Assembly (NCBI RefSeq): GCF_910592395.1
Contig: NC_088315.1
Coordinates: 10,418,501 to 10,482,500, forward strand
From: Lineus longissimus
Taxonomy: Eukaryota > Nemertea > Pilidiophora > Heteronemertea > Lineidae
DNA: 64,000 nucleotides
Direction of reading: 5' to 3'
Shown here: piece after piece, positions 1 through 64,000 of the stretch
Numbering within the stretch: the first letter of the stretch is position 1
Layout: each line of letters opens with the position of its first letter
Notes under the pieces: generated by a model
Seen by the model: the letters and a program-made list of their open reading frames with translations, nothing else
Database searches by the model: none
Told to the model about the DNA's origin: nothing
Translations under genes and position numbers: made by a program

Positions 1-621
1 ATATTTGCAATTGAATGGTTTTTCTCCTGTGTGAATATGTTCATGAGACAATAAAATTACCTTCCGTGAAAATGATTTCTCACAATATTTGCACTGAAAT
101 GGTTTTTCTCCTGTGTGAATACGTTGATGATGCGATAGATTTCCCTTTTGTGAAAATAATTTCTCACAATAAGTGCACTGAAATGGTTTTTCTCCTGTGT
201 GAATACGTTGATGATGCGATAGATTTCCCTTGTGTGAAAATAATTTCTCACAATAATTGCACTGAAATGGTTTTTCTCCTGAGTGAATACGTTCATGCCT
301 CAATAATGTTTCCTTCCGTGAAAATGATTTTTCACAATATTTGCACTGAAATGGTTTTTCTCCTGAGTGAATATGTTCATGCCTAAATAATGTTCCCTTC
401 TGTGAAAATGATTTTTCACAATATTTGCATTGAAATGGTTTTTCTCCTGTGTGAATACGTACATGCTTCAATAGATTTCCCTTCGCTGAAAATGATTTCT
501 CACAATATTTGCATTGGAATGGTTTTTCTCCTGTGTGAATACGAATATGTTCAACGAGACGATGCTCAGTTGAAAAAGATTTCTTGCATTGTACACAAGT
601 AAAGGATGATTTAGGTGCCAT
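1..621 (-). CDS. C2H2 zinc-finger protein, copy A (partial, N-terminal part)
   Basis: Probable nuclear DNA-binding protein. The start ATG is the complement of 619-621 and begins MAPKSSFTCVQC, as in the two downstream paralogues. The frame is open to the window edge (207 codons), so the 3' part is missing. Seven complete fingers of the form C-x2-C-x12-H-x3-H are visible, joined by TGEKPF or SGEKPF linkers, with an eighth beginning at the edge. The first finger reads CVQCKKSF where B and C have CVQCEKSF. No intron is seen. It is the first of three tandem paralogues, all on the minus strand. Many finger families share this architecture, so the family call is sure but the DNA target and role are unknown. 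Confidence 0.93.
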   Translation of the reverse strand, partial: MAPKSSFTCVQCKKSFSTEHRLVEHIRIHTGEKPFQCKYCEKSFSAKGNLLKHVRIHTGEKPFQCKYCEKSFSQKGTLFRHEHIHSGEKPFQCKYCEKSFSRKETLLRHERIHSGEKPFQCNYCEKLFSHKGNLSHHQRIHTGEKPFQCTYCEKLFSQKGNLSHHQRIHTGEKPFQCKYCEKSFSRKVILLSHEHIHTGEKPFNCKY

Positions 622-1380
622 TCTGGTGCTTTTTAGCGGCTAAATGTCGCCGCAATATTCAGGCCAGTACAAAGTCCTCGTCCTTGAACAATCTAACATA
701 GATCTCGAATTGAAATACAAGTACTGTCATTGCTTAGCAAGGACTCCTTGCCAGCTATGTCGTTAACTGTTTACGAACCTAACCTGTTAAAATTACTCTA
801 TGATTACTGAATTCCATGTGCTGCAAACATGGCATTGAAAGTGTGCTCCATTGCTTTGTTTGTTCCACGGATTCCGTCAATGACCTTTTTTCCGTTTCAA
901 AATATTCCTCTTCTCGATCATCTGTCCAACCAACTGGGGTATTATCTGCTATTTTCGCGGGTTTTGCACGATAAGTTTTCTTAGGTGCGTTCACAATTTG
1001 GAGACATTTTCACTCTTGTTTTGGTAGTGATTTATCATCAGTGACCTCTGCGACCACACCTACGAATGAAAAAAAAAACGAGAGCATACATGTATACAAT
1101 TTATTTAAATGCTTAATTACGGCCAATATACCTCTACCAGATTGTGTTAGCATATAATTTACAAGATGGATTTTGGGTGAGGACTACAATGGCAGCCAGC
1201 AGCCATCTAGGAATTTGGATCTGGCACGAATTCCGACCATTCAGATTGATTTGGATAAATGAGAGGTGTCATTAGGAATCGCTCCTGATGAACGAATCAA
1301 CGCAGATGGAGGACTTCACAAGATTTTGAAGCATGTGGCAATCAGATTATGACCAGTTTCTGTACGTGGTAAGCAGACTA
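622..1380. other. Conserved 5' flank of zinc-finger unit A
   Basis: This block upstream of the copy A start is repeated almost base for base at 13,966-14,510 and 30,466-31,240, upstream of copies B and C. It probably holds the promoter and 5' UTR, but I see no convincing TATA box or transcription start. On the minus strand at 779-994 it contains a short protein-like frame (PVGWTDDREEEYF) shared with unit C; see 30,655-30,846. Relative to unit C, unit A lacks about 46 bp near 1,167. Confidence 0.6.
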
Positions 1381-1769
1381 TAGTTGCGCGTACACCACGA
1401 AATATTGGTGGACCAATTGCACGCACACCACCACATTGCCGCGACAAATTTGTTCGGCAATTCATTGCCGGTACAAATTGCCGGGCAAATTTGTCCCATC
1501 AAGCTTGATGGTCCAAGTTCGCCCGGCTTGTTAAAAGCTCGGCTTTGTCGTGGTGTACGCGCTAATGGATCGGCAATTAGCTAGTTAGATGGTTTGGCGA
1601 CAGGCGGCGCTTTCGAAATGGCGCTTTTGCTTATTGTTTGCGCCATCTGTTGCCGGATTTTATAACTAGCTGCAGCGCTGGTGTACGCGCTTGGTGGATT
1701 TTCGATGGTGTGGCATTGGTTCGCGAACCAAGATTGGTGGTCCATTTTCAGGTGGTGTACGTGCGGCTT
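1381..1769. mobile_element. Short inverted-repeat element (MITE) specific to unit A
   Basis: Units B (near 15,871) and C (near 31,267) read straight through from GACTAT to GAAAGAAG, whereas unit A carries about 390 extra bases. The inserted DNA starts GTTGCGCGTACACCAC and ends with the approximate inverted copy GTGGTGTACGTGCGGC. A TA-containing duplication of 2-3 bp is possible but ambiguous. There is no coding potential. Confidence 0.7.
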
Positions 1770-1789
1770 ATGAAAGAAGTCGGCTTGCG

Positions 1790-2835
1790 AGAGTAAGATT
1801 ATAGATAGTGTCAGGGAGTGGAAGTAAAGATTATGATAGTTTAAGTGTGTGGGAATCAGATTATGGAATGGTGTTAGGGAGTGAGAATTGGATTATAAAT
1901 GGCGTCAGGGAATGGCAATCAGATTACGAATGGTGTCAAGGAGTCGGCATTGAGGTTATGAATGGTTTTACCATGTAGGAATTAGATTATGAATGGTGTC
2001 AAGGAATGGGAATAAGATTGTGAATGGTTTTAGCATGAGTGAATTAGGATTATGAATGGTTTAAAGGGTAACTCGTGTCAAATTTCACCATATAATGTTT
2101 TAGCTGTTTTTGACAAACGACTGCATCACTTTCTCACAAATCGGTAAGGTTTTTGAATCGAAATGCACATTTTCTAGAAATTGATGGTTTAATCCTGCCC
2201 GGACGGCTCGCTTCGATGCCATTTTCGTTGATGACGTCACAACATGAACATTTTTGCGGTCGCGGTGGTTTACATTCAGCGATTTTATAATAAATCTAAT
2301 CAAAAATGGAAAATTTGAGCTTTACATTTGTGATCAACAATTAAAAACGGACGTATTTCCACAAAGTTGTAAATCACATCATAGTATCACTTTAAGCACG
2401 TGGGATCAGATTGTGAATGGTTTCAGTAAATGGGAATTCAGATTATGAATTGTTCAGGCATATGGGAATGAGAATATGAATTGTGTCAAGTGTTAGGGAG
2501 TGGGAATTATGATCATAAATGGTTCAGCATGTTGGAATCAGATTATGAATGTTGTCAGGGAATGGGAATCGAATTATGAATGCTGTCAGTGTCAGGGAAT
2601 GAAGATAAGTTTATGAATGATTTTAGCCTGTGGGAATTAGGATTATGAATGGTTTTAGGATGTGGGATCAGATTGTGACTGAATGGTTTTAGGATCAGGT
2701 AATTTAGGTTTGGAATGGTTTTAGCATGTGGGAATCAGATAATGAATTGTGTCAAAAATGTCAAGGAGTGGGAATTAAGATTATAAATGATTTTAGCATG
2801 TGGGAATCAGATAATGAATGTTGTCAGGGAATGGG
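1790..2835. repeat. Degenerate ~30-bp tandem repeat array (unit A), interrupted by a MITE
   Basis: Loose tandem units of about 28-35 bp mix GGGAATCAGATTATGAATG with GTTTTAGCATG or GTGTCAGGGAGT segments. Paralogous arrays lie at 15,880-16,860 and 31,240-31,860. The array is split by the element at 2,065-2,391. Units vary in length and base composition and have no separate spacer class. Confidence 0.8.
2065..2391. mobile_element. 327-bp MITE with TTAA target-site duplication
   Basis: Unit B has the uninterrupted site GGTTTAAGCACG at 16,159-16,170. In unit A the TTAA is duplicated at 2,061-2,064 and 2,392-2,395 around 327 bp. The ends (AGGGTAACT and the complement of AGTATCACT) form weak inverted repeats. 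A TTAA duplication is known for the piggyBac and Kolobok superfamilies. No ORF of note. Confidence 0.75.
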
Positions 2836-3647
2836 TAAAGGCCGGAGAAATCAGCTCGTGCAACCTGGAGCCTCGGATCAGACACTTGAGCAGTATTCTT
2901 ATTTTACCTGCTACTTCTTTGTCAAAGATGCTATTTTCTCATCATTGTATTTGTATCCTCAACAGTGTTGTGAAGCAATGCTGCCTGGAATAAATTGAGA
3001 TGCATATTGGCATTATCATATATGTCAATAAGAAACGCTTTGCTTGATGGAGCCAGTTTTACGAATAACGTTACCTAATACAATATATATAAAGGAATAA
3101 TGCAAGGAAAGAAACTTATCAAAATGATTTTCGTCCACCATTGCTTGGATCTCTATCTAGTGCCAGTTAGAAACATTTATATTGAGGTTTAATGACTAGT
3201 CAAGTCATTTCCTCAAAGAAATGCCTTGGTTAAAGGAACCAATACCAAACTGTTGGGATTGGTTGAGGTATCAATTTCTATTCTAAAACGGCTCATATCA
3301 AACAACCAACAATGAGATTTTAAATGCTTTTAAGTTTTTGACTGCTTCCGTATGCACCAACCCAAGCAGTTTTGGTAGCCTAACCATAACGGTTGAATTC
3401 AAAACAAAGCTTCGTTGGCACAAAGTGCACTAAATGCACTGTAAAATTGCGGTTCAGTATAAATCTAGAATTTTTCACGGGTCGTGGTCAACCAAGATAG
3501 CCAATCTGCAATGGAGTTGGAAGAGCGATATAACACAGATTGTCTGAGCAAATGACCAGCGTAGATGGGGAAAATGAGAAGAAAAAGTAAATAGAGTTTA
3601 AATTTCTAATCAGCGGAGTCAGATTCAGACTCGGGTCTATGACCACG
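2836..3647. other. Intergenic sequence of unit A, no gene seen
   Basis: Collinear with 17,000-18,000 of unit B and 32,100-33,080 of unit C. It contains no long frame, RNA gene or element boundary that I can support. Confidence 0.6.
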
Positions 3648-4100
3648 AGGCTATGTCTACTTAGCGATGCTCGGGTCCTCAGCATCAATGGTAGGTGAGT
3701 GAACCAAGAGGCTATGTCTACTTAGCGATACTCGGGTCCTCAGCATCAATGGCAGGCATGCGAACTACGAGGCTATGTCTACTTAGCGATACTAGGGTCC
3801 TCAGCATCAATGGCAGGCGTGCAAACCACGAGGCTATGTATACTTAGCGATACTCAGGTCCTCAGCATCAATAGCATGCGTGCGAACCACGAGGATATGT
3901 CTACTTAGCGATACTCTGGTCCTCAGCATCAATGGCAGGCGTGCAAACCATGAGGCTATGTCTACTTAGCGATACTCGGGTCCTCAGCATCAATGGCAGG
4001 CGTGTGAACCACGAGGCTATGTCTACTTAGCGATACTCGGGTCCTCAGCATCAATGGCATGCGTGCGAACCAAGAGGCTATGTCTACTTTAGCGACACTA
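3648..4100. repeat. 61-bp minisatellite, about 7.4 copies (unit A)
   Basis: Tandem units contain GAGGCTATGTCTACTTAGCG and CTCAGCATCAATGGCAGGCG, with starts spaced 61 bp (for example 3,709, 3,770, 3,831). About four copies lie at 18,003-18,250 in unit B and one degenerate copy near 33,080-33,135 in unit C. Confidence 0.9.
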
Positions 4101-4260
4101 AGTCGAAAGCAATGTCATATTGAACGAGAGGAGCACATTCCCGGCAACATTTCTGACGCGCCCCCTTTCATACTATCATGAAACAAAATTTGGCCGCAGA
4201 TTACCCATGCATAATGAATGGTCCCTATTCTGCTGTAATTGGAACCACACCATTTTTTTC

Positions 4261-4760
4261 GGGTATTCGAAAACCCTGGATCAACAAACACTGGACTGGA
4301 CTGGACTGGATTCAACGTCACTGCTCACCATCGCCTGCATCAACAGTGCGACAACAATGTATTGAGAAACGACGGGGATACACGACGATGAATTATCGAT
4401 ATTATCAGGCCGGTCCGGTGGCACACATCTGCCAATTTCATCATGTTAATGGCGTGTCAAGACCCACAAATCACTCAGATGTCTAGAGCTGGCACTTGTA
4501 CTGATTTCTGTTTACATAATACATAACCATACCTATTCTGTCGTCGCCAATTATCGTAAAATCTACGATAAAACCCGGGCGACTTATCGGGTGACGCCAT
4601 GTTCATGATGTTGATGATGGAATTAGGCGGGAAGAGATTCGGCAGGGTTGTGGGAATTGTATAACTTTTAGAAAAATCCAGGTGGTGGAGGGCGCTGAGT
4701 CATAGTCCAGTCCAGTCCAGTCCAGGCCAGTGTTTGTTGATCCAGGGTTTTCGAATACCC
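4261..4760. mobile_element. 500-bp MULE-like MITE with long inverted repeats
   Basis: The ends are inverted copies: GGGTATTCGAAAACCCTGGA at the left and its complement at the right. Internal to these is a (GGACT)n run and its inverse. The flanks repeat CATTTTTT(T)C on both sides (4,251-4,260 and 4,761-4,769). Unit B has the empty site CACCATTTTTTCC near 22,218-22,232. A ~9-bp duplication suggests the Mutator superfamily. Confidence 0.8.
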
Positions 4761-4905
4761 CATTTTTTCCCGCTGATTGGACTTTGCGCAAAGAAAGCAA
4801 CGCAACGCAACAGGCTCCATGTGTATTTTCCTATTTACAATACACAGCCTGGTCATACTAAGATCGTGGTTATGGGGAGTTATCATTGCAAAAGTAGGAC
4901 AAACG

Positions 4906-6766
4906 TACGGTGGCTCCTAAGTGCCAGAACAAATATTTAGCCACAAAATTAAAAAGAGGTGCTGAAAATAAAATAACATAGGTCGAAAAATATTTTCATA
5001 CAATCGAAATATTTTTATCGAAAAAAAATTACACAAAGTAGCAAAAGTAAACAAAATCCGCACGTAAAATATATCCTAGCCCACTGAAACAAAATTAGGG
5101 CACACACAAGTAATCTACGGCAAACAAATACATAAAGTAGAACACGAAACAAAATAAGAGCACGCACGCACGAAATTAACTCACAACGAAACAAAATAAG
5201 AGCATGCACGAACGAAATTAACTCACAACGGAAGTCAATGCTACACGAAATTAACTCACAACGAAACACAATTTGAGCACGCACGCACGAAATTAACTCA
5301 CAACGAAACAAAATAAGAGCATGCACGAACGAAATTAACTCACAACGGAAGTCAATGCTACACGTAATTAACTCACAACGAAACACAATTTGAGCACGCA
5401 CGCACGAAATTAACTCACAACGAAACAAAATAAGAGCATGCACGCACGAAATTAACTCACAACGGAAGTCAATGCTACACGAAATTAACTCACAACGAAA
5501 CACAATTTGAGCACGCACGCACGAAATTAGCTCACAACGGAAGTCAAGGCTACACGAAATTAACTCACAACGGAAGTCAAACACAGAACGGAAGTAGAAC
5601 TCGAAAACGGATATGCGCGTGGGACATGCGCAGTTCGGTTGTAACGTCAGGGGCCGTATATGTGAGGGAACAATCTTGACACTAGAGGCGCTGATGTCGT
5701 ACCCAACGCACTTTAATGCAATTTCAACGAGCAAGAAATTTTGTTTATACACATATTTTGACGAAAGTTCGTAGACATCTGAGACAAATCAACGAACGAG
5801 TACTCTATACTGTGCTTTCCTGCATCAATAAAGAAACTGTAGCCTACTATTCGTATCAACCAAATCAATCCATGACTCATTCTTATATAACATTACATGG
5901 ACAGGAAGTATCAGGGTTGGGGGAGATTTGATTAAATATAAACAGCCGCAAGCAGTATGCGTGGGTTTGTTGATACAGATTAGTCACCCTCAAAAAAGGA
6001 ACCCTCGAAGCCCTTTGTTGGCTGATCTTCAGCTCTGATTTCGACCCATTCCGACGGCCTGTATAAACTGTAATTAAAGTTTTGTTTCGCCAGACATAGG
6101 TCACTGGTCTTTGAGAGAAGAATTCTCTCGAGCATACATTGTGTGATGCTTGTAATCTTCGACTGACCTATTTTTTTCGCACATCTGCCAGATTGCGTAA
6201 CTTGAGTCTGGCTATGCACATCACTATCAACGCACCATCAAAATCTCTAATATTCCGCAGTGGTGCTGACAAAGAAGCCATGATAGATCACATGACGAGA
6301 ACCCAACTGCGCATATCCCATGCGCATATCCGTTTTTGGGTTCTACTTCCGTTCTGTGTTTGACTTCCGTTGTGAGTTAATTTCGTGCGTGCGTGCTCAA
6401 ATTGTGTTTCGTTGTGAGTTAATTTCGTGTAGCATTGACTTCCGTTGTGAGTTAATTTCGTTCGTGCATGCTCTTATTTTGTTTCGTTGTGAGTTAATTT
6501 CGTGCATGCGTGCTCTTATTTTGTTTCGTGTTCTACTTTATGTATTTGTTTGCCGTAGATTACTTGTGTGTGCCCTAATTTTGTTTCAGTGGGCTAGGAT
6601 ATATTTTACGTGCGGATTTTGTTTACTTCGCTACTTTGTGTAATTTTTTTTCGATAAAAATATTTCGATTGTATGAAAATATTTTTTGACCTATGTTATT
6701 TTATTTTCAGCATCTCTTTTTAATTTTGTGGCTAAATATTTGTTCTGGCACTTAGGAGCCACCGTA
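4906..6766. mobile_element. 1.86-kb long-inverted-repeat element with subterminal minisatellites
   Basis: The termini are TACGGTGGCTCCTAAGTGCC at the left and its complement ending at 6,766. The arms match inverted for several hundred bases: the left arm runs to about 5,640 and the right from about 6,307. The flanks repeat CAAACG (4,900-4,905 and 6,767-6,772), and unit B has one uninterrupted copy of that site near 22,364. Exact TSD length is ambiguous because terminal bases match the flank. The central 5,641-6,306 contains no convincing gene. Non-autonomous; superfamily unassigned. Confidence 0.85.
5150..5610. repeat. Subterminal tandem repeats in the left arm of the 4,906-6,766 element
   Basis: Units combine ACGAAATTAACTCACAACG with AAACAAAATAAGAGC, GGAAGTCAATGCTAC or GCACGCACG. 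The right arm carries the inverse of the same array at about 6,355-6,535 with fewer units. The long minus-strand frame across it (5,015-5,752) is only a translation of the repeat. Confidence 0.85.
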
Positions 6767-6772
6767 CAAACG

Positions 6773-7789
6773 CAAGCTGGAGTCGATCAAGCTAGCACAC
6801 ATAACTTTAGCACTATACAATACATGATAGCCATGACATAGAATTCCAGTACAGGTTTTATTGTATGGACTGGCACCAAAGCAATGGAATACTATTTTTA
6901 GTTACAGGTGATTTACTGGCAAATCACTGGGACTATTATATTGTGACATGATGGATAGGTGGCGCCAGCGTGACGAATGGAAGGTATGTTACATATCGAG
7001 GACGAGGTAAACAGGGGGCTGCTTTCTATGCGCAAAGTCCAGTAAACATGCCATGCACATGTGCAAAAGGACCACTATCATGTACCACTAGAATTCAGAT
7101 ATCGTCTGATCTTGATATGCCTCTTGTTCCTCTAGTCCAAGCCAATCGAAAACCCCGGGTCAAAAACCAAGAATTTGGCATTGCAATTTTTCTGACACAC
7201 CCGGTAACGGCCAGTTTCAACACTGCACTAAAGTTATTACGGCCGATTTTTTACATAGATAAACGACGGGAGTGTGAAGTTATCAGTACAATGATTGATA
7301 TTGTAGCTTACGGAGTAGCGTCTTTATCTTTCCTACGCTGATCTTCATATTTTATCAGAATTTGGAGCTAATCAGAATTCATGACTAGTACAATAGTTCG
7401 TTCGCAGATGGCGCTGTGGGTTTTGGAAAGTGACGAATCTCTTTGAGTTCTCGGCCAAGACACTTTACATTTTTTTCTATGGGCATACTGAGACACCCAA
7501 AGCAATAATTGTGCATCATTCTTAACAAATGTTGGCCTGACAAAGTCAAGCTGTTCGATTAGCATGTCTCATGCATCTAATCACGACAGCGGAGTGGAGG
7601 TCGCGGTCCCTCCGACCCGGCAGGGGGGAAGGGTCAAAAATGTTAGAGTAACCAGTCGTGTTACTCTAAGGAAAAATGTATCTCATTTTCACCATGGTAA
7701 ATCTACAATTCACCGTGGTAAAATCTGCATTCACCATGGTGAGCATGAAAAAACTCTGATTTCGGCAAGGTGAACGCTGAATTCTATGG
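6773..7789. other. Intergenic sequence of unit A with a TTCACCATGGT repeat
   Basis: Collinear with unit B 22,364-23,870. No gene is supported; the 123-codon frame at 6,970-7,341 is not kept in unit B. At 7,351-7,360 (TTTATCAGAA) lies the empty site of the transposon module inserted in unit B. At 7,680-7,790 the word TTCACC(A/G)TGGTAAA recurs at roughly 25-bp intervals. Confidence 0.55.
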
Positions 7790-9532
7790 TGGAGGGAAAG
7801 GACATCGGCATTTTTTTTCTCGGGTGGACGACTTACTAAGTCGGGGGGGGGGGGGGGGACGACTTACAAAAACAAAAAACGAGAAAGAATTTTTTTTTTT
7901 CATGGTAATTGTTTTTCTTGCATTTTGCATTTTTCTCGGTGGGACGAATTACGGAAACGAGGCTGGACTTATTTCACTTTAAAAAACGATTTCGGCGTAA
8001 TCACCTTACATGGTATTAGCATGACGCGATTGTTCGCACTGACCATACTCCGGTATGCCAGCCGCACTCTGAGAGATTCGTTTGAAGTTGAAAGCAACTC
8101 AGCTTGTTGCAGTAAGCGTTATCGTCCCAATGGCGATACTTGGCGCGGGTCTACTGGTCTTGCACTAATAATAACGCAATCTTGTTCTCAGTAATGTTAA
8201 TGTCTTTATATTTCCATCAAATATACTTCGTTGCTTGATTGATGCCTGATAGTTGATTGAAACAACTGTAAAATACAATATCAAAACACTGTCTTACAGA
8301 TTTGCAAACATATTTTAACGGAGGGGATAAAACCCTGCAATCAAACCTTAGAAACCAATTACACCAACGAATGAGGACAAGTTGGAGGTGCCACACCCAA
8401 ACAAATTGTCGGATTACTCAAAAGGACTTCAACGAAAGTAGGCCTCTCCTATTCTCGGACAGGAAGCCGGGCATGAGCTGAAGCCTAACATACACCACAA
8501 AAACACCAACATTAAGTAGGAATTATTGACCTAAATCTGTCAATATACATCTAGAGCGCCATAACGAAACCGTTTTAAACCAGGTTTCGAAGGAATTATA
8601 AGAGTAGAGGTCTTTAAATTGAACGACGGGAGAGACAGTCGGCAACGCGGGCGCAACATTCAGATTTAGTCGACATGAATGCTACAATTGCAAACACATT
8701 CTCTGACCATTGACAAAACCTTTGGGCTCATTATACATCATTTCGATCCTTACATCTTGTGCTTCCTCTTACATGCGCTTGTCAATTCATAAGCACATTA
8801 AAATCCGCCCTATACGGATAAAACGTATCATTGAACTTTGAGGACCTCATCCTCCGGTAGCAGACGATGGCTTGCGCGTCTGACGTTGTGGTCGTCGTTT
8901 ACACATGCTGTCTTCGCCGGACGTTTGGCTTAAAACTGTCTTTGGACACGTCAGTTAGTTGCAATGAATCGAGTTGCAATTCATTATTGTTTTTGTTTCT
9001 TGTTGTTTTCAAGACCAAACCCACCTCAAAATTAGCGATTTCATGCAATGAAACAAGTTGCAATAAATCACTCTACAATGTACGGCCAGTTGTGCGACGT
9101 GACTTACCGTTGAAACTTGTTGATGAATCGCAAGTAGAACGGACATTGAGCGATACATTGCAATTATTTGAGTTGTAATGCATGGCTCCGTTTGCGATGG
9201 GTTTGCAATATTGCAAATCGATTCATTGCAGCGGACTAGTTGAGATGTTCTCGGGTCGGCATGGGGTTCAAACGAATCGCTCAGTATGCTGCACCAGAGT
9301 AAGATCAGCGGACGATCGCGTTACGGTAATACCTGACTGGATATGTATGGTGATTACGCCGAAACCGCTTCGTAAAATTCAGTAAGCCCAGCCTCGTCCC
9401 GCCCGACTTAATAAGTCGTCCCCCCCCCCCCCCCGAGATAATAGGGCGTCCCCCCGACTTGATAAGTCGTCCCCTCGAGACTAAAAGTCGTCCCGCCCAG
9501 GATTTTTTTTCGATGTCCTTTCCAAGCCACCG
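7790..9532. mobile_element. 1.7-kb inverted-repeat element with GACGACTT arrays (unit A copy)
   Basis: The left end near TATGGTGGAGGGAAAGGACA and the right end (complement of TACGGTGGCTTGGAAAGGAC) are inverted repeats. They are followed inward by GACGACTTA-type repeats and a 16-base G run (left) or C run (right). A paralogous copy is at about 23,871-26,330. No clear target duplication is visible. Internal 8,870-9,250 is rich in GTTGCAATGAATC-type words. A segment at about 7,905-8,323 is absent from the B copy. No transposase frame. Confidence 0.65.
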
Positions 9533-9941
9533 TAGCATGTCATGCGGCCCATTACAACGGTTTTAAAGACGGCAGAATATGAGCCCAATTTAATTTAACC
9601 TAACTTTCGAGAGACTGCCATATTAGTAGTCCCGTTCCAAACGACCTACAAAATTGTTTCATGGTCGTATAATGAGTGTCATATAGCCATGCTGAGTATA
9701 CAAGCTCGGAAATCTACGATATGTTCAGATAATATGTTCAGAAATATGTTCAGATAAAGTAGGATGAAAAGAAGCAGTTTTCGTTTATATGCACGTGCTA
9801 CTAAATACGCCATATGGTAATTGTCAACTCGCAAACACTCTGTTTTTAATCAGGTTGTCTTGTTCGTATATCCATACAGAATTCATTGTCTGGAAATAAA
9901 TGATTCGTGGAGAAGGCTAACAATAATTGTACACAGACACA
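9533..9941. other. 3' flank of zinc-finger gene B
   Basis: Matches 26,330-26,752 downstream of gene C. It marks the junction between tandem units. No gene seen. Confidence 0.6.
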
Positions 9942-9947
9942 TTTATT
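9942..9947 (-). promoter_or_regulatory. Putative polyadenylation signal of gene B
   Basis: AATAAA on the minus strand (TGCAATAAATGTGTC context), about 30 bp beyond the stop codon of the downstream open tail. It is conserved at 26,753-26,758 behind gene C. Confidence 0.5.
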
Positions 9948-9978
9948 GCAGCTACTGAACTGTATTCATTAAAGTGTT

Positions 9979-10701
9979 TTAAGTACAAAACATTTCTGCC
10001 CAGCGATCAAACACTGCAATGTATTCATCAATCTTAGACATATCAACCTGTGCACCACTGGAGTTTTCCTGCTCTACTAAATCATGCCCTGCTTGAGGCG
10101 TGTCATCACCTGACTCACTTTTCACACTGATTTGCTCGATAGGAGATATGTCACATGCTTCACTTTTGACATTGGCCAACTCTACAGGAGAAATGTTACA
10201 TGTTTCTCTTTCGATATTGGCCTGCTCTAATGGAGATGCGTCAAGTGGCTCACTTTTGACATGGACCTTCTCTATAGGAGACATGTTGCTGATCTCACTT
10301 AACACATTGGCCTCTCCTGTGGGATACATGTCACAAGGTCCAGCTACCTGTACGGTACAACCCTGCTCTAGATGAGACATGTCATATTGCTCACTTTTGA
10401 CAATGGCGTGTTCTATAGGAGATTTGTCACATGGGTCACTTTTGATATTGGCCTGTTCTATAGGTGATATGTCACATGGGTCACTTTTGATATTGGCATG
10501 TTCTATAGGTGATATGTCACATGGGTCACTTTTGACATTGGCCTGTTCTATAGGAGATATGTCACATGGGTCACTTTTGACATTGGCCTGTTCTATAGGT
10601 GATATGTCACATGGGTCAATTTTGACATTGGCATGTTCTATAGGAGATATGTCACATGGGTCACTTTTGACATTGGCCTGTTCTATAGGAGATATGTCAC
10701 A
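9979..10701 (-). pseudogene. Orphaned C-terminal coding tail of zinc-finger copy B
   Basis: In the same frame as the copy B CDS, immediately after its stop at 10,702-10,704, the reading stays open for 240 codons. It begins with seven more 15-residue units and continues into a C-terminal region closely matching that of copy C (EYIAVFDRWAEM near the end). So copy B once, or in another allele, extended to here. The tail ends ..EMFCT and stop, because about 90 bp present in copy C (CKEKD end) is missing. It would be translated only by readthrough, by splicing around the stop, or from an internal ATG at 10,378-10,380. Confidence 0.75.
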
Positions 10702-11790
10702 TTAGTCACTTTTGACAATGGCCTGTTCTATAGGAGATACATCATATGGGTCACTTTTGACATTGGCCTGTTCTAAAGGAGATATGTCACATGGGTCAAT
10801 TTCGACACAGGCATGTTCTATAGGAGATATGTTACATGGGTCACTTTTGACAATGGCCTGTTCTAGAGGAGATACGTCATATTGCTCACTTTTGACATTG
10901 GCCTGTTCTATAGGAGATATGTCACATGGGTCACTTGTGACATTGGCCTGTTCTATAGGTGATATGTCACATGGGTCACTTTTGACATTGGCCTGTTCTA
11001 TAGGAGATATGTCACATGGGTCACTTTTGATATTGGCATGTTCTATAGGTGATATGTCACATGGGTCACTTTTGACATTGGCCTGTTCTATAGGAGATAT
11101 GTCACATGGGTCACTTTTGACATTGGCCTGTTCTATAGGTGATATGTCACATGGGTCAATTTTGACATTGGCCTGTTCTATAGGAGATATGTCACATGGG
11201 TCAATTTTGACATTGGCCTGTTCTATAGGAAATATGTAACATGGGTCACTTGTGACATTGGCCTGTTCTATAGGTGATATGTCACATGGGTCACTTTTGA
11301 CATTGGCCTGTTCTATAGGAGATACGTCATATTGCTCACTTTTGACATTGGCCTGTTCTATAGGTGATATGTCACATGGGTCACTTTTGATATTGGCATG
11401 TTCTATAGGTGATATGTCACATGGGTCACTTTTGACATTGGCCTGTTCTATAGGAGATATGTCACATGGGTCACTTTTGACATTGGCCTGTTCTATAGGT
11501 GATATGTCACATGGGTCAATTTTGACATTGGCCTGTTCTATAGGAGATATGTCACATGGGTCAATTTTGACATTGGCCTGTTCCAGAGGAGATATATCAC
11601 ATGGGTCACTTTTGACAATGGCCTGTTCTATAGGAGATATGTCACATGGATCTCTTTTGATATTGGTCTGTTCTATAGGAGATATGTCATATGTGTCAAT
11701 TTTGATATTGTTCTGTTCTATAGGTGATATGTCACATGGGAAGCTTTTGACATTGGTCTGTTCTATAGGATATATGTCAGATTGACGTAG
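10381..11790 (-). repeat. 31 tandem 45-bp units encoding CDISPIEQANVKSDP repeats (copy B)
   Basis: In the gene B frame there are 31 units of 15 residues with consensus CDISPIEQANVKSDP: 24 before the premature stop and 7 after. Variation is confined to a few positions (Q/H, N/I/C, V/I, K/T, S/I, DP/EQ). Almost every unit carries V/I-K-x-D/E, which fits the SUMOylation consensus psi-K-x-D/E, and an S-P dipeptide. Blocks of several units recur in order, indicating duplication of multi-unit segments. Confidence 0.93.
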
Positions 11791-13965
11791 TACACTTTTG
11801 AAACAGTTGATTTCTGCAGCTGGCAGATTAAAGTTCCCACTGAGGACATTTCTCTCCTCTCTAACATGAACAACTTGTAGGTCTCTTTCAGCCCTGACCT
11901 GCCCTGTAGCAGATGTGTTAGCTGGTTCAACTCTTCCATTAGACTGGTCAGCAGCAAACATGTCAATGAGTTCACTCGTAACATTTCCCTGCTGATAAGA
12001 ATGATGCTCAATAGAATCATGTATCAACCTTCGTTTCACAGCCAGCCGCCAAACTTTATATTCCTCAGTTTTCGCAGTACTACCCAGACCTAGAGTTTCA
12101 CTCCCATTGATACCAGACATTTTTGCAGCCGTGTCCTTGATATCCATGTCAGAACACCCTACTGCAGCGGGCAACTTCGATACCTTACTCTCAGTCTTTC
12201 TGCTGATCAAACATTCATTTGCCGCAAAACATGCAGGTTTTGGGTTTCGTCCATTTAGAGAATATTTGCTATTTAAATGATCGGTTAGTTCTACTGCAGG
12301 TTCTTCTGCCACAACAGTTAGTTCATGACGAGACAATGAACAAGAACTTTTCATAGCTTTGCCACGTTTTGGCTTTGAACGTTTATCCTTTCCGGGACTT
12401 TCAACAGACACCTTCAAAGATTTGCGCGTACCATGATTGTGGCTGCGCTTATGTTTTTGTAAGTCAGACTCACTCTTGAAGATTTTATGACAATATTTAC
12501 AGTTGAAGTTGAGTTGGAATGGTTTGTCTCTGGCATGAATACCAATATGTCTGACAAGAGCCAGCTTTGAGACAAATGATTTATCACATTGTACACATCT
12601 GAATGGTTTTTCTCCTGTGTGAATGTGAACGTGATGGCGAAGAGCCTGCTGAGAGCAAAATGGTTTTTCACACTGTATATATCTGAATGGTTTTTCTCCT
12701 GTGTGAATACCTTTATGAGTTAATAGATTTCCCTTCTGTGAAAATGATTTTTCACAATGACTGCACTGAAATGGTTTTTCTCCCGAGTGAATACGTTCAT
12801 GCCTCAATAATGTTCCCTTCTGTGAAAATGATTTCTCACAATATTTGCATTGGAATGGTTTTTCTCCTGTGTGAATATTTTCATGAGACAATAAAGTTAC
12901 CTTCTGTGAAAATGATTTTTCACAATGACTGCACTGAAATGGTTTTTCTCCCGAGTGAATACGTTCATGCCTCAATAATGTTCCCTTCTGTGAAATTGAT
13001 TTCTCACAATATTTGCATTGGATTGGTTTTTCTCCTGTGTGAATATGTTCATGAGACAATAAAGTTACCTTCTGTGAAAATGATTTCTCACAATATGAGC
13101 ATTGGAATGGTTTTCCTCCTGTGTGAATACGTTGATGATGTGATAGGTTTCGCTTGCGTGAAAATGATTTTTCACAATATTTGCACTGAAATGGTTTTTC
13201 TCCTGAGTGAATACGTTCATGCCTCAATAATGTTCCCTTCTGTGAAAATGATTTCTCACAATATTTGCACTGAAATGGTTTTTCTCCTGTGTGAATATGT
13301 TCATGAGACAATAAAGTCACCTTCCGTGAAAATGATTTCTCACAATATTTGCATTGGAATGGTTTTTCTCCTGTGTGAATACGTTTATGACGCGATAGAT
13401 TTCGCTTGTGTGAAAATGATTTTTCACAATATTTGCACTGAAATGGTTTTTCTCCTGAGTGAATACGTTCATGCCTCAATAATGTTCCCTTCCGTGAAAA
13501 TGATTTTGCACAATATTTGCACTGAAATGGTTTTTCTCCTGAGTGAATACGTTCATGCCTCAATAATGTTCCCTTCCGTGAAAATGACTGCTCACAATAT
13601 TTGCATTGGAATGGTTTTTCTCCTGTGTGAATATGTTCATGAGACAATAAAGTTACCTTGTGTGAAAATGATTTCTCACAATATTTGCATTGGAATGGTT
13701 TTTCTCCTGTGTGAATACGTTCATGCCTCGATAATGTTCCATTCTGTAAAAATGATTTCTCACAATAATTGCACTGAAATGGTTTTTCTCCTGTGTGAAT
13801 ACGTTTATGACGTGATAGAGATCCCTTCGCTGAAAATGATTTCTCACAATATTTGCATTGGAATGGTTTTTCTCCTGTGTGAATACGAATATGTTCAACG
13901 AGACGATGCTCAGTTGAAAAAGATTTCTCGCATTGTACACAAGTAAAGGATGATTTAGGTGCCAT
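10702..13965 (-). CDS. C2H2 zinc-finger protein, copy B (truncated by nonsense change)
   Basis: Single-exon frame of 1,087 codons starting MAPKSSFTCVQC at 13,965. Residues about 8-515 hold 18 C2H2 fingers with TGEKPF/SGEKPF linkers. Finger 16 has lost its first cysteine (Tyr codon at 12,679-12,681; Cys in copy C). Then come a basic stretch KDKRSKPKRGKAMK (likely nuclear localisation), a serine-rich linker, and from about residue 725 the 15-residue repeat array. The stop TAA at 10,702-10,704 replaces the CCA (Pro) codon of a normal unit, and coding similarity to copy C continues beyond it. The product is probably a nuclear DNA-binding regulator with a sumoylatable tail; that role is inferred from domains only. 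It may be a recent pseudogene. Confidence 0.85.
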   Translation of the reverse strand: MAPKSSFTCVQCEKSFSTEHRLVEHIRIHTGEKPFQCKYCEKSFSAKGSLSRHKRIHTGEKPFQCNYCEKSFLQNGTLSRHERIHTGEKPFQCKYCEKSFSHKVTLLSHEHIHTGEKPFQCKYCEQSFSRKGTLLRHERIHSGEKPFQCKYCAKSFSRKGTLLRHERIHSGEKPFQCKYCEKSFSHKRNLSRHKRIHTGEKPFQCKYCEKSFSRKVTLLSHEHIHTGEKPFQCKYCEKSFSQKGTLLRHERIHSGEKPFQCKYCEKSFSRKRNLSHHQRIHTGGKPFQCSYCEKSFSQKVTLLSHEHIHTGEKPIQCKYCEKSISQKGTLLRHERIHSGEKPFQCSHCEKSFSQKVTLLSHENIHTGEKPFQCKYCEKSFSQKGTLLRHERIHSGEKPFQCSHCEKSFSQKGNLLTHKGIHTGEKPFRYIQCEKPFCSQQALRHHVHIHTGEKPFRCVQCDKSFVSKLALVRHIGIHARDKPFQLNFNCKYCHKIFKSESDLQKHKRSHNHGTRKSLKVSVESPGKDKRSKPKRGKAMKSSCSLSRHELTVVAEEPAVELTDHLNSKYSLNGRNPKPACFAANECLISRKTESKVSKLPAAVGCSDMDIKDTAAKMSGINGSETLGLGSTAKTEEYKVWRLAVKRRLIHDSIEHHSYQQGNVTSELIDMFAADQSNGRVEPANTSATGQVRAERDLQVVHVREERNVLSGNFNLPAAEINCFKSVLRQSDIYPIEQTNVKSFPCDISPIEQNNIKIDTYDISPIEQTNIKRDPCDISPIEQAIVKSDPCDISPLEQANVKIDPCDISPIEQANVKIDPCDISPIEQANVKSDPCDISPIEQANVKSDPCDISPIEHANIKSDPCDISPIEQANVKSEQYDVSPIEQANVKSDPCDISPIEQANVTSDPCYIFPIEQANVKIDPCDISPIEQANVKIDPCDISPIEQANVKSDPCDISPIEQANVKSDPCDISPIEHANIKSDPCDISPIEQANVKSDPCDISPIEQANVTSDPCDISPIEQANVKSEQYDVSPLEQAIVKSDPCNISPIEHACVEIDPCDISPLEQANVKSDPYDVSPIEQAIVKSD

Positions 13966-14510
13966 TCTGGTGCTTTTTAGCGGCTAAATGTCGCCGCAAT
14001 ATTCAGGCCAATACAAAGTCCTCGTGCTTGAACAATCTAACATAGATTTCAAATTGAAATACAAGTACTGTCATTGCTTAGCAAGGACTCCTTGCCAGCT
14101 ATGTCGTAAACTGTTTACGAACCTAACCTGTTAAAATTACTCTATGACTACTGAATTACATGTGCTGCAAACATGGCATTGAAAGTGTGCTCCATTGCTT
14201 TGTTTGTTCCACAGATTCCGTCAATGACCTTTTTTCCCTTTCAAATTATTCCACTTCTCGATCATCTGTCCAACCAACTGGGGTCTTATCTGCTATTTTT
14301 GCGGGTTTTGCACGACAAGTTTTCTTAGGTGCGTTCACGGTTTGGAGACATTTTCACTCTTGTTTTGATAGTGATTTATCATCAGTGACCTCTGCGACCA
14401 CACCTACGAATGAAAAAGAATATGAGAGTATACATGTGCACAAATTGTTTAAATGCTTGATTACAGCCAATATACCTCTACCAGATTGTGTTAGCATATA
14501 TTTACAAGAT
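13966..14510. other. Conserved 5' flank of zinc-finger unit B
   Basis: Near-identical to the flanks at 622 and 30,466. The short protein-like minus-strand frame of units A and C is interrupted here by an in-frame TAA (GAAGTGGAATAA on the minus strand), so it is not maintained. No other gene seen. Confidence 0.6.
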
Positions 14511-15615
14511 AATAATAATAATAATAATAAATGAGTCTCTTATAAAGCGCTGTTCAATGGTAGTCCTTGCTCACAGTGCTCCCTCCCCAAAAGCTCTCAC
14601 AAACAGCCATGTCTTTATAGCTCGTTTGAATTGTTCAGTGTCCTCAGAGTCTCGAATGTGGCATGGAAGAGTGTTCCATAACCACGGTCCATAGCTTTTG
14701 AAACTGCGGTCACCAAATAACGTTTTGGTTCTCGGAACCTCTAGTTCTATGAAGGAAGTGGACTGGGTCCTGCGAGGAGGAGGTTTTCTAGAAATGAGGT
14801 CCATCAGATACTGGGGAGCTGCACCTTGCAGGCACTTGTGCACCTGAAGCAACACCTTAAAGTCAATCCTTTCTGCTACAGGCAACCAATGAAGCTTGAT
14901 CAGTGTAGGTGTTATATGATCAAACTTTCTAACTCTGCAAACAATGCGAGCAGCGGAATTTTGTAACGGACAAAGTGTCTTTTTCGGTAGACCAGCAAGT
15001 AACCCGTTGTTAGAGTCAAGGCGAGAGGTCACGAAGGCATGGACCAGGCGTTCCCGGCTGTCTTAGTAAAGGTACCTACTGAAACGGCCAATATAATACA
15101 AACTGGCATATGCAGCATTGCATATTTTCTTTATCTGTGCTTGCATTGTCATGCCCTGGTCCAGAAGAACCCCAAGATCCCTGACACAGTTCGACTTGGG
15201 TACCGATACTCCATCAACCGATATTTCGGCAATAGATCCAATTCTGCGTGGTGAAACAATGTTAATCATGTCCGTTTTCGGGGCGTTGAGCGCCAGCTTG
15301 TTTTCAATTAACCAGTCCTTCACATCACTGACACATGATTCCACGCGCGTTACCATCCGCTTGCTCTGCAACCCATCGCCACAGCGGGCTGACGCTTCAA
15401 GCTGGTTATCTTCAGCATATAATTGGCATGGTATGCTGTGGTTTTGCATTACAGCACTGAGTGGTAACGTGTATATTGTGAACAAAACAGGGCCCAGAAC
15501 TGAGCCCTGGGGAACACCGCACTTGAGACCAACAGGGTCCGAGCACATGTTGCCAATTGCAACCGAAAGCTCCCTGCCTTCGAGATATGACACAAACCAC
15601 TGCAATGCTCTGTCC
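14511..15615 (-). mobile_element. 5'-truncated CR1/L2-like LINE with degraded reverse transcriptase
   Basis: Unit C has the uninterrupted site ACAAGATGCCCAC near 31,006, and here about 1.1 kb is inserted. On the minus strand, 15,605-15,063 encodes the late part of a non-LTR reverse transcriptase: CGVPQGSVLGPVLF and the catalytic-loop region YAEDNQ, where active enzymes have YADD. After a short break, 15,032-14,571 encodes the typical 3' end (LHWLPVAERI, SYGPWLWNTLP). The 3' terminus is an (ATT)n-type microsatellite at 14,511-14,530. Element length, truncation and the D-to-E change say it is dead. CR1 versus L2 assignment is from memory of the family and is not certain. Confidence 0.88.
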
Positions 15616-15879
15616 GATGCCCACTAAATGAGCAAAGAACCAGGTTTCAAACACTGATCATGTGGATTTTGGGTGAACAATGGCAGCCAGCAGCCATCTA
15701 GGAATTTGGATCTGGCACAAATTCCGACCATTCAGATTGATTTGGATAAATGAGAGGTGTCATTAGAAATCACTCCTGATGAACTAATCAACGCAGATGG
15801 AGGACTTCACCAGATTTTGAAGCATGTGGGAATCAGATTATGACCAGTTTCCGCACGTGGGAAGCGGACTATGAAAGAA

Positions 15880-16860
15880 GTCGGCTTGCGAGTGTCAGAT
15901 TATAGATAGTGTCAGGGAGTGGAAATTAAGATTATGATAGTTTAAGTGTTTGGGAATCAGATTATGAATGGTGTTAGGGAGTGAGAATTAGATTATAAAT
16001 GGCGTCAGGGAATGGGAATCAGATTACGAATGGTGTCAAGGAGTGGGCATTAAGGTTATGAATGGTTTTACCATGTAGGAATTAGATTATGAATGGTGTC
16101 AAGGAATGGGAATAAGATTGTGAATGGTTTTAGCATGAGGGAATTAGGATTATAAATGGTTTAAGCACGTTGGATCAGATTGTGAATGGTTTTAGGAAAT
16201 GGGAATTCAGATTATGAATTGTTCAGGCATATGGGAATCAGAATATGAATTGTGTCAAATGTTAGGGAGTGGGAATTATGATCATGAATGGTTCAGCATG
16301 TTGGAATCAGATTATGAATGTTGTCAGGGAATGGGAATCGAATTATGAAAGCTGTCAGTGTCAGGGAATGAAAATTAGTTTATGAATGATTTTAGCCTGT
16401 GAGAATTAGAATTATGAATGGTTTTAGGATGTGGGATCAGATTGTGACTGAATGGTTTTAGGATCAGGTAATTTAGGTTTGCAATGGTTTTAGCATGTGG
16501 GAATCAGATAATGAATTGTGTCAAATGTCAGGGAGTGGGAATTAAGATTATAAATGATTTTAGCATGTGGGCATCAGATCATGAATGTTTTCAGGGGCTG
16601 AGAATCGAATTATGAATGCTGCAGGGAATGGAGATTAGAAAATAACTACTTTTCACCTGTGTGAATAATGATTCTGAATGCTATCAGCGTTTTGGAATTA
16701 GATTATGAATGTTGGCAGTGAGTGAGAATCAGATTATAAATGTTGTCAGGGTATGAAAATCAGATGATGAATGGTGTTAGAGAGTGGGAATCAGATTGTG
16801 AGTGGTTTCATGGGTTAGGAATCAGATTGTGACTTGTGTCTGTACGTAAGAATCACAAAA
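15880..16860. repeat. Degenerate ~30-bp tandem repeat array (unit B)
   Basis: Same loose GGGAATCAGATTATGAATG family as in unit A, without the interrupting TTAA MITE (empty site at 16,161-16,164). It runs longer at the right, to about 16,860. Confidence 0.8.
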
Positions 16861-17632
16861 TTCATCATTTACATATACACTAAACGCACTGATCAGCAAG
16901 ACACATGCAATGAAAACCATTGAATTTTATGACAAAAAGTACATGCAAACTGCTTCAAAAGCATGGAAAGTATCCTCAAGGAAAGTTTTTTTGTGTTCAA
17001 ATGAAGTCTCCGCAGGCTGAAATTTCATTTTCATCTGGAAGTTGAGCTTTCTTAGTGACGGAGAAATCAGCTCGTGCAACCTGGAGCCTCGGATCAGACA
17101 CTTGAACAGTATTCTTATTTTACCTGCTACTTCTTTGCCTAAGATGCTATTTCCTCATTGGTGTATTTGTATCCTCAACAGTGTTGTGAAGCAATGCTGC
17201 CTGGAATAAATTGAGATGCATATTGGCATTATCATATATATGTCAATAAGAAATGCTTTGCTTGATGGAGCCAGTTTTACGAATAACGTTACCTAATACA
17301 ACATATATAAAGGAATAATGCAAGGAAAGAAACTTATCAAAATGATTTTCGTCCACCATTGCTTGGATCTCTAGTGCCAGTTAGAAACATCTATATTGAG
17401 GTTTGATGACTAATCAATTTCCTCAAAAGAAATGCCTTGGTTAAAGGAACCAATACTAAACTGTTGGGATTGGTTGAGGTATCAATTTCTATTCTGAAAC
17501 GGCTCATATCAAACAACCAACAATGAGATTTTAAATGCTTTTAAGTTTTTGACTGATTCCGTATGCACCAACCCAAGCAGTTTTGGTAGCCTAACCATAA
17601 CGGTTGAATTCAAAACAAAGCTTCGTTGGCAC

Positions 17633-17791
17633 TGTTTCAGGACGGGGTAATATATTCTTTAAAACCACGGATTTATGCAACATCAAATATTAATCATAAA
17701 ATACAGGAAGCCATCTTAGAAGCCCTGAACGTTGTTGTAGTTGTTTCCATGCCCGATTCCGGGCTAGCCTGAACAAGCTGATTATGAGACA
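17633..17791. mobile_element. 159-bp insertion with TG..CA ends and 5-bp duplication
   Basis: Unit A reads TTGGCACAAAGTGC near 3,416-3,429. Here 159 bp starting TGTTTCAGG and ending ATGAGACA is flanked by GGCAC on both sides (17,628-17,632 and 17,792-17,796). TG..CA ends with a 5-bp TSD are what a short solo LTR would look like. A small MITE is the alternative. Confidence 0.6.
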
Positions 17792-18002
17792 GGCACAAAG
17801 TGCACTTAATACACTGTAAAATTGCGGTTCAGTATAAATCTAGAATTTTTCACGGGTCGTGGTCAACCAAGATAGCCAATCTACAATGGAGTTGGAAGAG
17901 CGATATAACACAGACTGTCCGAGCAAATGACCAGCGTAGATGGGGAAAATGAGAACAAAAAGTAAATAGAGTTTAAATTTCTAATCAGCGGAGTCAGATT
18001 CG

Positions 18003-18250
18003 GACTAGGGTCCTCAGCATCAATGGCGGGTGTGCAAACCACGAGGATATGTCTACTTAGCGATACTCGGGTCCTCAGCATCAATGGCAGGCGTGCAAAC
18101 CATGAGGCTATGTCTACTAAGCGATACTCTGGTCCTCAGCATCAATGGCAGGCGTGTGAACCACAAGGCTATGTCTACTTAGCGATACTCGGGTCTTCAG
18201 CATCAATGGCAGGCGTGCAAACCACAAGGCTATGTCTACTTAGCGATACT
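18003..18250. repeat. 61-bp minisatellite, about 4 copies (unit B)
   Basis: Paralogue of the 3,648-4,100 array with fewer copies. The units share the CTCAGCATCAATGGC core. Confidence 0.88.
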
Positions 18251-19069
18251 AAGTCGAAAGCAATGTCATATTAAACGAGAGAAGCACATTCCCGGCAACA
18301 TTTCTGACGCACCCCCTTTAATACTATCATGAAACCGATTCTAGGGCATTTGCCCCCCGGACATCTGCCCCCCGGATCTTTCCCCCCGGATTTTTGCCTC
18401 CCGGACATTAGCCCCCCTAGGACTTCTGCCCCCCTAGGACATCTGCCCCCCGGACATTTGCCCCCCGGACATTAGCCCCCCTAGGACTTCTGCCCCCCTA
18501 GGACATCTGCCCCCGGACATTTTCCCCCCGGACATTAGCCCCCCTAGGACTTCTGCCCCCCTAGGACGTCTGCCCCCCGGACATTTACCACCGGGGACAG
18601 TCAAAGAGAACTTGGATGAGTCGGTCAGTCCAAGAGTAGCAGGATGATCAGCTTTGGCCTGTATTAATAGATTTAAGAGCATACTTATGTGCATTACTCC
18701 AGGGCAATCCATAGGTCAAATGTAAGAATGGTAAGGATTGCTGTATTTCTTTTAAATGAAAATTACTGAAGGTAGCAGAATTACTGAAGGTAGCAGGTAG
18801 GCCACCCTTCAGTAATTTTCAGCACAAAATAATTTAAATAATGATTACCTTCTTTGACCTGTACTATAACTTCATTTCTTGATTGGTTGTGATGGTGGAA
18901 GGAGACGGAGGTGTCATGTGAAGTTTTCTATTTTAATCAAACAACAAACACGTTTCAAAACATCAGATATACATGTACATGTACTAAAAATAGATTTACA
19001 GAAACATTGTATGACAGAGGCATTTCTCAGAAAAGGAGTATCATTAGGCCACTTTAAAAAATGAATGAA

Positions 19070-21640
19070 ACGGCCAGGGGCCATTGTGCTCACCGTATAC
19101 ATCTTTTAGTAGGCAGGATCATGCTTAGTTTAGAGGTGAATATGGTGAACACAATCAGGCATGAAGACTTTTTTTAGATGTGTATTGATGTCAAGTAATA
19201 AGACAGGGCAGTATATATAAGTTTATGATCCAACCAATAATTGTCTATGACATCAACAAGATCAATATCGTGTGATTGCTAAGAGTCCCTGCAATAAAAA
19301 ATTCATCGAAAAAAAGTCATTAATAAGCAAGATATTGCACGTCCTACTTTTTCAGTTTTGACCCCCTGGTGGCCAAATCAAGAATCAGATGAGGCCAAAA
19401 TTCGGTGTCAGAGATTATCTGATGTAGGGGGTTACATGTACCAACTTTCAAGTTCATAGCTTCAGCAGTTAAGAAACGTGCCATAGTTACACTCTAATGG
19501 CCAATTTACGCCATTTGACCTCTGTGACCTAGAAAAGGAGGTCAAATCCAAAAATCGTAGGACATGTGGTGTATCCTTGCTAGAAGTCCCTGCCATAAAA
19601 ATTTTATCGAAAACAATTCACTCAAATAAGCAAGATATTGCACTTCTTCCTTTTTCCATTATGGCCCCCTGGTGGCCGAATAAAGAATCAGATCAGGCCA
19701 AAATTCGGCATCAAAGGTTATCTGATGTAGGGGGTTATATGCACCAAGTTTCAAGTTCATAGCTTTACTGGTTAAGAAACGTGCCATAGTTTACACTCCA
19801 ACGGCCAATTTACGCCATATGACCTCTGTGACCTTGAAAAGTAGGTCAAATTGAAAACCCGTAAGACATGTGATGTATTCTTCCTAAGAGTACCTACCAT
19901 AAAAATTTTATCGAAAACAAGTCACTTATAAGCGAGATATCACACTTTAGATATCCACTTTTGGCCCCCTGGTGGCAAAGTTGAGAATCAGATCAAACTG
20001 AAATTCAGCACCAGAGGCTATGTGATATAGGGGGTTATATGTACCAAGTTTCAAGTTCATAGCTTTAGTGGTTAAGAAACGTGCCATGTTTACACTCTAA
20101 CGGCCAATTTACGCCATATGACCTCTGTGAACTTGAAAAGTAGGTCAAATTAAAAACCCGTATGATATAAGATGTATATTTGCTATGAGTACCTACAACA
20201 CAAGTTTCATCGAAAACAAGTCACTAATAAGCGAGATATCACACTTTTTAGATATCGACATTTGGCCCCCTGGTGGCCAAGTTGAGAATCAGATCGGACC
20301 GAAATTCAGTGTCAGAGGTCACCTGACCTAGGGGGTGCTGTGTACAAAGTTTTAAGTTCATAGCCCTAGCGGTTAAGAAACGTGCCACTGTTTTTTAAAT
20401 AGGATACGACGACGGACGACGGACGACGACGACGGACGACGGACACTGCGGTATTACATAAGACTCCCCTACAGTGAGCCAAAAATCAAGAAAATGTAAG
20501 ATACAAGTCAGAAAAGACAAAAGGGAAAAGATAAAAAATAATAAAATAAAAAAATATTTTTGGCCGTCCCTGACCGGGGTTTGAACTCACGACCTTTGGA
20601 TTGCCACAACACGAAAAACACAAAACATGCAATTTCGGCCATATCTGTGTCTGCGTTGTGACCTCTGTGACCTCGACAAGTAGGTCAAATTATAAACCCA
20701 TATGATATATGATGTATCCTTGCTATGAGTACCTACCACAAAAGTTTTATCGAAAACAAGTCATCAATAAGCGAGATATCACACTTTTTAGATATCCACA
20801 TTCGACCCCCTGGTGGCCAAATTGAGAATCAGATCGGACCGATATTCAGCACAGGAGGTTATCTGATATAGGGGGTTATATGTACCAAGTTTCAAGTTCA
20901 TAGCTGTGGCGGTTGAGAAACGTGCCATAGTTACGCTGAAACAGCCAATTTATGCCATTTGACCTCTGCAACCTTGAAAAGTAGGTCAAATTAAAAAATT
21001 GTACGATATATGATGTATCCTTGCTATGAGTACCCACCACGAAAGTTTTATTGAAAACAAGTTATTGATAAGCGAATTATCACACTTTTTAGGTATCCAC
21101 ATTCGGCCCCCTGGTGGCCAAGTTGAGAATCAGATCAGACTGAAATTCAGCACCAGAGGTTATCTGGTATAGGGGGTTATATGTATTAAGTTTCAAGTTC
21201 ATAGCTGTGGAGGTTGAAAAACGTGCCATAGTTACACTGAAACAGCCAATTTACGCCATTTGACCTCTGTGACCTTGAAAAGTAGGTCAAATTAAAAACC
21301 CGTATGATATATGATGTATCCTTGCTATGAGTACCTACCACAAAAATTTTATTCCAAACAAGTCATTAATAAGCGAGATATCACACTTTTTAGATATCTA
21401 CATTCGGCCCCCTGGTGGCCAAATTAAGAATCAGATCGGACCGAAATTTAGTGTCACAGGTCATCTGACCAAGGGAGTTCTGTGTACAAAGTTACAAGTT
21501 CATAGGCTTAGCGGTTAAGAAACGTGCCACTGTTTTTGAAACAGGATACGACGACGACGACGACGGACGACGACGAAGACAGACGACAACGGACGACGGA
21601 CACTGCGGTATTGTAAAGACTCCCCTACGGTGAGCCAAAA
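19070..21640. repeat. ~300-bp tandem repeat block nested in the 18,337-22,210 element
   Basis: About seven units each contain CCCCCTGGTGGCC, CCAAGTTTCAAGTTCATAGC, GTTAAGAAACGTGCCA and TGACCTCTGTGACCTTGAAA. Core positions near 19,361, 19,664, 19,963, 20,266, 20,814, 21,111 and 21,406 give a ~300-bp period. The larger gap at 20,266-20,814 is explained by an interposed terminus-like segment and a tRNA-like fragment. It starts near GGCCAGGGGCCATTGTGCTC and ends near CTCCCCTACGGTGAGCC after a (GACGACG)n stretch. Confidence 0.8.
20561..20606 (-). mobile_element. tRNA-derived SINE fragment (3' half of a tRNA-like head)
   Basis: On the minus strand GTCGTGAGTTCAAACCCCGG resembles a T-arm with a pol III B box (GTTCAAACC), followed by an acceptor-like stretch and an A/T-rich tail at 20,500-20,560. 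Only half a tRNA is visible, so it is not called as a tRNA gene. Confidence 0.45.
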
Positions 21641-22219
21641 AGCTGGTTAGCGTCCTTGCTTCTGGGAGGAGGTGGGTTGGGGGAGGTGTTTTTGTTTTTT
21701 TTAATTCATTTTAAGGCTGAAAATATAGCTGCTGAGCAAATAAAAAAAAATCTGAATCATGATAAAATCCGGGTAGGTGTACATTCTAGTGTAAAATGCA
21801 CTATACATTTTTTTGGCTCTCGAGCACTTTGTCGGGTAGGAAGGGGGACGCCAACTAACTTTTTTTTTATTCGGGCTTAGCTACGCAAGCCTATCCCTTC
21901 ACAAGCATCGGAATAGCATTCCGCGACCTTACTATATATAGAATTATCGTTACTATAAATAGAAAAGATGTATTCAGAAATCCTATGGGGGCTAATGTCC
22001 GGGGGGCAAATGTCCGGGGGGCAGATGTCCTAGGGGGCAGAAGTCATAGGGGGGCTAATGTCCGGGGGGCAGATGTCCTAGGGAGGCAGAAGTCCTAGGG
22101 GGGCTAATGTCCGGGGGGCAAAAATCCGGGGGGCAGATGTCCTAGGGGGGCAGAAGTCCGGGGGCAGAAGTCCGGGGGGCAAATGTCCAGGGGGGAAGTG
22201 TCCTGATACCCATGAAACC

Positions 22220-22952
22220 ACACCATTTTTTCCTGCTTATTGGACTTTGCGCAAAGAAAGCAATGCAACGCAACAGTCCCCAGGTGTATTTACCTATATA
22301 CAATACACAGCATGGTCATCCTAGGATCGTGGTTACATGGGGAGTTATCATTGCAAAAGTAAGCCAAACGCAAGCTGGAGTCGATCAAGCTAGCACACAA
22401 TAACTTTAGCACATACAAGCCATGACATAGAACTCCAGTACAGGTTTTATAATATGGACTTGCAGCCGAAGCAATGGAATACTATTTTTAGTTACAGGTG
22501 ATTTACTGGCAAATCACTGGGACTATTATATTGTGACATGATGGATAGGTGGCGCCAGCGTGACGAATGGAAGGTATGTTACATATCGAGGACGAGGTAA
22601 ACAGGGGGCTGCTTTCTAATACATTTCTATGCGCAAAGTCCAGTAAACATGCCATGCACATGTGCAAAATGACCACTATCATGTACCACTAGAATTCAGA
22701 TATCGTCTGATCTTGATATGCCTCTTGTTCCTCCAGTCCAAGCCAATCGAAAACCCCGGGTCAAAAACCAAGAATTTGGCATTGCAATTTTTCTGGGACA
22801 CCCGGTAACGGCCAGTTTCAACACTGCACTATAGTTATTACGGCCGATTTTTTGCATAGATAAACGACGGGAGTGTGAAGTTATCAGTACAATGATTGAT
22901 ATTGTAGCTTACGGAGTAGCGTCTTTATCTTTCCTACGCTGATCTTCATATT
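22220..22952. other. Intergenic sequence of unit B
   Basis: Collinear with unit A 4,760-4,900 and 6,773-7,350 but lacking both inverted-repeat elements found there. No gene seen. Confidence 0.6.
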
Positions 22953-22956
22953 TTAT

Positions 22957-23399
22957 GAGACAAGACCACTAATGAATATTCATAGGTCGGAGGGTCGAGG
23001 CCTATCAATTAGACGAGTGCATGTTTTTTACTCTCAAGTACATATTTGGAGAGGTATTGAAAAAATATTTGCTGTGGCAAGTCTACAGATATAAAGAAAT
23101 TATTTGATGAAAAAATTAATTTCGAATTTTGCTAATTGGGTAATAGGGGGCGTGTTTTGAGTTTTTTCTGCCAGTTGGCTGAAAACAGTGGAAATATCAA
23201 AGTCTGTCTAATTTGTCGATTATAAAAAAATTTCCGTGGTCAATCACCAATTTCCATCGCACCAGTTACTCGCAAGACTAACCCGTATATCATATCCGAA
23301 TTTCAGTTTCACTACTTGACGCGTTTGTTGATGCGTCGCGGTCAAACATTGACAATTTAACTGCTAAAAGGCTTAAAAAATCAATTGTGGTCTTGTCTC
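22957..23399. mobile_element. Solo terminal module of the GAGACAAG transposon family
   Basis: 443 bp begins GAGACAAGACCACTAATGAA and ends with the inverted GTGGTCTTGTCTC, flanked by TTAT on both sides (22,953-22,956 and 23,400-23,403). Unit A keeps the empty site ATATTTTATCAGAA at 7,348-7,361, so the insertion came after the A/B duplication. It matches the terminal modules at 37,938-40,369 and 51,424-56,886 but is a slightly different variant, intermediate between them in places. No ORF. Confidence 0.92.
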
Positions 23400-23403
23400 T
23401 TAT

Positions 23404-23870
23404 CAGAATTTGGAGCTAATCAGAATTCATGACTAGTATAATAATTCGTTCGCAGATGGCGCTGTGGCACTTCCGTAAGGGTTTTGGAAAGTGACGAATC
23501 TCTTTGAGTTCTCGGCCAAGACACTTTACAATTTTTTCTTTGGGCATACCAAGACATCTAAAGCAATAATCGTGCATCATTCTTAACAAATGTTTGCCTG
23601 ACAACGTCAAGCAGTCCGATTAGCATGTCTCCTGCATCAAATCACGACAGCGGAGTGGAGGTCGCGGTCCCTCCGTTCCGGCAGGGGAGGAGGGTCATAG
23701 AAACGCCCCTTAAGATAAATGTTAGAGCAACCAGTCGTGTTACTCTAAGGAAAAATGTATCTCATTTTCACCATGGTAAATCTACAATTCACCGTGGTAA
23801 AATCTGCATTCACCATGGTGAGCATGAAAAACTCTGATTTCACCAAGGTAAACGCTGAATTCTACGGTGG
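23404..23870. other. Intergenic sequence of unit B with TTCACCATGGT repeats
   Basis: Collinear with 7,361-7,789. At 23,755-23,870 the word TTCACC(A/G)(T/A)GGTAAA occurs four times at roughly 25-35 bp spacing, leading directly into the inverted-repeat element. No gene seen. Confidence 0.55.
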
Positions 23871-26330
23871 AGGGGAAAGGACATCGGCATTTTTTTCTCG
23901 GGAGGACGACTTACTAAGTCGGGGGTGGGGGACGACGACTTACAAAAACAAAAAAACGAAAAAAAAAAATTTTCATGGGATAAAACCCTGCAATTAAACC
24001 TTTGAAACCAATTACACCAACGAATGAGGACAAGTCGGAGGTGCCACACCCAAACTTATTGTCGGATTTCTCAAAAGGACTTCAACGAAAGTAGGCCTAT
24101 CCTATTCTCGGACAGGAAGCCGGGCATGAGCTGTAGCCTAAAATACACCACAAAAACACCAAGTAGGAATCATTGACTTAAATCTGTCAATATACATCTA
24201 GAGCGTCATAACGAAACCGTTTTAATCAGCTTTCGAAGGAATTATAAGAGTAGAGGTCTTTAAGTTGAACGACGGGATAGACAGTCTGCAATGCTGGCGC
24301 AGCATTCAGATTTAGTCGACATGAATGCTACAAACACATATTTCTCCGACCATTGACAAAACCTTTGGGCTTATTATTATTCATCATTTCAATCCTTACA
24401 TCTTGTGCTTCCTCTTATAAGCCCCCCTCTTAGGAGGGGCTCTTAAGATACACGTGTGTGCGGGAGTATATAATGAATGATTAGAAATAAAGAGAGTAAC
24501 TATTATTGTATATCCTACAAACAATTTTTTTTGGTATTTTTCTGAATTAACTCCGTTGAGTTTACCGATTTCTCCGCGATCTTCCGGTGGTGGTTGCTAT
24601 CCCATTGGTTGAAATTAAGTTAAATTAAATTTAAATCTTCATGGGAATTCGCTACATCATATGCCTAAGAAATTGGCCAATTATATTAATATTTTTATAG
24701 AGAAATATCCGTCCTAAATAATGACAGAAAAGGGTGGTTTATTTCAATTTTGTGTCGACATGGTCGAGGTCACGTGACATAAAAACAAAACAATCGCACA
24801 CACCCGTCCAAAAAAGGCACTTTAAGAAAAACAAATAAGTTTTTCCAGCTTAAAACCACACTGACGACTAAGTTATATTGGTCTACTGCCCAAATCTGAA
24901 GTATCAAAATGAATCACAAACTAGAACTAGCTCTATTTAGCTATAGTTGCGTGAAAAATTCGGGTGAGCGACGTACATTCTGTACCCTAGCGGCCAATAA
25001 ATAAACTACTTTCAGCCGTCTGCTCCGGTCTCGTTAGGGAGTTTTTCCCAAATGTACGCGATGATGACGTGCCCCATTAACAGGACGTAACATCTATTTT
25101 AAAATGCGTTTCCAAAGTGAATGCATGAGGACAATCCATTTAAGTGTCGTATATCACTGGAAACGCCCGATTCCCGTGAATAAGGACAATCACAATGTAT
25201 TACATTACCAAAACAAAAATGTGTCGGAAGGAACTATATATGGATGGTCCCATCGCCCCCCCCCCCCCCCCCTCCAGCAGTATGACACAGAAGGGCTAGT
25301 TGACTGTCCACCGGGGGGGTTTGGGGGGAGCTTCCCCCCAACGCACTGGTAAAAACCTATGTCGACGGAAGGGGTTTGGGGGGTGTCCCCCCATTGTAAC
25401 AGCTGTAGTTGTTAGAGCTTGCACTTAACATATGCTCGTAGGGGGGTTCGGGGGAGCTCCCCCGACCTAAAGGGGGGCTCACTAAGTCCTTGACTTTACA
25501 TATTATGCGCTTGTCAATTCATAAGCACATTAAAATCTGCCCTATACGGATAAAACGTATCATTGAACTTTGAGGACCTCGTCCCCCGGTAGCAGACGAT
25601 GGCTTGAGCGTCTGACGTTGTGGTCGTCGTTTACACATGCTGTCTTCGCCGAACGTTTTGGCTTAAAGCTGTCTTTGGACACGTCAGTTAGTTGCAATGA
25701 ATCGAGTTGCAATTCATTATTATTTTTGTTTCCAGTTGTTTTCAAGACCAAACCCATCTCAAAATTAGCGATTTCATGCATTGAAACAAGTTGCAATAAA
25801 TCGCTCTACAATGTACGGCAGGTTGTGCGACGTGACTTACCGTTGAAACTTGTGTTGATGAATCGCAAGTAGAACGGACATTGAGCGATGCATTGCAATT
25901 AATTGAGTTGTAATGCATGGCTCTGTTAGCGATGGATTTGCAATATTGCAAATCGATTCATTGCAGCGGACTAGTTGAGATGTTCTCGGGTCGGCATGGG
26001 GTTCAAACGAATCGCTCAGTATGCGGGCACCAGATCAGCGGACGATCGCGTCATGGTAATACCTGACTGGAGATGTGTGGTGATCACGCCGAAACCGCTT
26101 CGTAAAATTCAGTAAGCCCAGCCTCGTCCCGCCCGACTAAATAAGTCGTCCCCCCCCCCCCCCCCCCAGAGATAATAGGTCATCCCCCGAGATAATAAGT
26201 CATCCCCTCGACTTAATAAGTCGTCCCCCCGACTTGATAAGTCGTCTCCTCGAGACTAAAAGTCGTCCCACCCAGAACTTTCTTTTCGATGTCCTTTCCC
26301 AGCCACCGTAGCATGTTATGCGGCCCATCA
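23871..26330. mobile_element. Inverted-repeat element with GACGACTT arrays (unit B copy)
   Basis: Paralogue of 7,790-9,532. The left end is TACGGTGGAGGGGAAAGGAC near 23,871 and the right end its inverse near 26,310. The subterminal GACGACTTA words and C run at 26,150-26,167 are conserved. It is enlarged by a separate insertion at about 24,417-25,505. Confidence 0.65.
24417..25505. mobile_element. ~1.1-kb insertion specific to unit B
   Basis: Unit A joins CTTCCTCTTACATGCGCTTG directly near 8,763-8,782; unit B has about 1.09 kb in between. It contains AGCCCCCCTCTTAGG near the left and the inverted-like CCTAAAGGGGGGCTC near 25,467, plus C and G runs at 25,255-25,340. Boundaries and TSD are unclear. 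No coding signal. Confidence 0.55.
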
Positions 26331-26752
26331 CAAAGGTTTTAAAGACGGCGGAATATGAGCCCAATTTAATTTAACCTAACTTTCGAGAGACTGCCATATT
26401 AGTAGTCCCATTCCAAACGACCTACAAAATTGTTTCATGGTCGTATAATGAGCGTCATATAGCCATGGCGAGTACACAATCTTGAAAATCTACAACAAAT
26501 ATGCCCAGATAAAAGTACGGTAGGATGTTTTCGTTTATATGCACATGCTACTAAATACGCCATATGGTAATTGTCAATTCGCAACACTATTTTCGTTTAT
26601 ATGCACATGCTACTAAATACGCCATATGGTAATTGTCAATTCGCAACACTGTGTTTTTAATCAGGTTGTCTTGTTCGTATATCCATACAGAATTCATTGT
26701 CTTGAAATAAATGATTCGTGGAGAAGGCTAACAAGAATTGTACACAGACACA

Positions 26753-26758
26753 TTTATT
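26753..26758 (-). promoter_or_regulatory. Putative polyadenylation signal of gene C
   Basis: AATAAA on the minus strand, about 110 bp beyond the stop at 26,869, conserved with the site behind gene B. Confidence 0.55.
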
Positions 26759-26868
26759 GCAGCTACTGTACTGTATTCATTAAAGCGTTTTAAGTACAAA
26801 AGACTGGTCGCTTTTTAATCATTGATCACTGATTTAACAGCAGAATATAAAAGTTACAATTTTTAAAT

Positions 26869-29800
26869 CTAATCTTTCTCTTTACACAACATTTCTGCCC
26901 AGCGATCAAACACTGCAATGTATTCATCAATCTTAGATATATCAACCTGTGCACCACTGGAGTTTTCCTGCTCTATTAAATCATGCCCTGCTTGAGGCGT
27001 GTCATCAGCTGACTCACTTTTCACACTAATTTGCTCTAGAGAAGATATGTCACATGCTTCACTTTTGACACCGGCCAACTCTATCTGAGAAATGTTACAT
27101 GTTTCTCTTTCGATATTGGCCTGCTCTAATGGAGAAGTGTCAAACGGCTCACTTTTAACACTGGCCCCCTCTTCTGAAGATGCGTCAAGTGGCTCACTTT
27201 TGACATGGACCTTCTCTATAGGAGACATGTTGCCGATCTCACTTAACACATTGGCCTCTTCTGTAGGAGACGTGTCACATGGTCCAATTACCTGTACGGT
27301 ACAACCCTGCTCTAGATGAGACATGTCATATTGCTCACTTTTGAACTTGGCCTGTTCTATAGAAGATATGTCAAATAGGACACTTGTGACATTGGCCTGT
27401 TCTACAGAAAATATGTCACATGGGTCACTTTTGACATTGGCCTGTTCTATAGGAGATATGTTACATGGGTCACTTTTGATATTGGCCTGTTCTATAGGAG
27501 AAATATAAAATGGGTCACTTTTGATATTGGCCTGTTCTATAGGAGATATGTCACATGGGTGACTTTTGATATTGGTCTGTTCTATTGGAGATATGTCACA
27601 TGGGTCTTTTTTGACATTGGCCTGTCCTATAGGTGATATGTCACATGGGACATTTTTTATATTGGTCTGTTCTATAGGCGATATGTCAGATTGACGTAGT
27701 CCACTTTTGAAACAGTTGATCTCTGCAGGTGGCGGGTTAAAGGTCCCACTGAGGACATTACTCTCCTCTCTAACATGAACAACACGTCGGTCTCGTTCAG
27801 CCCTGACCTGCCCCGTGGCGGATGTGTTGGCTGGTTCAACTCTTCCATTAGACTGGTCAGCAACAGACATGTCAATGAGTTCACTTTTAACATTTTCCAG
27901 CTGATTAGAAGGACGCTCAATAGTATCTCGTATCAACCTTCGTTTCACAGCCAGCCACCGAACTTTATATTCCTCAGTTTTCGCAGTACTACCCAGACCT
28001 AGAGTTTCACTCCCATTGATACTAGACATTTTTGCAGCCGTGTCCTTGATATCCATTTCAGAACACCCGACTGCAGCGGGCAACTTCGATACCTTACTCT
28101 CAGTCTTTCTGCTGATCAAACATTCATTTGCCGCAAAACATGCAGGTTTTGGGTTTCGTCCATTTAGAGAATATTTGCTATTTAAATGATCGGTTAGTTC
28201 TACTACAGGTTCTTCTGCCACAACAGTTAGTTCATGACGAGACAATGAACAAGAACTTTTCATAGCTTTGCCACGTTTTGGCTTTGTACGTTTATCCTTT
28301 CCGGGACTTTCAACAGACACCTTCAAAGATTTGAGAGTAGCATGATTGTGGCTGCGCTCATGTTTTTGTAAGTCAGACTCACTCTTGAAGATTTTATGAC
28401 AATATTTACAGTTGAAGTTGAGTTGGAATGGTTTGTCTCTGGCATGAATACCAATATGTCTGACAAGAGCCAGCTTTGAGACAAATGATTTATCACATTG
28501 AACACATCTGAATGGCTTTTCTCCAGTGTGAATGCATTCATGAATCAAAAGATTCTTCTTCTGTGAAAATGATTTCTCACAATATTCACATTTGAATGGT
28601 TTTTCTCCTGTGTGAATGTGAACATGATGGTGAAGAGCCTGCTGCGAGCAAAATGGTTTTTCACACTGTATACATCTGAATGGTTTTTCTCCTGCGTGAA
28701 TACCTTCATGAGTTAATAGACCACCCTTCTGTGAAAATATTTTCTCACAATAATTGCACTGAAATGGTCTTTCTCCTGGGTGAATACGTTCATGAGTCAA
28801 TAGATTTCCCTTCCGTGAAAACATTTTCTCACAATATTTGCATTGGAATGGATTTTCTCCTGTGTGAATACGTTCATGAGTCAATAAAATCCCCTTCCGT
28901 GAAAATGATTTCTCACAATATTTGCATTGGAATGGTTTTTCTCCTGTGTGAATACGTTCATGAGTCAATAAAATTCCCTTCAGTGAAAATGATTTCTCAC
29001 AATATTCGCATTGGAATGGTTTTTCTCCTGTGTGAATACGCTCATGAGTCAATAAAATTCCCTTCCGTGAAAATGATTTCTCACAATATTTGCATTGGAA
29101 TGGTTTTTCTCCCGTGTGAATACTTTCATGGGTCAATAGATTTCCCTTCTGTGAAAATGATGTTTCACAATATATGCATTGGAATGGTTTTTCTCCTGTA
29201 TGAATATGTTCATGAGTCAATAGATTTTCCTTCTGTGAAAATGATTTCTCACAATGTTTGCATTGGAATGGTTTTTCTCCTGTGTGAAGGCATTCATGAG
29301 TCAATAGATTTCCCTTTAGTGAAAACATTTTCTCACAATAATTGCACTGAAATGGTTTTCCTCCTGTGTGAATACGTTCATGAGTCAATAGATTTCCCTT
29401 CTGTGAAAATGTTTTCTCACAATGACTGCACTGAAATGGTTTTCCTTCTGTGTGAATACGTTCATGAGTCAATAGATTGCCCTGCTGTGAAAATGTTTTC
29501 TCACAATATTTGCATTGGAATGGCTTTTCTCCTGTGTGAATATATTCATGAGACAATAAAGTTTGCTTCTGTGAAAAGGATTTCTCACAATATTTGCACT
29601 GAAATGGTTTTTCTCCTGAGTGAATACGTTCATGCCTCAATAATGTTCCCTTCTGTGAAAATGATTTCTCACAATATTTGCATTGTAATGGTTTTTCTCC
29701 TGTGTGAATATGTTCATGAGACAATAAAGTTACCTTCTGTGAAAATGATTTCTCACAGTATTTGCATTGGAATGGTTTTTCTCCTGTGTGAATACGTTCA

Positions 29801-30465
29801 TGAGAAAATAAAGTTCCCTTCTGTGAAAATGATTTCTCACAATATTTGCACTGGAATGGTTTTTCTCCCGAGTGAATACGTTCATGCCTCAATAATGTTC
29901 CCTTCTGTGAAAATGATTTCTCACAATATTTGCATTGGAATGGTTTTTCTCCTGTGTGAATACGTTCATGAGACAATAAAGTTCCCTTCTGTGAAAAGGA
30001 TTTTTCACAATATTTGCACTGGAATGGTTTTTCTCCCGAGTGAATACGTTCATGCCTCAATAATGTTCCCTTCTGTGAAAATGATTTCTCACAATATTTG
30101 CATTGGAATGGTTTTTCTCCTGTGTGAATATGTTCATGAGATAATAAAGTTACCTTCTGTGAAAATGATTTTTCACAATATTTGCACTGAAATCGTTTTT
30201 CTCCTGAGTGAATATGTGCATGCCTCAATAATGTTCCCTTGCGTGAAAATGATTTCTCACAATAATTGCAATGAAATGGTTTTTCTCCTGTGTGAATACT
30301 TTTATGACGTGATAGATTTTTTTTCTTATGTGCAAATGATTTCTCACAATAATTGCATTGTAATGGTTTTTTTCTTGTGTGAATACGAATATGTTTAACG
30401 AGACGATGCTTAGCTGAAAATGATTTCTCGCATTGTACACAAGTAAAGGATGATTTAGGTGCCAT
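26869..30465 (-). CDS. C2H2 zinc-finger protein, copy C (full length, 25 fingers)
   Basis: Single-exon frame of 1,198 codons, start MAPKSSFTCVQC, end ..LCKEKD. Residues about 8-725 hold 25 C2H2 fingers. Finger 2 has one extra residue before its first His. Fingers 4-10 alternate between RHERIHSGEKPF and SHE(H/R)IHTGEKPF types, evidence of two-finger duplications. Helix residues are mostly Q-G-T-R, Q-V-T-S or Q-G-N-T at -1, 2, 3, 6. A basic stretch KDKRTKPKRGKAMK follows. A linker then leads into eight 15-residue DISPIEQ..KSDP units (about 925-1,048) and a C-terminal region with further VKSEP/VKSEA motifs. It is the only intact member of the trio. Probable nuclear regulator; targets unknown. 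Confidence 0.93.
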   Translation of the reverse strand: MAPKSSFTCVQCEKSFSAKHRLVKHIRIHTRKKPLQCNYCEKSFAHKKKNLSRHKSIHTGEKPFHCNYCEKSFSRKGTLLRHAHIHSGEKRFQCKYCEKSFSQKVTLLSHEHIHTGEKPFQCKYCEKSFSQKGTLLRHERIHSGEKPFQCKYCEKSFSQKGTLLSHERIHTGEKPFQCKYCEKSFSQKGTLLRHERIHSGEKPFQCKYCEKSFSQKGTLFSHERIHTGEKPFQCKYCEKSFSQKVTLLSHEHIHTGEKPLQCKYCEKSFSQKGTLLRHERIHSGEKPFQCKYCEKSFSQKQTLLSHEYIHTGEKPFQCKYCEKTFSQQGNLLTHERIHTEGKPFQCSHCEKTFSQKGNLLTHERIHTGGKPFQCNYCEKMFSLKGNLLTHECLHTGEKPFQCKHCEKSFSQKENLLTHEHIHTGEKPFQCIYCETSFSQKGNLLTHESIHTGEKPFQCKYCEKSFSRKGILLTHERIHTGEKPFQCEYCEKSFSLKGILLTHERIHTGEKPFQCKYCEKSFSRKGILLTHERIHTGENPFQCKYCEKMFSRKGNLLTHERIHPGERPFQCNYCEKIFSQKGGLLTHEGIHAGEKPFRCIQCEKPFCSQQALHHHVHIHTGEKPFKCEYCEKSFSQKKNLLIHECIHTGEKPFRCVQCDKSFVSKLALVRHIGIHARDKPFQLNFNCKYCHKIFKSESDLQKHERSHNHATLKSLKVSVESPGKDKRTKPKRGKAMKSSCSLSRHELTVVAEEPVVELTDHLNSKYSLNGRNPKPACFAANECLISRKTESKVSKLPAAVGCSEMDIKDTAAKMSSINGSETLGLGSTAKTEEYKVRWLAVKRRLIRDTIERPSNQLENVKSELIDMSVADQSNGRVEPANTSATGQVRAERDRRVVHVREESNVLSGTFNPPPAEINCFKSGLRQSDISPIEQTNIKNVPCDISPIGQANVKKDPCDISPIEQTNIKSHPCDISPIEQANIKSDPFYISPIEQANIKSDPCNISPIEQANVKSDPCDIFSVEQANVTSVLFDISSIEQAKFKSEQYDMSHLEQGCTVQVIGPCDTSPTEEANVLSEIGNMSPIEKVHVKSEPLDASSEEGASVKSEPFDTSPLEQANIERETCNISQIELAGVKSEACDISSLEQISVKSESADDTPQAGHDLIEQENSSGAQVDISKIDEYIAVFDRWAEMLCKEKD
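27330..27690 (-). repeat. Eight tandem 45-bp units in gene C
   Basis: Units such as CDISPIEQANIKSDP, more diverged from each other than in copy B. Most keep I/V-K-x-D; some have lost it (for example VTSVL). Same position in the protein as the 31-unit array of copy B. Confidence 0.9.
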
Positions 30466-31239
30466 TCTGGTGCTTTTTAGCGGCTAAATGTCGTCGCAAT
30501 ATTCAGGCCAATACAAAGTCCTCGTGCTTGAACAATCTAACATAGATTTCAAATTGAAATACAAGTACAATGTACTGTCATTGCTTAGCAAGGACTCCTT
30601 GCCAGCTATGTCGTAAACTGTTTACCAACCTAACCTGTTAAAATTACTCTATGACTACTGAATTCCATGTGCTGCAAACATGGCATTGAAAGTGTGCTCC
30701 ATTGCTTTGTTCGTTCCACGGATTCCACCAATGACCTTTTTTTCCCTTTCAAAATATTCCACTTCTCGATCATCTGTCCAACCAACTTGGGTCTTATCTG
30801 CTATTTTTGTAGGTTTTGCACAATAAGTTTTCTTTGGTGCGTTCACAATTTGGAGACATTTTCACTCTTGTTTTGGTAGTGATTTATCATCACTGCGACC
30901 ATACCTACGAATGAAAAAGAATATGAGATTATACATGTATACAAATTGTTTAAATGCTTAATTACGGCCAATATACCTCTACCAGATTGTGTTAGCATAT
31001 ATTTACAAGATGCCCACTTAATGAGCAAAGAACCAGGTTTCAAACACTGATCATGTGGATTTTGGGTGAACACTACAATGGCAGCCAGCAACCATCTAGG
31101 AATTTGGATCTGGCACGAATTCCGACCATTCAGATTGATTTGGATAAATGAGAGGTGTCATTAGAAATCGCTCCTGATGAACGAATCAACGCAGATGGAG
31201 GACTTCACAAGATTTTGAAGCATGTGGGAATCAGATTAT
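30466..31239. other. Conserved 5' flank of zinc-finger unit C
   Basis: Third copy of the flank at 622 and 13,966. It keeps the pre-insertion site of the unit B LINE (near 31,006). No promoter element can be defined by eye. Confidence 0.6.
30655..30846 (-). pseudogene. Short protein-like frame upstream of the zinc-finger gene (remnant?)
   Basis: Minus-strand frame with PTKIADKTQVGWTDDREVEY and then GTNKAMEHTFNAMFAAHGIQ before a stop. The unit A copy (779-994) shares the first part but shifts frame after a one-base difference in an A run, and the unit B copy has an in-frame stop. It opens with GTG, with no in-frame ATG, so it could be an internal exon or a decayed gene. Family not recognised. 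Confidence 0.3.
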
Positions 31240-31860
31240 GACTGGTTTCTGCACGTGGGAAGCAGACTATGAAAGAAGTCGGCGTGCGAGAGTCAGATTA
31301 TCGATAGTGTCAGGGAGTGGAAATTAAGATTATGATAGTTTTAGAGTGGTAATCAGATTATGAATGGTGTCAGGGGCTGAGAATTAGATTACAAATGGCA
31401 TCAGGGAATGGGAATCAGATTAGGAATGTTGTCAAGGAGTGGGAATTAAGGTTATGAATGGTTTTACCATGTTGGAATTAGATTATTAATGGTGTCAGGG
31501 AATGGGAATAAGATTGTGAATGGTTTTAGCATGAGGGAATTCGGATTATTAGTATGAATGGTTTTAGCAAGTGGAATCAGACAAATTGTGTATGGTTTCA
31601 GGGAAAGGGAATTTAGATTATGAATGGTTTTAGCAAGTTGGAATCAGATTATGAATTGTGTCAGGGAATGGGAATCGAATCATGAATGCTGTGAGGGAAT
31701 GAAGATTAGATTATAAATAATTTTAGCGTTTGGGAATCATGATTATGAAAGGTATTAGTGTGTAGGAATCAGAATTTAAATGAGGTCAGGGTATGAAAAT
31801 CAGATGATGAATGGTGTCAGAGAGTGGGAATCAAATTGTGAGTAGTTTCAGGAATCAAAA
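31240..31860. repeat. Degenerate ~30-bp tandem repeat array (unit C)
   Basis: Same GAATCAGATTATGAATGGT family as units A and B, shorter. Confidence 0.8.
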
Positions 31861-34531
31861 TCAGCGGGTGTTTTTGTAATCTCCAGTTCTGTCTGCAATC
31901 ACTCTACTATTTTGCTTGTTTATATTTAATGCTATGTAAAACTTTTTCCTTGCAGTCCTTGTAGAAGACATGGTAGTGTCGAAAGCTAGACTCAACAAAG
32001 TTCTATGTCGATCTACAAAAAATGGTGTTATTTTCTTTCTGATATTGTTCATCTTGATCGACATCTTCCTATTCTCTAATATAATATAAAGGAAACAAAA
32101 ATGCAAGCCAAAAAAACTTATGAAAATGAGTTTCGTCCATCATTGCTTGGATCTATAGTGCCAGTCAGAAACATTTATATTGGGGTTTCTTGACTAATCA
32201 AGTCATTTCCTTTATTCTAAAACACTCATATTAAACCAGCAACAATGTGAATTTAAATGCTTTTAAGTTTTTGACTGCTTCCGTATGCACCAACCAAAGC
32301 GGTTTCGGTAGCCTAACCATAACGGTTGAATTCAGAACAAAGCTTTGTTGCCACAAAGTGCACTTAATGCACTGTAAAATTGCGGTTCAGTATAAATCTA
32401 GAATTTTTCACTGAGCGCCATGGGTCGTGGTCAACCAAGATAGCCAATCTACAATGGAGTTGGAAGAGCAATCGTTTTAATTCCATCCATTTTGGGTTGC
32501 TATGACAACCAACACTTACCTGAATAACAATTGGATCAGTTATCAGCACCCACTTCAGTCAATATGACGGCAACATCTGCAAAGATTTTTAAAGGCTTAG
32601 GCTGTTTGCTAATAATTTGAAATATGTAATTGAATTTGAAAAAAGAAAATAACCGGTAAAAATTGTCTGATTCACTACAAAAGTACAAGTAGCATGTTAT
32701 TACAGTTACACATATCGACTTGATGTCATTATGAGTTCTCCTCTAGGTACAGTTGTTATGTTTTAGGAAATAAGAGACAATTGTTCTTTGTTATTTCAGG
32801 AGTTGCACATGCACATACTAATGTGGACGAGATAATCATAACCTCATTGGGGGTGGACTTTTTCCTGGCCGATTGGAATTGACCACTCAAAATAACAAAG
32901 AAGCCGGTAAAATGGACTCCATTTTCCGGTGATGTAACAAAGATTGTCCACAGTGCTCCGTCTATAGTTGGAAAAAACAGACAAATTCTGCAAGAGCAAA
33001 TGACAAGCGGAGATGGGGAAAACGAGAAAAAAATGAGAATAGAGTTTAAATTTATATTAAATCATCCAAGTGGGATTCAAACTTTGGTCCTCATCATCAA
33101 TGGCAGGCGTGTGAATCAATAGGCTACAATTTCTTAGATACCGAGGAGGAAAGCAATGTTACATTGAACGAGAGGAGCACATTCCTGACAATATCTTCCA
33201 AGCGCCCCCTTTTACACTATCATGAAACTTAAGTCACGAAATTTGGCCACAGGTTACCCACATTTATACTATAATGAATGCTCCCTATTCCGCTGAAATT
33301 GGAACATAGGCCTAATACAATTTTTTCCAGTAAGCCTTGTCATAGTATTAATAGTGAATCCGGTAAACATACCATGCACATGCACTAAAGAAAGCATGAG
33401 CCGCTACCTTCTCATCTTGAGATACGCCCCTTGACACAAGGACCCAATGTGCCGCGTAGCGGCAAAATAGTGAAGCTTGCGGAACATTTATAGCATGTCA
33501 CCCTGGATCATTATGGACTTATACTTGCGCGATTATGGGGTTGTAACTATTTTGCTGTATATTGTCACGAGGCAAGTAAAGCATGCGACCTAACGCCAAC
33601 CTATTTATCATGTTAAGTGATAATTAGAAGGTATATAGTTCAGGAAATGTTAATAAATAATCATTCCTTTTTCGTCTTTTGAGAGCATTTTAGTTGTAAA
33701 AAGTATATGCCTACGTCACAGAGTCTCAGCAATGGTCATTTTTATCACAGTAGTCTCGCGCAGCCAGACCTTCACTTATTATAAATTTACTGGTCTGGCG
33801 CACGCCAGGCGTTCATTGTAGACCTAGACGTTTTCCAACACAATGTATCTGGGCCGAAGAGACACTGCGCAAGATTACCTCGAGCTGGAGCTAAGAATAG
33901 ATTATGCTAATGAGTATACTTCCACATTGAGTTTTCCCAGAGCAGAATGGTGCATATCGCATCATGCCTAGTCTCTCTTAAAGCACAATCAACAGACACC
34001 ACAATACCCCCTCACACTCAGAAACCACAAACGCCGACCCCTTCCTGCTACCTTAATACTTCTGGTTCCTCTAGTCTATTATTAAGGCCAATCAAAAACC
34101 AGGAGTGTTGCAATTTTTCTGGGACACCCGGTAGCTAGTTGTTCAAAGATGAAAGAATTCGGTAGCTAGCCAAGTTTCAACAATGAACTATAGATAGTTT
34201 TTGAAGCCGATTTTTTGCATCTACGTATATATGTATATATGTATGGTAAGACGGTAGTATGAAGTTAGCGTCTTTATCTTTCCTACACTGATCTTTACCG
34301 GTGTGTTTGATCGCTGCGAAATTTCATGACGCTGGCCTAGTTGATTTAAAATTGGTTCGCGGATGACGCTGTGGGACTTCCGTAAGGGTTTTGGGAGGTG
34401 ACAAATCGGTCCGAGTTCTCAGCCAAGACACTTTCCAATGTTTTCTTTGAGACACACCCTGACATCCAAAGCAATGATCGTGCATCAATCTCAATAGATT
34501 TTTTGGCCTGACAAAGTCCAGCAGTTCGATT
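31861..34531. other. Right part of unit C, no gene seen
   Basis: Collinear in patches with unit A 3,000-7,562: the 61-bp repeat core appears once near 33,080, and the segment around 34,360-34,531 matches 7,400-7,562. Similarity to the other units stops close to 34,531 (CAGTTCGATT), which I take as the right edge of the triplication. Confidence 0.6.
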
Positions 34532-34620
34532 TAATAGTCTAGTTCGATTAGTTCAGTATGAGAGTACACTGTAGTCTACTGTTGTCGTGTTTAGACCTTT
34601 CACCAGTCTCCTTCACCCAG

Positions 34621-35308
34621 TCATCGCAGGAGCGGAGTGTCACGTGGAAAACTGGTGAGTTTGAAACCCTATCCAATGTGTCGATATCATGCCTATGCCT
34701 ATGCCTTAGGGCTATGGCCCAGCCTACCTTACGAAGTCACGATAGGCTGCTCTGCTTCAGGCCTACAGACAATTTTGACTCGATGGGACGAAACTGGCCT
34801 AGGCCGGTAGGCCATGCCCATGTATGTAGGCCTGCATCATGTACATCGCGATGTGCATGCCATAGGCCTACTTGGAATGTAGCAGGCCCTGTTATTTTCA
34901 CTTAATTACTCTCTTTTCAGGTGCACCTGTGGCTCCTGCCAAGTTCTACCTACAAGGGGCGAGTGTGTTTGTTGTCGGCAGGTCGCAGAGTTCGGAGAGA
35001 AGATGGAGGGGCTGGAGTGTTTCACACGCCATGAAGACTTTGCCAACGCCTGCCTGAATAGGACAGTTTTAGAAATTGCCTGGTTGCAGTATCGACAGCA
35101 GTATGGCAAGCAAGCCTACGATGGGCCACTCTTTAAAAAGTTGCGACATGTTGCCTACAGGCAAGTTGTCAGGTGGACCTACGGTTACCTCGGGAAAGAC
35201 ATTCGGGTCGTGATCCCTTCCTGTGTTGTTTGTAACATTCGTGCTGTGTTCCCTGCTCCTGGACTGGAGGAAGATGCCTATTATCAGGGATTTGTTGATG
35301 GACAGTAA
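34621..35308 (+). CDS. P2X7-like cytoplasmic (C-terminal) domain protein, 5'-incomplete, spliced
   Basis: The main exon 34,921-35,308 follows a good acceptor (CTCTTTTCAG at 34,911-34,920). A small upstream exon, probably 34,621-34,654, ends at CTG|GTGAGT; the split codon across the junction makes W, giving WCTCGSC. The domain reads CTCGSC..PT..ECVCCRQ, then a helix-rich part with HVAYRQVVRWTYGYLG and IPSCVVCNIRAVFP, ending at a stop. This matches the cysteine-rich Zn/GTP-associated cytoplasmic domain of vertebrate P2X7 receptors; no channel region is visible. In invertebrate genomes this domain often occurs alone. Stop codon is tail-to-tail with the transposase gene, 394 bp apart. The 5' end is missing or unresolved, and there is no ATG. 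Confidence 0.8.
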
Positions 35309-35702
35309 TGGCAGGATTGTAAAATTTGTGAATTACCATGCAGAATTAATATAAAAGAAAGAATACATAGTATTATGCTAACATTTCTTAGAAACACTTT
35401 ATTTATTCACTTACAATGAATCCAGGTATAAAAAATGGTTTCATCTGACTACACCCCCTTCCCCTCTCAACCCACCCCACCCCAAAATGATGCTATGATA
35501 CATTAGAAACACAAGACTTCGTCCAAGAAGTCCATAGCTCAACCCCTCCCTTCTACACAGTCGGAGCGGAAAAAGTAGCTGGATAATATTTCCAAAAATT
35601 ATGAGGCTGCCGCTTTATGTTGATTAATATGGAGCAGCGAACAACATCCAATGCGCAGGATGATAGGTGGAAGACTGACCACATTAACAGTTTAATGTCC
35701 TG
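35309..35702. other. Spacer between two convergent genes
   Basis: 394 bp between the stop codons of the P2X7-like gene (plus) and the transposase-like gene (minus). It should contain both 3' UTRs. No other signal seen. Confidence 0.6.
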
Positions 35703-37534
35703 TTAATTTTTCTTGAAGCGTTGTGCATGGGCATTTTGCTGCATCTTGATGGCTTCTTCTTTGGGTGGCCTTTCAAACCGTGAACAAAGAGGTGCAGGAG
35801 TGTCTCCCTTGTCAATCGTGTAGTCATGCCCAGTCAAAACCAGCCTCTTGACTTCCTCCTCAAACTTATCAACATAACCTGAAATAAAAGACGATTATGA
35901 ATATAGATATACTGGTAATCCTTTTTTACCACTTCTGTTTCTCCATGCATTAACCATGCAAAAGAAGATCATGTACTACACAGTAAAGGGCATGTTTCAA
36001 TATTATGTTCGCATGACATAGTCGGGCGCAGTGGCACCCATGAATTATCTTGTCATTTAACAAAATACATGTATATTGACTGAACTGAAACTACTTGCCA
36101 AATGTCGGTGCCCCTGATCTTGACGTCACAATATGATTTCCATATCGGTTCTTTGGATGACGAACAGAAAACCGAAGTTGGCCATCCTTATTCTGGTGCT
36201 GCTTCCTCCCAGCATTCTCATTGAAATGCAACGCAGCAATCTCTAGCCTGGAAATAAACACAGTAAACTAATTTAACTCTATGGAAATGGATATTCTACA
36301 GCTCATGATCATTCAAAATGTGCCTTCCTTCACCAGCATGGTGAAGTTTTGGTGTTATGTCGTCATGCTGTAATGAACAGCGTTGATACAATTATCATCG
36401 TACCTGCTTTTCATCCCATTGTATCCGAAATGGTACATCTTTGGGGCGAAGTGTAGAAGGCTGCTATGGTATCCCTCCAAACCAGATGTCTGGCCATCCG
36501 AGCTGAGCTTTGAGATTGAATGTAGAAGGTTCTTGTTGAGAAGCAGAGCACACACCTTGTCGTATTCTTCTGTTCCTAGAAGACAAAAACCGTAGAGGAG
36601 TACCAAAGTAACTTCCGATTGATTGAACAATTCAAACAGTGTTTTCATACACAAATAAGTTTGGAAACACAATTTCTAGCTTAATTCCATGAATACAGCA
36701 ACCATTATTGGGGTAAAGGGTAAGGGCATGCACATACTCACCTTTCTTAAACCACTGCCTTCGAATACGACTGTGGATACACTTGGGGAACAGTTCGTTT
36801 TCTTCGTGCGTGTGGACGCCGGCTATATGGTTCACTATTGATCTCCACTTGGCCAAGATCAATGATTGGTCGTTATTGCTGGTCATGGCACACCAGTACA
36901 AGTGATTGATAATACTTTTCAGCCATTTGTTGACCAGCTGAAACCGCCTGTTCATGGTTATGGGCTTGAGTCTTTTCCTCAGTCCTGGAAGTATAGTATT
37001 GTATAATGTGAACTTTCCTAGATGACAGACAGGAGTGTCGTATGGTTTAACTAAATGAACTAGACACAATTTTGCGATAGAGATAACTTCTATAGTGCGT
37101 CCGGAAAAAAAACCCCAAATACTTCATCATTTTTCTGTGGGTAGTTTTTTTCCGCACGCACTGTATACTATAAAATTCATAAGTTAATCGAAGTTACCTG
37201 AAAGTAAAGGTTGACGACTGGAATCTTGTTGATCATTTCTTAATGCCACATCCAAAAGAGTTAACATGAGAACCGACGGAATTGGGAAATGAGAAACAAG
37301 ATTATATTTGTTGAGACAAAAAGGCAGTGTGTGCAAATCACAGCACTGATAGTGGTACTCACCTTTAGCAACATGCCACACATCAAAATAATGCCTTATG
37401 GTGTCCGATTGTTCCTCTCTCAACCACTTCTCCACTGATTTGTGGCCATCAGTTGTTAATTCTATCTTAACATGTGGGGCGTATGCTTTCACTTCATCGA
37501 CACATCGGGACAGACCCTCCAGCTCCAACCCGCC
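35703..37534 (-). CDS. Kolobok-like transposase, C-terminal five exons, 5'-truncated
   Basis: Five exons on the minus strand join with consistent phases: about 37,534-37,363, 36,984-36,742, 36,575-36,404, 36,247-36,099 and 35,878-35,703 (stop). Introns are GT-AG except the fourth, which starts GCAAGT (GC-AG). Motifs in order: ELTTDGHKSVEKWLRE and HYFDVWHVAKG; INHLYWC, AKWRSIVNHI and ELFPKC; QTSGLEGYHS and HFAPKMYHFGYNGM; IAALHFNENAGR. This series is typical of a transposase-derived family, often THAP-containing, that I place near Kolobok from memory. An in-frame TGA lies just upstream of 37,534, and the N-terminal half is absent. Intact splice sites argue against great age. It is convergent with the P2X7-like gene, possibly as one two-gene element. 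Confidence 0.75.
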
Positions 37535-37933
37535 TCAAGTGACTCGAGACTGCAGTGCTAACGCGCCTCGGGTCAGGTCACTTGGAGACGGTTCTGATTT
37601 CGTTCTACACGGTAAAAATTATCCTGACCCGCCTCGAGCTGGCTCGAAGCCGGTGTAACATCTGTGGTTGTTCCCCATGTGTCAGTGTTTCCAAACAATA
37701 GGCAGCTAGAGAGACCACGACTTTTCAATAGGGGGGATACACAGAAAAACTTGTCAATCTATTTTTGAGCGTTCCCAAACAATGAGGGGAAACACTCAAA
37801 AACATTACACCGGTTCCAACTGTCCTCGTGTAGAAAGGCCTAGTGTCAGTTTATAGCTTTGTTTGATTGATCTCGATTTTGTGTCTAATACATTGATTAT
37901 TTACTCGCAATGGCTACTCGTGGAGCAGAAGTT
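37535..37933. other. Repeat-like sequence with CCTCGAGCTGGCTCGAAG words
   Basis: This stretch and 40,400-40,620 share themes such as CTCGA(G)..GGCT..CTTGA and (TTC)TACAC, as if both were ends of one element split by the module array. Boundaries are uncertain. No gene. Confidence 0.35.
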
Positions 37934-37937
37934 AGCC

Positions 37938-40369
37938 GAGACAAGACCACTAATGAATATTCATAGGTTGGAGGGTCCAGGCCTATCTATTAGACGAGTG
38001 CATGTTTTTTACTCTCAAGTACATATTTGGAGAGGTATTGAAAAAATATTTGTTGTGGCAAGTCTACAGATGTAAAGAAATTATTTGATGAAAAAATTAA
38101 TTTCGAATTTTGCTAATTTGGTAATAGGGGGCGTGTTTTGAGTTTTTTCTGCCAGTTGGCTGAAAAGAGTGGAAATATCAAAGTCTGTCTAATTTGTCGA
38201 TTAAAAAAAAATTTCCGTGGTCAATCACCATTTTATTTTTCACCATTTACTTGCCCGACTGTCCGGAATAACATAATCTAAATTTCAGATTCACAACACC
38301 ACGCGTTCTTTGATGCGTCGCGGTCAAACATTGACAATTTAACTGCTAAAAGGCTTAAAAAATCAATTGTGGTCTTGTCTCTATTTACACTACATTTTGG
38401 GTCAACATAGTGAAAAATTTGAATGTGCTCAAATCACTCTAATTCATTTAGAATATTGTATTGCTGATGATTTAAGGTCAAAACAAGCTAAAATAATGAG
38501 AAAAAAACTTAATTTGACCCAAATAAGAGTCAACCTAACCCCGGTCTAAGTTCGGTTTCATTTTTACAAGTCTTGTTGTGTTGCCATTCATTTTGTAATT
38601 TCTTTGAAACTACTTAGGCCTTGATTCTGAAAGTTGTTCCCTAAGTAGCAAAGATATTCCTAAATCACATCCTAAAGTTTCAGCTCCATAGCTTGCTTAT
38701 TCTGGCCAGGGCAGGTCTTTGAATTTGGTGCTGTTGGGTGCAAAATCATGACTTTTTGTCGATTTTGTCCTCTTTCGTCGCTTTGGCACAGTTGTACCAC
38801 TCTTTGAAATGTCTCTCATTTCTCCAAAAATGTCCAGATATGACTTTCCTTTGTTGGAGAGTTGTGGGATGTCATGTACATTAGTTTGAGAAAAAATCTC
38901 AAAATGTTAACCCCTGAAATGTACCTTCATTGAGACAAGACCACTAATGAATATTCATAGGTTGGAGGGTCCAGGCCTATCTATTAGACGAGTGCATGTT
39001 TTTTACTCTCAAGTACATATTTGGAGAGGTATTGAAAAAATATTTGTTGTGGCAAGTCTACAGATGTAAAGAAATTATTTGATGAAAAAATTAATTTCGA
39101 ATTTTGCTAATTTGGTAATAGGGGGCGTGTTTTGAGTTTTTTCTGCCAGTTGGCTGAAAAGAGTGGAAATATCAAAGTCTGTCTAATTTGTCGATTAAAA
39201 AAAAATTTCCGTGGTCAATCACCATTTTATTTTTCACCATTTACTTGCCCGACTGTCCGGAATAACATAATCTAAATTTCAGATTCACAACACCACGCGT
39301 TCTTTGATGCGTCGCGGTCAAACATTGACAATTTAACTGCTAAAAGGCTTAAAAAATCAATTGTGGTCTTGTCTCTATTTACACTACATTTTGGGTCAAC
39401 ATAGTGAAAAATTTGAATGTGCTCAAATCACTCTAATTCATTTAGAATATTGTATTGCTGATGATTTAAGGTCAAAACAAGCTAAAATAATGAGAAAAAA
39501 ACTTAATTTGACCCAAATAAGAGTCAACCTAACCCCGGTCTAAGTTCGGTTTCATTTTTACAAGTCTTGTTGTGTTGCCATTCATTTTGTAATTTCTTTG
39601 AAACTACTTAGGCCTTGATTCTGAAAGTTGTTCCCTAAGTAGCAAAGATATTCCTAAATCACATCCTAAAGTTTCAGCTCCATAGCTTGCTTATTCTGGC
39701 CAGGGCAGGTCTTTGAATTTGGTGCTGTTGGGTGCAAAATCATGACTTTTTGTCGATTTTGTCCTCTTTCGTCGCTTTGGCACAGTTGTACCACTCTTTG
39801 AAATGTCTCTCATTTCTCCAAAAATGTCCAGATATGACTTTCCTTTGTTGGAGAGTTGTGGGATGTCATGTACATTAGTTTGAGAAAAAATCTCAAAATG
39901 TTAACCCCTGAAATGTACCTTCATTGAGACAAGACCACTAATGAATATTCATAGGTTGGAGGGTCCAGGCCTATCTATTAGACGAGTGCATGTTTTTTAC
40001 TCTCAAGTACATATTTGGAGAGGTATTGAAAAAATATTTGTTGTGGCAAGTCTACAGATGTAAAGAAATTATTTGATGAAAAAATTAATTTCGAATTTTG
40101 CTAATTTGGTAATAGGGGGCGTGTTTTGAGTTTTTTCTGCCAGTTGGCTGAAAAGAGTGGAAATATCAAAGTCTGTCTAATTTGTCGATTAAAAAAAAAT
40201 TTCCGTGGTCAATCACCATTTTATTTTTCACCATTTACTTGCCCGACTGTCCGGAATAACATAATCTAAATTTCAGATTCACAACACCACGCGTTCTTTG
40301 ATGCGTCGCGGTCAAACATTGACAATTTAACTGCTAAAAGGCTTAAAAAATCAATTGTGGTCTTGTCTC
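37938..40369. mobile_element. Triple-module derivative of the GAGACAAG transposon family
   Basis: Three 444-bp modules (37,938-38,381; 38,932-39,375; 39,926-40,369) appear identical by eye. They alternate with two identical-looking 550-bp spacers (38,382-38,931 and 39,376-39,925), giving a 994-bp period. Each module starts GAGACAAGACCAC and ends GTGGTCTTGTCTC. AGCC flanks the whole array (37,934-37,937 and 40,370-40,373), so it entered, or was bounded, as one unit. Spacers begin TATTTA..TTTTGGGT and end CTTCATT, as does the interior of the 5.46-kb copy, but are otherwise unrelated and non-coding. Confidence 0.93.
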
Positions 40370-40373
40370 AGCC

Positions 40374-41659
40374 GAGTGTTCAGTACCAAAACGTACCAAA
40401 ACGCAACTTTCAAACCTCCACCGAAAAAAGAGTCACATGCGCCACCAAGCGACGGGTGAGTGGTTTAAGTGGCCTGAACTGAACTTGAGTCGGCGACTTG
40501 ATCCGTCTCCGTGTAGATAGCGCAAAGCCTGCAGTTACAGGTGATCCGGCTTCAAGTGGCTCGAGGTGAGGAGGGCTAAAACCGTCCTCGTGTAAAAGCA
40601 ACTATCGTTCTACACAGACCATGACTTACAAAACGTACGTAACGTAACAGTATTTATTTGTCTGACCCTTTTCAGTTTACACTGTCTTCAGGTATCTTCA
40701 CGATAGTACATGTCGAAAATAAGGAAATGATGCAGTAGATAACAAGTTAACGTTGACAAGTTCAGTTAGTACAGGTGATATTTACAAGTTATTAGTTATC
40801 AGTTGAGTCTCAGATAGTGGCACATTGAACCAAACATAACATTACATAACGAAAGACAATGATGGACAGAATATACAGGACAACTACAGACACAATGGCT
40901 GGAACATGGATCCTGGAGAATATTTACATGGCCATATATAAATGGTCCATGTATCTCAAAACTTTATTAATTGGCGTGTGGTGTAGAGGATTGCGTTTTG
41001 AGAGAGTTTTTTAATGCTTATATAAGGGGCACGATTGTCCTTGGTGATGTAGTCTTTTATAAGTTAGTAAATCCTTTGTTCTGGTGAAATGCCCCCTGGA
41101 AAAGTGTCCTTTCCGATTTGCAGGGGGACGGATGAAAGATGTACTACACAGACCAATGACTTACAAAACCTTCGAAAAACTTTTAAAGCGCATGTTAGAG
41201 TCCTTTGTCCTTGGGACACTGACTACATTCTTGGACATTTCAAACAGTCACACCCGACCGCGGCTTAAGGCCGGGTGCGATAGAAAGAGTGATGTGTATA
41301 GCATATCTCGATAGGCTAGCCATACAGCGGCAAAAATTTACTGAATAATCATATATCTAGTGCGCCACTTCTGGTCACTACAGTTCGCTCCTGAGGGCAG
41401 GACTGGCGTATCGAGAGCCGAGAACGGGTTTTTAGGCATAGATTGTGACTTTTCCATCACCACACACATACCGCTTACGATTTAAAGGGGGCTTCGTTAT
41501 CACCAAGTATACATCTAATTTTTGTCTTGGGGGCTTCTTCTGGAAGGATGCAAGATTAACAAGCTCAATGAGGTTTAAGATTGATCTTTTGAAAGATGTA
41601 GGGTAGTCCTCATAAGGACCGTTGCACTGACTACTGACGTAGGCAGGATGAACCAGAAT
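40374..41659. other. Intergenic, repeat-like, no gene seen
   Basis: Two loose copies of a TACTACACAGACCAATGACT type word occur at about 40,610 and 41,137. About 85 bp around 41,380-41,445 is repeated inverted at 43,073-43,150. No coding signal. Confidence 0.5.
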
Positions 41660-41798
41660 CGGTTTACTTCTTGAAAGGTTTTTTTCTTAGCTGCTTTTGG
41701 TTAAGCGGCTTTCTTGGCTGGTTTGACGACCTTCTTGGCTTTTGCAGGACACTTATTCGTCTTCTTGACACTTTTCTTTGGCTTTTCAGCAGATTTTT
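41660..41798 (-). pseudogene. Histone H1 C-terminal tail fragment
   Basis: Minus strand encodes a Lys/Ala/Pro-rich stretch (KSAEKPKKSVKK, KAKKVVKPAKKAA), then TAA at 41,701-41,703 where a Lys would be expected, followed by PKAAKKK. This is the composition and spacing of an H1 tail. No globular domain or start lies upstream. A processed or relict fragment, broken by the stop. Confidence 0.7.
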
Positions 41799-42302
41799 AC
41801 ACATAGCACATAATTACAAAACACAGTAGAGTTTACATGATGTTTGTAGTTATCATATATTTGATCCCCAGATGACGAAGTTACAATAAAGATTACCAGA
41901 TGACGGGGCGCCGAGGCCCGATATATCAAAGAAATTCTAATAAGTTGTGGGCCGTAAAACCCTGCTACATAGTCTATTTATAGGCGCAAGAGTTCTACCG
42001 ATAGGAGTCAAATATAAGCAATGTAACATCCTGAGTGGCATCTTATTTTTCAGTTTCGTACCGAATTTACTAACATATGGACACACATTATGTAAACTAT
42101 TCCTTATCCGATCCGTGCTTTATTCCGCTGCTATCAGCCTACATCGATGATCGGCTCCAACTACATGTATACCGAACTCACTCTCTGCTAATACCAGGCG
42201 GCAGGAGCTCCCGGTGCCCACGAAAATGAGCGGAAAATACAATACACTTATATTTCTCCTGGAGTTAATGAGAGCACGAATGCTCGGGGCACGCCTATCG
42301 CT

Positions 42303-42545
42303 ATTGATTTCTCACAATATCTGCATTGGAATGGTTTTTCTCCTGTGTGAATACGTTCATGCTTCAATAAAGTTGCCTTCTCTGAAAATGATTTCTCACA
42401 ATATTTGCATTGGAATGGTTTTTCTCCTGTGTGAATGCAAATATATTCAGCAAGAGCCTGCTGTTACAGTGAGAAAAATGATTTTTCACACTGTGTACAT
42501 CTGCATGGATTTTCTCCTGTGGGAATACGTTACATGAGACATTAC
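42303..42545 (-). pseudogene. Zinc-finger gene fragment (about 2.5 fingers)
   Basis: On the minus strand one complete finger of the local family ([20 protein letters not shown]) is followed by the start of another (QCRYCEKS). It is preceded by a degenerate finger with an in-frame stop (FFSL-stop-QQAL). It belongs to the same family as the three tandem genes but lies 12 kb from unit C, in unrelated sequence. Confidence 0.8.
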
Positions 42546-42660
42546 AAAAGAAGCCCCAATACAAAAAATAGATGTACACTTTGAGATAGTGAAGCTCATT
42601 TTTAAAATCGCGATCGGTATCAAATTCGCACAGTGCCGAAATTAAAATTCAATTTCAGAC

Positions 42661-43892
42661 ACTGGAATTGGTAAAATTCCGCCATCTTGGATATCGGCAT
42701 CCTGAGATTCAGGTGTTTTCAACACTGCGTCACCACCACTTCAAACTCCAAAGTCTTATCCAGGCCTAGTAAGTGCCACCTTCTTTCATAAAATGGCTTG
42801 TTTTATAAATAAATAACAAAATATGATCTTTGTAAATAAAACCCGAGATGTTCTGGTGTGTTTTTACGTGAATTTATTGCAAACTATCAATGCAGCGTAG
42901 TGCAGCCATCGTGTTCTCGGGCGTAGTGGTGATGCGATAGCCTCTTTGCAATTGTAAAGATTCTTTACATTTCCACATGCGCGGTACTGCTTTTCAAGAT
43001 GGTGGCAATTTAGCAGTGCTAGAGCCGTTGTTTAGGAACGACATCAGCGCCTCTAGTGTCAAGATTGGATCGGTATGTATGTCACAATCTATACTTAAAA
43101 CCCGTCCTCGGATCTCGATACGCCAGTCCTGCCCTCGGGAACAAACTGTGGCGACCCGGTGTAATGTTTTTGAGTGTTATTCACAATGTGATCTTATTTC
43201 TGTTCCTGAAAAGTTGTTTTCAGTGTATTTTCTCCTTGAAATCGATCACTTCAGGTACTATTACTGTGCATACCTAGCTAAATTAGTGTCTAGTTTCGTC
43301 TCTGATGACATTTATTTCGTAAAAATCGCTGTTTTTTCTAAAAAGGTGTTTTTGTGGTCATTTTGGCTGTTTATTTCGAGGGTACGGTAGGAGGTCATCG
43401 TTCACTCGATAACTCTTTTCAAAATGAAATAAAAGCGTTTTAAGATACATGATATGAATTGATATTAATATTCGTTAAGTGGGATTGTCGGTGGACGTTC
43501 ATTGTTGAACAGTTGTGCTGGAATTACGAAAATATATCGATATCGTTGAGAGTTCATTCATTAGGGGCCTGCTCTCAATTTTCCTTACAACGCCTCTAGC
43601 ACTGGGCAATTGCCACCATCTTGAAAAGCAGTGCCGCGGATGGCTATCGCATCGCCACTACGCATGAGAACACGATGGCTGCCCTGCGCTGCATTGATAG
43701 TTCGTAATAAATTCACATAAAAACACACCAGAAGATCTCCGATTTTATTTACAAAGATCATATTTTGTTATTTATTGATAAAACAAGCCATTTTACCACA
43801 GCAGGTGACACATATTAGGCCTGAATAAGACTTTAGAATTTGAAGTGGTGGTGACGATGCCGATATCCAAGATGGCGGAATTATACCAGTGG
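42661..43892. mobile_element. 1.2-kb palindromic (foldback) element
   Basis: Left arm (about 42,661-43,035) and right arm (about 43,585-43,892) are inverted copies, both including AATTCCGCCATCTTGG, GATCTTTGTAAATAAA and AAGATGGTGGCAATT. The centre holds words also found elsewhere in the window: CAGCGCCTCTAGTGTCAAG near 5,680, and ATCTCGATACGCCAGTCCTG near 41,390. TSD not clear. Non-coding. Confidence 0.75.
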
Positions 43893-44072
43893 TCAAATCT
43901 CATCTATTTTGGGTAATTGCATCATTATTTCTTTTTGTGATTGGTGATTTGTAAAATTGAGAATGATTGAAAAATCAGTATTTTTTCACCTAAAGGCATG
44001 AGTGAACATTTGATAAGTTTATTGTGATTTAATTGGTAATTTGGTCGACATTTTGACAATTATATTTAGCAA

Positions 44073-44195
44073 TAGCCTGGTACCACTGGCCACCGTCAGA
44101 CGACGCTGTTGTGTTTGACCTATTTTGACTTTTGTATTGACGGGTCCGTCCCGTCAATACAGCGTCGTCTGACGGTGGCCAGTGGTACCAGGCTA
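44073..44195. mobile_element. 123-bp foldback MITE with 9-bp TSD
   Basis: Near-perfect inverted repeat starting TAGCCTGGTACCACTGGCC and ending with its complement. It is flanked by ATTTAGCAA on both sides (44,064-44,072 and 44,196-44,204). The short loop contains a TATTGACGGG hairpin. The 9-bp TSD suggests a Mutator-like source. Confidence 0.9.
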
Positions 44196-44539
44196 ATTTA
44201 GCAATATTTCGATAAATGCGGACCTGCTTCTTCCTCTTTTCGTAATCCGTTCGAAGGGGTGACGGTGTTTCGATAACTCAGGTCAGTTTCACGGCAAAAA
44301 TAAGTGGTAGTTTTGAAATTCGAATGTGATGTACACTACAATGCACGTGATTGATGGTTGAACATTCACTCTCGTTGACAGTGTATTATTGAAATACTTA
44401 TTTGATTGTGATGGTGTATTGTACTATAGGCCTTGCATGCTCCCAACGTGTGGCATATTTCACATTGATACTACCATTATCAATTACAAAAAAATAGATT
44501 GTGAGTAACAATAGGCCTACAATCAATGCTACATGTCAT

Positions 44540-44705
44540 GAGGGTGGGAACGGGGAAGGGGGGGGGGGGGTAACTGTCTCGACGTCCCGTTAGGAAAAAA
44601 GGCTTATCCCGTTTCCCAATACGCAATTTTAGCCGAATCGTGACGCAAAACACGGCTTGTCTCGAATCCCGCTAAAATAAGGGTGTCTATCCCGAATCCC
44701 GACAG
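44540..44705. repeat. G-run and CCCGAATCCCG repeat segment
   Basis: After a G run (about 44,557-44,570) come repeated words such as CCCGTTTCCC, CGAATCCCGCTAAAATAAGG and TATCCCGAATCCCGAC. Likely a dispersed-repeat end; boundaries not determined. Confidence 0.4.
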
Positions 44706-45235
44706 TTAGCACAGTGAAAACTGTCGGGAGCAGTGCAACTGATGGCATGTCAAACTTCCAGTGACTGTCCCTGTCCATATATTTCAAGACAGTACAAATC
44801 TTGTAATCATTTTGTTTATGCAATGTACGTTATTATGTATCATTTCAGCACAATCAAACTTAGTCATTCCAGTCAGTTACTGAAGCACAGCGAAAACTGT
44901 CTGAATTAGTGCTGCTGATGGCATGTAATTACTCTACTACCACTACCAGTGACAGTCAATGTCCATATATTTTCAAGTGTGCGAAATTAGTACTCGTCTA
45001 CTTCTTAGTGTTATTTGAATGCAATGTATGTTATAAAAATATTTTTTCAACACTATATCAACATTCTCATTCCTGTCAGTTTCTGAAAATCAGCTAAAGC
45101 AATCGCTACCAATGCAGCTGATAACAGCAATTCTTTTTGTTCCCAATGCCCATCCATGACAATATATTTCACGCATGTGACAATCATGTAATCATCCTGT
45201 TTTTTGTGTTCTATTCATGCAATAAATAAATTCAG
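44705..45235. repeat. ~175-bp degenerate tandem repeat, three units
   Basis: Units start near 44,706, 44,882 and 45,090 with AGC(A)CAG(C/T)GAAAACTGTC-like sequence. They continue through TGATGGCATGT, GTCCATATATTT and ATGCAATGTA. The third unit is the most diverged. Confidence 0.65.
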
Positions 45236-45413
45236 TATTTTCAAATCATTGGTGCTACAAAACTATTCTCATTATAGATTATTCATATTTTATAAAATGA
45301 TGTCATGTCAAATTTTGTGTCCTATAAATCATTATGAAGTCGGCATTTTATATACAACTTTTGTACTCCTCCTAAATAAACATGCAAATCTTGTTTTATG
45401 TAAACTTTGTATA

Positions 45414-45603
45414 TGTGACCCGTTACAGCAAAACCAGGCACATGTCGCTCTGAGCTTGGCAGGTTGAGACGGACTGTTTTTTCATTTATCTATTGTCTGC
45501 CTTTTGTAAAATATGAGCACATCAATTTCTTCCATTATCTCCTGGTGTCATTTAGGCTCATCTTCTGTGCGACATGTACCTGGTTTTGCTGTGACGGGTC
45601 ACA
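45414..45603. mobile_element. 190-bp MITE, mariner-like TA target
   Basis: Starts TGTGACCCGTTACAGCAAAA and ends with the inverted TTTTGCTGTGACGGGTCACA. It is flanked by TA on both sides. The inverted match covers about 35 bp, including the CATGTCGC word. Confidence 0.85.
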
Positions 45604-46469
45604 TATTCTATAGATATATACAACACTCTAATGTCACAATGCCTCTCTCACTCGCTTTTATATAGCAAGATTGTATGAATAAACATGACACACCAACTAT
45701 GTACAAAATTGCTAACAAACTGCACCATTTGTCAGTACACCACATGAAATACAGAGGTATGTCTTAATTCTAATCTTTTATTAGCGACACCATTTCTTAC
45801 CCGAGTGCCTCCTTCATTCATACATCTTGTACTTTAACTCAAGATACCCATCTTTGAATATTTTTAGTATACCAAGTACCGGTACTACAATGTCAATGTA
45901 TTGAAGTCATGTTCTTGTAGTGTTATTGGCTTTCAATTATCTTGTCAAAATACCACTTGGTTCTCGCAAAATCTCAATAAAAAAAAATGCTATTGCATGT
46001 ATTGCATATTCTAACAGCTATCCACTGTATCGATTTATCCATCATCTGTACTATTTGTCACAAAAATGTTATATTATCTGAATCATATTTCATTACATAA
46101 TGCACACTGCCAATTACTGCTGAACCATTCATATGTCATTTAAATAAATAATTTTCAACTTTTTAAAACCGTCTTATAGTACTGTTCTTGTCACTTAGCT
46201 GAACCAATTGCTCTATAGCATGAAATTTCCAGAAATGCCCCAGGGACTGAAAAGTGCTGTTTTAACAGAGAGGTGTCCTAATCTGAGAAGTCGAGTTGAA
46301 TGGAAACAACCAATTTTGAACCAAAAACTACTGTCCTTATTAAAGAGGTTGTCCTCAATAGAAAGGTGTCCACAAAAAGTAGGTCCACTGTATATGAAAG
46401 TACAAACCCTGGTACATGTAGTGACATCATCTACTCCTCGATGTGGACACCTGCAAATTCAGCGACAAT
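45604..46469. other. AT-rich intergenic sequence
   Basis: No gene. Words such as GTGTCCTAATCTGAGAAG and AAAGGTGTCCACAAAAAGTA near 46,270-46,390 look like pieces of a small dispersed repeat, but no ends could be set. Confidence 0.5.
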
Positions 46470-46587
46470 GGGTGATATGAATAAAGACTAGCAAATGCTT
46501 TTATCTAAAACTCCATGTACAGTTACACCAGGTCTTTCTGTACAAAATTGAAGTAAAAGCATTTGCTAGTCTTTATTCATATCACCC
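46470..46587. mobile_element. 118-bp foldback element
   Basis: GGGTGATATGAATAAAGACT..GCTTTTA at the left is repeated inverted at the right, ending CATATCACCC. Arms are about 36 bp around a 46-bp loop. A possible AAT duplication flanks it. Confidence 0.8.
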
Positions 46588-47249
46588 AATGTCACATCAG
46601 TTATTTAATTCATCATCCTTTGTGCAGATGGCACCACCCATCAAGCATGTTGGCGACGAATAGTGTCGCAGCATTTCGTCGCCGAGTGTTGGGGCACTAA
46701 CATTGGAATGGCCAAGACGGGGTCAGTCGTTCTCCGCGAGAGGGCGTACTTTACAAATTAGCGACGATTTCCCTCGCGTTTGGACACTGTCTTGTCGCTG
46801 CTTTTCGTGCTTTTGCCGCGGTTATACTAGCATGAGTGGTTTGTTCCGAAATACTAGCGTTGGGATTGCTGTTCGCCATCATGCAATCGGTAAATATTAT
46901 TGCTTTACGGTCTGGATGATTTAGGGAAAAGTATTGTAGAAGACGAACAAGTTTTTTTCGTTGATTCTGTGAGAAAAAGACGCTTACTCGTAGGCCTACC
47001 GCCCGGTACCACAGAGTACAGACCATCATTCATGCAATCGATGCATGGCGTGTGTGTCATTGACACTGTCGAGTGTGTGCAGACTTAAGACTGCAGTCTA
47101 GGCGTTCAGGCTACAGGCTTCATCATGTCTGTGTATGTGTAAGCCTAGTGTCACTCTCAGCTCAGTCTTACTCTCTGTGGAGTGTGCGTCCATCATGATA
47201 TTGTATTGCCAACACGTCATGGAGTGCATACTATATATCGGTACTAAAG
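46588..47249. other. Intergenic, no gene seen
   Basis: Short frames only. None resembles a known protein or is supported by splice signals. Confidence 0.5.
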
Positions 47250-47933
47250 ATCCATGCGGGTAGTTGTAAAACAAGAAACACAGAAACGAAACAGAAACAC
47301 AGAAACGCAGAAACGAAACGCAGAAACGAAAATCAAACGGGTTTTCATAAAAGTTGGAATCAAGCGGCACGCCGATACTTTCCTTGCCCAATCCGTTGTT
47401 ATTGTCGTTTAAAAGTAAAATCTGAGGTTGGTGGGTTGCGGCCAGCCGGAATGCAATAGAGTTGTTGAGGGGATACATGGAGCAACTTGGGGGGGGGGGG
47501 GGGGAGGGGGCGGCACGATATGGGTGAAGTCTTTTGAGGTGGTGGTGTAGTACTTTGGTAGGTTCGATTCGATTCCTACAGCATGTTATTTTAAATGAAG
47601 GTGCAGTGCAACATCTTGCCTTGTAGTGTTCAATTTACATGAAGTACCAGGATCATCCTACAAATCCCGTCTGATGCAGCACTAAATGCAAGGTACGGTA
47701 CCAGTACATGGGTGAATCATTTCGACGTTATGTGAGACGTGAGAGACCAATTTTGGCGACTAGAATAGAGTAAAGTGGGGGGGGGGGGGCGGGCGGGCGG
47801 GCACTAGACTTGGACTTGGAGTAACTCAATCTTGCCTGCCCAGCTGCTGCCTTTAAATAGTCCCTTTAAATATCTGTTTATGTTAATGAGGTTGCAGTAG
47901 GGAAGTTCAGCCTAGTGTCGTGCACAGGCCATG

Positions 47934-48077
47934 GAATGTACAAAAGAACAGGACTCGCTATTTGAAGGACTATTTTCTATTTACGCCGTGTAGTACATAC
48001 ATGTAGTGTATTGGGGAGGTTAGTGTAAATAGAAAATAGTCCTTCGAATAGAGAGTCATGTTCTATTGTACATTCCT
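47934..48077. mobile_element. 144-bp foldback MITE
   Basis: GGAATGTACAAAAGAACAGG..GAAGGACTATTTTCTATTTAC and its imperfect inverse ending GTACATTCC, around a ~45-bp loop. No TSD assigned. Confidence 0.75.
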
Positions 48078-48205
48078 AGCAGGCCTATGGTCGTGTTCTG
48101 GTCATTGGTCATGCCGACTTACTGGCGGCTCATATCGATCATAAAGTCCTCGTGCCCTACAGATGGTGGATCAGCATGGTCAGGGGCACGATCAAGGCCG
48201 GATGC

Positions 48206-49147
48206 CAAGGAGGATACCGCGGTGACGTCACATCACGTGATCCCGACCCATATTAGTGATCGCTATGGCCAATCAGATTCAGTCTAATGACAGCACCAGC
48301 ACTGAGCACATCTCCACGTCTCACTGTCTGGTGCGCTCCTGTACACAAAAACACCAATAGACATGAAATATTGCAATACCTAGTATGGATTCTTCCTGTG
48401 TAAAATAAAATTTACACAGCAGATTAACTTCCACGAATAAAAAAGACGTTTGGCGTGGCCAAAGTGCGGAAATAATGTCTCCGCTAAAATACACTACGAA
48501 ATACACTAGGCAATGCACTACGCAATATACAGTAGAGATGCAGTTGAGTTTGTTATTGTTTTGACTTAGAAGCCCGCCCATATCATAATATATTCATGTA
48601 TTCATGAAGTATGAACTCATTTCTGTCCCATACAACTCTAAGAACAGTCAATTTCTCCTTAAATCATCACCGAAACCGCGATATCCGCAGGAAGATTTCG
48701 TTTAGTGTCCGAAAATGCATGATCTTACAGGGGCGCTAACTCGACAAATAGAGGGGATCTATGGGGATCTATGCGAGTTTTAGGTATTACAGGTCTCGAA
48801 CTTGTAAAATCTGTAAACATGCCTCCAAATCCCATTATGATAATGAAGAGATTGCCCCATATCTGGGAGACTGTTTTGAAACCATCGCTAATTTTGGAAG
48901 ATCGGTGCCGGCTATTTGGTTTAAAAAACCCTATTTTTCCCCATCAAAACAGCACTTTTCATTATTCAAATGATAGCTTATTGTCTGAAGACTTATTTCA
49001 TAGCAGAAAAGTACTAATAACTCTGACTTGATGCGAAAAATCTAACTTTTTTGATGACTTGATTTTCCCTTGGCCGTGGATCGAGTTTGTTTACAATATG
49101 CAGCGCCATTTTGGAAAAGCCGTGACGTCACCGCGGTATCCTCCTTG
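48206..49147. mobile_element. 942-bp MULE-like element with 9-bp TSD
   Basis: Inverted termini CAAGGAGGATACCGCGG (extending through TGACGTCAC) with GCCGGATGC on both sides (48,197-48,205 and 49,148-49,156). The interior has short frames only, so it is non-autonomous. The TGACGTCA palindrome in both termini is a CRE-type word; whether it acts as one is unknown. Confidence 0.9.
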
Positions 49148-49559
49148 GCCGGATGCTGCCAATCTGCGCACACGTTGATGAGGCTAAAAGGGGTATTGGG
49201 AAATGAGCATTCCTCCTTCCATTCCGACTGAATACCAGTTTTAGTTACACCCGCGTTCGCGGCCACAACCATGGCAACAAGATGGAGTCTGCAGACCAGA
49301 ATTCGCCACAAGACTGGTTTCTGCGTTTCGTTTCTGTGTTTCTGTGTTTCTGTTTCGTTTCTGTGTTTCTTGTTTTACAACTACCCGATCCATGCACTTC
49401 ATTGGGACCAACGTTTACGAAAACGTCGCGTCTCGTCACGTTACAGTAATGTAAAATGCATGGTGACGTGACGACAGCCAACACTACGTCATGTAAACGT
49501 TGTTCCCAATCTAGTGCATGAATCTATAGGCCTAGGTCTATATTATATATCACCACTTA

Positions 49560-50040
49560 GGAAATAGACGTATTCGAAGAAGACGGAATCGGTGCCAAAA
49601 CAAATCGAATGCGCACACTCGGAATACGTCAGAAGGCCTAGTAAGCCGACTTCGGACAGTGCCTAGAGAGACACGGCGATCCTTTGTTCAAGGGTCAGTG
49701 CAAACTTCTTCGAATTCGTCTTATCAACGTAATGACGTAACTGGTGAAATAACGAGGCGTAGGCCTAGTGGTGAAACAATATTGCGCAATGTTATTTTGG
49801 TAGAAGGTTGTGGCAGTGAAGGGACTGTGTGCATGCACTTGAGGGAGTGTGTTCATCCAGATAGGCCTGTTTGAAGAAGAGGAATCGGCTCCAAAACAAT
49901 TTAAACAATGAGTGCGCACACCCAGAACATGTCACTCGTCAGAAGGCCTTAGCTGACTTTGGACAATGCCTAGGGACACCACGCTCTGGTCAGCACCAAA
50001 ACAAACTTCTTCGAATTCGTCTATTTATAGGACCTTTGCA
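49560..50040. repeat. Imperfect direct repeat of ~150 bp
   Basis: About 49,570-49,735 and 49,874-50,030 share GAAGA(C/G)GGAATCGG, TCAGAAGGCCT, GACAATGCCTAG-like and AACTTCTTCGAATTCGTCT words in order. This suggests a duplicated segment about 300 bp apart. Frames across it are not convincingly coding. Confidence 0.6.
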
Positions 50041-51423
50041 GTATTGCCAGATACGCCGGCACCACCTAGGGTCGCCAAAACAAACCATGTTTACAATAGA
50101 TCTTCACAGAAAAGGATGCACATTGGCTCGAGACGACATTCGAAAGTCGGTCAGCGGGTAGCACGTGTGCACAGCATGATGAACTATCAAGATTTTTTAC
50201 AATTTGTAATACAATTTTTTAAAGGATATTTGATTGACGGGGTGCAATAGCATCGGCCAGCATCAACATGGCAATGACGGCATGAAAGAGGCTTGGCATC
50301 TCCAGCACATATCGTTTAAGATATGTTTCAAATCAGTTGCAAAAATTTTTTTCTACCACTTACATGTATTTCTTTTTGTTTTGTAAATATGATTGCATCG
50401 GGATACCAAATCTTGGTAACTCATGTTTTTTAAATGTGGCATTGCAGGCCCTCCGTGCCACCCCTGGGGTTTTTAATGCCACTCGTGCCCACACTCAAGT
50501 GTTTTGAAGAATGTAAAATCCGTAAGTATTTACTAAAATTTTAATACAGCCTTTTATTTTACAATAAAATGCTGTTACTACTGCAGGGTTATATCTAGGA
50601 TATCAATAGGGCATGGTGCTTAGTTATAAAAAGGGGCAGATCATTTATAAAAGGGGCACCCTTCAAGGGTGTTGAAGGAAAAAGGGGCAAATGCAACGCG
50701 CCGCAATTACCGATCACCAAGCTATGCTGAAAGCTTGTATCTGACCACTGAAAATTATCAAGTGATTTATTTATGTAATTGTGTATCATGCTTTATGTTG
50801 TCTATGTTGAAAAATAATTCGAAGAATGTAGTCACATAATCTGATATGGCATTGCCAGCAGCCCGTTCAGTGAACTTGCACTCGCAGTTGAAGAGGGATT
50901 TGTACAAGAATGGCAAAGAAGATATACCCCAGATATACCCGGAAGATATACATGCACGGCACAGACGTAGGACTGATCTAACTCTATCAATGCCAAAGCA
51001 CGTGGCCGTGACTGCAGCCCCGCCCACCATCACGATCGGCGCATGCAACCGCCGCTGAAGAACAAAACATTGCAATATATCGGCACAACAATGCTTAATT
51101 TCACTATTATTCATTTGATAAAGATTATTTCTGTTTTATTTACCCAAATAAAGCCTCTATCCGAGGACATTTGGCCGCCAACTGAGCCAACTTTGCCTCC
51201 TTCTCCTTCGCCCGCCTCTTTTTGCCCGGCATGATTTAATAGTTTTTTCAACTACCACCAGTCTGCGCCACCCTTCGTCCTCTTGCACGTGGCATTGGTG
51301 TGACGACCTCGCGTTCAGTGATGAATAATGTGCAGATGGATATACAGGTAGACGTTCTGTTGGCGACGGCTGTTGGTGAGGTAGACCCATCGCTAGCTTG
51401 AGGCTCGGATTGGCGGATTGGAT
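50041..51423. other. Intergenic; one short candidate exon on the minus strand
   Basis: At 51,140-51,232 (minus) an ATG opens MPGKKRRAKEKEAKLAQLAA and ends at TAA inside GGGTAAATAA, which could also be a splice donor. A Lys/Ala-rich start like this could be a first exon, but nothing downstream confirms it. The rest holds no supportable gene. Confidence 0.3.
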
Positions 51424-51855
51424 GAGACAAGACCACTAATGAATATTCATAGGTTGGAGGGTCCAGGCCTATCTATTAGACGAGTGCATGTTTTTTACTC
51501 TCAAGTACATATTTGGAGAGGTATTGAAAAAATATTTGCTGTGGCAAGTCTACAGATATAAATAAATTGTTTGGTAAAAAAAATAATTTTGAATTTTGAC
51601 AACCTGGCCATAGGGGGGGTGGTTCAAATTTGGAGTGAAAATGGCCGAAATGGGTAAAAATGTCCACTTGTGTCAAACTTGTCAATTTTAAAAAAAATTT
51701 CCGTGGTCAATCACCAATTTCCATCGCACCAGTTACTCGCAAGACTAACCCGTATATCATATCCGAATTTCAGTTTCACTACCTGACGCATTCTTTGATG
51801 GCGGGCATTTTAAATAACTGGAAATGGCTTGGAAAATCAATTGTGGTCTTGTCTC
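51424..51855. repeat. Left terminal module (432 bp)
   Basis: Direct repeat of 56,455-56,886. Begins GAGACAAGACCACTAATGAA, includes the palindrome ATGAATATTCAT, and ends with the 13-bp inverted terminus. Similarity to the 444-bp modules at 37,938 is high at the two ends and lower in the middle. Confidence 0.92.
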
Positions 51856-52230
51856 TATTTAGAGGGTTTTGGGTTACAGGTCAAAAATAGTAAATGAGCT
51901 CTGAAATCAACAAAAACCGTTTGAATTGGCTGAAATGTGTTGAGAATGTGTGGACATATCATTGAAATTGGAAAATGTGGAAAAAAAGAAAATTCTCAAA
52001 TTTAACCCCCCTGTCCTACAGGGCTTTTAAGTGAAAATGCCAAAAATTGAAATTTTCAAAAAATTTCAAATAATTTCAAATTTTTCTACTTTTTTGGGCT
52101 AGATATGTTTCATAACAATCATCAATTGTGAATAGTAATGAAAGTGTTGATTGTTTTGCATGTTATTTTCATTTTGGGAGGTGTCGGGCACAGAGCACGC
52201 TGGGTGGCAGGGTACCAAGCTTTCACTAAT

Positions 52231-52288
52231 TTTTAGCTCAGCTGACAAGCTGAGCTATTCATATGAGTAAATGGTAGAATGAATGTCC

Positions 52289-52319
<31 letters not shown>

Positions 52320-53081
52320 CGTTAAACAGGCACGTTTCAAAACTATGGCGGATAGGCGATAGATTTTCCCTATAAGCCATTTAGACCCTTCAGGACTCCT
52401 GAATAGACCAAGTGTGGGTCCGGCAGGATTAACAGTTTGGCCACCAGGGGGCAAAAAGCCTAAATCACAAAACAATTTTTTGGCGCTTTATTCAAGCAGA
52501 TAGAAGCTTGAAATAAAGTTGAAAAGGACCGCATGAATGTAGGTCTTGAAACTACTAAGAGTAGTTTTGATTGATACTACCAGTTGGCGTTACTGAGCCA
52601 AAATCTGTGTTGACCTAGTTTAAGCTTGATTTGAATTTCCCGCTCTTGTATGACTCTGAAGGTTGTGGGTTCCAATCCCACTTCGGGTCAATTTTTTTTT
52701 TTTTTAAATTTTTACTTTTTTCACTTGTAAATACATTTTCTTTACTTTTTTGAATAATTTGGTGGGCGGCCATCTTGGTTTTTTTTTCTATTTTAAAGCC
52801 TTTGCTGTATCCAGAGTGACATGAATTTTATGGTTGGTGTACAATAAGTCTCCTCTACATGATATCACATGGGCTTTCTATTTGACCTACTTTTCAAGGT
52901 CAGCCTGGCTCAGGCACTTAGATTTGACTAATAAGTGGCATATTTGTCACCATTTAAAAGTCTTTTTACTTTGGTATGTTTGCCTGATATATTGACAAAA
53001 CTGAGGTTGAAAGAGATCTATCGGGTACTTTCCATGTTCATATATTTCAGCTGAGCGCCAGGCCCTTGGGCCTCTTGTTTT
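52231..53081 (+). mobile_element. Nested AGCTCAGC repeat with (CTGT)n and tRNA-like segment
   Basis: Starts TTAGCTCAGCTGACAAGCTG, followed by ATTCATATGAGTAAATGGTA and a (CTGT)n run at 52,288-52,319. It ends at GGCCCTTGGGCCTCTTGTTT. The 5' part recurs at 60,920-61,200. Near 52,650-52,690 GTTGTGGGTTCCAATCCCAC looks like a tRNA T-arm followed by a T run. It lies between the left module and the nuclease ORF and probably separates that ORF from its upstream sequence. Confidence 0.75.
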
Positions 53082-53162
53082 ATTTCAGCAGGTGAATTCA
53101 AGAGAAAAGTATCTGAATTACGAGCGAGAATATAAGCAAAGACAAAAAGTAATGGTTTTTGT

Positions 53163-53575
53163 TTGAATTGGGAGGGGGCTAAACAAAAAAAGAGGGGGGT
53201 AACATACGGGTTTGTTAAAGTAAGTTTTTTGGATAAGCCGGTCACAATGACGGCACACCGGGCAATGTTTTTGTGTGACCATGATGAATTGAAATTCAAA
53301 ACTGGCGCAGGTTATCATATAAGTCATCTTTGTCATAATCCTCTGTGCGTGAAAGTCGAGCACTTGACAGTAGAAAGAGGAAGGGTCAATCAAATAGAAA
53401 AAGGTGCAATGCCAAGAAAGTCTGTGCAGGCCATGGCAACCGCCCTAAATGCATTTTTCCTGGTAAGCTATATGTTGAAGTTGAAAGAAAATATCATTAT
53501 ATTGAATTGACATTTGAAAGTTTTCTTACCGCGATGGCAACCTCTTGGATGTCTTGGTGGCTGGTTGGATCTTGA
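53163..53575 (+). pseudogene. His-Me finger (HNH-type) homing-endonuclease-like ORF, frameshifted
   Basis: Frame 1 (about 53,163-53,402) encodes TYGFVKVSF, MTAHRAMFL and then SHLCHNPLCVKVEHL. This last is the zinc-binding loop typical of zf-His_Me_endon proteins, with the catalytic His region. The second metal-binding part, RCNAKKVCAGHGNRPKCIF, lies in another frame. The shift falls at an A5 run (53,398-53,402) and looks like loss of one A. The second frame ends at a stop at 53,573-53,575, so the gene overlaps the 3' end of the transposase tail-to-tail by about 50 bp. Codons before 53,163 also look coding but contain a stop. Such endonuclease domains are known from mobile DNA; a role in this element is inferred. 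Confidence 0.7.
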
Positions 53576-55727
53576 AGGATCGCCGAAAGTAGGAGTGGTC
53601 GTAGTTTCTGCTGTTCGGGTCGAGACATTTCCACTCTGGTACAGGCGGTCTGTCTCGTCGTGCAACAGCCTTCTTGACAGCCTTCCTTCGCAAGTCTGGC
53701 ATTGTTATCATCACATGTTTCTTGTAGTCACCACCCCTGGTTTTGTTTTTCTTTTTCGTGAAGTAATCTGTTGCCCTGATGTTTTTCAAAACACCAGCTA
53801 ACTTCTGGTGTCTAGCACTCCGTTGGTACCTGACTGTGTACTGCCTGTTCATTGCAATTCTGTCCAGCGCTTTCATTGGGCGGCAACAAGTATCGACTTC
53901 GATGTTGAACCACTTTAGTTTCCGTCGCCCGCTCTCGGCTATGTTATGGTTCATTCTGTGGGCTGCTGAATGGATACGAGGGGTTGAGTTCCTGCTCCTG
54001 GTCACAATCTTAGGATCGCTGGCCGACAGACCTCGATTCTTGGACTCAACCCCCTGGGTTGTCACGCCAAGACTCAGCTGTCGCAACGCTCCTTTACTAA
54101 GGCATACCTCCAAAACGAGATGTACCAAGTTCTTGTCAATCACTGTCATTTTAAACTTGGGAATCTCACCGTAAGATGACCATCGTGTTGATTTGTGCCA
54201 CCAAGAACCAGTTGTGCCTGAGCACAGTGAGAATTCGTTCTGTGGACAACCAGTGCAGTCACCACCATAACAGTTCACAACACAGGCAACAGTGTCATGC
54301 AGGTATCCCATGATCCTGTCGAGATCACCGTTGCAGCGCTTGAATAGAGATTGCAAAATCTTGGATGACCTTACCCTAAGATCATTCAGAAACGTTGTTT
54401 TTAACAGTGTTCTCTCCTCAGCAGTACGTCCCGGGAACATACCTTTACTGAATTCAGCTCTATGTCCTGCACGCGTCTGGGCTTGATGCAAATGTATAGA
54501 GTCAAGATGATGCTTCACCGTGAACAAGCCGCCGAAGAGCTTTTTTGTTGCATCAGTTAACCCTTTGAATGAACTGGAATCACCATCTGTAGTCAAATGT
54601 TCTACATGTAGGCCCTGTTTCTCAAAAGTCTCGGCAAATGCAACCCCAAGATCATATTCTCTGAATGCATCTGCTTCAGGAAAGTTAGCCGTGCACTTCG
54701 AGTGTCGTTCGTCAACGTTTGTGCCAGTGGCACCACATTTAACTTCAAAACCTTTCGCCCGCATTGCAGCCCCTATCCAGCAGAGTTTTGTTTTAACCTC
54801 AATGTCAATGATTTTGTGTTCATCTGTCACATTTTCAACACATAATCCAGTCATTGTGCTCGCACAACGGCCCATCTTGTTCCTCGAAGTGAGGTGTAAA
54901 CTATTATAGCGTCCATCAGCTTGGACATTGATTCCTGTGTCGTCCTGATTTCTTAGGCGCAGTATCCTTTTCAAGTTCTCGCGTATGTCTGCCATATCGG
55001 CCACATTCATTTTAACTGTTTCATCACCAACCTTATTTGCCTGCTTTTGCATGATACTCCTACAGGGGGGCGGGATTCCCATCATGCACAGTATGTAACT
55101 CATACTCTCGTTGCCAATCATTGTGTCCTGCAACGCAATCTGTAATGCAACATTTGGAAGAGCGGCTTTTCGTCCGCGCTTGCCAGTGTCTATGTCCTCA
55201 AAAAGTTTATACAATTTCGAATAAAAACCACAGTTTTTACACACCACAGTGACTGAACAACACACCCCCTGCTTACGTACCTCTCCATATTTGAATATCG
55301 GCTGACAGTTCACGTGATATTCGCTATGGGCCCTGTTAACGTCGTTGAGCACATCCATCAGTTTGGTTGTCTGAACAACGAAACTCTCGTGATCATGCTC
55401 CATGGTCTCATCTGGTATCTCCATCTCATCATCAGTGTCTTCTTTCATGTTCAGCCGTAGTAAGTTGACATTCTTGGCAGTACGGTTATTAATATCCGGT
55501 ATGTGTCTTTTGCCGTCGTGTCCCATCGTTGTGACCTGTCCGTACCCCTGGGGCGTGAGTCGTCTCCATGCGGGTTGTAGGCCTACTTCTCGTTCGTCGT
55601 CGCTCACCACCTCGACACCTCCACTCCGCACGTGTCCGCTCTTGAACATTGTTCTCATTGCTGCACTCGATGCCCTAGGGCACCTCGGACCCCGTTTTCC
55701 TATCAATCTCCTCGCCTTTGTCCTCAT
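53526..55727 (-). CDS. Mutator-like transposase (733 aa)
   Basis: Long uninterrupted frame from ATG at 55,727. Order of motifs: VCCSVTVVCKNCGF zinc-ribbon-like cysteines; VQADGRYNS (Asp about residue 271); NKMGRCASTMTGLCVENVT; LTTDGDSSSFKGL (Asp about 381 and 383); HHLDSIHLHQAQ; VACVVNCYGGDCTGCP (Asp about 490); GVTTQGVESKNRGLSA; a basic C-terminus ending KTSKRLPSR. This is the pattern of the Mutator-like transposase domain family widespread in marine invertebrates. The Asp residues are candidate DDE/D metal ligands; which ones act is inference. The stop overlaps a consensus splice donor (CG|GTAAGA at 53,530/53,529), so a spliced longer form is possible. The frame is intact, so the enzyme may be functional. 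Confidence 0.88.
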   Translation of the reverse strand: MRTKARRLIGKRGPRCPRASSAAMRTMFKSGHVRSGGVEVVSDDEREVGLQPAWRRLTPQGYGQVTTMGHDGKRHIPDINNRTAKNVNLLRLNMKEDTDDEMEIPDETMEHDHESFVVQTTKLMDVLNDVNRAHSEYHVNCQPIFKYGEVRKQGVCCSVTVVCKNCGFYSKLYKLFEDIDTGKRGRKAALPNVALQIALQDTMIGNESMSYILCMMGIPPPCRSIMQKQANKVGDETVKMNVADMADIRENLKRILRLRNQDDTGINVQADGRYNSLHLTSRNKMGRCASTMTGLCVENVTDEHKIIDIEVKTKLCWIGAAMRAKGFEVKCGATGTNVDERHSKCTANFPEADAFREYDLGVAFAETFEKQGLHVEHLTTDGDSSSFKGLTDATKKLFGGLFTVKHHLDSIHLHQAQTRAGHRAEFSKGMFPGRTAEERTLLKTTFLNDLRVRSSKILQSLFKRCNGDLDRIMGYLHDTVACVVNCYGGDCTGCPQNEFSLCSGTTGSWWHKSTRWSSYGEIPKFKMTVIDKNLVHLVLEVCLSKGALRQLSLGVTTQGVESKNRGLSASDPKIVTRSRNSTPRIHSAAHRMNHNIAESGRRKLKWFNIEVDTCCRPMKALDRIAMNRQYTVRYQRSARHQKLAGVLKNIRATDYFTKKKNKTRGGDYKKHVMITMPDLRRKAVKKAVARRDRPPVPEWKCLDPNSRNYDHSYFRRSFKIQPATKTSKRLPSR

Positions 55728-56454
55728 CTTGTCTTGTCTTTTCGTAACTTGTCTCTCTTTGCTTAAAATCGTACTCCTAGGAGATGTCTATTTCGGGATG
55801 CTTCCTTCAACAGACTGAAAATACACAAGAAAGGACAAGAGATTACAAAAGGGTGGATGTTGATAGGACAATAGCAATGACAATGGTTGCTGTTGTGGAA
55901 GTGTGAGACTTGGATGTGACAGACAAGGAGATAACATATGGGTTCATCTTTTTCTCATTTCACACCTTACTAACAAGCTTTCCATGCTTATAATGCATCA
56001 TATATTTGTTGTTTTTCAAATTTCAGACAAAATTAATATTGTTCGATTTGAAATTTTGACATTTTCAGCATGATACCACTGTCACAACCTTGGAACATCC
56101 TTTAAAAAGACAACTTTTTTCCAAAAAATTGAAATTTTTGAATATTTGTCATGAATTAAAATTGTTTCAAATTCCTATTTCAGATTGACTGTAGACCACT
56201 GGTGATTTGTCGAAGATTCGGTACCATTCGATTAAGAATTCTACGAGTTAATGAGCTTAACTTGAAGACAGTCTGTAAACAATTTGAAGACGAAATATAA
56301 GGTAGGTTGTCCGTATCGGACAACATTTTAAAACGTTAATAGCTCGCTCAAATCAAGTTCATTTTTGATGAAACTTGGTTATGTTAGTCAAGACATCTCA
56401 AATGCTTGGGAAAAGGCATATTTCATTGATATCTCAAGATTAACCCTCTTCATT
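55728..56454. other. 5' side of the transposase gene inside the element
   Basis: Upstream non-coding DNA up to the right module; it should contain the transposase promoter and 5' UTR. AT-rich, no motif I can single out. Confidence 0.5.
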
Positions 56455-56886
56455 GAGACAAGACCACTAATGAATATTCATAGGTTGGAGGGTCCAGGCC
56501 TATCTATTAGACGAGTGCATGTTTTTTACTCTCAAGTACATATTTGGAGAGGTATTGAAAAAATATTTGCTGTGGCAAGTCTACAGATATAAATAAATTG
56601 TTTGGTAAAAAAAATAATTTTGAATTTTGACAACCTGGCCATAGGGGGGGTGGTTCAAATTTGGAGTGAAAATGGCCGAAATGGGTAAAAATGTCCACTT
56701 GTGTCAAACTTGTCAATTTTAAAAAAAATTTCCGTGGTCAATCACCAATTTCCATCGCACCAGTTACTCGCAAGACTAACCCGTATATCATATCCGAATT
56801 TCAGTTTCACTACCTGACGCATTCTTTGATGGCGGGCATTTTAAATAACTGGAAATGGCTTGGAAAATCAATTGTGGTCTTGTCTC
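56455..56886. repeat. Right terminal module (432 bp)
   Basis: Same orientation and, by eye, same sequence as 51,424-51,855. Lies upstream of the minus-strand transposase and could carry its promoter. Confidence 0.92.
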
Positions 56887-56890
56887 GGAT

Positions 56891-57778
56891 TGCGCGCTCG
56901 CGGTAACTGCATAAATTTATGACTGAAAGGGGGCATGGCGCAGCGCCATTCCAAAACGGCCTAGATATAACCCTGTACTGTTGTCCATTCATGATAAATT
57001 ATTTGTCCGCATCGTTTTTGGGCTATGGATGATGGAGTGTAAACACGTGGACTGGATGGTCAAACTTTTTCAATACAAATTTTTGATTTAATTGATCTGT
57101 CATCGCTTGGAATCGAAAGTCATAGCATCGGTCGTTTTTTTTAAAAAACTGCTTGTCATTTTTTGGCATGTGATATTTGACCCTTTATGTCCTAACCGGC
57201 CGATATCCGGCCACTGATTTTTGTCTAGTTTCCTAGCCTAGCTGCCTGCCAGTACGTACCTAATCTCAAGCAACACCATCGCCATCATGAAACTTAGGCT
57301 GGTTTTCGGGCGGTTTAGGGATATGCAATATACTTGTTTTCATCCGTTTGATGAAATGATACTAGTGAAATTAATTAGCTGTCTTGTACATGGGGGGGGG
57401 GGGGGCATTTGGAGGTCGTTTGGGGTGAAAATTGCTGAAATACTGGGAAACACTAAAAAAATTCAAGGATTTAAAGAGTTAAAACAGAATAAAAATCTGT
57501 TTTTCATCTGACTCTGAGTTGGGGTTTGTGCTGGGTCAAACTTCTTTTCTGAAAATTCATACATGTATGATGAAGTTCAACTTCATACACAAGTTCAGCT
57601 CCTGCATCATTCAGTCCATAAAGCTTTTTACTTCTCGTGCTACAGGTATGTAAAGGCAAAAAAAGGTTTGACTGTCATTGTCTGCACTTAGACAGCCGCA
57701 GAAACGTTTCTTATGTCTTTATGATGAATATGATTGTCGAAATGTTTTCAAAGGATTCAAATTGTTATTTTTTTGCAG
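56891..57778. other. Intergenic, no gene seen
   Basis: Contains a 13-14 base G run near 57,391. No supportable coding, RNA or element feature. Confidence 0.5.
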
Positions 57779-57853
57779 AGTGTGTGATAAACATGTGTAA
57801 AGAAACCTTTCGTAAGAAGCAAGAAGAGCTTTACAACAATCTTGGACTGGGAG
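57779..57853 (+). other. Candidate internal exon (75 bp)
   Basis: A pyrimidine tract with acceptor TTTTTTTGCAG at 57,768-57,778 and donor GGGAG|GTAAGAA at 57,853 bound 25 codons (VINMCKETFRKKQEELYNN). Both splice sites are strong, but no partner exon could be confirmed. A protein-like stretch follows AG at about 57,994. Unrecognised. Confidence 0.25.
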
Positions 57854-58318
57854 GTAAGAAACATGCAATTTTTAAATTGCCTTTTAACCATTCATGTCTT
57901 CTCCATCAGTTCATCTTCCGACTTCGTCATGGACAATTTGCACAGCAGACAGCAATTTGATACCTTTCATTTGAAAAATGTTATGTTATTTCAGATGGAG
58001 GCCATCATAAACTTCTTGTAGGATGAGTTGCCGCAGACAGAGATGAAAACCATGATGAATGTCCGTGAGCCAGAGGTGGGTCTGAAATTTGACAAATGGT
58101 CAGCCTTATTGATGGTATCTCTCCATGAAAGTACAGCACATGACAGGCGAGAAACTTGAAGCGAATTGGGTTAAACTGACCGGCTGCAACCAAATACAGT
58201 GCCTAGAGATGATTTTGAATCACTTCATGCATTATCCTGTGGATAGTCATGAAACAATAAAAGACCTACGTACAGAGATGGGTACATTTTCAGGCATATG
58301 GAATAATTTGTGCTCAGA

Positions 58319-58490
58319 GGAACGCAGTGGCTCAACGTTTGAGCATCAACATTGTGTTCGGGAGGTCCTGGCTTCGATACCCGGCATGTGCCACGTTGTA
58401 ACTCTTACCTTCTGGATAGGCTGGGTAATGAAAGCTCTTTTAAAGCGCCATATAAAACTCCTTGTTATTATCGTTATTTGGGCTGATTTT
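58319..58490 (+). mobile_element. tRNA-derived SINE
   Basis: A-box-like GTGGCTCAACGTTTGAGC, then a B-box-like GGTCCTGGCTTCGATACCCG about 35 bp on. A body and a 3' end follow (CTCTTTTAAAGCGCCATATA, then TTGTTATTATCGTTATT). The 3' end resembles the tail of the LINE at 14,511-14,560 (inverse of CTTATAAAGCGC plus ATT repeats). Confidence 0.6.
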
Positions 58491-59803
58491 GTTGGGAAAC
58501 ACGAAAATATGTCACTTGATTGTCCACTGCATTCTTATTATACACTTAATTTGTTATCAAAGTAAAGCATTATCATCACATCATAGATGAAATTTTATAA
58601 TTTGATTTTCCAGGCTATGATTTGTTTAGTACAACAATGCGAGGGACTTAACAAAATTGAGGCGGAAATATTGTTGAGGCAGTGTCGGTGCATGGAAGAA
58701 ACGGAAACATTGGATTAAGGATTTATTTCATAGTGAATTACACAGTCACAAATGGATTACACACGTTCTGGATTAGACTAGTTTCTGCTGCAACTGACAT
58801 TTTTGCAGGTGCCCACTCGTAGGCGATTCCTTGATGTCTTCCTTGGATTTTACATGATATTATGTCATTTTCGCCAGAATCGGGTTTTGGCGCCAAGACG
58901 TTTGTTCCTAGAACAGTTGATTTAAATGCCGAATGTGGTCAGTTTTAATTTATATCGCGGGTGTCAACCCAAACAATTTTAGATGCTTTCTTCTGAATCT
59001 TCTATTACTACTGTTTTTACTGGGGTTTCATCGATGTTTTTTGGTGGAGTGTGACTCTAAAGTAATAGGCAGCTTGTTATGCCCCCGCCAATGCGTAAAG
59101 CATTGCGGAGGCATTATGTTTTACCAATGTCCGTCAGCCGGTAGGCGTCAGGCGTCTGTAAACTTTTTGTTTCCCCTCATTTTAACAAGAACGCTTTGAG
59201 TAATAACCATGTAACTTTTTATGTGGGTAGAAAAAGATAACGTGTACAGCGGGCATTACAGACCAATAACTCTTTCACGATGTCAACTAAACCTAGTCAG
59301 CTATGACACCAGCTGCCCGGGGTTGTCTGAAAAACACTTCACTTTCCTAATACAACAACTCAAAGTGCTCACTGGGGCATATGCTACGCCCTGCGTTGCT
59401 CTTGTTATTGCAGTATTTTTGTTCTTCCTCTGGTTCACCTATAAACTATTTTTCCAATCTCCAATCATGTTTGATGCTTTAGCCATTTTGTTTCAGCTCT
59501 TAGATAGTAGAAAAACGTGTTATTCATTATTTCTGGTAGCACAAGTCCTGGCACGAAATACCTTTCCCGTCATAATATCAGTACCAAGATGTCACAGGGT
59601 AGGTCCTAACTCCAGGAAACGCCTTACTCGTGCACTGTTCCACGTGAAAAGGGTCACTGCTTGGAGAGCTAAATGGGTCAACATCAGAAAAGCGCGATAA
59701 TTCAGTCTTTGGAATTTTTCCTTTTTTTGTGCAATTTGTTGGTGGAAACTACTTATGTAGAACAGGAGGTGACTGGGCAGCGGACAGCTGGGTAATATTG
59801 CCC
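58491..59803. other. Intergenic, no supported gene
   Basis: A palindromic segment GCCAATGCGTAAAGCATTGC near 59,087-59,106 resembles the start of a dispersed repeat. The 159-codon frame at 59,221-59,700 has one hydrophobic stretch but no recognisable family. Confidence 0.45.
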
Positions 59804-59890
59804 TTAACCCCTCGCCTCCCTAGAGGGGACGATATATCGTCCCTGTATTTTGTCTCGCGTAGGCGGTACGATATATCGTCCCTATACTAA
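59804..59890 (+). mobile_element. piggyBac-like terminus with GACGATATATCGTC palindromes
   Basis: TTAACCCCTCGCCTCCC at 59,804 is followed by the perfect palindrome GGGACGATATATCGTCCC (59,826-59,843) and a second near-copy at 59,866-59,882. TTAACCC..GCCT..CC plus subterminal palindromes is the layout of piggyBac ends. No opposite end or transposase is seen before the window ends. Confidence 0.5.
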
Positions 59891-60919
59891 TGCTTTAGTA
59901 TAGAACTCTCGGTACACGTTAGACGCTATTGTACAGTGTATTCGTGTCCCTGGTGATCTGCAGAAGACTAGATTTAGTTTTATTCATAGTTTACAGAGGG
60001 CGCTGCAGTTTGATTGGCACTTGTGCAGCGTCACAGTACAAGAACTGATTAGCATATAAATTAATATTATGTTGTATTATTCGATCAATCAGTATATAGA
60101 CAATAGTCAATCAAAGGTTATCAATCAAGTTACGTTGATCATTAACAGGTTGTAACTGCATCAATTACAGTTCCATATACTTTGTTCAAATCAGAAAAAT
60201 CAATCAATTAGAGCAAAATCAATCAAAAAATATTGATTATTACTGATTATTGATTACCTCTTACCTAATTGATACCCAGAAACAACGCCAATTGATAGCC
60301 AAGGTAATCAGCTTTACGAAAATGTATGGTTTTATTAGTCGTACTTCCACCTATCAAATCCCCGTGTCTTTTGCGCTTACACCTATGAATTCAGGGCTCA
60401 AAGTTCAATTTTTTACTTAGGAGTACACAGCTCCTTACCTCCAAATTTAGGAGCTGAGTTGCAATATTTAGGAGCTGAATTTTCAGCTCCTTACCTCCAA
60501 CTTTTAGGAGCTGAGTTGCAATATTTAGGAGCCGATTTTTTTCAATGAACAACCATGTCGGATTTTCGCTTGGGTGCGCGCGCGGCAAAATTTAAAAAAA
60601 AAAAAAAAATTTTTTTTTTTGCTTCAAATTAAGGCATTCTGACCCCTTTTTCTGTCTTCTGGGGCCCCAGGCATATTTTGCATTCTGATGGTGACATAAC
60701 AGTCACTCAGAACGTACGTCCTTATCCACAATTTAAAAAAAAATTAAATTAAAAAAAGGATGTCGGACCTAGTGGCGCCCTCTTTAATTGTAACAAGCCG
60801 ACATGGTTAAAACAGCCAGGTAGCCTCTGCCCTAAAGGGACACTTCACTCATTTGGAAATTTAGAAATATCCTTAATACATTCAAATTAATTGATATCTG
60901 CAATATTAGGCGTCAGATT
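59891..60919. other. AT-rich intergenic with AATCAATCA and TTAGGAGCTGA repeats
   Basis: About 60,070-60,260 is rich in AATCAATCA words. 60,415-60,540 repeats TTTAGGAGCTGA(G/A)TTGCAAT three times. A long A run followed by a T run lies at 60,594-60,620. No gene. Confidence 0.6.
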
Positions 60920-60979
60920 TTTTTTAGCTCAGCAGAAAAGCTGAGCTATTCATATGAGTAAATGGTAGAATGAGTGTCC

Positions 60980-61018
<39 letters not shown>

Positions 61019-61200
61019 CGTTAAACAGGCACGTTTCAAAACTATGGCGGATAGGCGATAGATTTTCCCTCTGAGGCGTTGAGACCCTTCAGGACTCCTG
61101 AATAGACCAAATGTGGGTCCGGCAGGATGAGCGGTTTGGCCACTAGGTGGCACCGAGCGAAATTTTCCAAAAACTTTTCCAGCAGCTGATTTCTCAGTTG
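60920..61200 (+). mobile_element. Second AGCTCAGC repeat copy with (CTGT)n, truncated
   Basis: Matches 52,231-52,450: AGCTGAGCTATTCATATGAG, then (CTGT)n at 60,979-61,018, then GGCGATAGATTTTCCCT. The 3' end (GGCCTCTTGTTT) is not found, so this copy is truncated or diverged. Confidence 0.7.
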
Positions 61201-61987
61201 GGGATCATGAATCAAATCTAATTTTATAGAGCAAAGCTTTCTCTTTCATTATCAATAGGCATAGTTCATGAATTTCTCACCAGGTGGTGTTACTGGCGCA
61301 ATTTAGTGAGCACCCCCCAAGAAGAGCATTTTAAATTTCGCGCGAGTTATCCAACGTCCAATCACACATGCAGCGAACGTCACGTCTCGAGTCTGCGCAG
61401 TTCAGACGTAAGGAGACCATGCTATGGAATAGATCGCGTTCTGTCAATTCAGAGGTAAGTTCTCATTAAATTCACAATTTCATAGGCGATAATATTTGGC
61501 TGCTTGTGTTATTGCATGTTGATGACATTAGGGAAGGCTTGGATTGTTTAATTGGATGTGATTAATTTGAAATAGTTCGTCGACGATCGTTGAAAAACGA
61601 TCTGCGAAATGCAGCTTGGTTGGTCTGAGAAACGATGTCAAAGTCCGGCTTTAAATCATGGATTTCTCAACAAATAACTCTTGTCACATAGCAGAACTAA
61701 TGTGAATAAACAAGACAATAATAAACATCGTTCTGATATGATCGGGTAAGGTTGCCAATGTACATAAACAGTGTAATTGAGGATCGACGCCACGCTAGGG
61801 CCGAATGATCAAGGAAGTTCATTGATATGATTGGGAATACATTGTGATAAGAGTGATGAATCGGCCCCGTTTGAAGCATTGTGCTATGTACAGTGTGCAA
61901 GTGTCAGTGTGTATCATATCGCATTTATTGTTTGTTGACATTTCAAATCGCTGCCTTATCAGTTGTTGTTGGTGTTACCTGGACAGA
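61201..61987. other. Intergenic; possible splice donor at 61,453
   Basis: CAGAG|GTAAGTTCTC near 61,449-61,462 is a good donor consensus after an ATG-containing stretch. No exon is confirmed. Confidence 0.3.
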
Positions 61988-62078
61988 TCTGGAAAGTGGA
62001 GGGGAATATTCAAGAATTACGGACGACAAAATCGAAATTTCCGCGACACAATTTTAATGATATGCTGAACGAACTACA
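61988..62078 (+). repeat. 90-bp direct repeat, first copy (second at 62,930-63,018)
   Basis: CTGGAAAGTGGAGGGGAATA through ATGCTGAACGAACTAC is repeated with almost no differences about 940 bp downstream. The two copies diverge abruptly at the ends. Could be a duplicated exon (frames are open across parts) or an element terminus. Confidence 0.8.
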
Positions 62079-63682
62079 ATGGCGAAATACATACATGAAA
62101 GAGAAATATTGTCACATAACAGCCCTTTGACCTTTAGAAATGTGTACAATCAAAATACCAGTGATATCTATAGTAATTATACCCGATATAGGCCCACTGC
62201 CTATATAATCCAAGTATATACAATAAACATTAGAGTGACTAGCCGTGCTAGTTAATCTAAAAGAAATTGACAGAGTTAGGCCTAAACCTGAGAAAACATC
62301 AAGAAATCCCCGCACACAAAGTGTTAAAACCCGCAAAAACCCAAGAATTTCCGTGATTCACATTTTGATTCACATGTCATTTGGAATGCGTGCGTCTCTC
62401 CGAATACGGAAAGCGGTTTACAAATATGGCAAAAATCTGTGACGTATTTAAAATCCCTTTAAACTTCCAACCAATCACAGCATCGCACTTTCCCAAATAT
62501 GGCACATCTGACCTATTCATCGCTGACGTGACCCCAGCCACAGCCAATCAGAGCGTCGCCTGATGTCAACAATACCAACGCGGTTGCATTGTTGACACTG
62601 TGTTCGAAACTAAAATCCCCGTTTCTGACATGAAACGTTAATCAAACATATGGAAACTTTATACAACAAAAATATACCTTAGCGTGACTTCTCTGAACAA
62701 TAGTTGCGAACATTACATTCCCATTAAAGAATAGTTTGAAGCCCAAAATCCTTGACTGACGCTCAAGCGCGCACAGCTGATCCAGCCATTCTGACAGCCC
62801 GAGGCTCGACGCTCAACAAATTTGCCGAAAACTATTTACAAACATCTCTAACCTTTTGCATGTCAATATACATCTGATCTACCAGTTTTACTACACATGA
62901 CTAAATGATTTAAGGTTACTTACCTGGAAAGTGGAGGGGAATATTCAAGAATTACGGACGACAAAATCGAAATTTCCGCGACACAATTTTAATGATATGC
63001 TGAACGAACTACGCAGGCGCGAACTATTCCTACGACGTTCTCAGAAACGTAATCCCCGCGTCATTCTGTGCTTCGCTCAAGATCCACTCATTTGCCAAAA
63101 AAAATGTGTCCCCCTTTTCTCGATGACTCCAAACTCATACCGCCGCATAAACTCATACCGTCACATTCTCCCCCCGTTCAAAATGATGTCGTCCTCGACA
63201 TTAGTTCAATTCCAGAAAATACTTGCCCAAGAAGAACTGAATCTAAAATGCTACTCCACAGGCGCTGTACAACATACTGGTAAATACCCCAACGGCAAAA
63301 TTACTCTAAATAATATACATCACCGAATTACAGGTTAGAGGATACCTGCATTCCTCTTCCTGGCGGTAAAGACAAACTGAAGAAATGGCCAATCTCTTCA
63401 GCAAACATCTGGTGGATTCCGCTTATCTTGTACAACTAGTCTCATGACTTTAGAAGCGCTTGGACAATCTATTTTCTTCATAAGGTCATCTTACGTCATG
63501 GCTCAACTCTCACAAAGACCACCTGAAAAATACTACTTCACAGTATAATATACCTGAAAAGCAAATTTATGATTAAATCCTTAATCTATTTACACCTGTT
63601 CCGTAATACGATAATATGTTTTACACTAACAAAATCCATGAATCACCCCTTGGCCTGAAATGCGTCTAGAAACATAGTCTAT
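62079..63682. other. Intergenic, with a 135-codon frame of unknown nature
   Basis: The frame at 62,931-63,338 starts in the second 90-bp repeat copy and has no recognisable domain. The rest is AT-rich. Part of 63,340-63,682 may be 3' sequence of the retroelement at the right edge, but no LTR could be delimited. Confidence 0.35.
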
Positions 63683-64000
63683 CTAGTGTCCATTAAAGCC
63701 TGGGATCGGATACTGCACGAAGATCGGGTATCCTCCCCATGGAGCTGACGGCCAACCCCCCATCTGCTGAACAGGTACTCCATGCACCATTGGATATGCC
63801 CTTGGTTCTTGCATTACTGGAAATGCTCTTGGTTGAACTGTAGGGTTCCCTAGCGTATTGTACGTCAGCGTTTGTGGTGGTCTCACTTGCCGTCTCGGTC
63901 GTTCCACTGGTCCATCAGTGGATGATTCTCTTGAATGCTCATCACTCGAATTGGATTGTTCAGTCCCGGAATTCTGGGTACTTGATTCATCCCTTGCATT
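63683..64000 (-). CDS. C-terminus of a retroelement polyprotein (partial, probable)
   Basis: Open from the window edge to TAG at 63,683-63,685. The first part is acidic and Ser/Thr-rich (NSSDEHSRESSTDG), then basic (RPRRQVRPPQTLTYNTLG), then Pro/Gly/aromatic-rich to ..IPGFNGH. An acidic stretch followed by RPRR..RPP..LTY..LG is the usual C-terminal end after the integrase in many LTR retrotransposon polyproteins; no enzymatic domain is visible here. A host gene end cannot be excluded. Confidence 0.4.
   Translation of the reverse strand, partial: NARDESSTQNSGTEQSNSSDEHSRESSTDGPVERPRRQVRPPQTLTYNTLGNPTVQPRAFPVMQEPRAYPMVHGVPVQQMGGWPSAPWGGYPIFVQYPIPGFNGH

Follow-up and report, generated by a model that had tools for sequence, protein, structure and literature searches.

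Identification of the element

What kind of mobile element is bounded by two long direct repeats that each have inverted ends of their own, and carries a transposase gene between them? The question is raised by an insertion in the window, i.e. the 64,000-nucleotide stretch of the Lineus longissimus genome analysed here (contig NC_088315.1, positions 10,418,501 to 10,482,500). The layout of this insertion is real and striking, yet it has already been described, under the name KolobokP, and the remaining interest lies in two mechanistic results presented below.

The two terminal modules, hereafter long terminal direct repeats (LTDRs), are identical at 432 of 432 bases (51424-51855 versus 56455-56886) and flanked by GGAT on both sides (GGAT-GAGACAAG...TTGTCTC-GGAT), as the earlier note had read by eye. 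Each module is indeed a unit bounded by terminal inverted repeats, of 13 bp (GAGACAAGACCAC), with termini GA...TC. The parts of the element are as follows (INT, internal region):

51420..51423: target-site duplication (TSD) GGAT, left
51424..51855, plus strand: left LTDR, 432 bp, with 13-bp terminal inverted repeats
51856..56454, plus strand: INT, with TATTTAG as first and CTTCATT as last bases
52233..53077: nested insertion, 845 bp
53136..53510, plus strand: His-Me finger (I-PpoI-like) nuclease frame, 124 aa (PF05551, E=3e-10)
53526..55727, minus strand: DDD/E transposase, 733 aa (PF20700)
56455..56886, plus strand: right LTDR, a copy of the left LTDR with no difference
56887..56890: target-site duplication GGAT, right

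The extent of 5.46 kb given earlier for the insertion stands, but 845 bp of it belong to a nested insert that had been overlooked and that accounts for the length of this copy. Among six other elements or array units that we aligned, five measure 4.61-4.63 kb and the sixth, whose right LTDR carries a deletion, 4.55 kb. The nested insert is missing from one of them, the C15 copy, according to the alignment, and from the other five as judged by their lengths. A stretch related to this insert is found at 60921-61152.

The long interior frame (53526-55787, minus strand) comprises 753 aa from stop to stop and 733 aa from the first Met. It matches the Pfam Mutator-like transposase family PF20700 (E=9e-52), in agreement with the first reading of the sequence, which had however missed the convergent nuclease frame on the plus strand. 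The latter matches the His-Me endonuclease zinc region PF05551, on which the nuclease call rests, its match with I-PpoI itself being weak (E=0.23). A search of NCBIfam gave no match, and the best named protein match is an L. longissimus protein, 95% identical over 57% of the query. We scanned nine of the other ten frames that reach at least 80 aa in the window element, including that of the nuclease (the tenth being 53018-53311, minus strand), and none matched a reverse transcriptase, an integrase or a protease; the earlier note had likewise seen no retroelement protein in the interior.

We aligned the window transposase with 8 of the 17 relatives found. Residues D271, D381/D383, D409..H412, C316, C331 and C345 are invariant in this alignment, as are C486, C491, C494, C502 and E561. 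Guided by the main text of Kojima & Bao (2022; PMC9587614), we consider D271, D381/D383, E561, the DxxH motif and the finger Cys residues as candidate catalytic or finger residues, with the finger Cys positions mostly invariant. We compared the 12 interiors devoid of further interruptions. From stop to stop, 11 of them have a transposase frame of 746-753 aa and one a frame of 417 aa. The nuclease frame has 161 aa in ten interiors and is shorter in the window copy (124 aa) and in one other (128 aa).

The architecture is that of KolobokP, described by Kojima & Bao (2022, Mob DNA 13:24, PMC9587614), and all the KolobokP features from the main text of that article that we compared at the sequence level were found. 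The earlier note was aware of no described family with such an architecture, which is mistaken as regards the field, while its portrayal of an LTR-like DDE transposon with own-ended, composite-like modules was right and comes close to the abstract of PMC9587614. According to the main text, KolobokP comprises 228 characterised families in seven animal phyla, and L. longissimus is among the hosts in its Table 1. KolobokP has two LTDRs of approximately 450 or 660 bp (PMC9587614), and the modules are 430-444 bp long in 40 of the 40 measured here, the shortened right module of copy C8b being set aside. LTDR ends are described as 11-18 bp inverted sequences of the form 5'-RR...YY-3' and TSDs as short, 3-5 bp (PMC9587614); the ends are 13 bp here, and 17 of 19 insertions have an exact 4-bp TSD, C17 and C14b being the exceptions. 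In the KolobokP transposase, a DDD/E enzyme with a C/DxxH motif, a CCHC finger follows the first D and a Cys finger precedes the last E (PMC9587614). These motifs are present here, although in the CCHC finger the His varies among the window protein and the eight relatives. Finally, KolobokP encodes a His-Me finger nuclease downstream, on the opposite strand (PMC9587614), as does the window element.

Our literature search for KolobokP yielded only Kojima & Bao 2022, and the same was true for Kolobok combined with terminal direct repeats from 2022 on. On the basis of layout and protein features, the window element is almost certainly an autonomous-type KolobokP of the Kolobok superfamily, probably shaped by LTDR exchange and end-adjacent insertion.

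Related modules in the window and in the genome

For KolobokP, solo LTDRs as well as multimers of the type (LTDR-INT)n-LTDR, with TSDs, are described (main text of PMC9587614), and the window contains both forms, together with an empty copy of another transposon that serves elsewhere as a carrier:

22957..23399, plus strand: solo LTDR, 443 bp, flanked by TTAT
37938..40369, plus strand: non-autonomous multimer LTDR-INT-LTDR-INT-LTDR, flanked by AGCC
37938-38381, 38932-39375 and 39926-40369, plus strand: LTDRs of this multimer
48206..49147, minus strand: empty copy of the 942-bp carrier transposon, with terminal inverted repeat CAAGGAGGATA

The multimer had been taken for a 444-bp pair. It really consists of three modules identical to each other and two 550-bp interiors that are likewise identical.

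In the genome search, 40 of 1555 first-look candidates were scored, and 42 module matches were listed. Around the module matches we analysed 20 stretches of approximately 10 kb and 15 small ones, five of which come from the middle of a region called C13. Copies were chosen by similarity to the window module, and hence the 432-bp family is favoured in this sample. The copies include single elements, solos and arrays of two or three units, and C11 is an array with four LTDRs. The TSDs of multimers are at their outer ends.

The interiors begin with TATTTA and finish with CTTCATT save for point changes (e.g. TATTTGG in L023), and their boundaries have the same location across aligned copies with the same proviso. 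The other copies that we compared likewise have the transposase gene within this interior. The same LTDR-INT-LTDR arrangement thus recurs at further loci, which rules out that two small elements flank the transposase gene by chance, a possibility that the earlier note had considered. Two loci (L016 and L025) have interior-interior junctions where an LTDR and a few bases are gone. They fit LTDR excision, as expected from the interior-interior junctions with small deletions described after such excision (main text of PMC9587614).

The C13 region (C13:10106851-10229566) was first read as a single 122-kb array, because its ends share the TSD and flanks with the C14 array. This reading was abandoned, as three of five sampled 1-kb pieces from its middle have no match.

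The LTDRs of one copy are homogenised

The earlier note had proposed a single source for the two ends of each copy. From 23 insertions we analysed 42 modules belonging to the 432-bp family at 15 diagnostic columns, defined as substitutions whose minor base occurs in at least two insertions; several columns are adjacent (381-386) and may represent one event. The nine modules of the 443-444-bp families were left aside. Among the 13 insertions with at least two modules, only 4 of 195 copy-by-column cells are mixed, counting as one copy each the C4 ends, which share a TSD and lie 51 kb apart, and five C13 modules spread over 122 kb. The modules of one copy thus share subfamily states, and we conclude that the ends are homogenised. 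Taking two modules per copy, the first and last listed, the summed within-copy differences amount to 3, versus a mean of 57.3 after re-pairing, and 0 of 20000 re-pairings gave a value as low; this supports the earlier proposal. No column separates left from right modules in the ten two-module copies. In an earlier 31-module table, most within-copy differences were private or in homopolymer runs.

A weak hint in the same direction, noticed after the fact, comes from the window and C15 copies. All four of their modules are identical, and their interiors differ by 29 substitutions and three indels, one of which is the nested insert. The estimated chance of such module identity is about 0.04 if one sequence per copy is counted and 0.001 if two are. 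Homogenisation is compatible with unequal crossover and with circle or concatemer models and does not tell the first from the others.

New copies have landed repeatedly next to older LTDR ends

We searched the whole genome for patterns of two module ends facing each other 0-20 bp apart. There are 42 such places, or 31 loci when local duplicates within 50 kb are merged, and a reversed-pattern control gave 0. The spacers measure 4 bp in 26 places, 5 bp in 11, 3 bp in two, 2 bp in two and 11 bp in one. Thus, 37 of the 42 have a length of 4-5 bp, compared with two places per length for an even spread over the 21 lengths.

The sequence was examined for 29 of the 42 places. Pair identity is below 97% in 20 of the 28 alignable pairs and not in the other eight, with seven of the 28 comparisons being alignments under 300 bp; it ranges from 74 to 99.5% where whole modules were compared. 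Most pairs therefore represent separate insertions rather than tandem copies. Twenty-four pairs are direct and five inverted, with L048, which has no pair alignment, counted as direct from its module hits. The clearest examples are L052, GGAA[M]GGAA[M']GGAA, together with L029 and L037, TGCT[M-I-M]TGCT[M']TGCT. By eye, 14 of 29 pairs have an exact repeat of the spacer 4-mer on the outer side of an abutting module. The outer flanks at L062 carry the spacer sequence as its reverse complement. As a whole, the spacers are diverse 4-5-mers. Given the 4-5-bp spacing and the identities below 97%, we conclude that insertion of new copies right next to old LTDR ends has occurred repeatedly, and such insertions could seed multimers. 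Our search of the literature on end-adjacent insertion by eukaryotic transposons gave a single entry, on casposons.

The TCGAT spot of the 942-bp carrier transposon, empty in the window, holds KolobokP at three other loci, at CGAT (C14 and C13) or TCGA (C10). Between C14 and C13, the carriers show 15 substitutions over about 0.94 kb and the KolobokP interiors that they hold 13-19 differences over about 3.4 kb, which argues against one insertion carried along. These data argue for repeated insertion at one favoured site, and later exchange between copies is also possible. A search for a target motif in 13 of the 19 tabulated sites revealed only a weak base preference, at the two central positions. 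The TSDs vary and do not conform to the TTAA of classical Kolobok elements, and the main text of PMC9587614 reports no strong target preference for KolobokP.

Proposed mechanism and alternative explanations

We propose that any two LTDR ends can be brought together by the transposase. An LTDR, an LTDR-INT-LTDR element or a longer multimer would then be mobile as a unit and would insert with a 4-bp stagger. LTDR exchange, by unequal crossover or by recombination of an LTDR-INT circle with an LTDR, would alter the number of units and keep the LTDRs of a copy alike, and it might be provoked by the nuclease, as suggested by Kojima & Bao (main text of PMC9587614). Insertion beside an old end would supply neighbouring LTDRs and thereby seed new multimers. 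Going one step further, the transposition complex may prefer the 4-5 bp immediately outside an LTDR end already in place, as do IS26 and IS30 in bacteria with their own ends. Exchange between neighbouring LTDRs would then create, multiply and repair the layout, making the composite architecture self-renewing. We put forward this self-seeking reading tentatively, as quite possible if somewhat short of probable.

Alternatively, the end-beside-end pairs might reflect the re-use of an intrinsically favoured target, duplicated by insertion as a 4-bp sequence, rather than the recognition of LTDR ends. The carrier spot occupied at three loci and the recurrence of the spacer 4-mer in almost half of the examined pairs speak for this explanation, but the diversity of the spacers and the weak base preference of the 13 target sites do not, and we regard it as conceivable, with the balance leaning against it. 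Another proposal concerns how the forms arise. In an LTR-like replication, an LTDR-INT circle would be amplified into a concatemer that the transposase cuts at any LTDR ends, and solo, single and multimer forms would arise with identical units. This would account for the identical units of the AGCC-flanked multimer, the likeness of the LTDRs of each copy and the TSDs at the outer ends of multimers. However, unequal crossover after insertion accounts for the same facts without a circle, and neither circle nor concatemer was observed, making such a replication rather unlikely.

The two remaining explanations concern the nature of the element. In a composite transposon of the bacterial type, two mobile modules would flank the transposase gene and move together, with ends that evolve independently. 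The solo modules with TSDs of their own indicate that modules can act as separate units. Nevertheless, independent ends are contradicted by the homogenisation test, in which only 4 of 195 cells depart from a subfamily state common to the modules of a copy and left ends are not distinguished from right ones by any column, and the interior boundaries are constant among aligned copies save for point changes. In addition, the ends of such a transposon would encode the transposase, which is interior here. We thus hold a composite origin to be very improbable. Even less credible, to the point of being negligible, is a degenerate LTR retrotransposon into which a transposase gene has inserted. Direct terminal repeats and solo repeats are reminiscent of one, but each repeat is bounded by inverted ends of 13 bp, the other copies that we compared have the transposase gene within the same interior, and the frames scanned contain a PF20700 transposase and no retroelement domain, including reverse transcriptase and integrase, in nine of the ten others.

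Our preferred reading thus remains KolobokP with LTDR exchange and end-adjacent insertion. The system is known, and end-beside-end insertion is the one new lead on its mechanism. Neither the test of homogenisation within copies nor the insertion of copies end beside end is found in the main text of PMC9587614, which leaves open how KolobokP retains its composite layout though LTDRs can leave alone. The two results narrow this question, in that the ends are homogenised per copy and copies land at the distance of a target duplication from old ends.

Comparison with known systems

The window element resembles KolobokP, as presented in the main text of PMC9587614, in its LTDR-INT-LTDR organization, its LTDRs of approximately 450 bp and its RR...YY termini, and the system also shares the gene order, solos, multimers, short TSDs and interior-interior junctions. 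We found no structural difference from that description. Like LTR retrotransposons, the copies have direct terminal repeats that are alike within each copy, and they form solo repeats and tandem arrays; in contrast with them, they have a DDD/E transposase, 13-bp inverted repeats at the ends of the modules and no retroelement protein in the frames scanned.

The translocatable unit of IS26 likewise consists of one flanking unit and a cargo, and IS26 also prefers to insert next to another copy (both as cited in PMC9587614). The IS26 transposase is encoded inside the flanking unit, whereas that of KolobokP is encoded in the interior. If end-seeking is true of KolobokP, a habit similar to that of bacterial IS elements would be found in an animal transposon.

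Insertion sites and paired ends of KolobokP

At three other loci, the DNA transposon KolobokP occupies one and the same spot within a carrier transposon, which the window holds as an empty copy with target duplications of 9 bp, as judged by eye:

48206-49147, minus strand: carrier transposon, 942 bp, inverted ends CAAGGAGGATA

Elsewhere in the host assembly, 51 kb separate a left KolobokP end from a right one (G000:C4:16022882-16074327); the duplication ACAG, which both share, suggests that they bound a long multimer, or else that there is a large nested insertion. Two KolobokP modules, i.e. terminal direct repeats with inverted ends of their own, form an inverted pair around the 4-bp spacer TTCT at G000:C11:9120617-9121616 (L062), and both outer sides read AGAA, the reverse complement of the spacer.

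Other features of the window

Long inverted repeats with complementarity of up to 99% are found at 4905-6767, and one arm region contains tandem repeats of 42-117 bp. Two zinc-finger frames, with C2H2 motifs counted by pattern, constitute a paralogous pair:

10702-13983, minus strand: frame 1, 17 C2H2 motifs
26869-30483, minus strand: frame 2, 24 C2H2 motifs

In both, the C-terminal part carries long arrays of a 15-aa repeat (e.g. like DISPIEQANVKSDPC). A pattern that we take to be SUMO-site-like has 21 matches in frame 1 and 12 in frame 2.

The KolobokP interior harbours a nested insert:

52233-53077: nested insert, 845 bp, start TTAGCTCAGCTGA, end GGCCCTTGGGCCTCTTG

A related stretch lies close by, at 60921-61152. 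The insert has a Helentron-like appearance.
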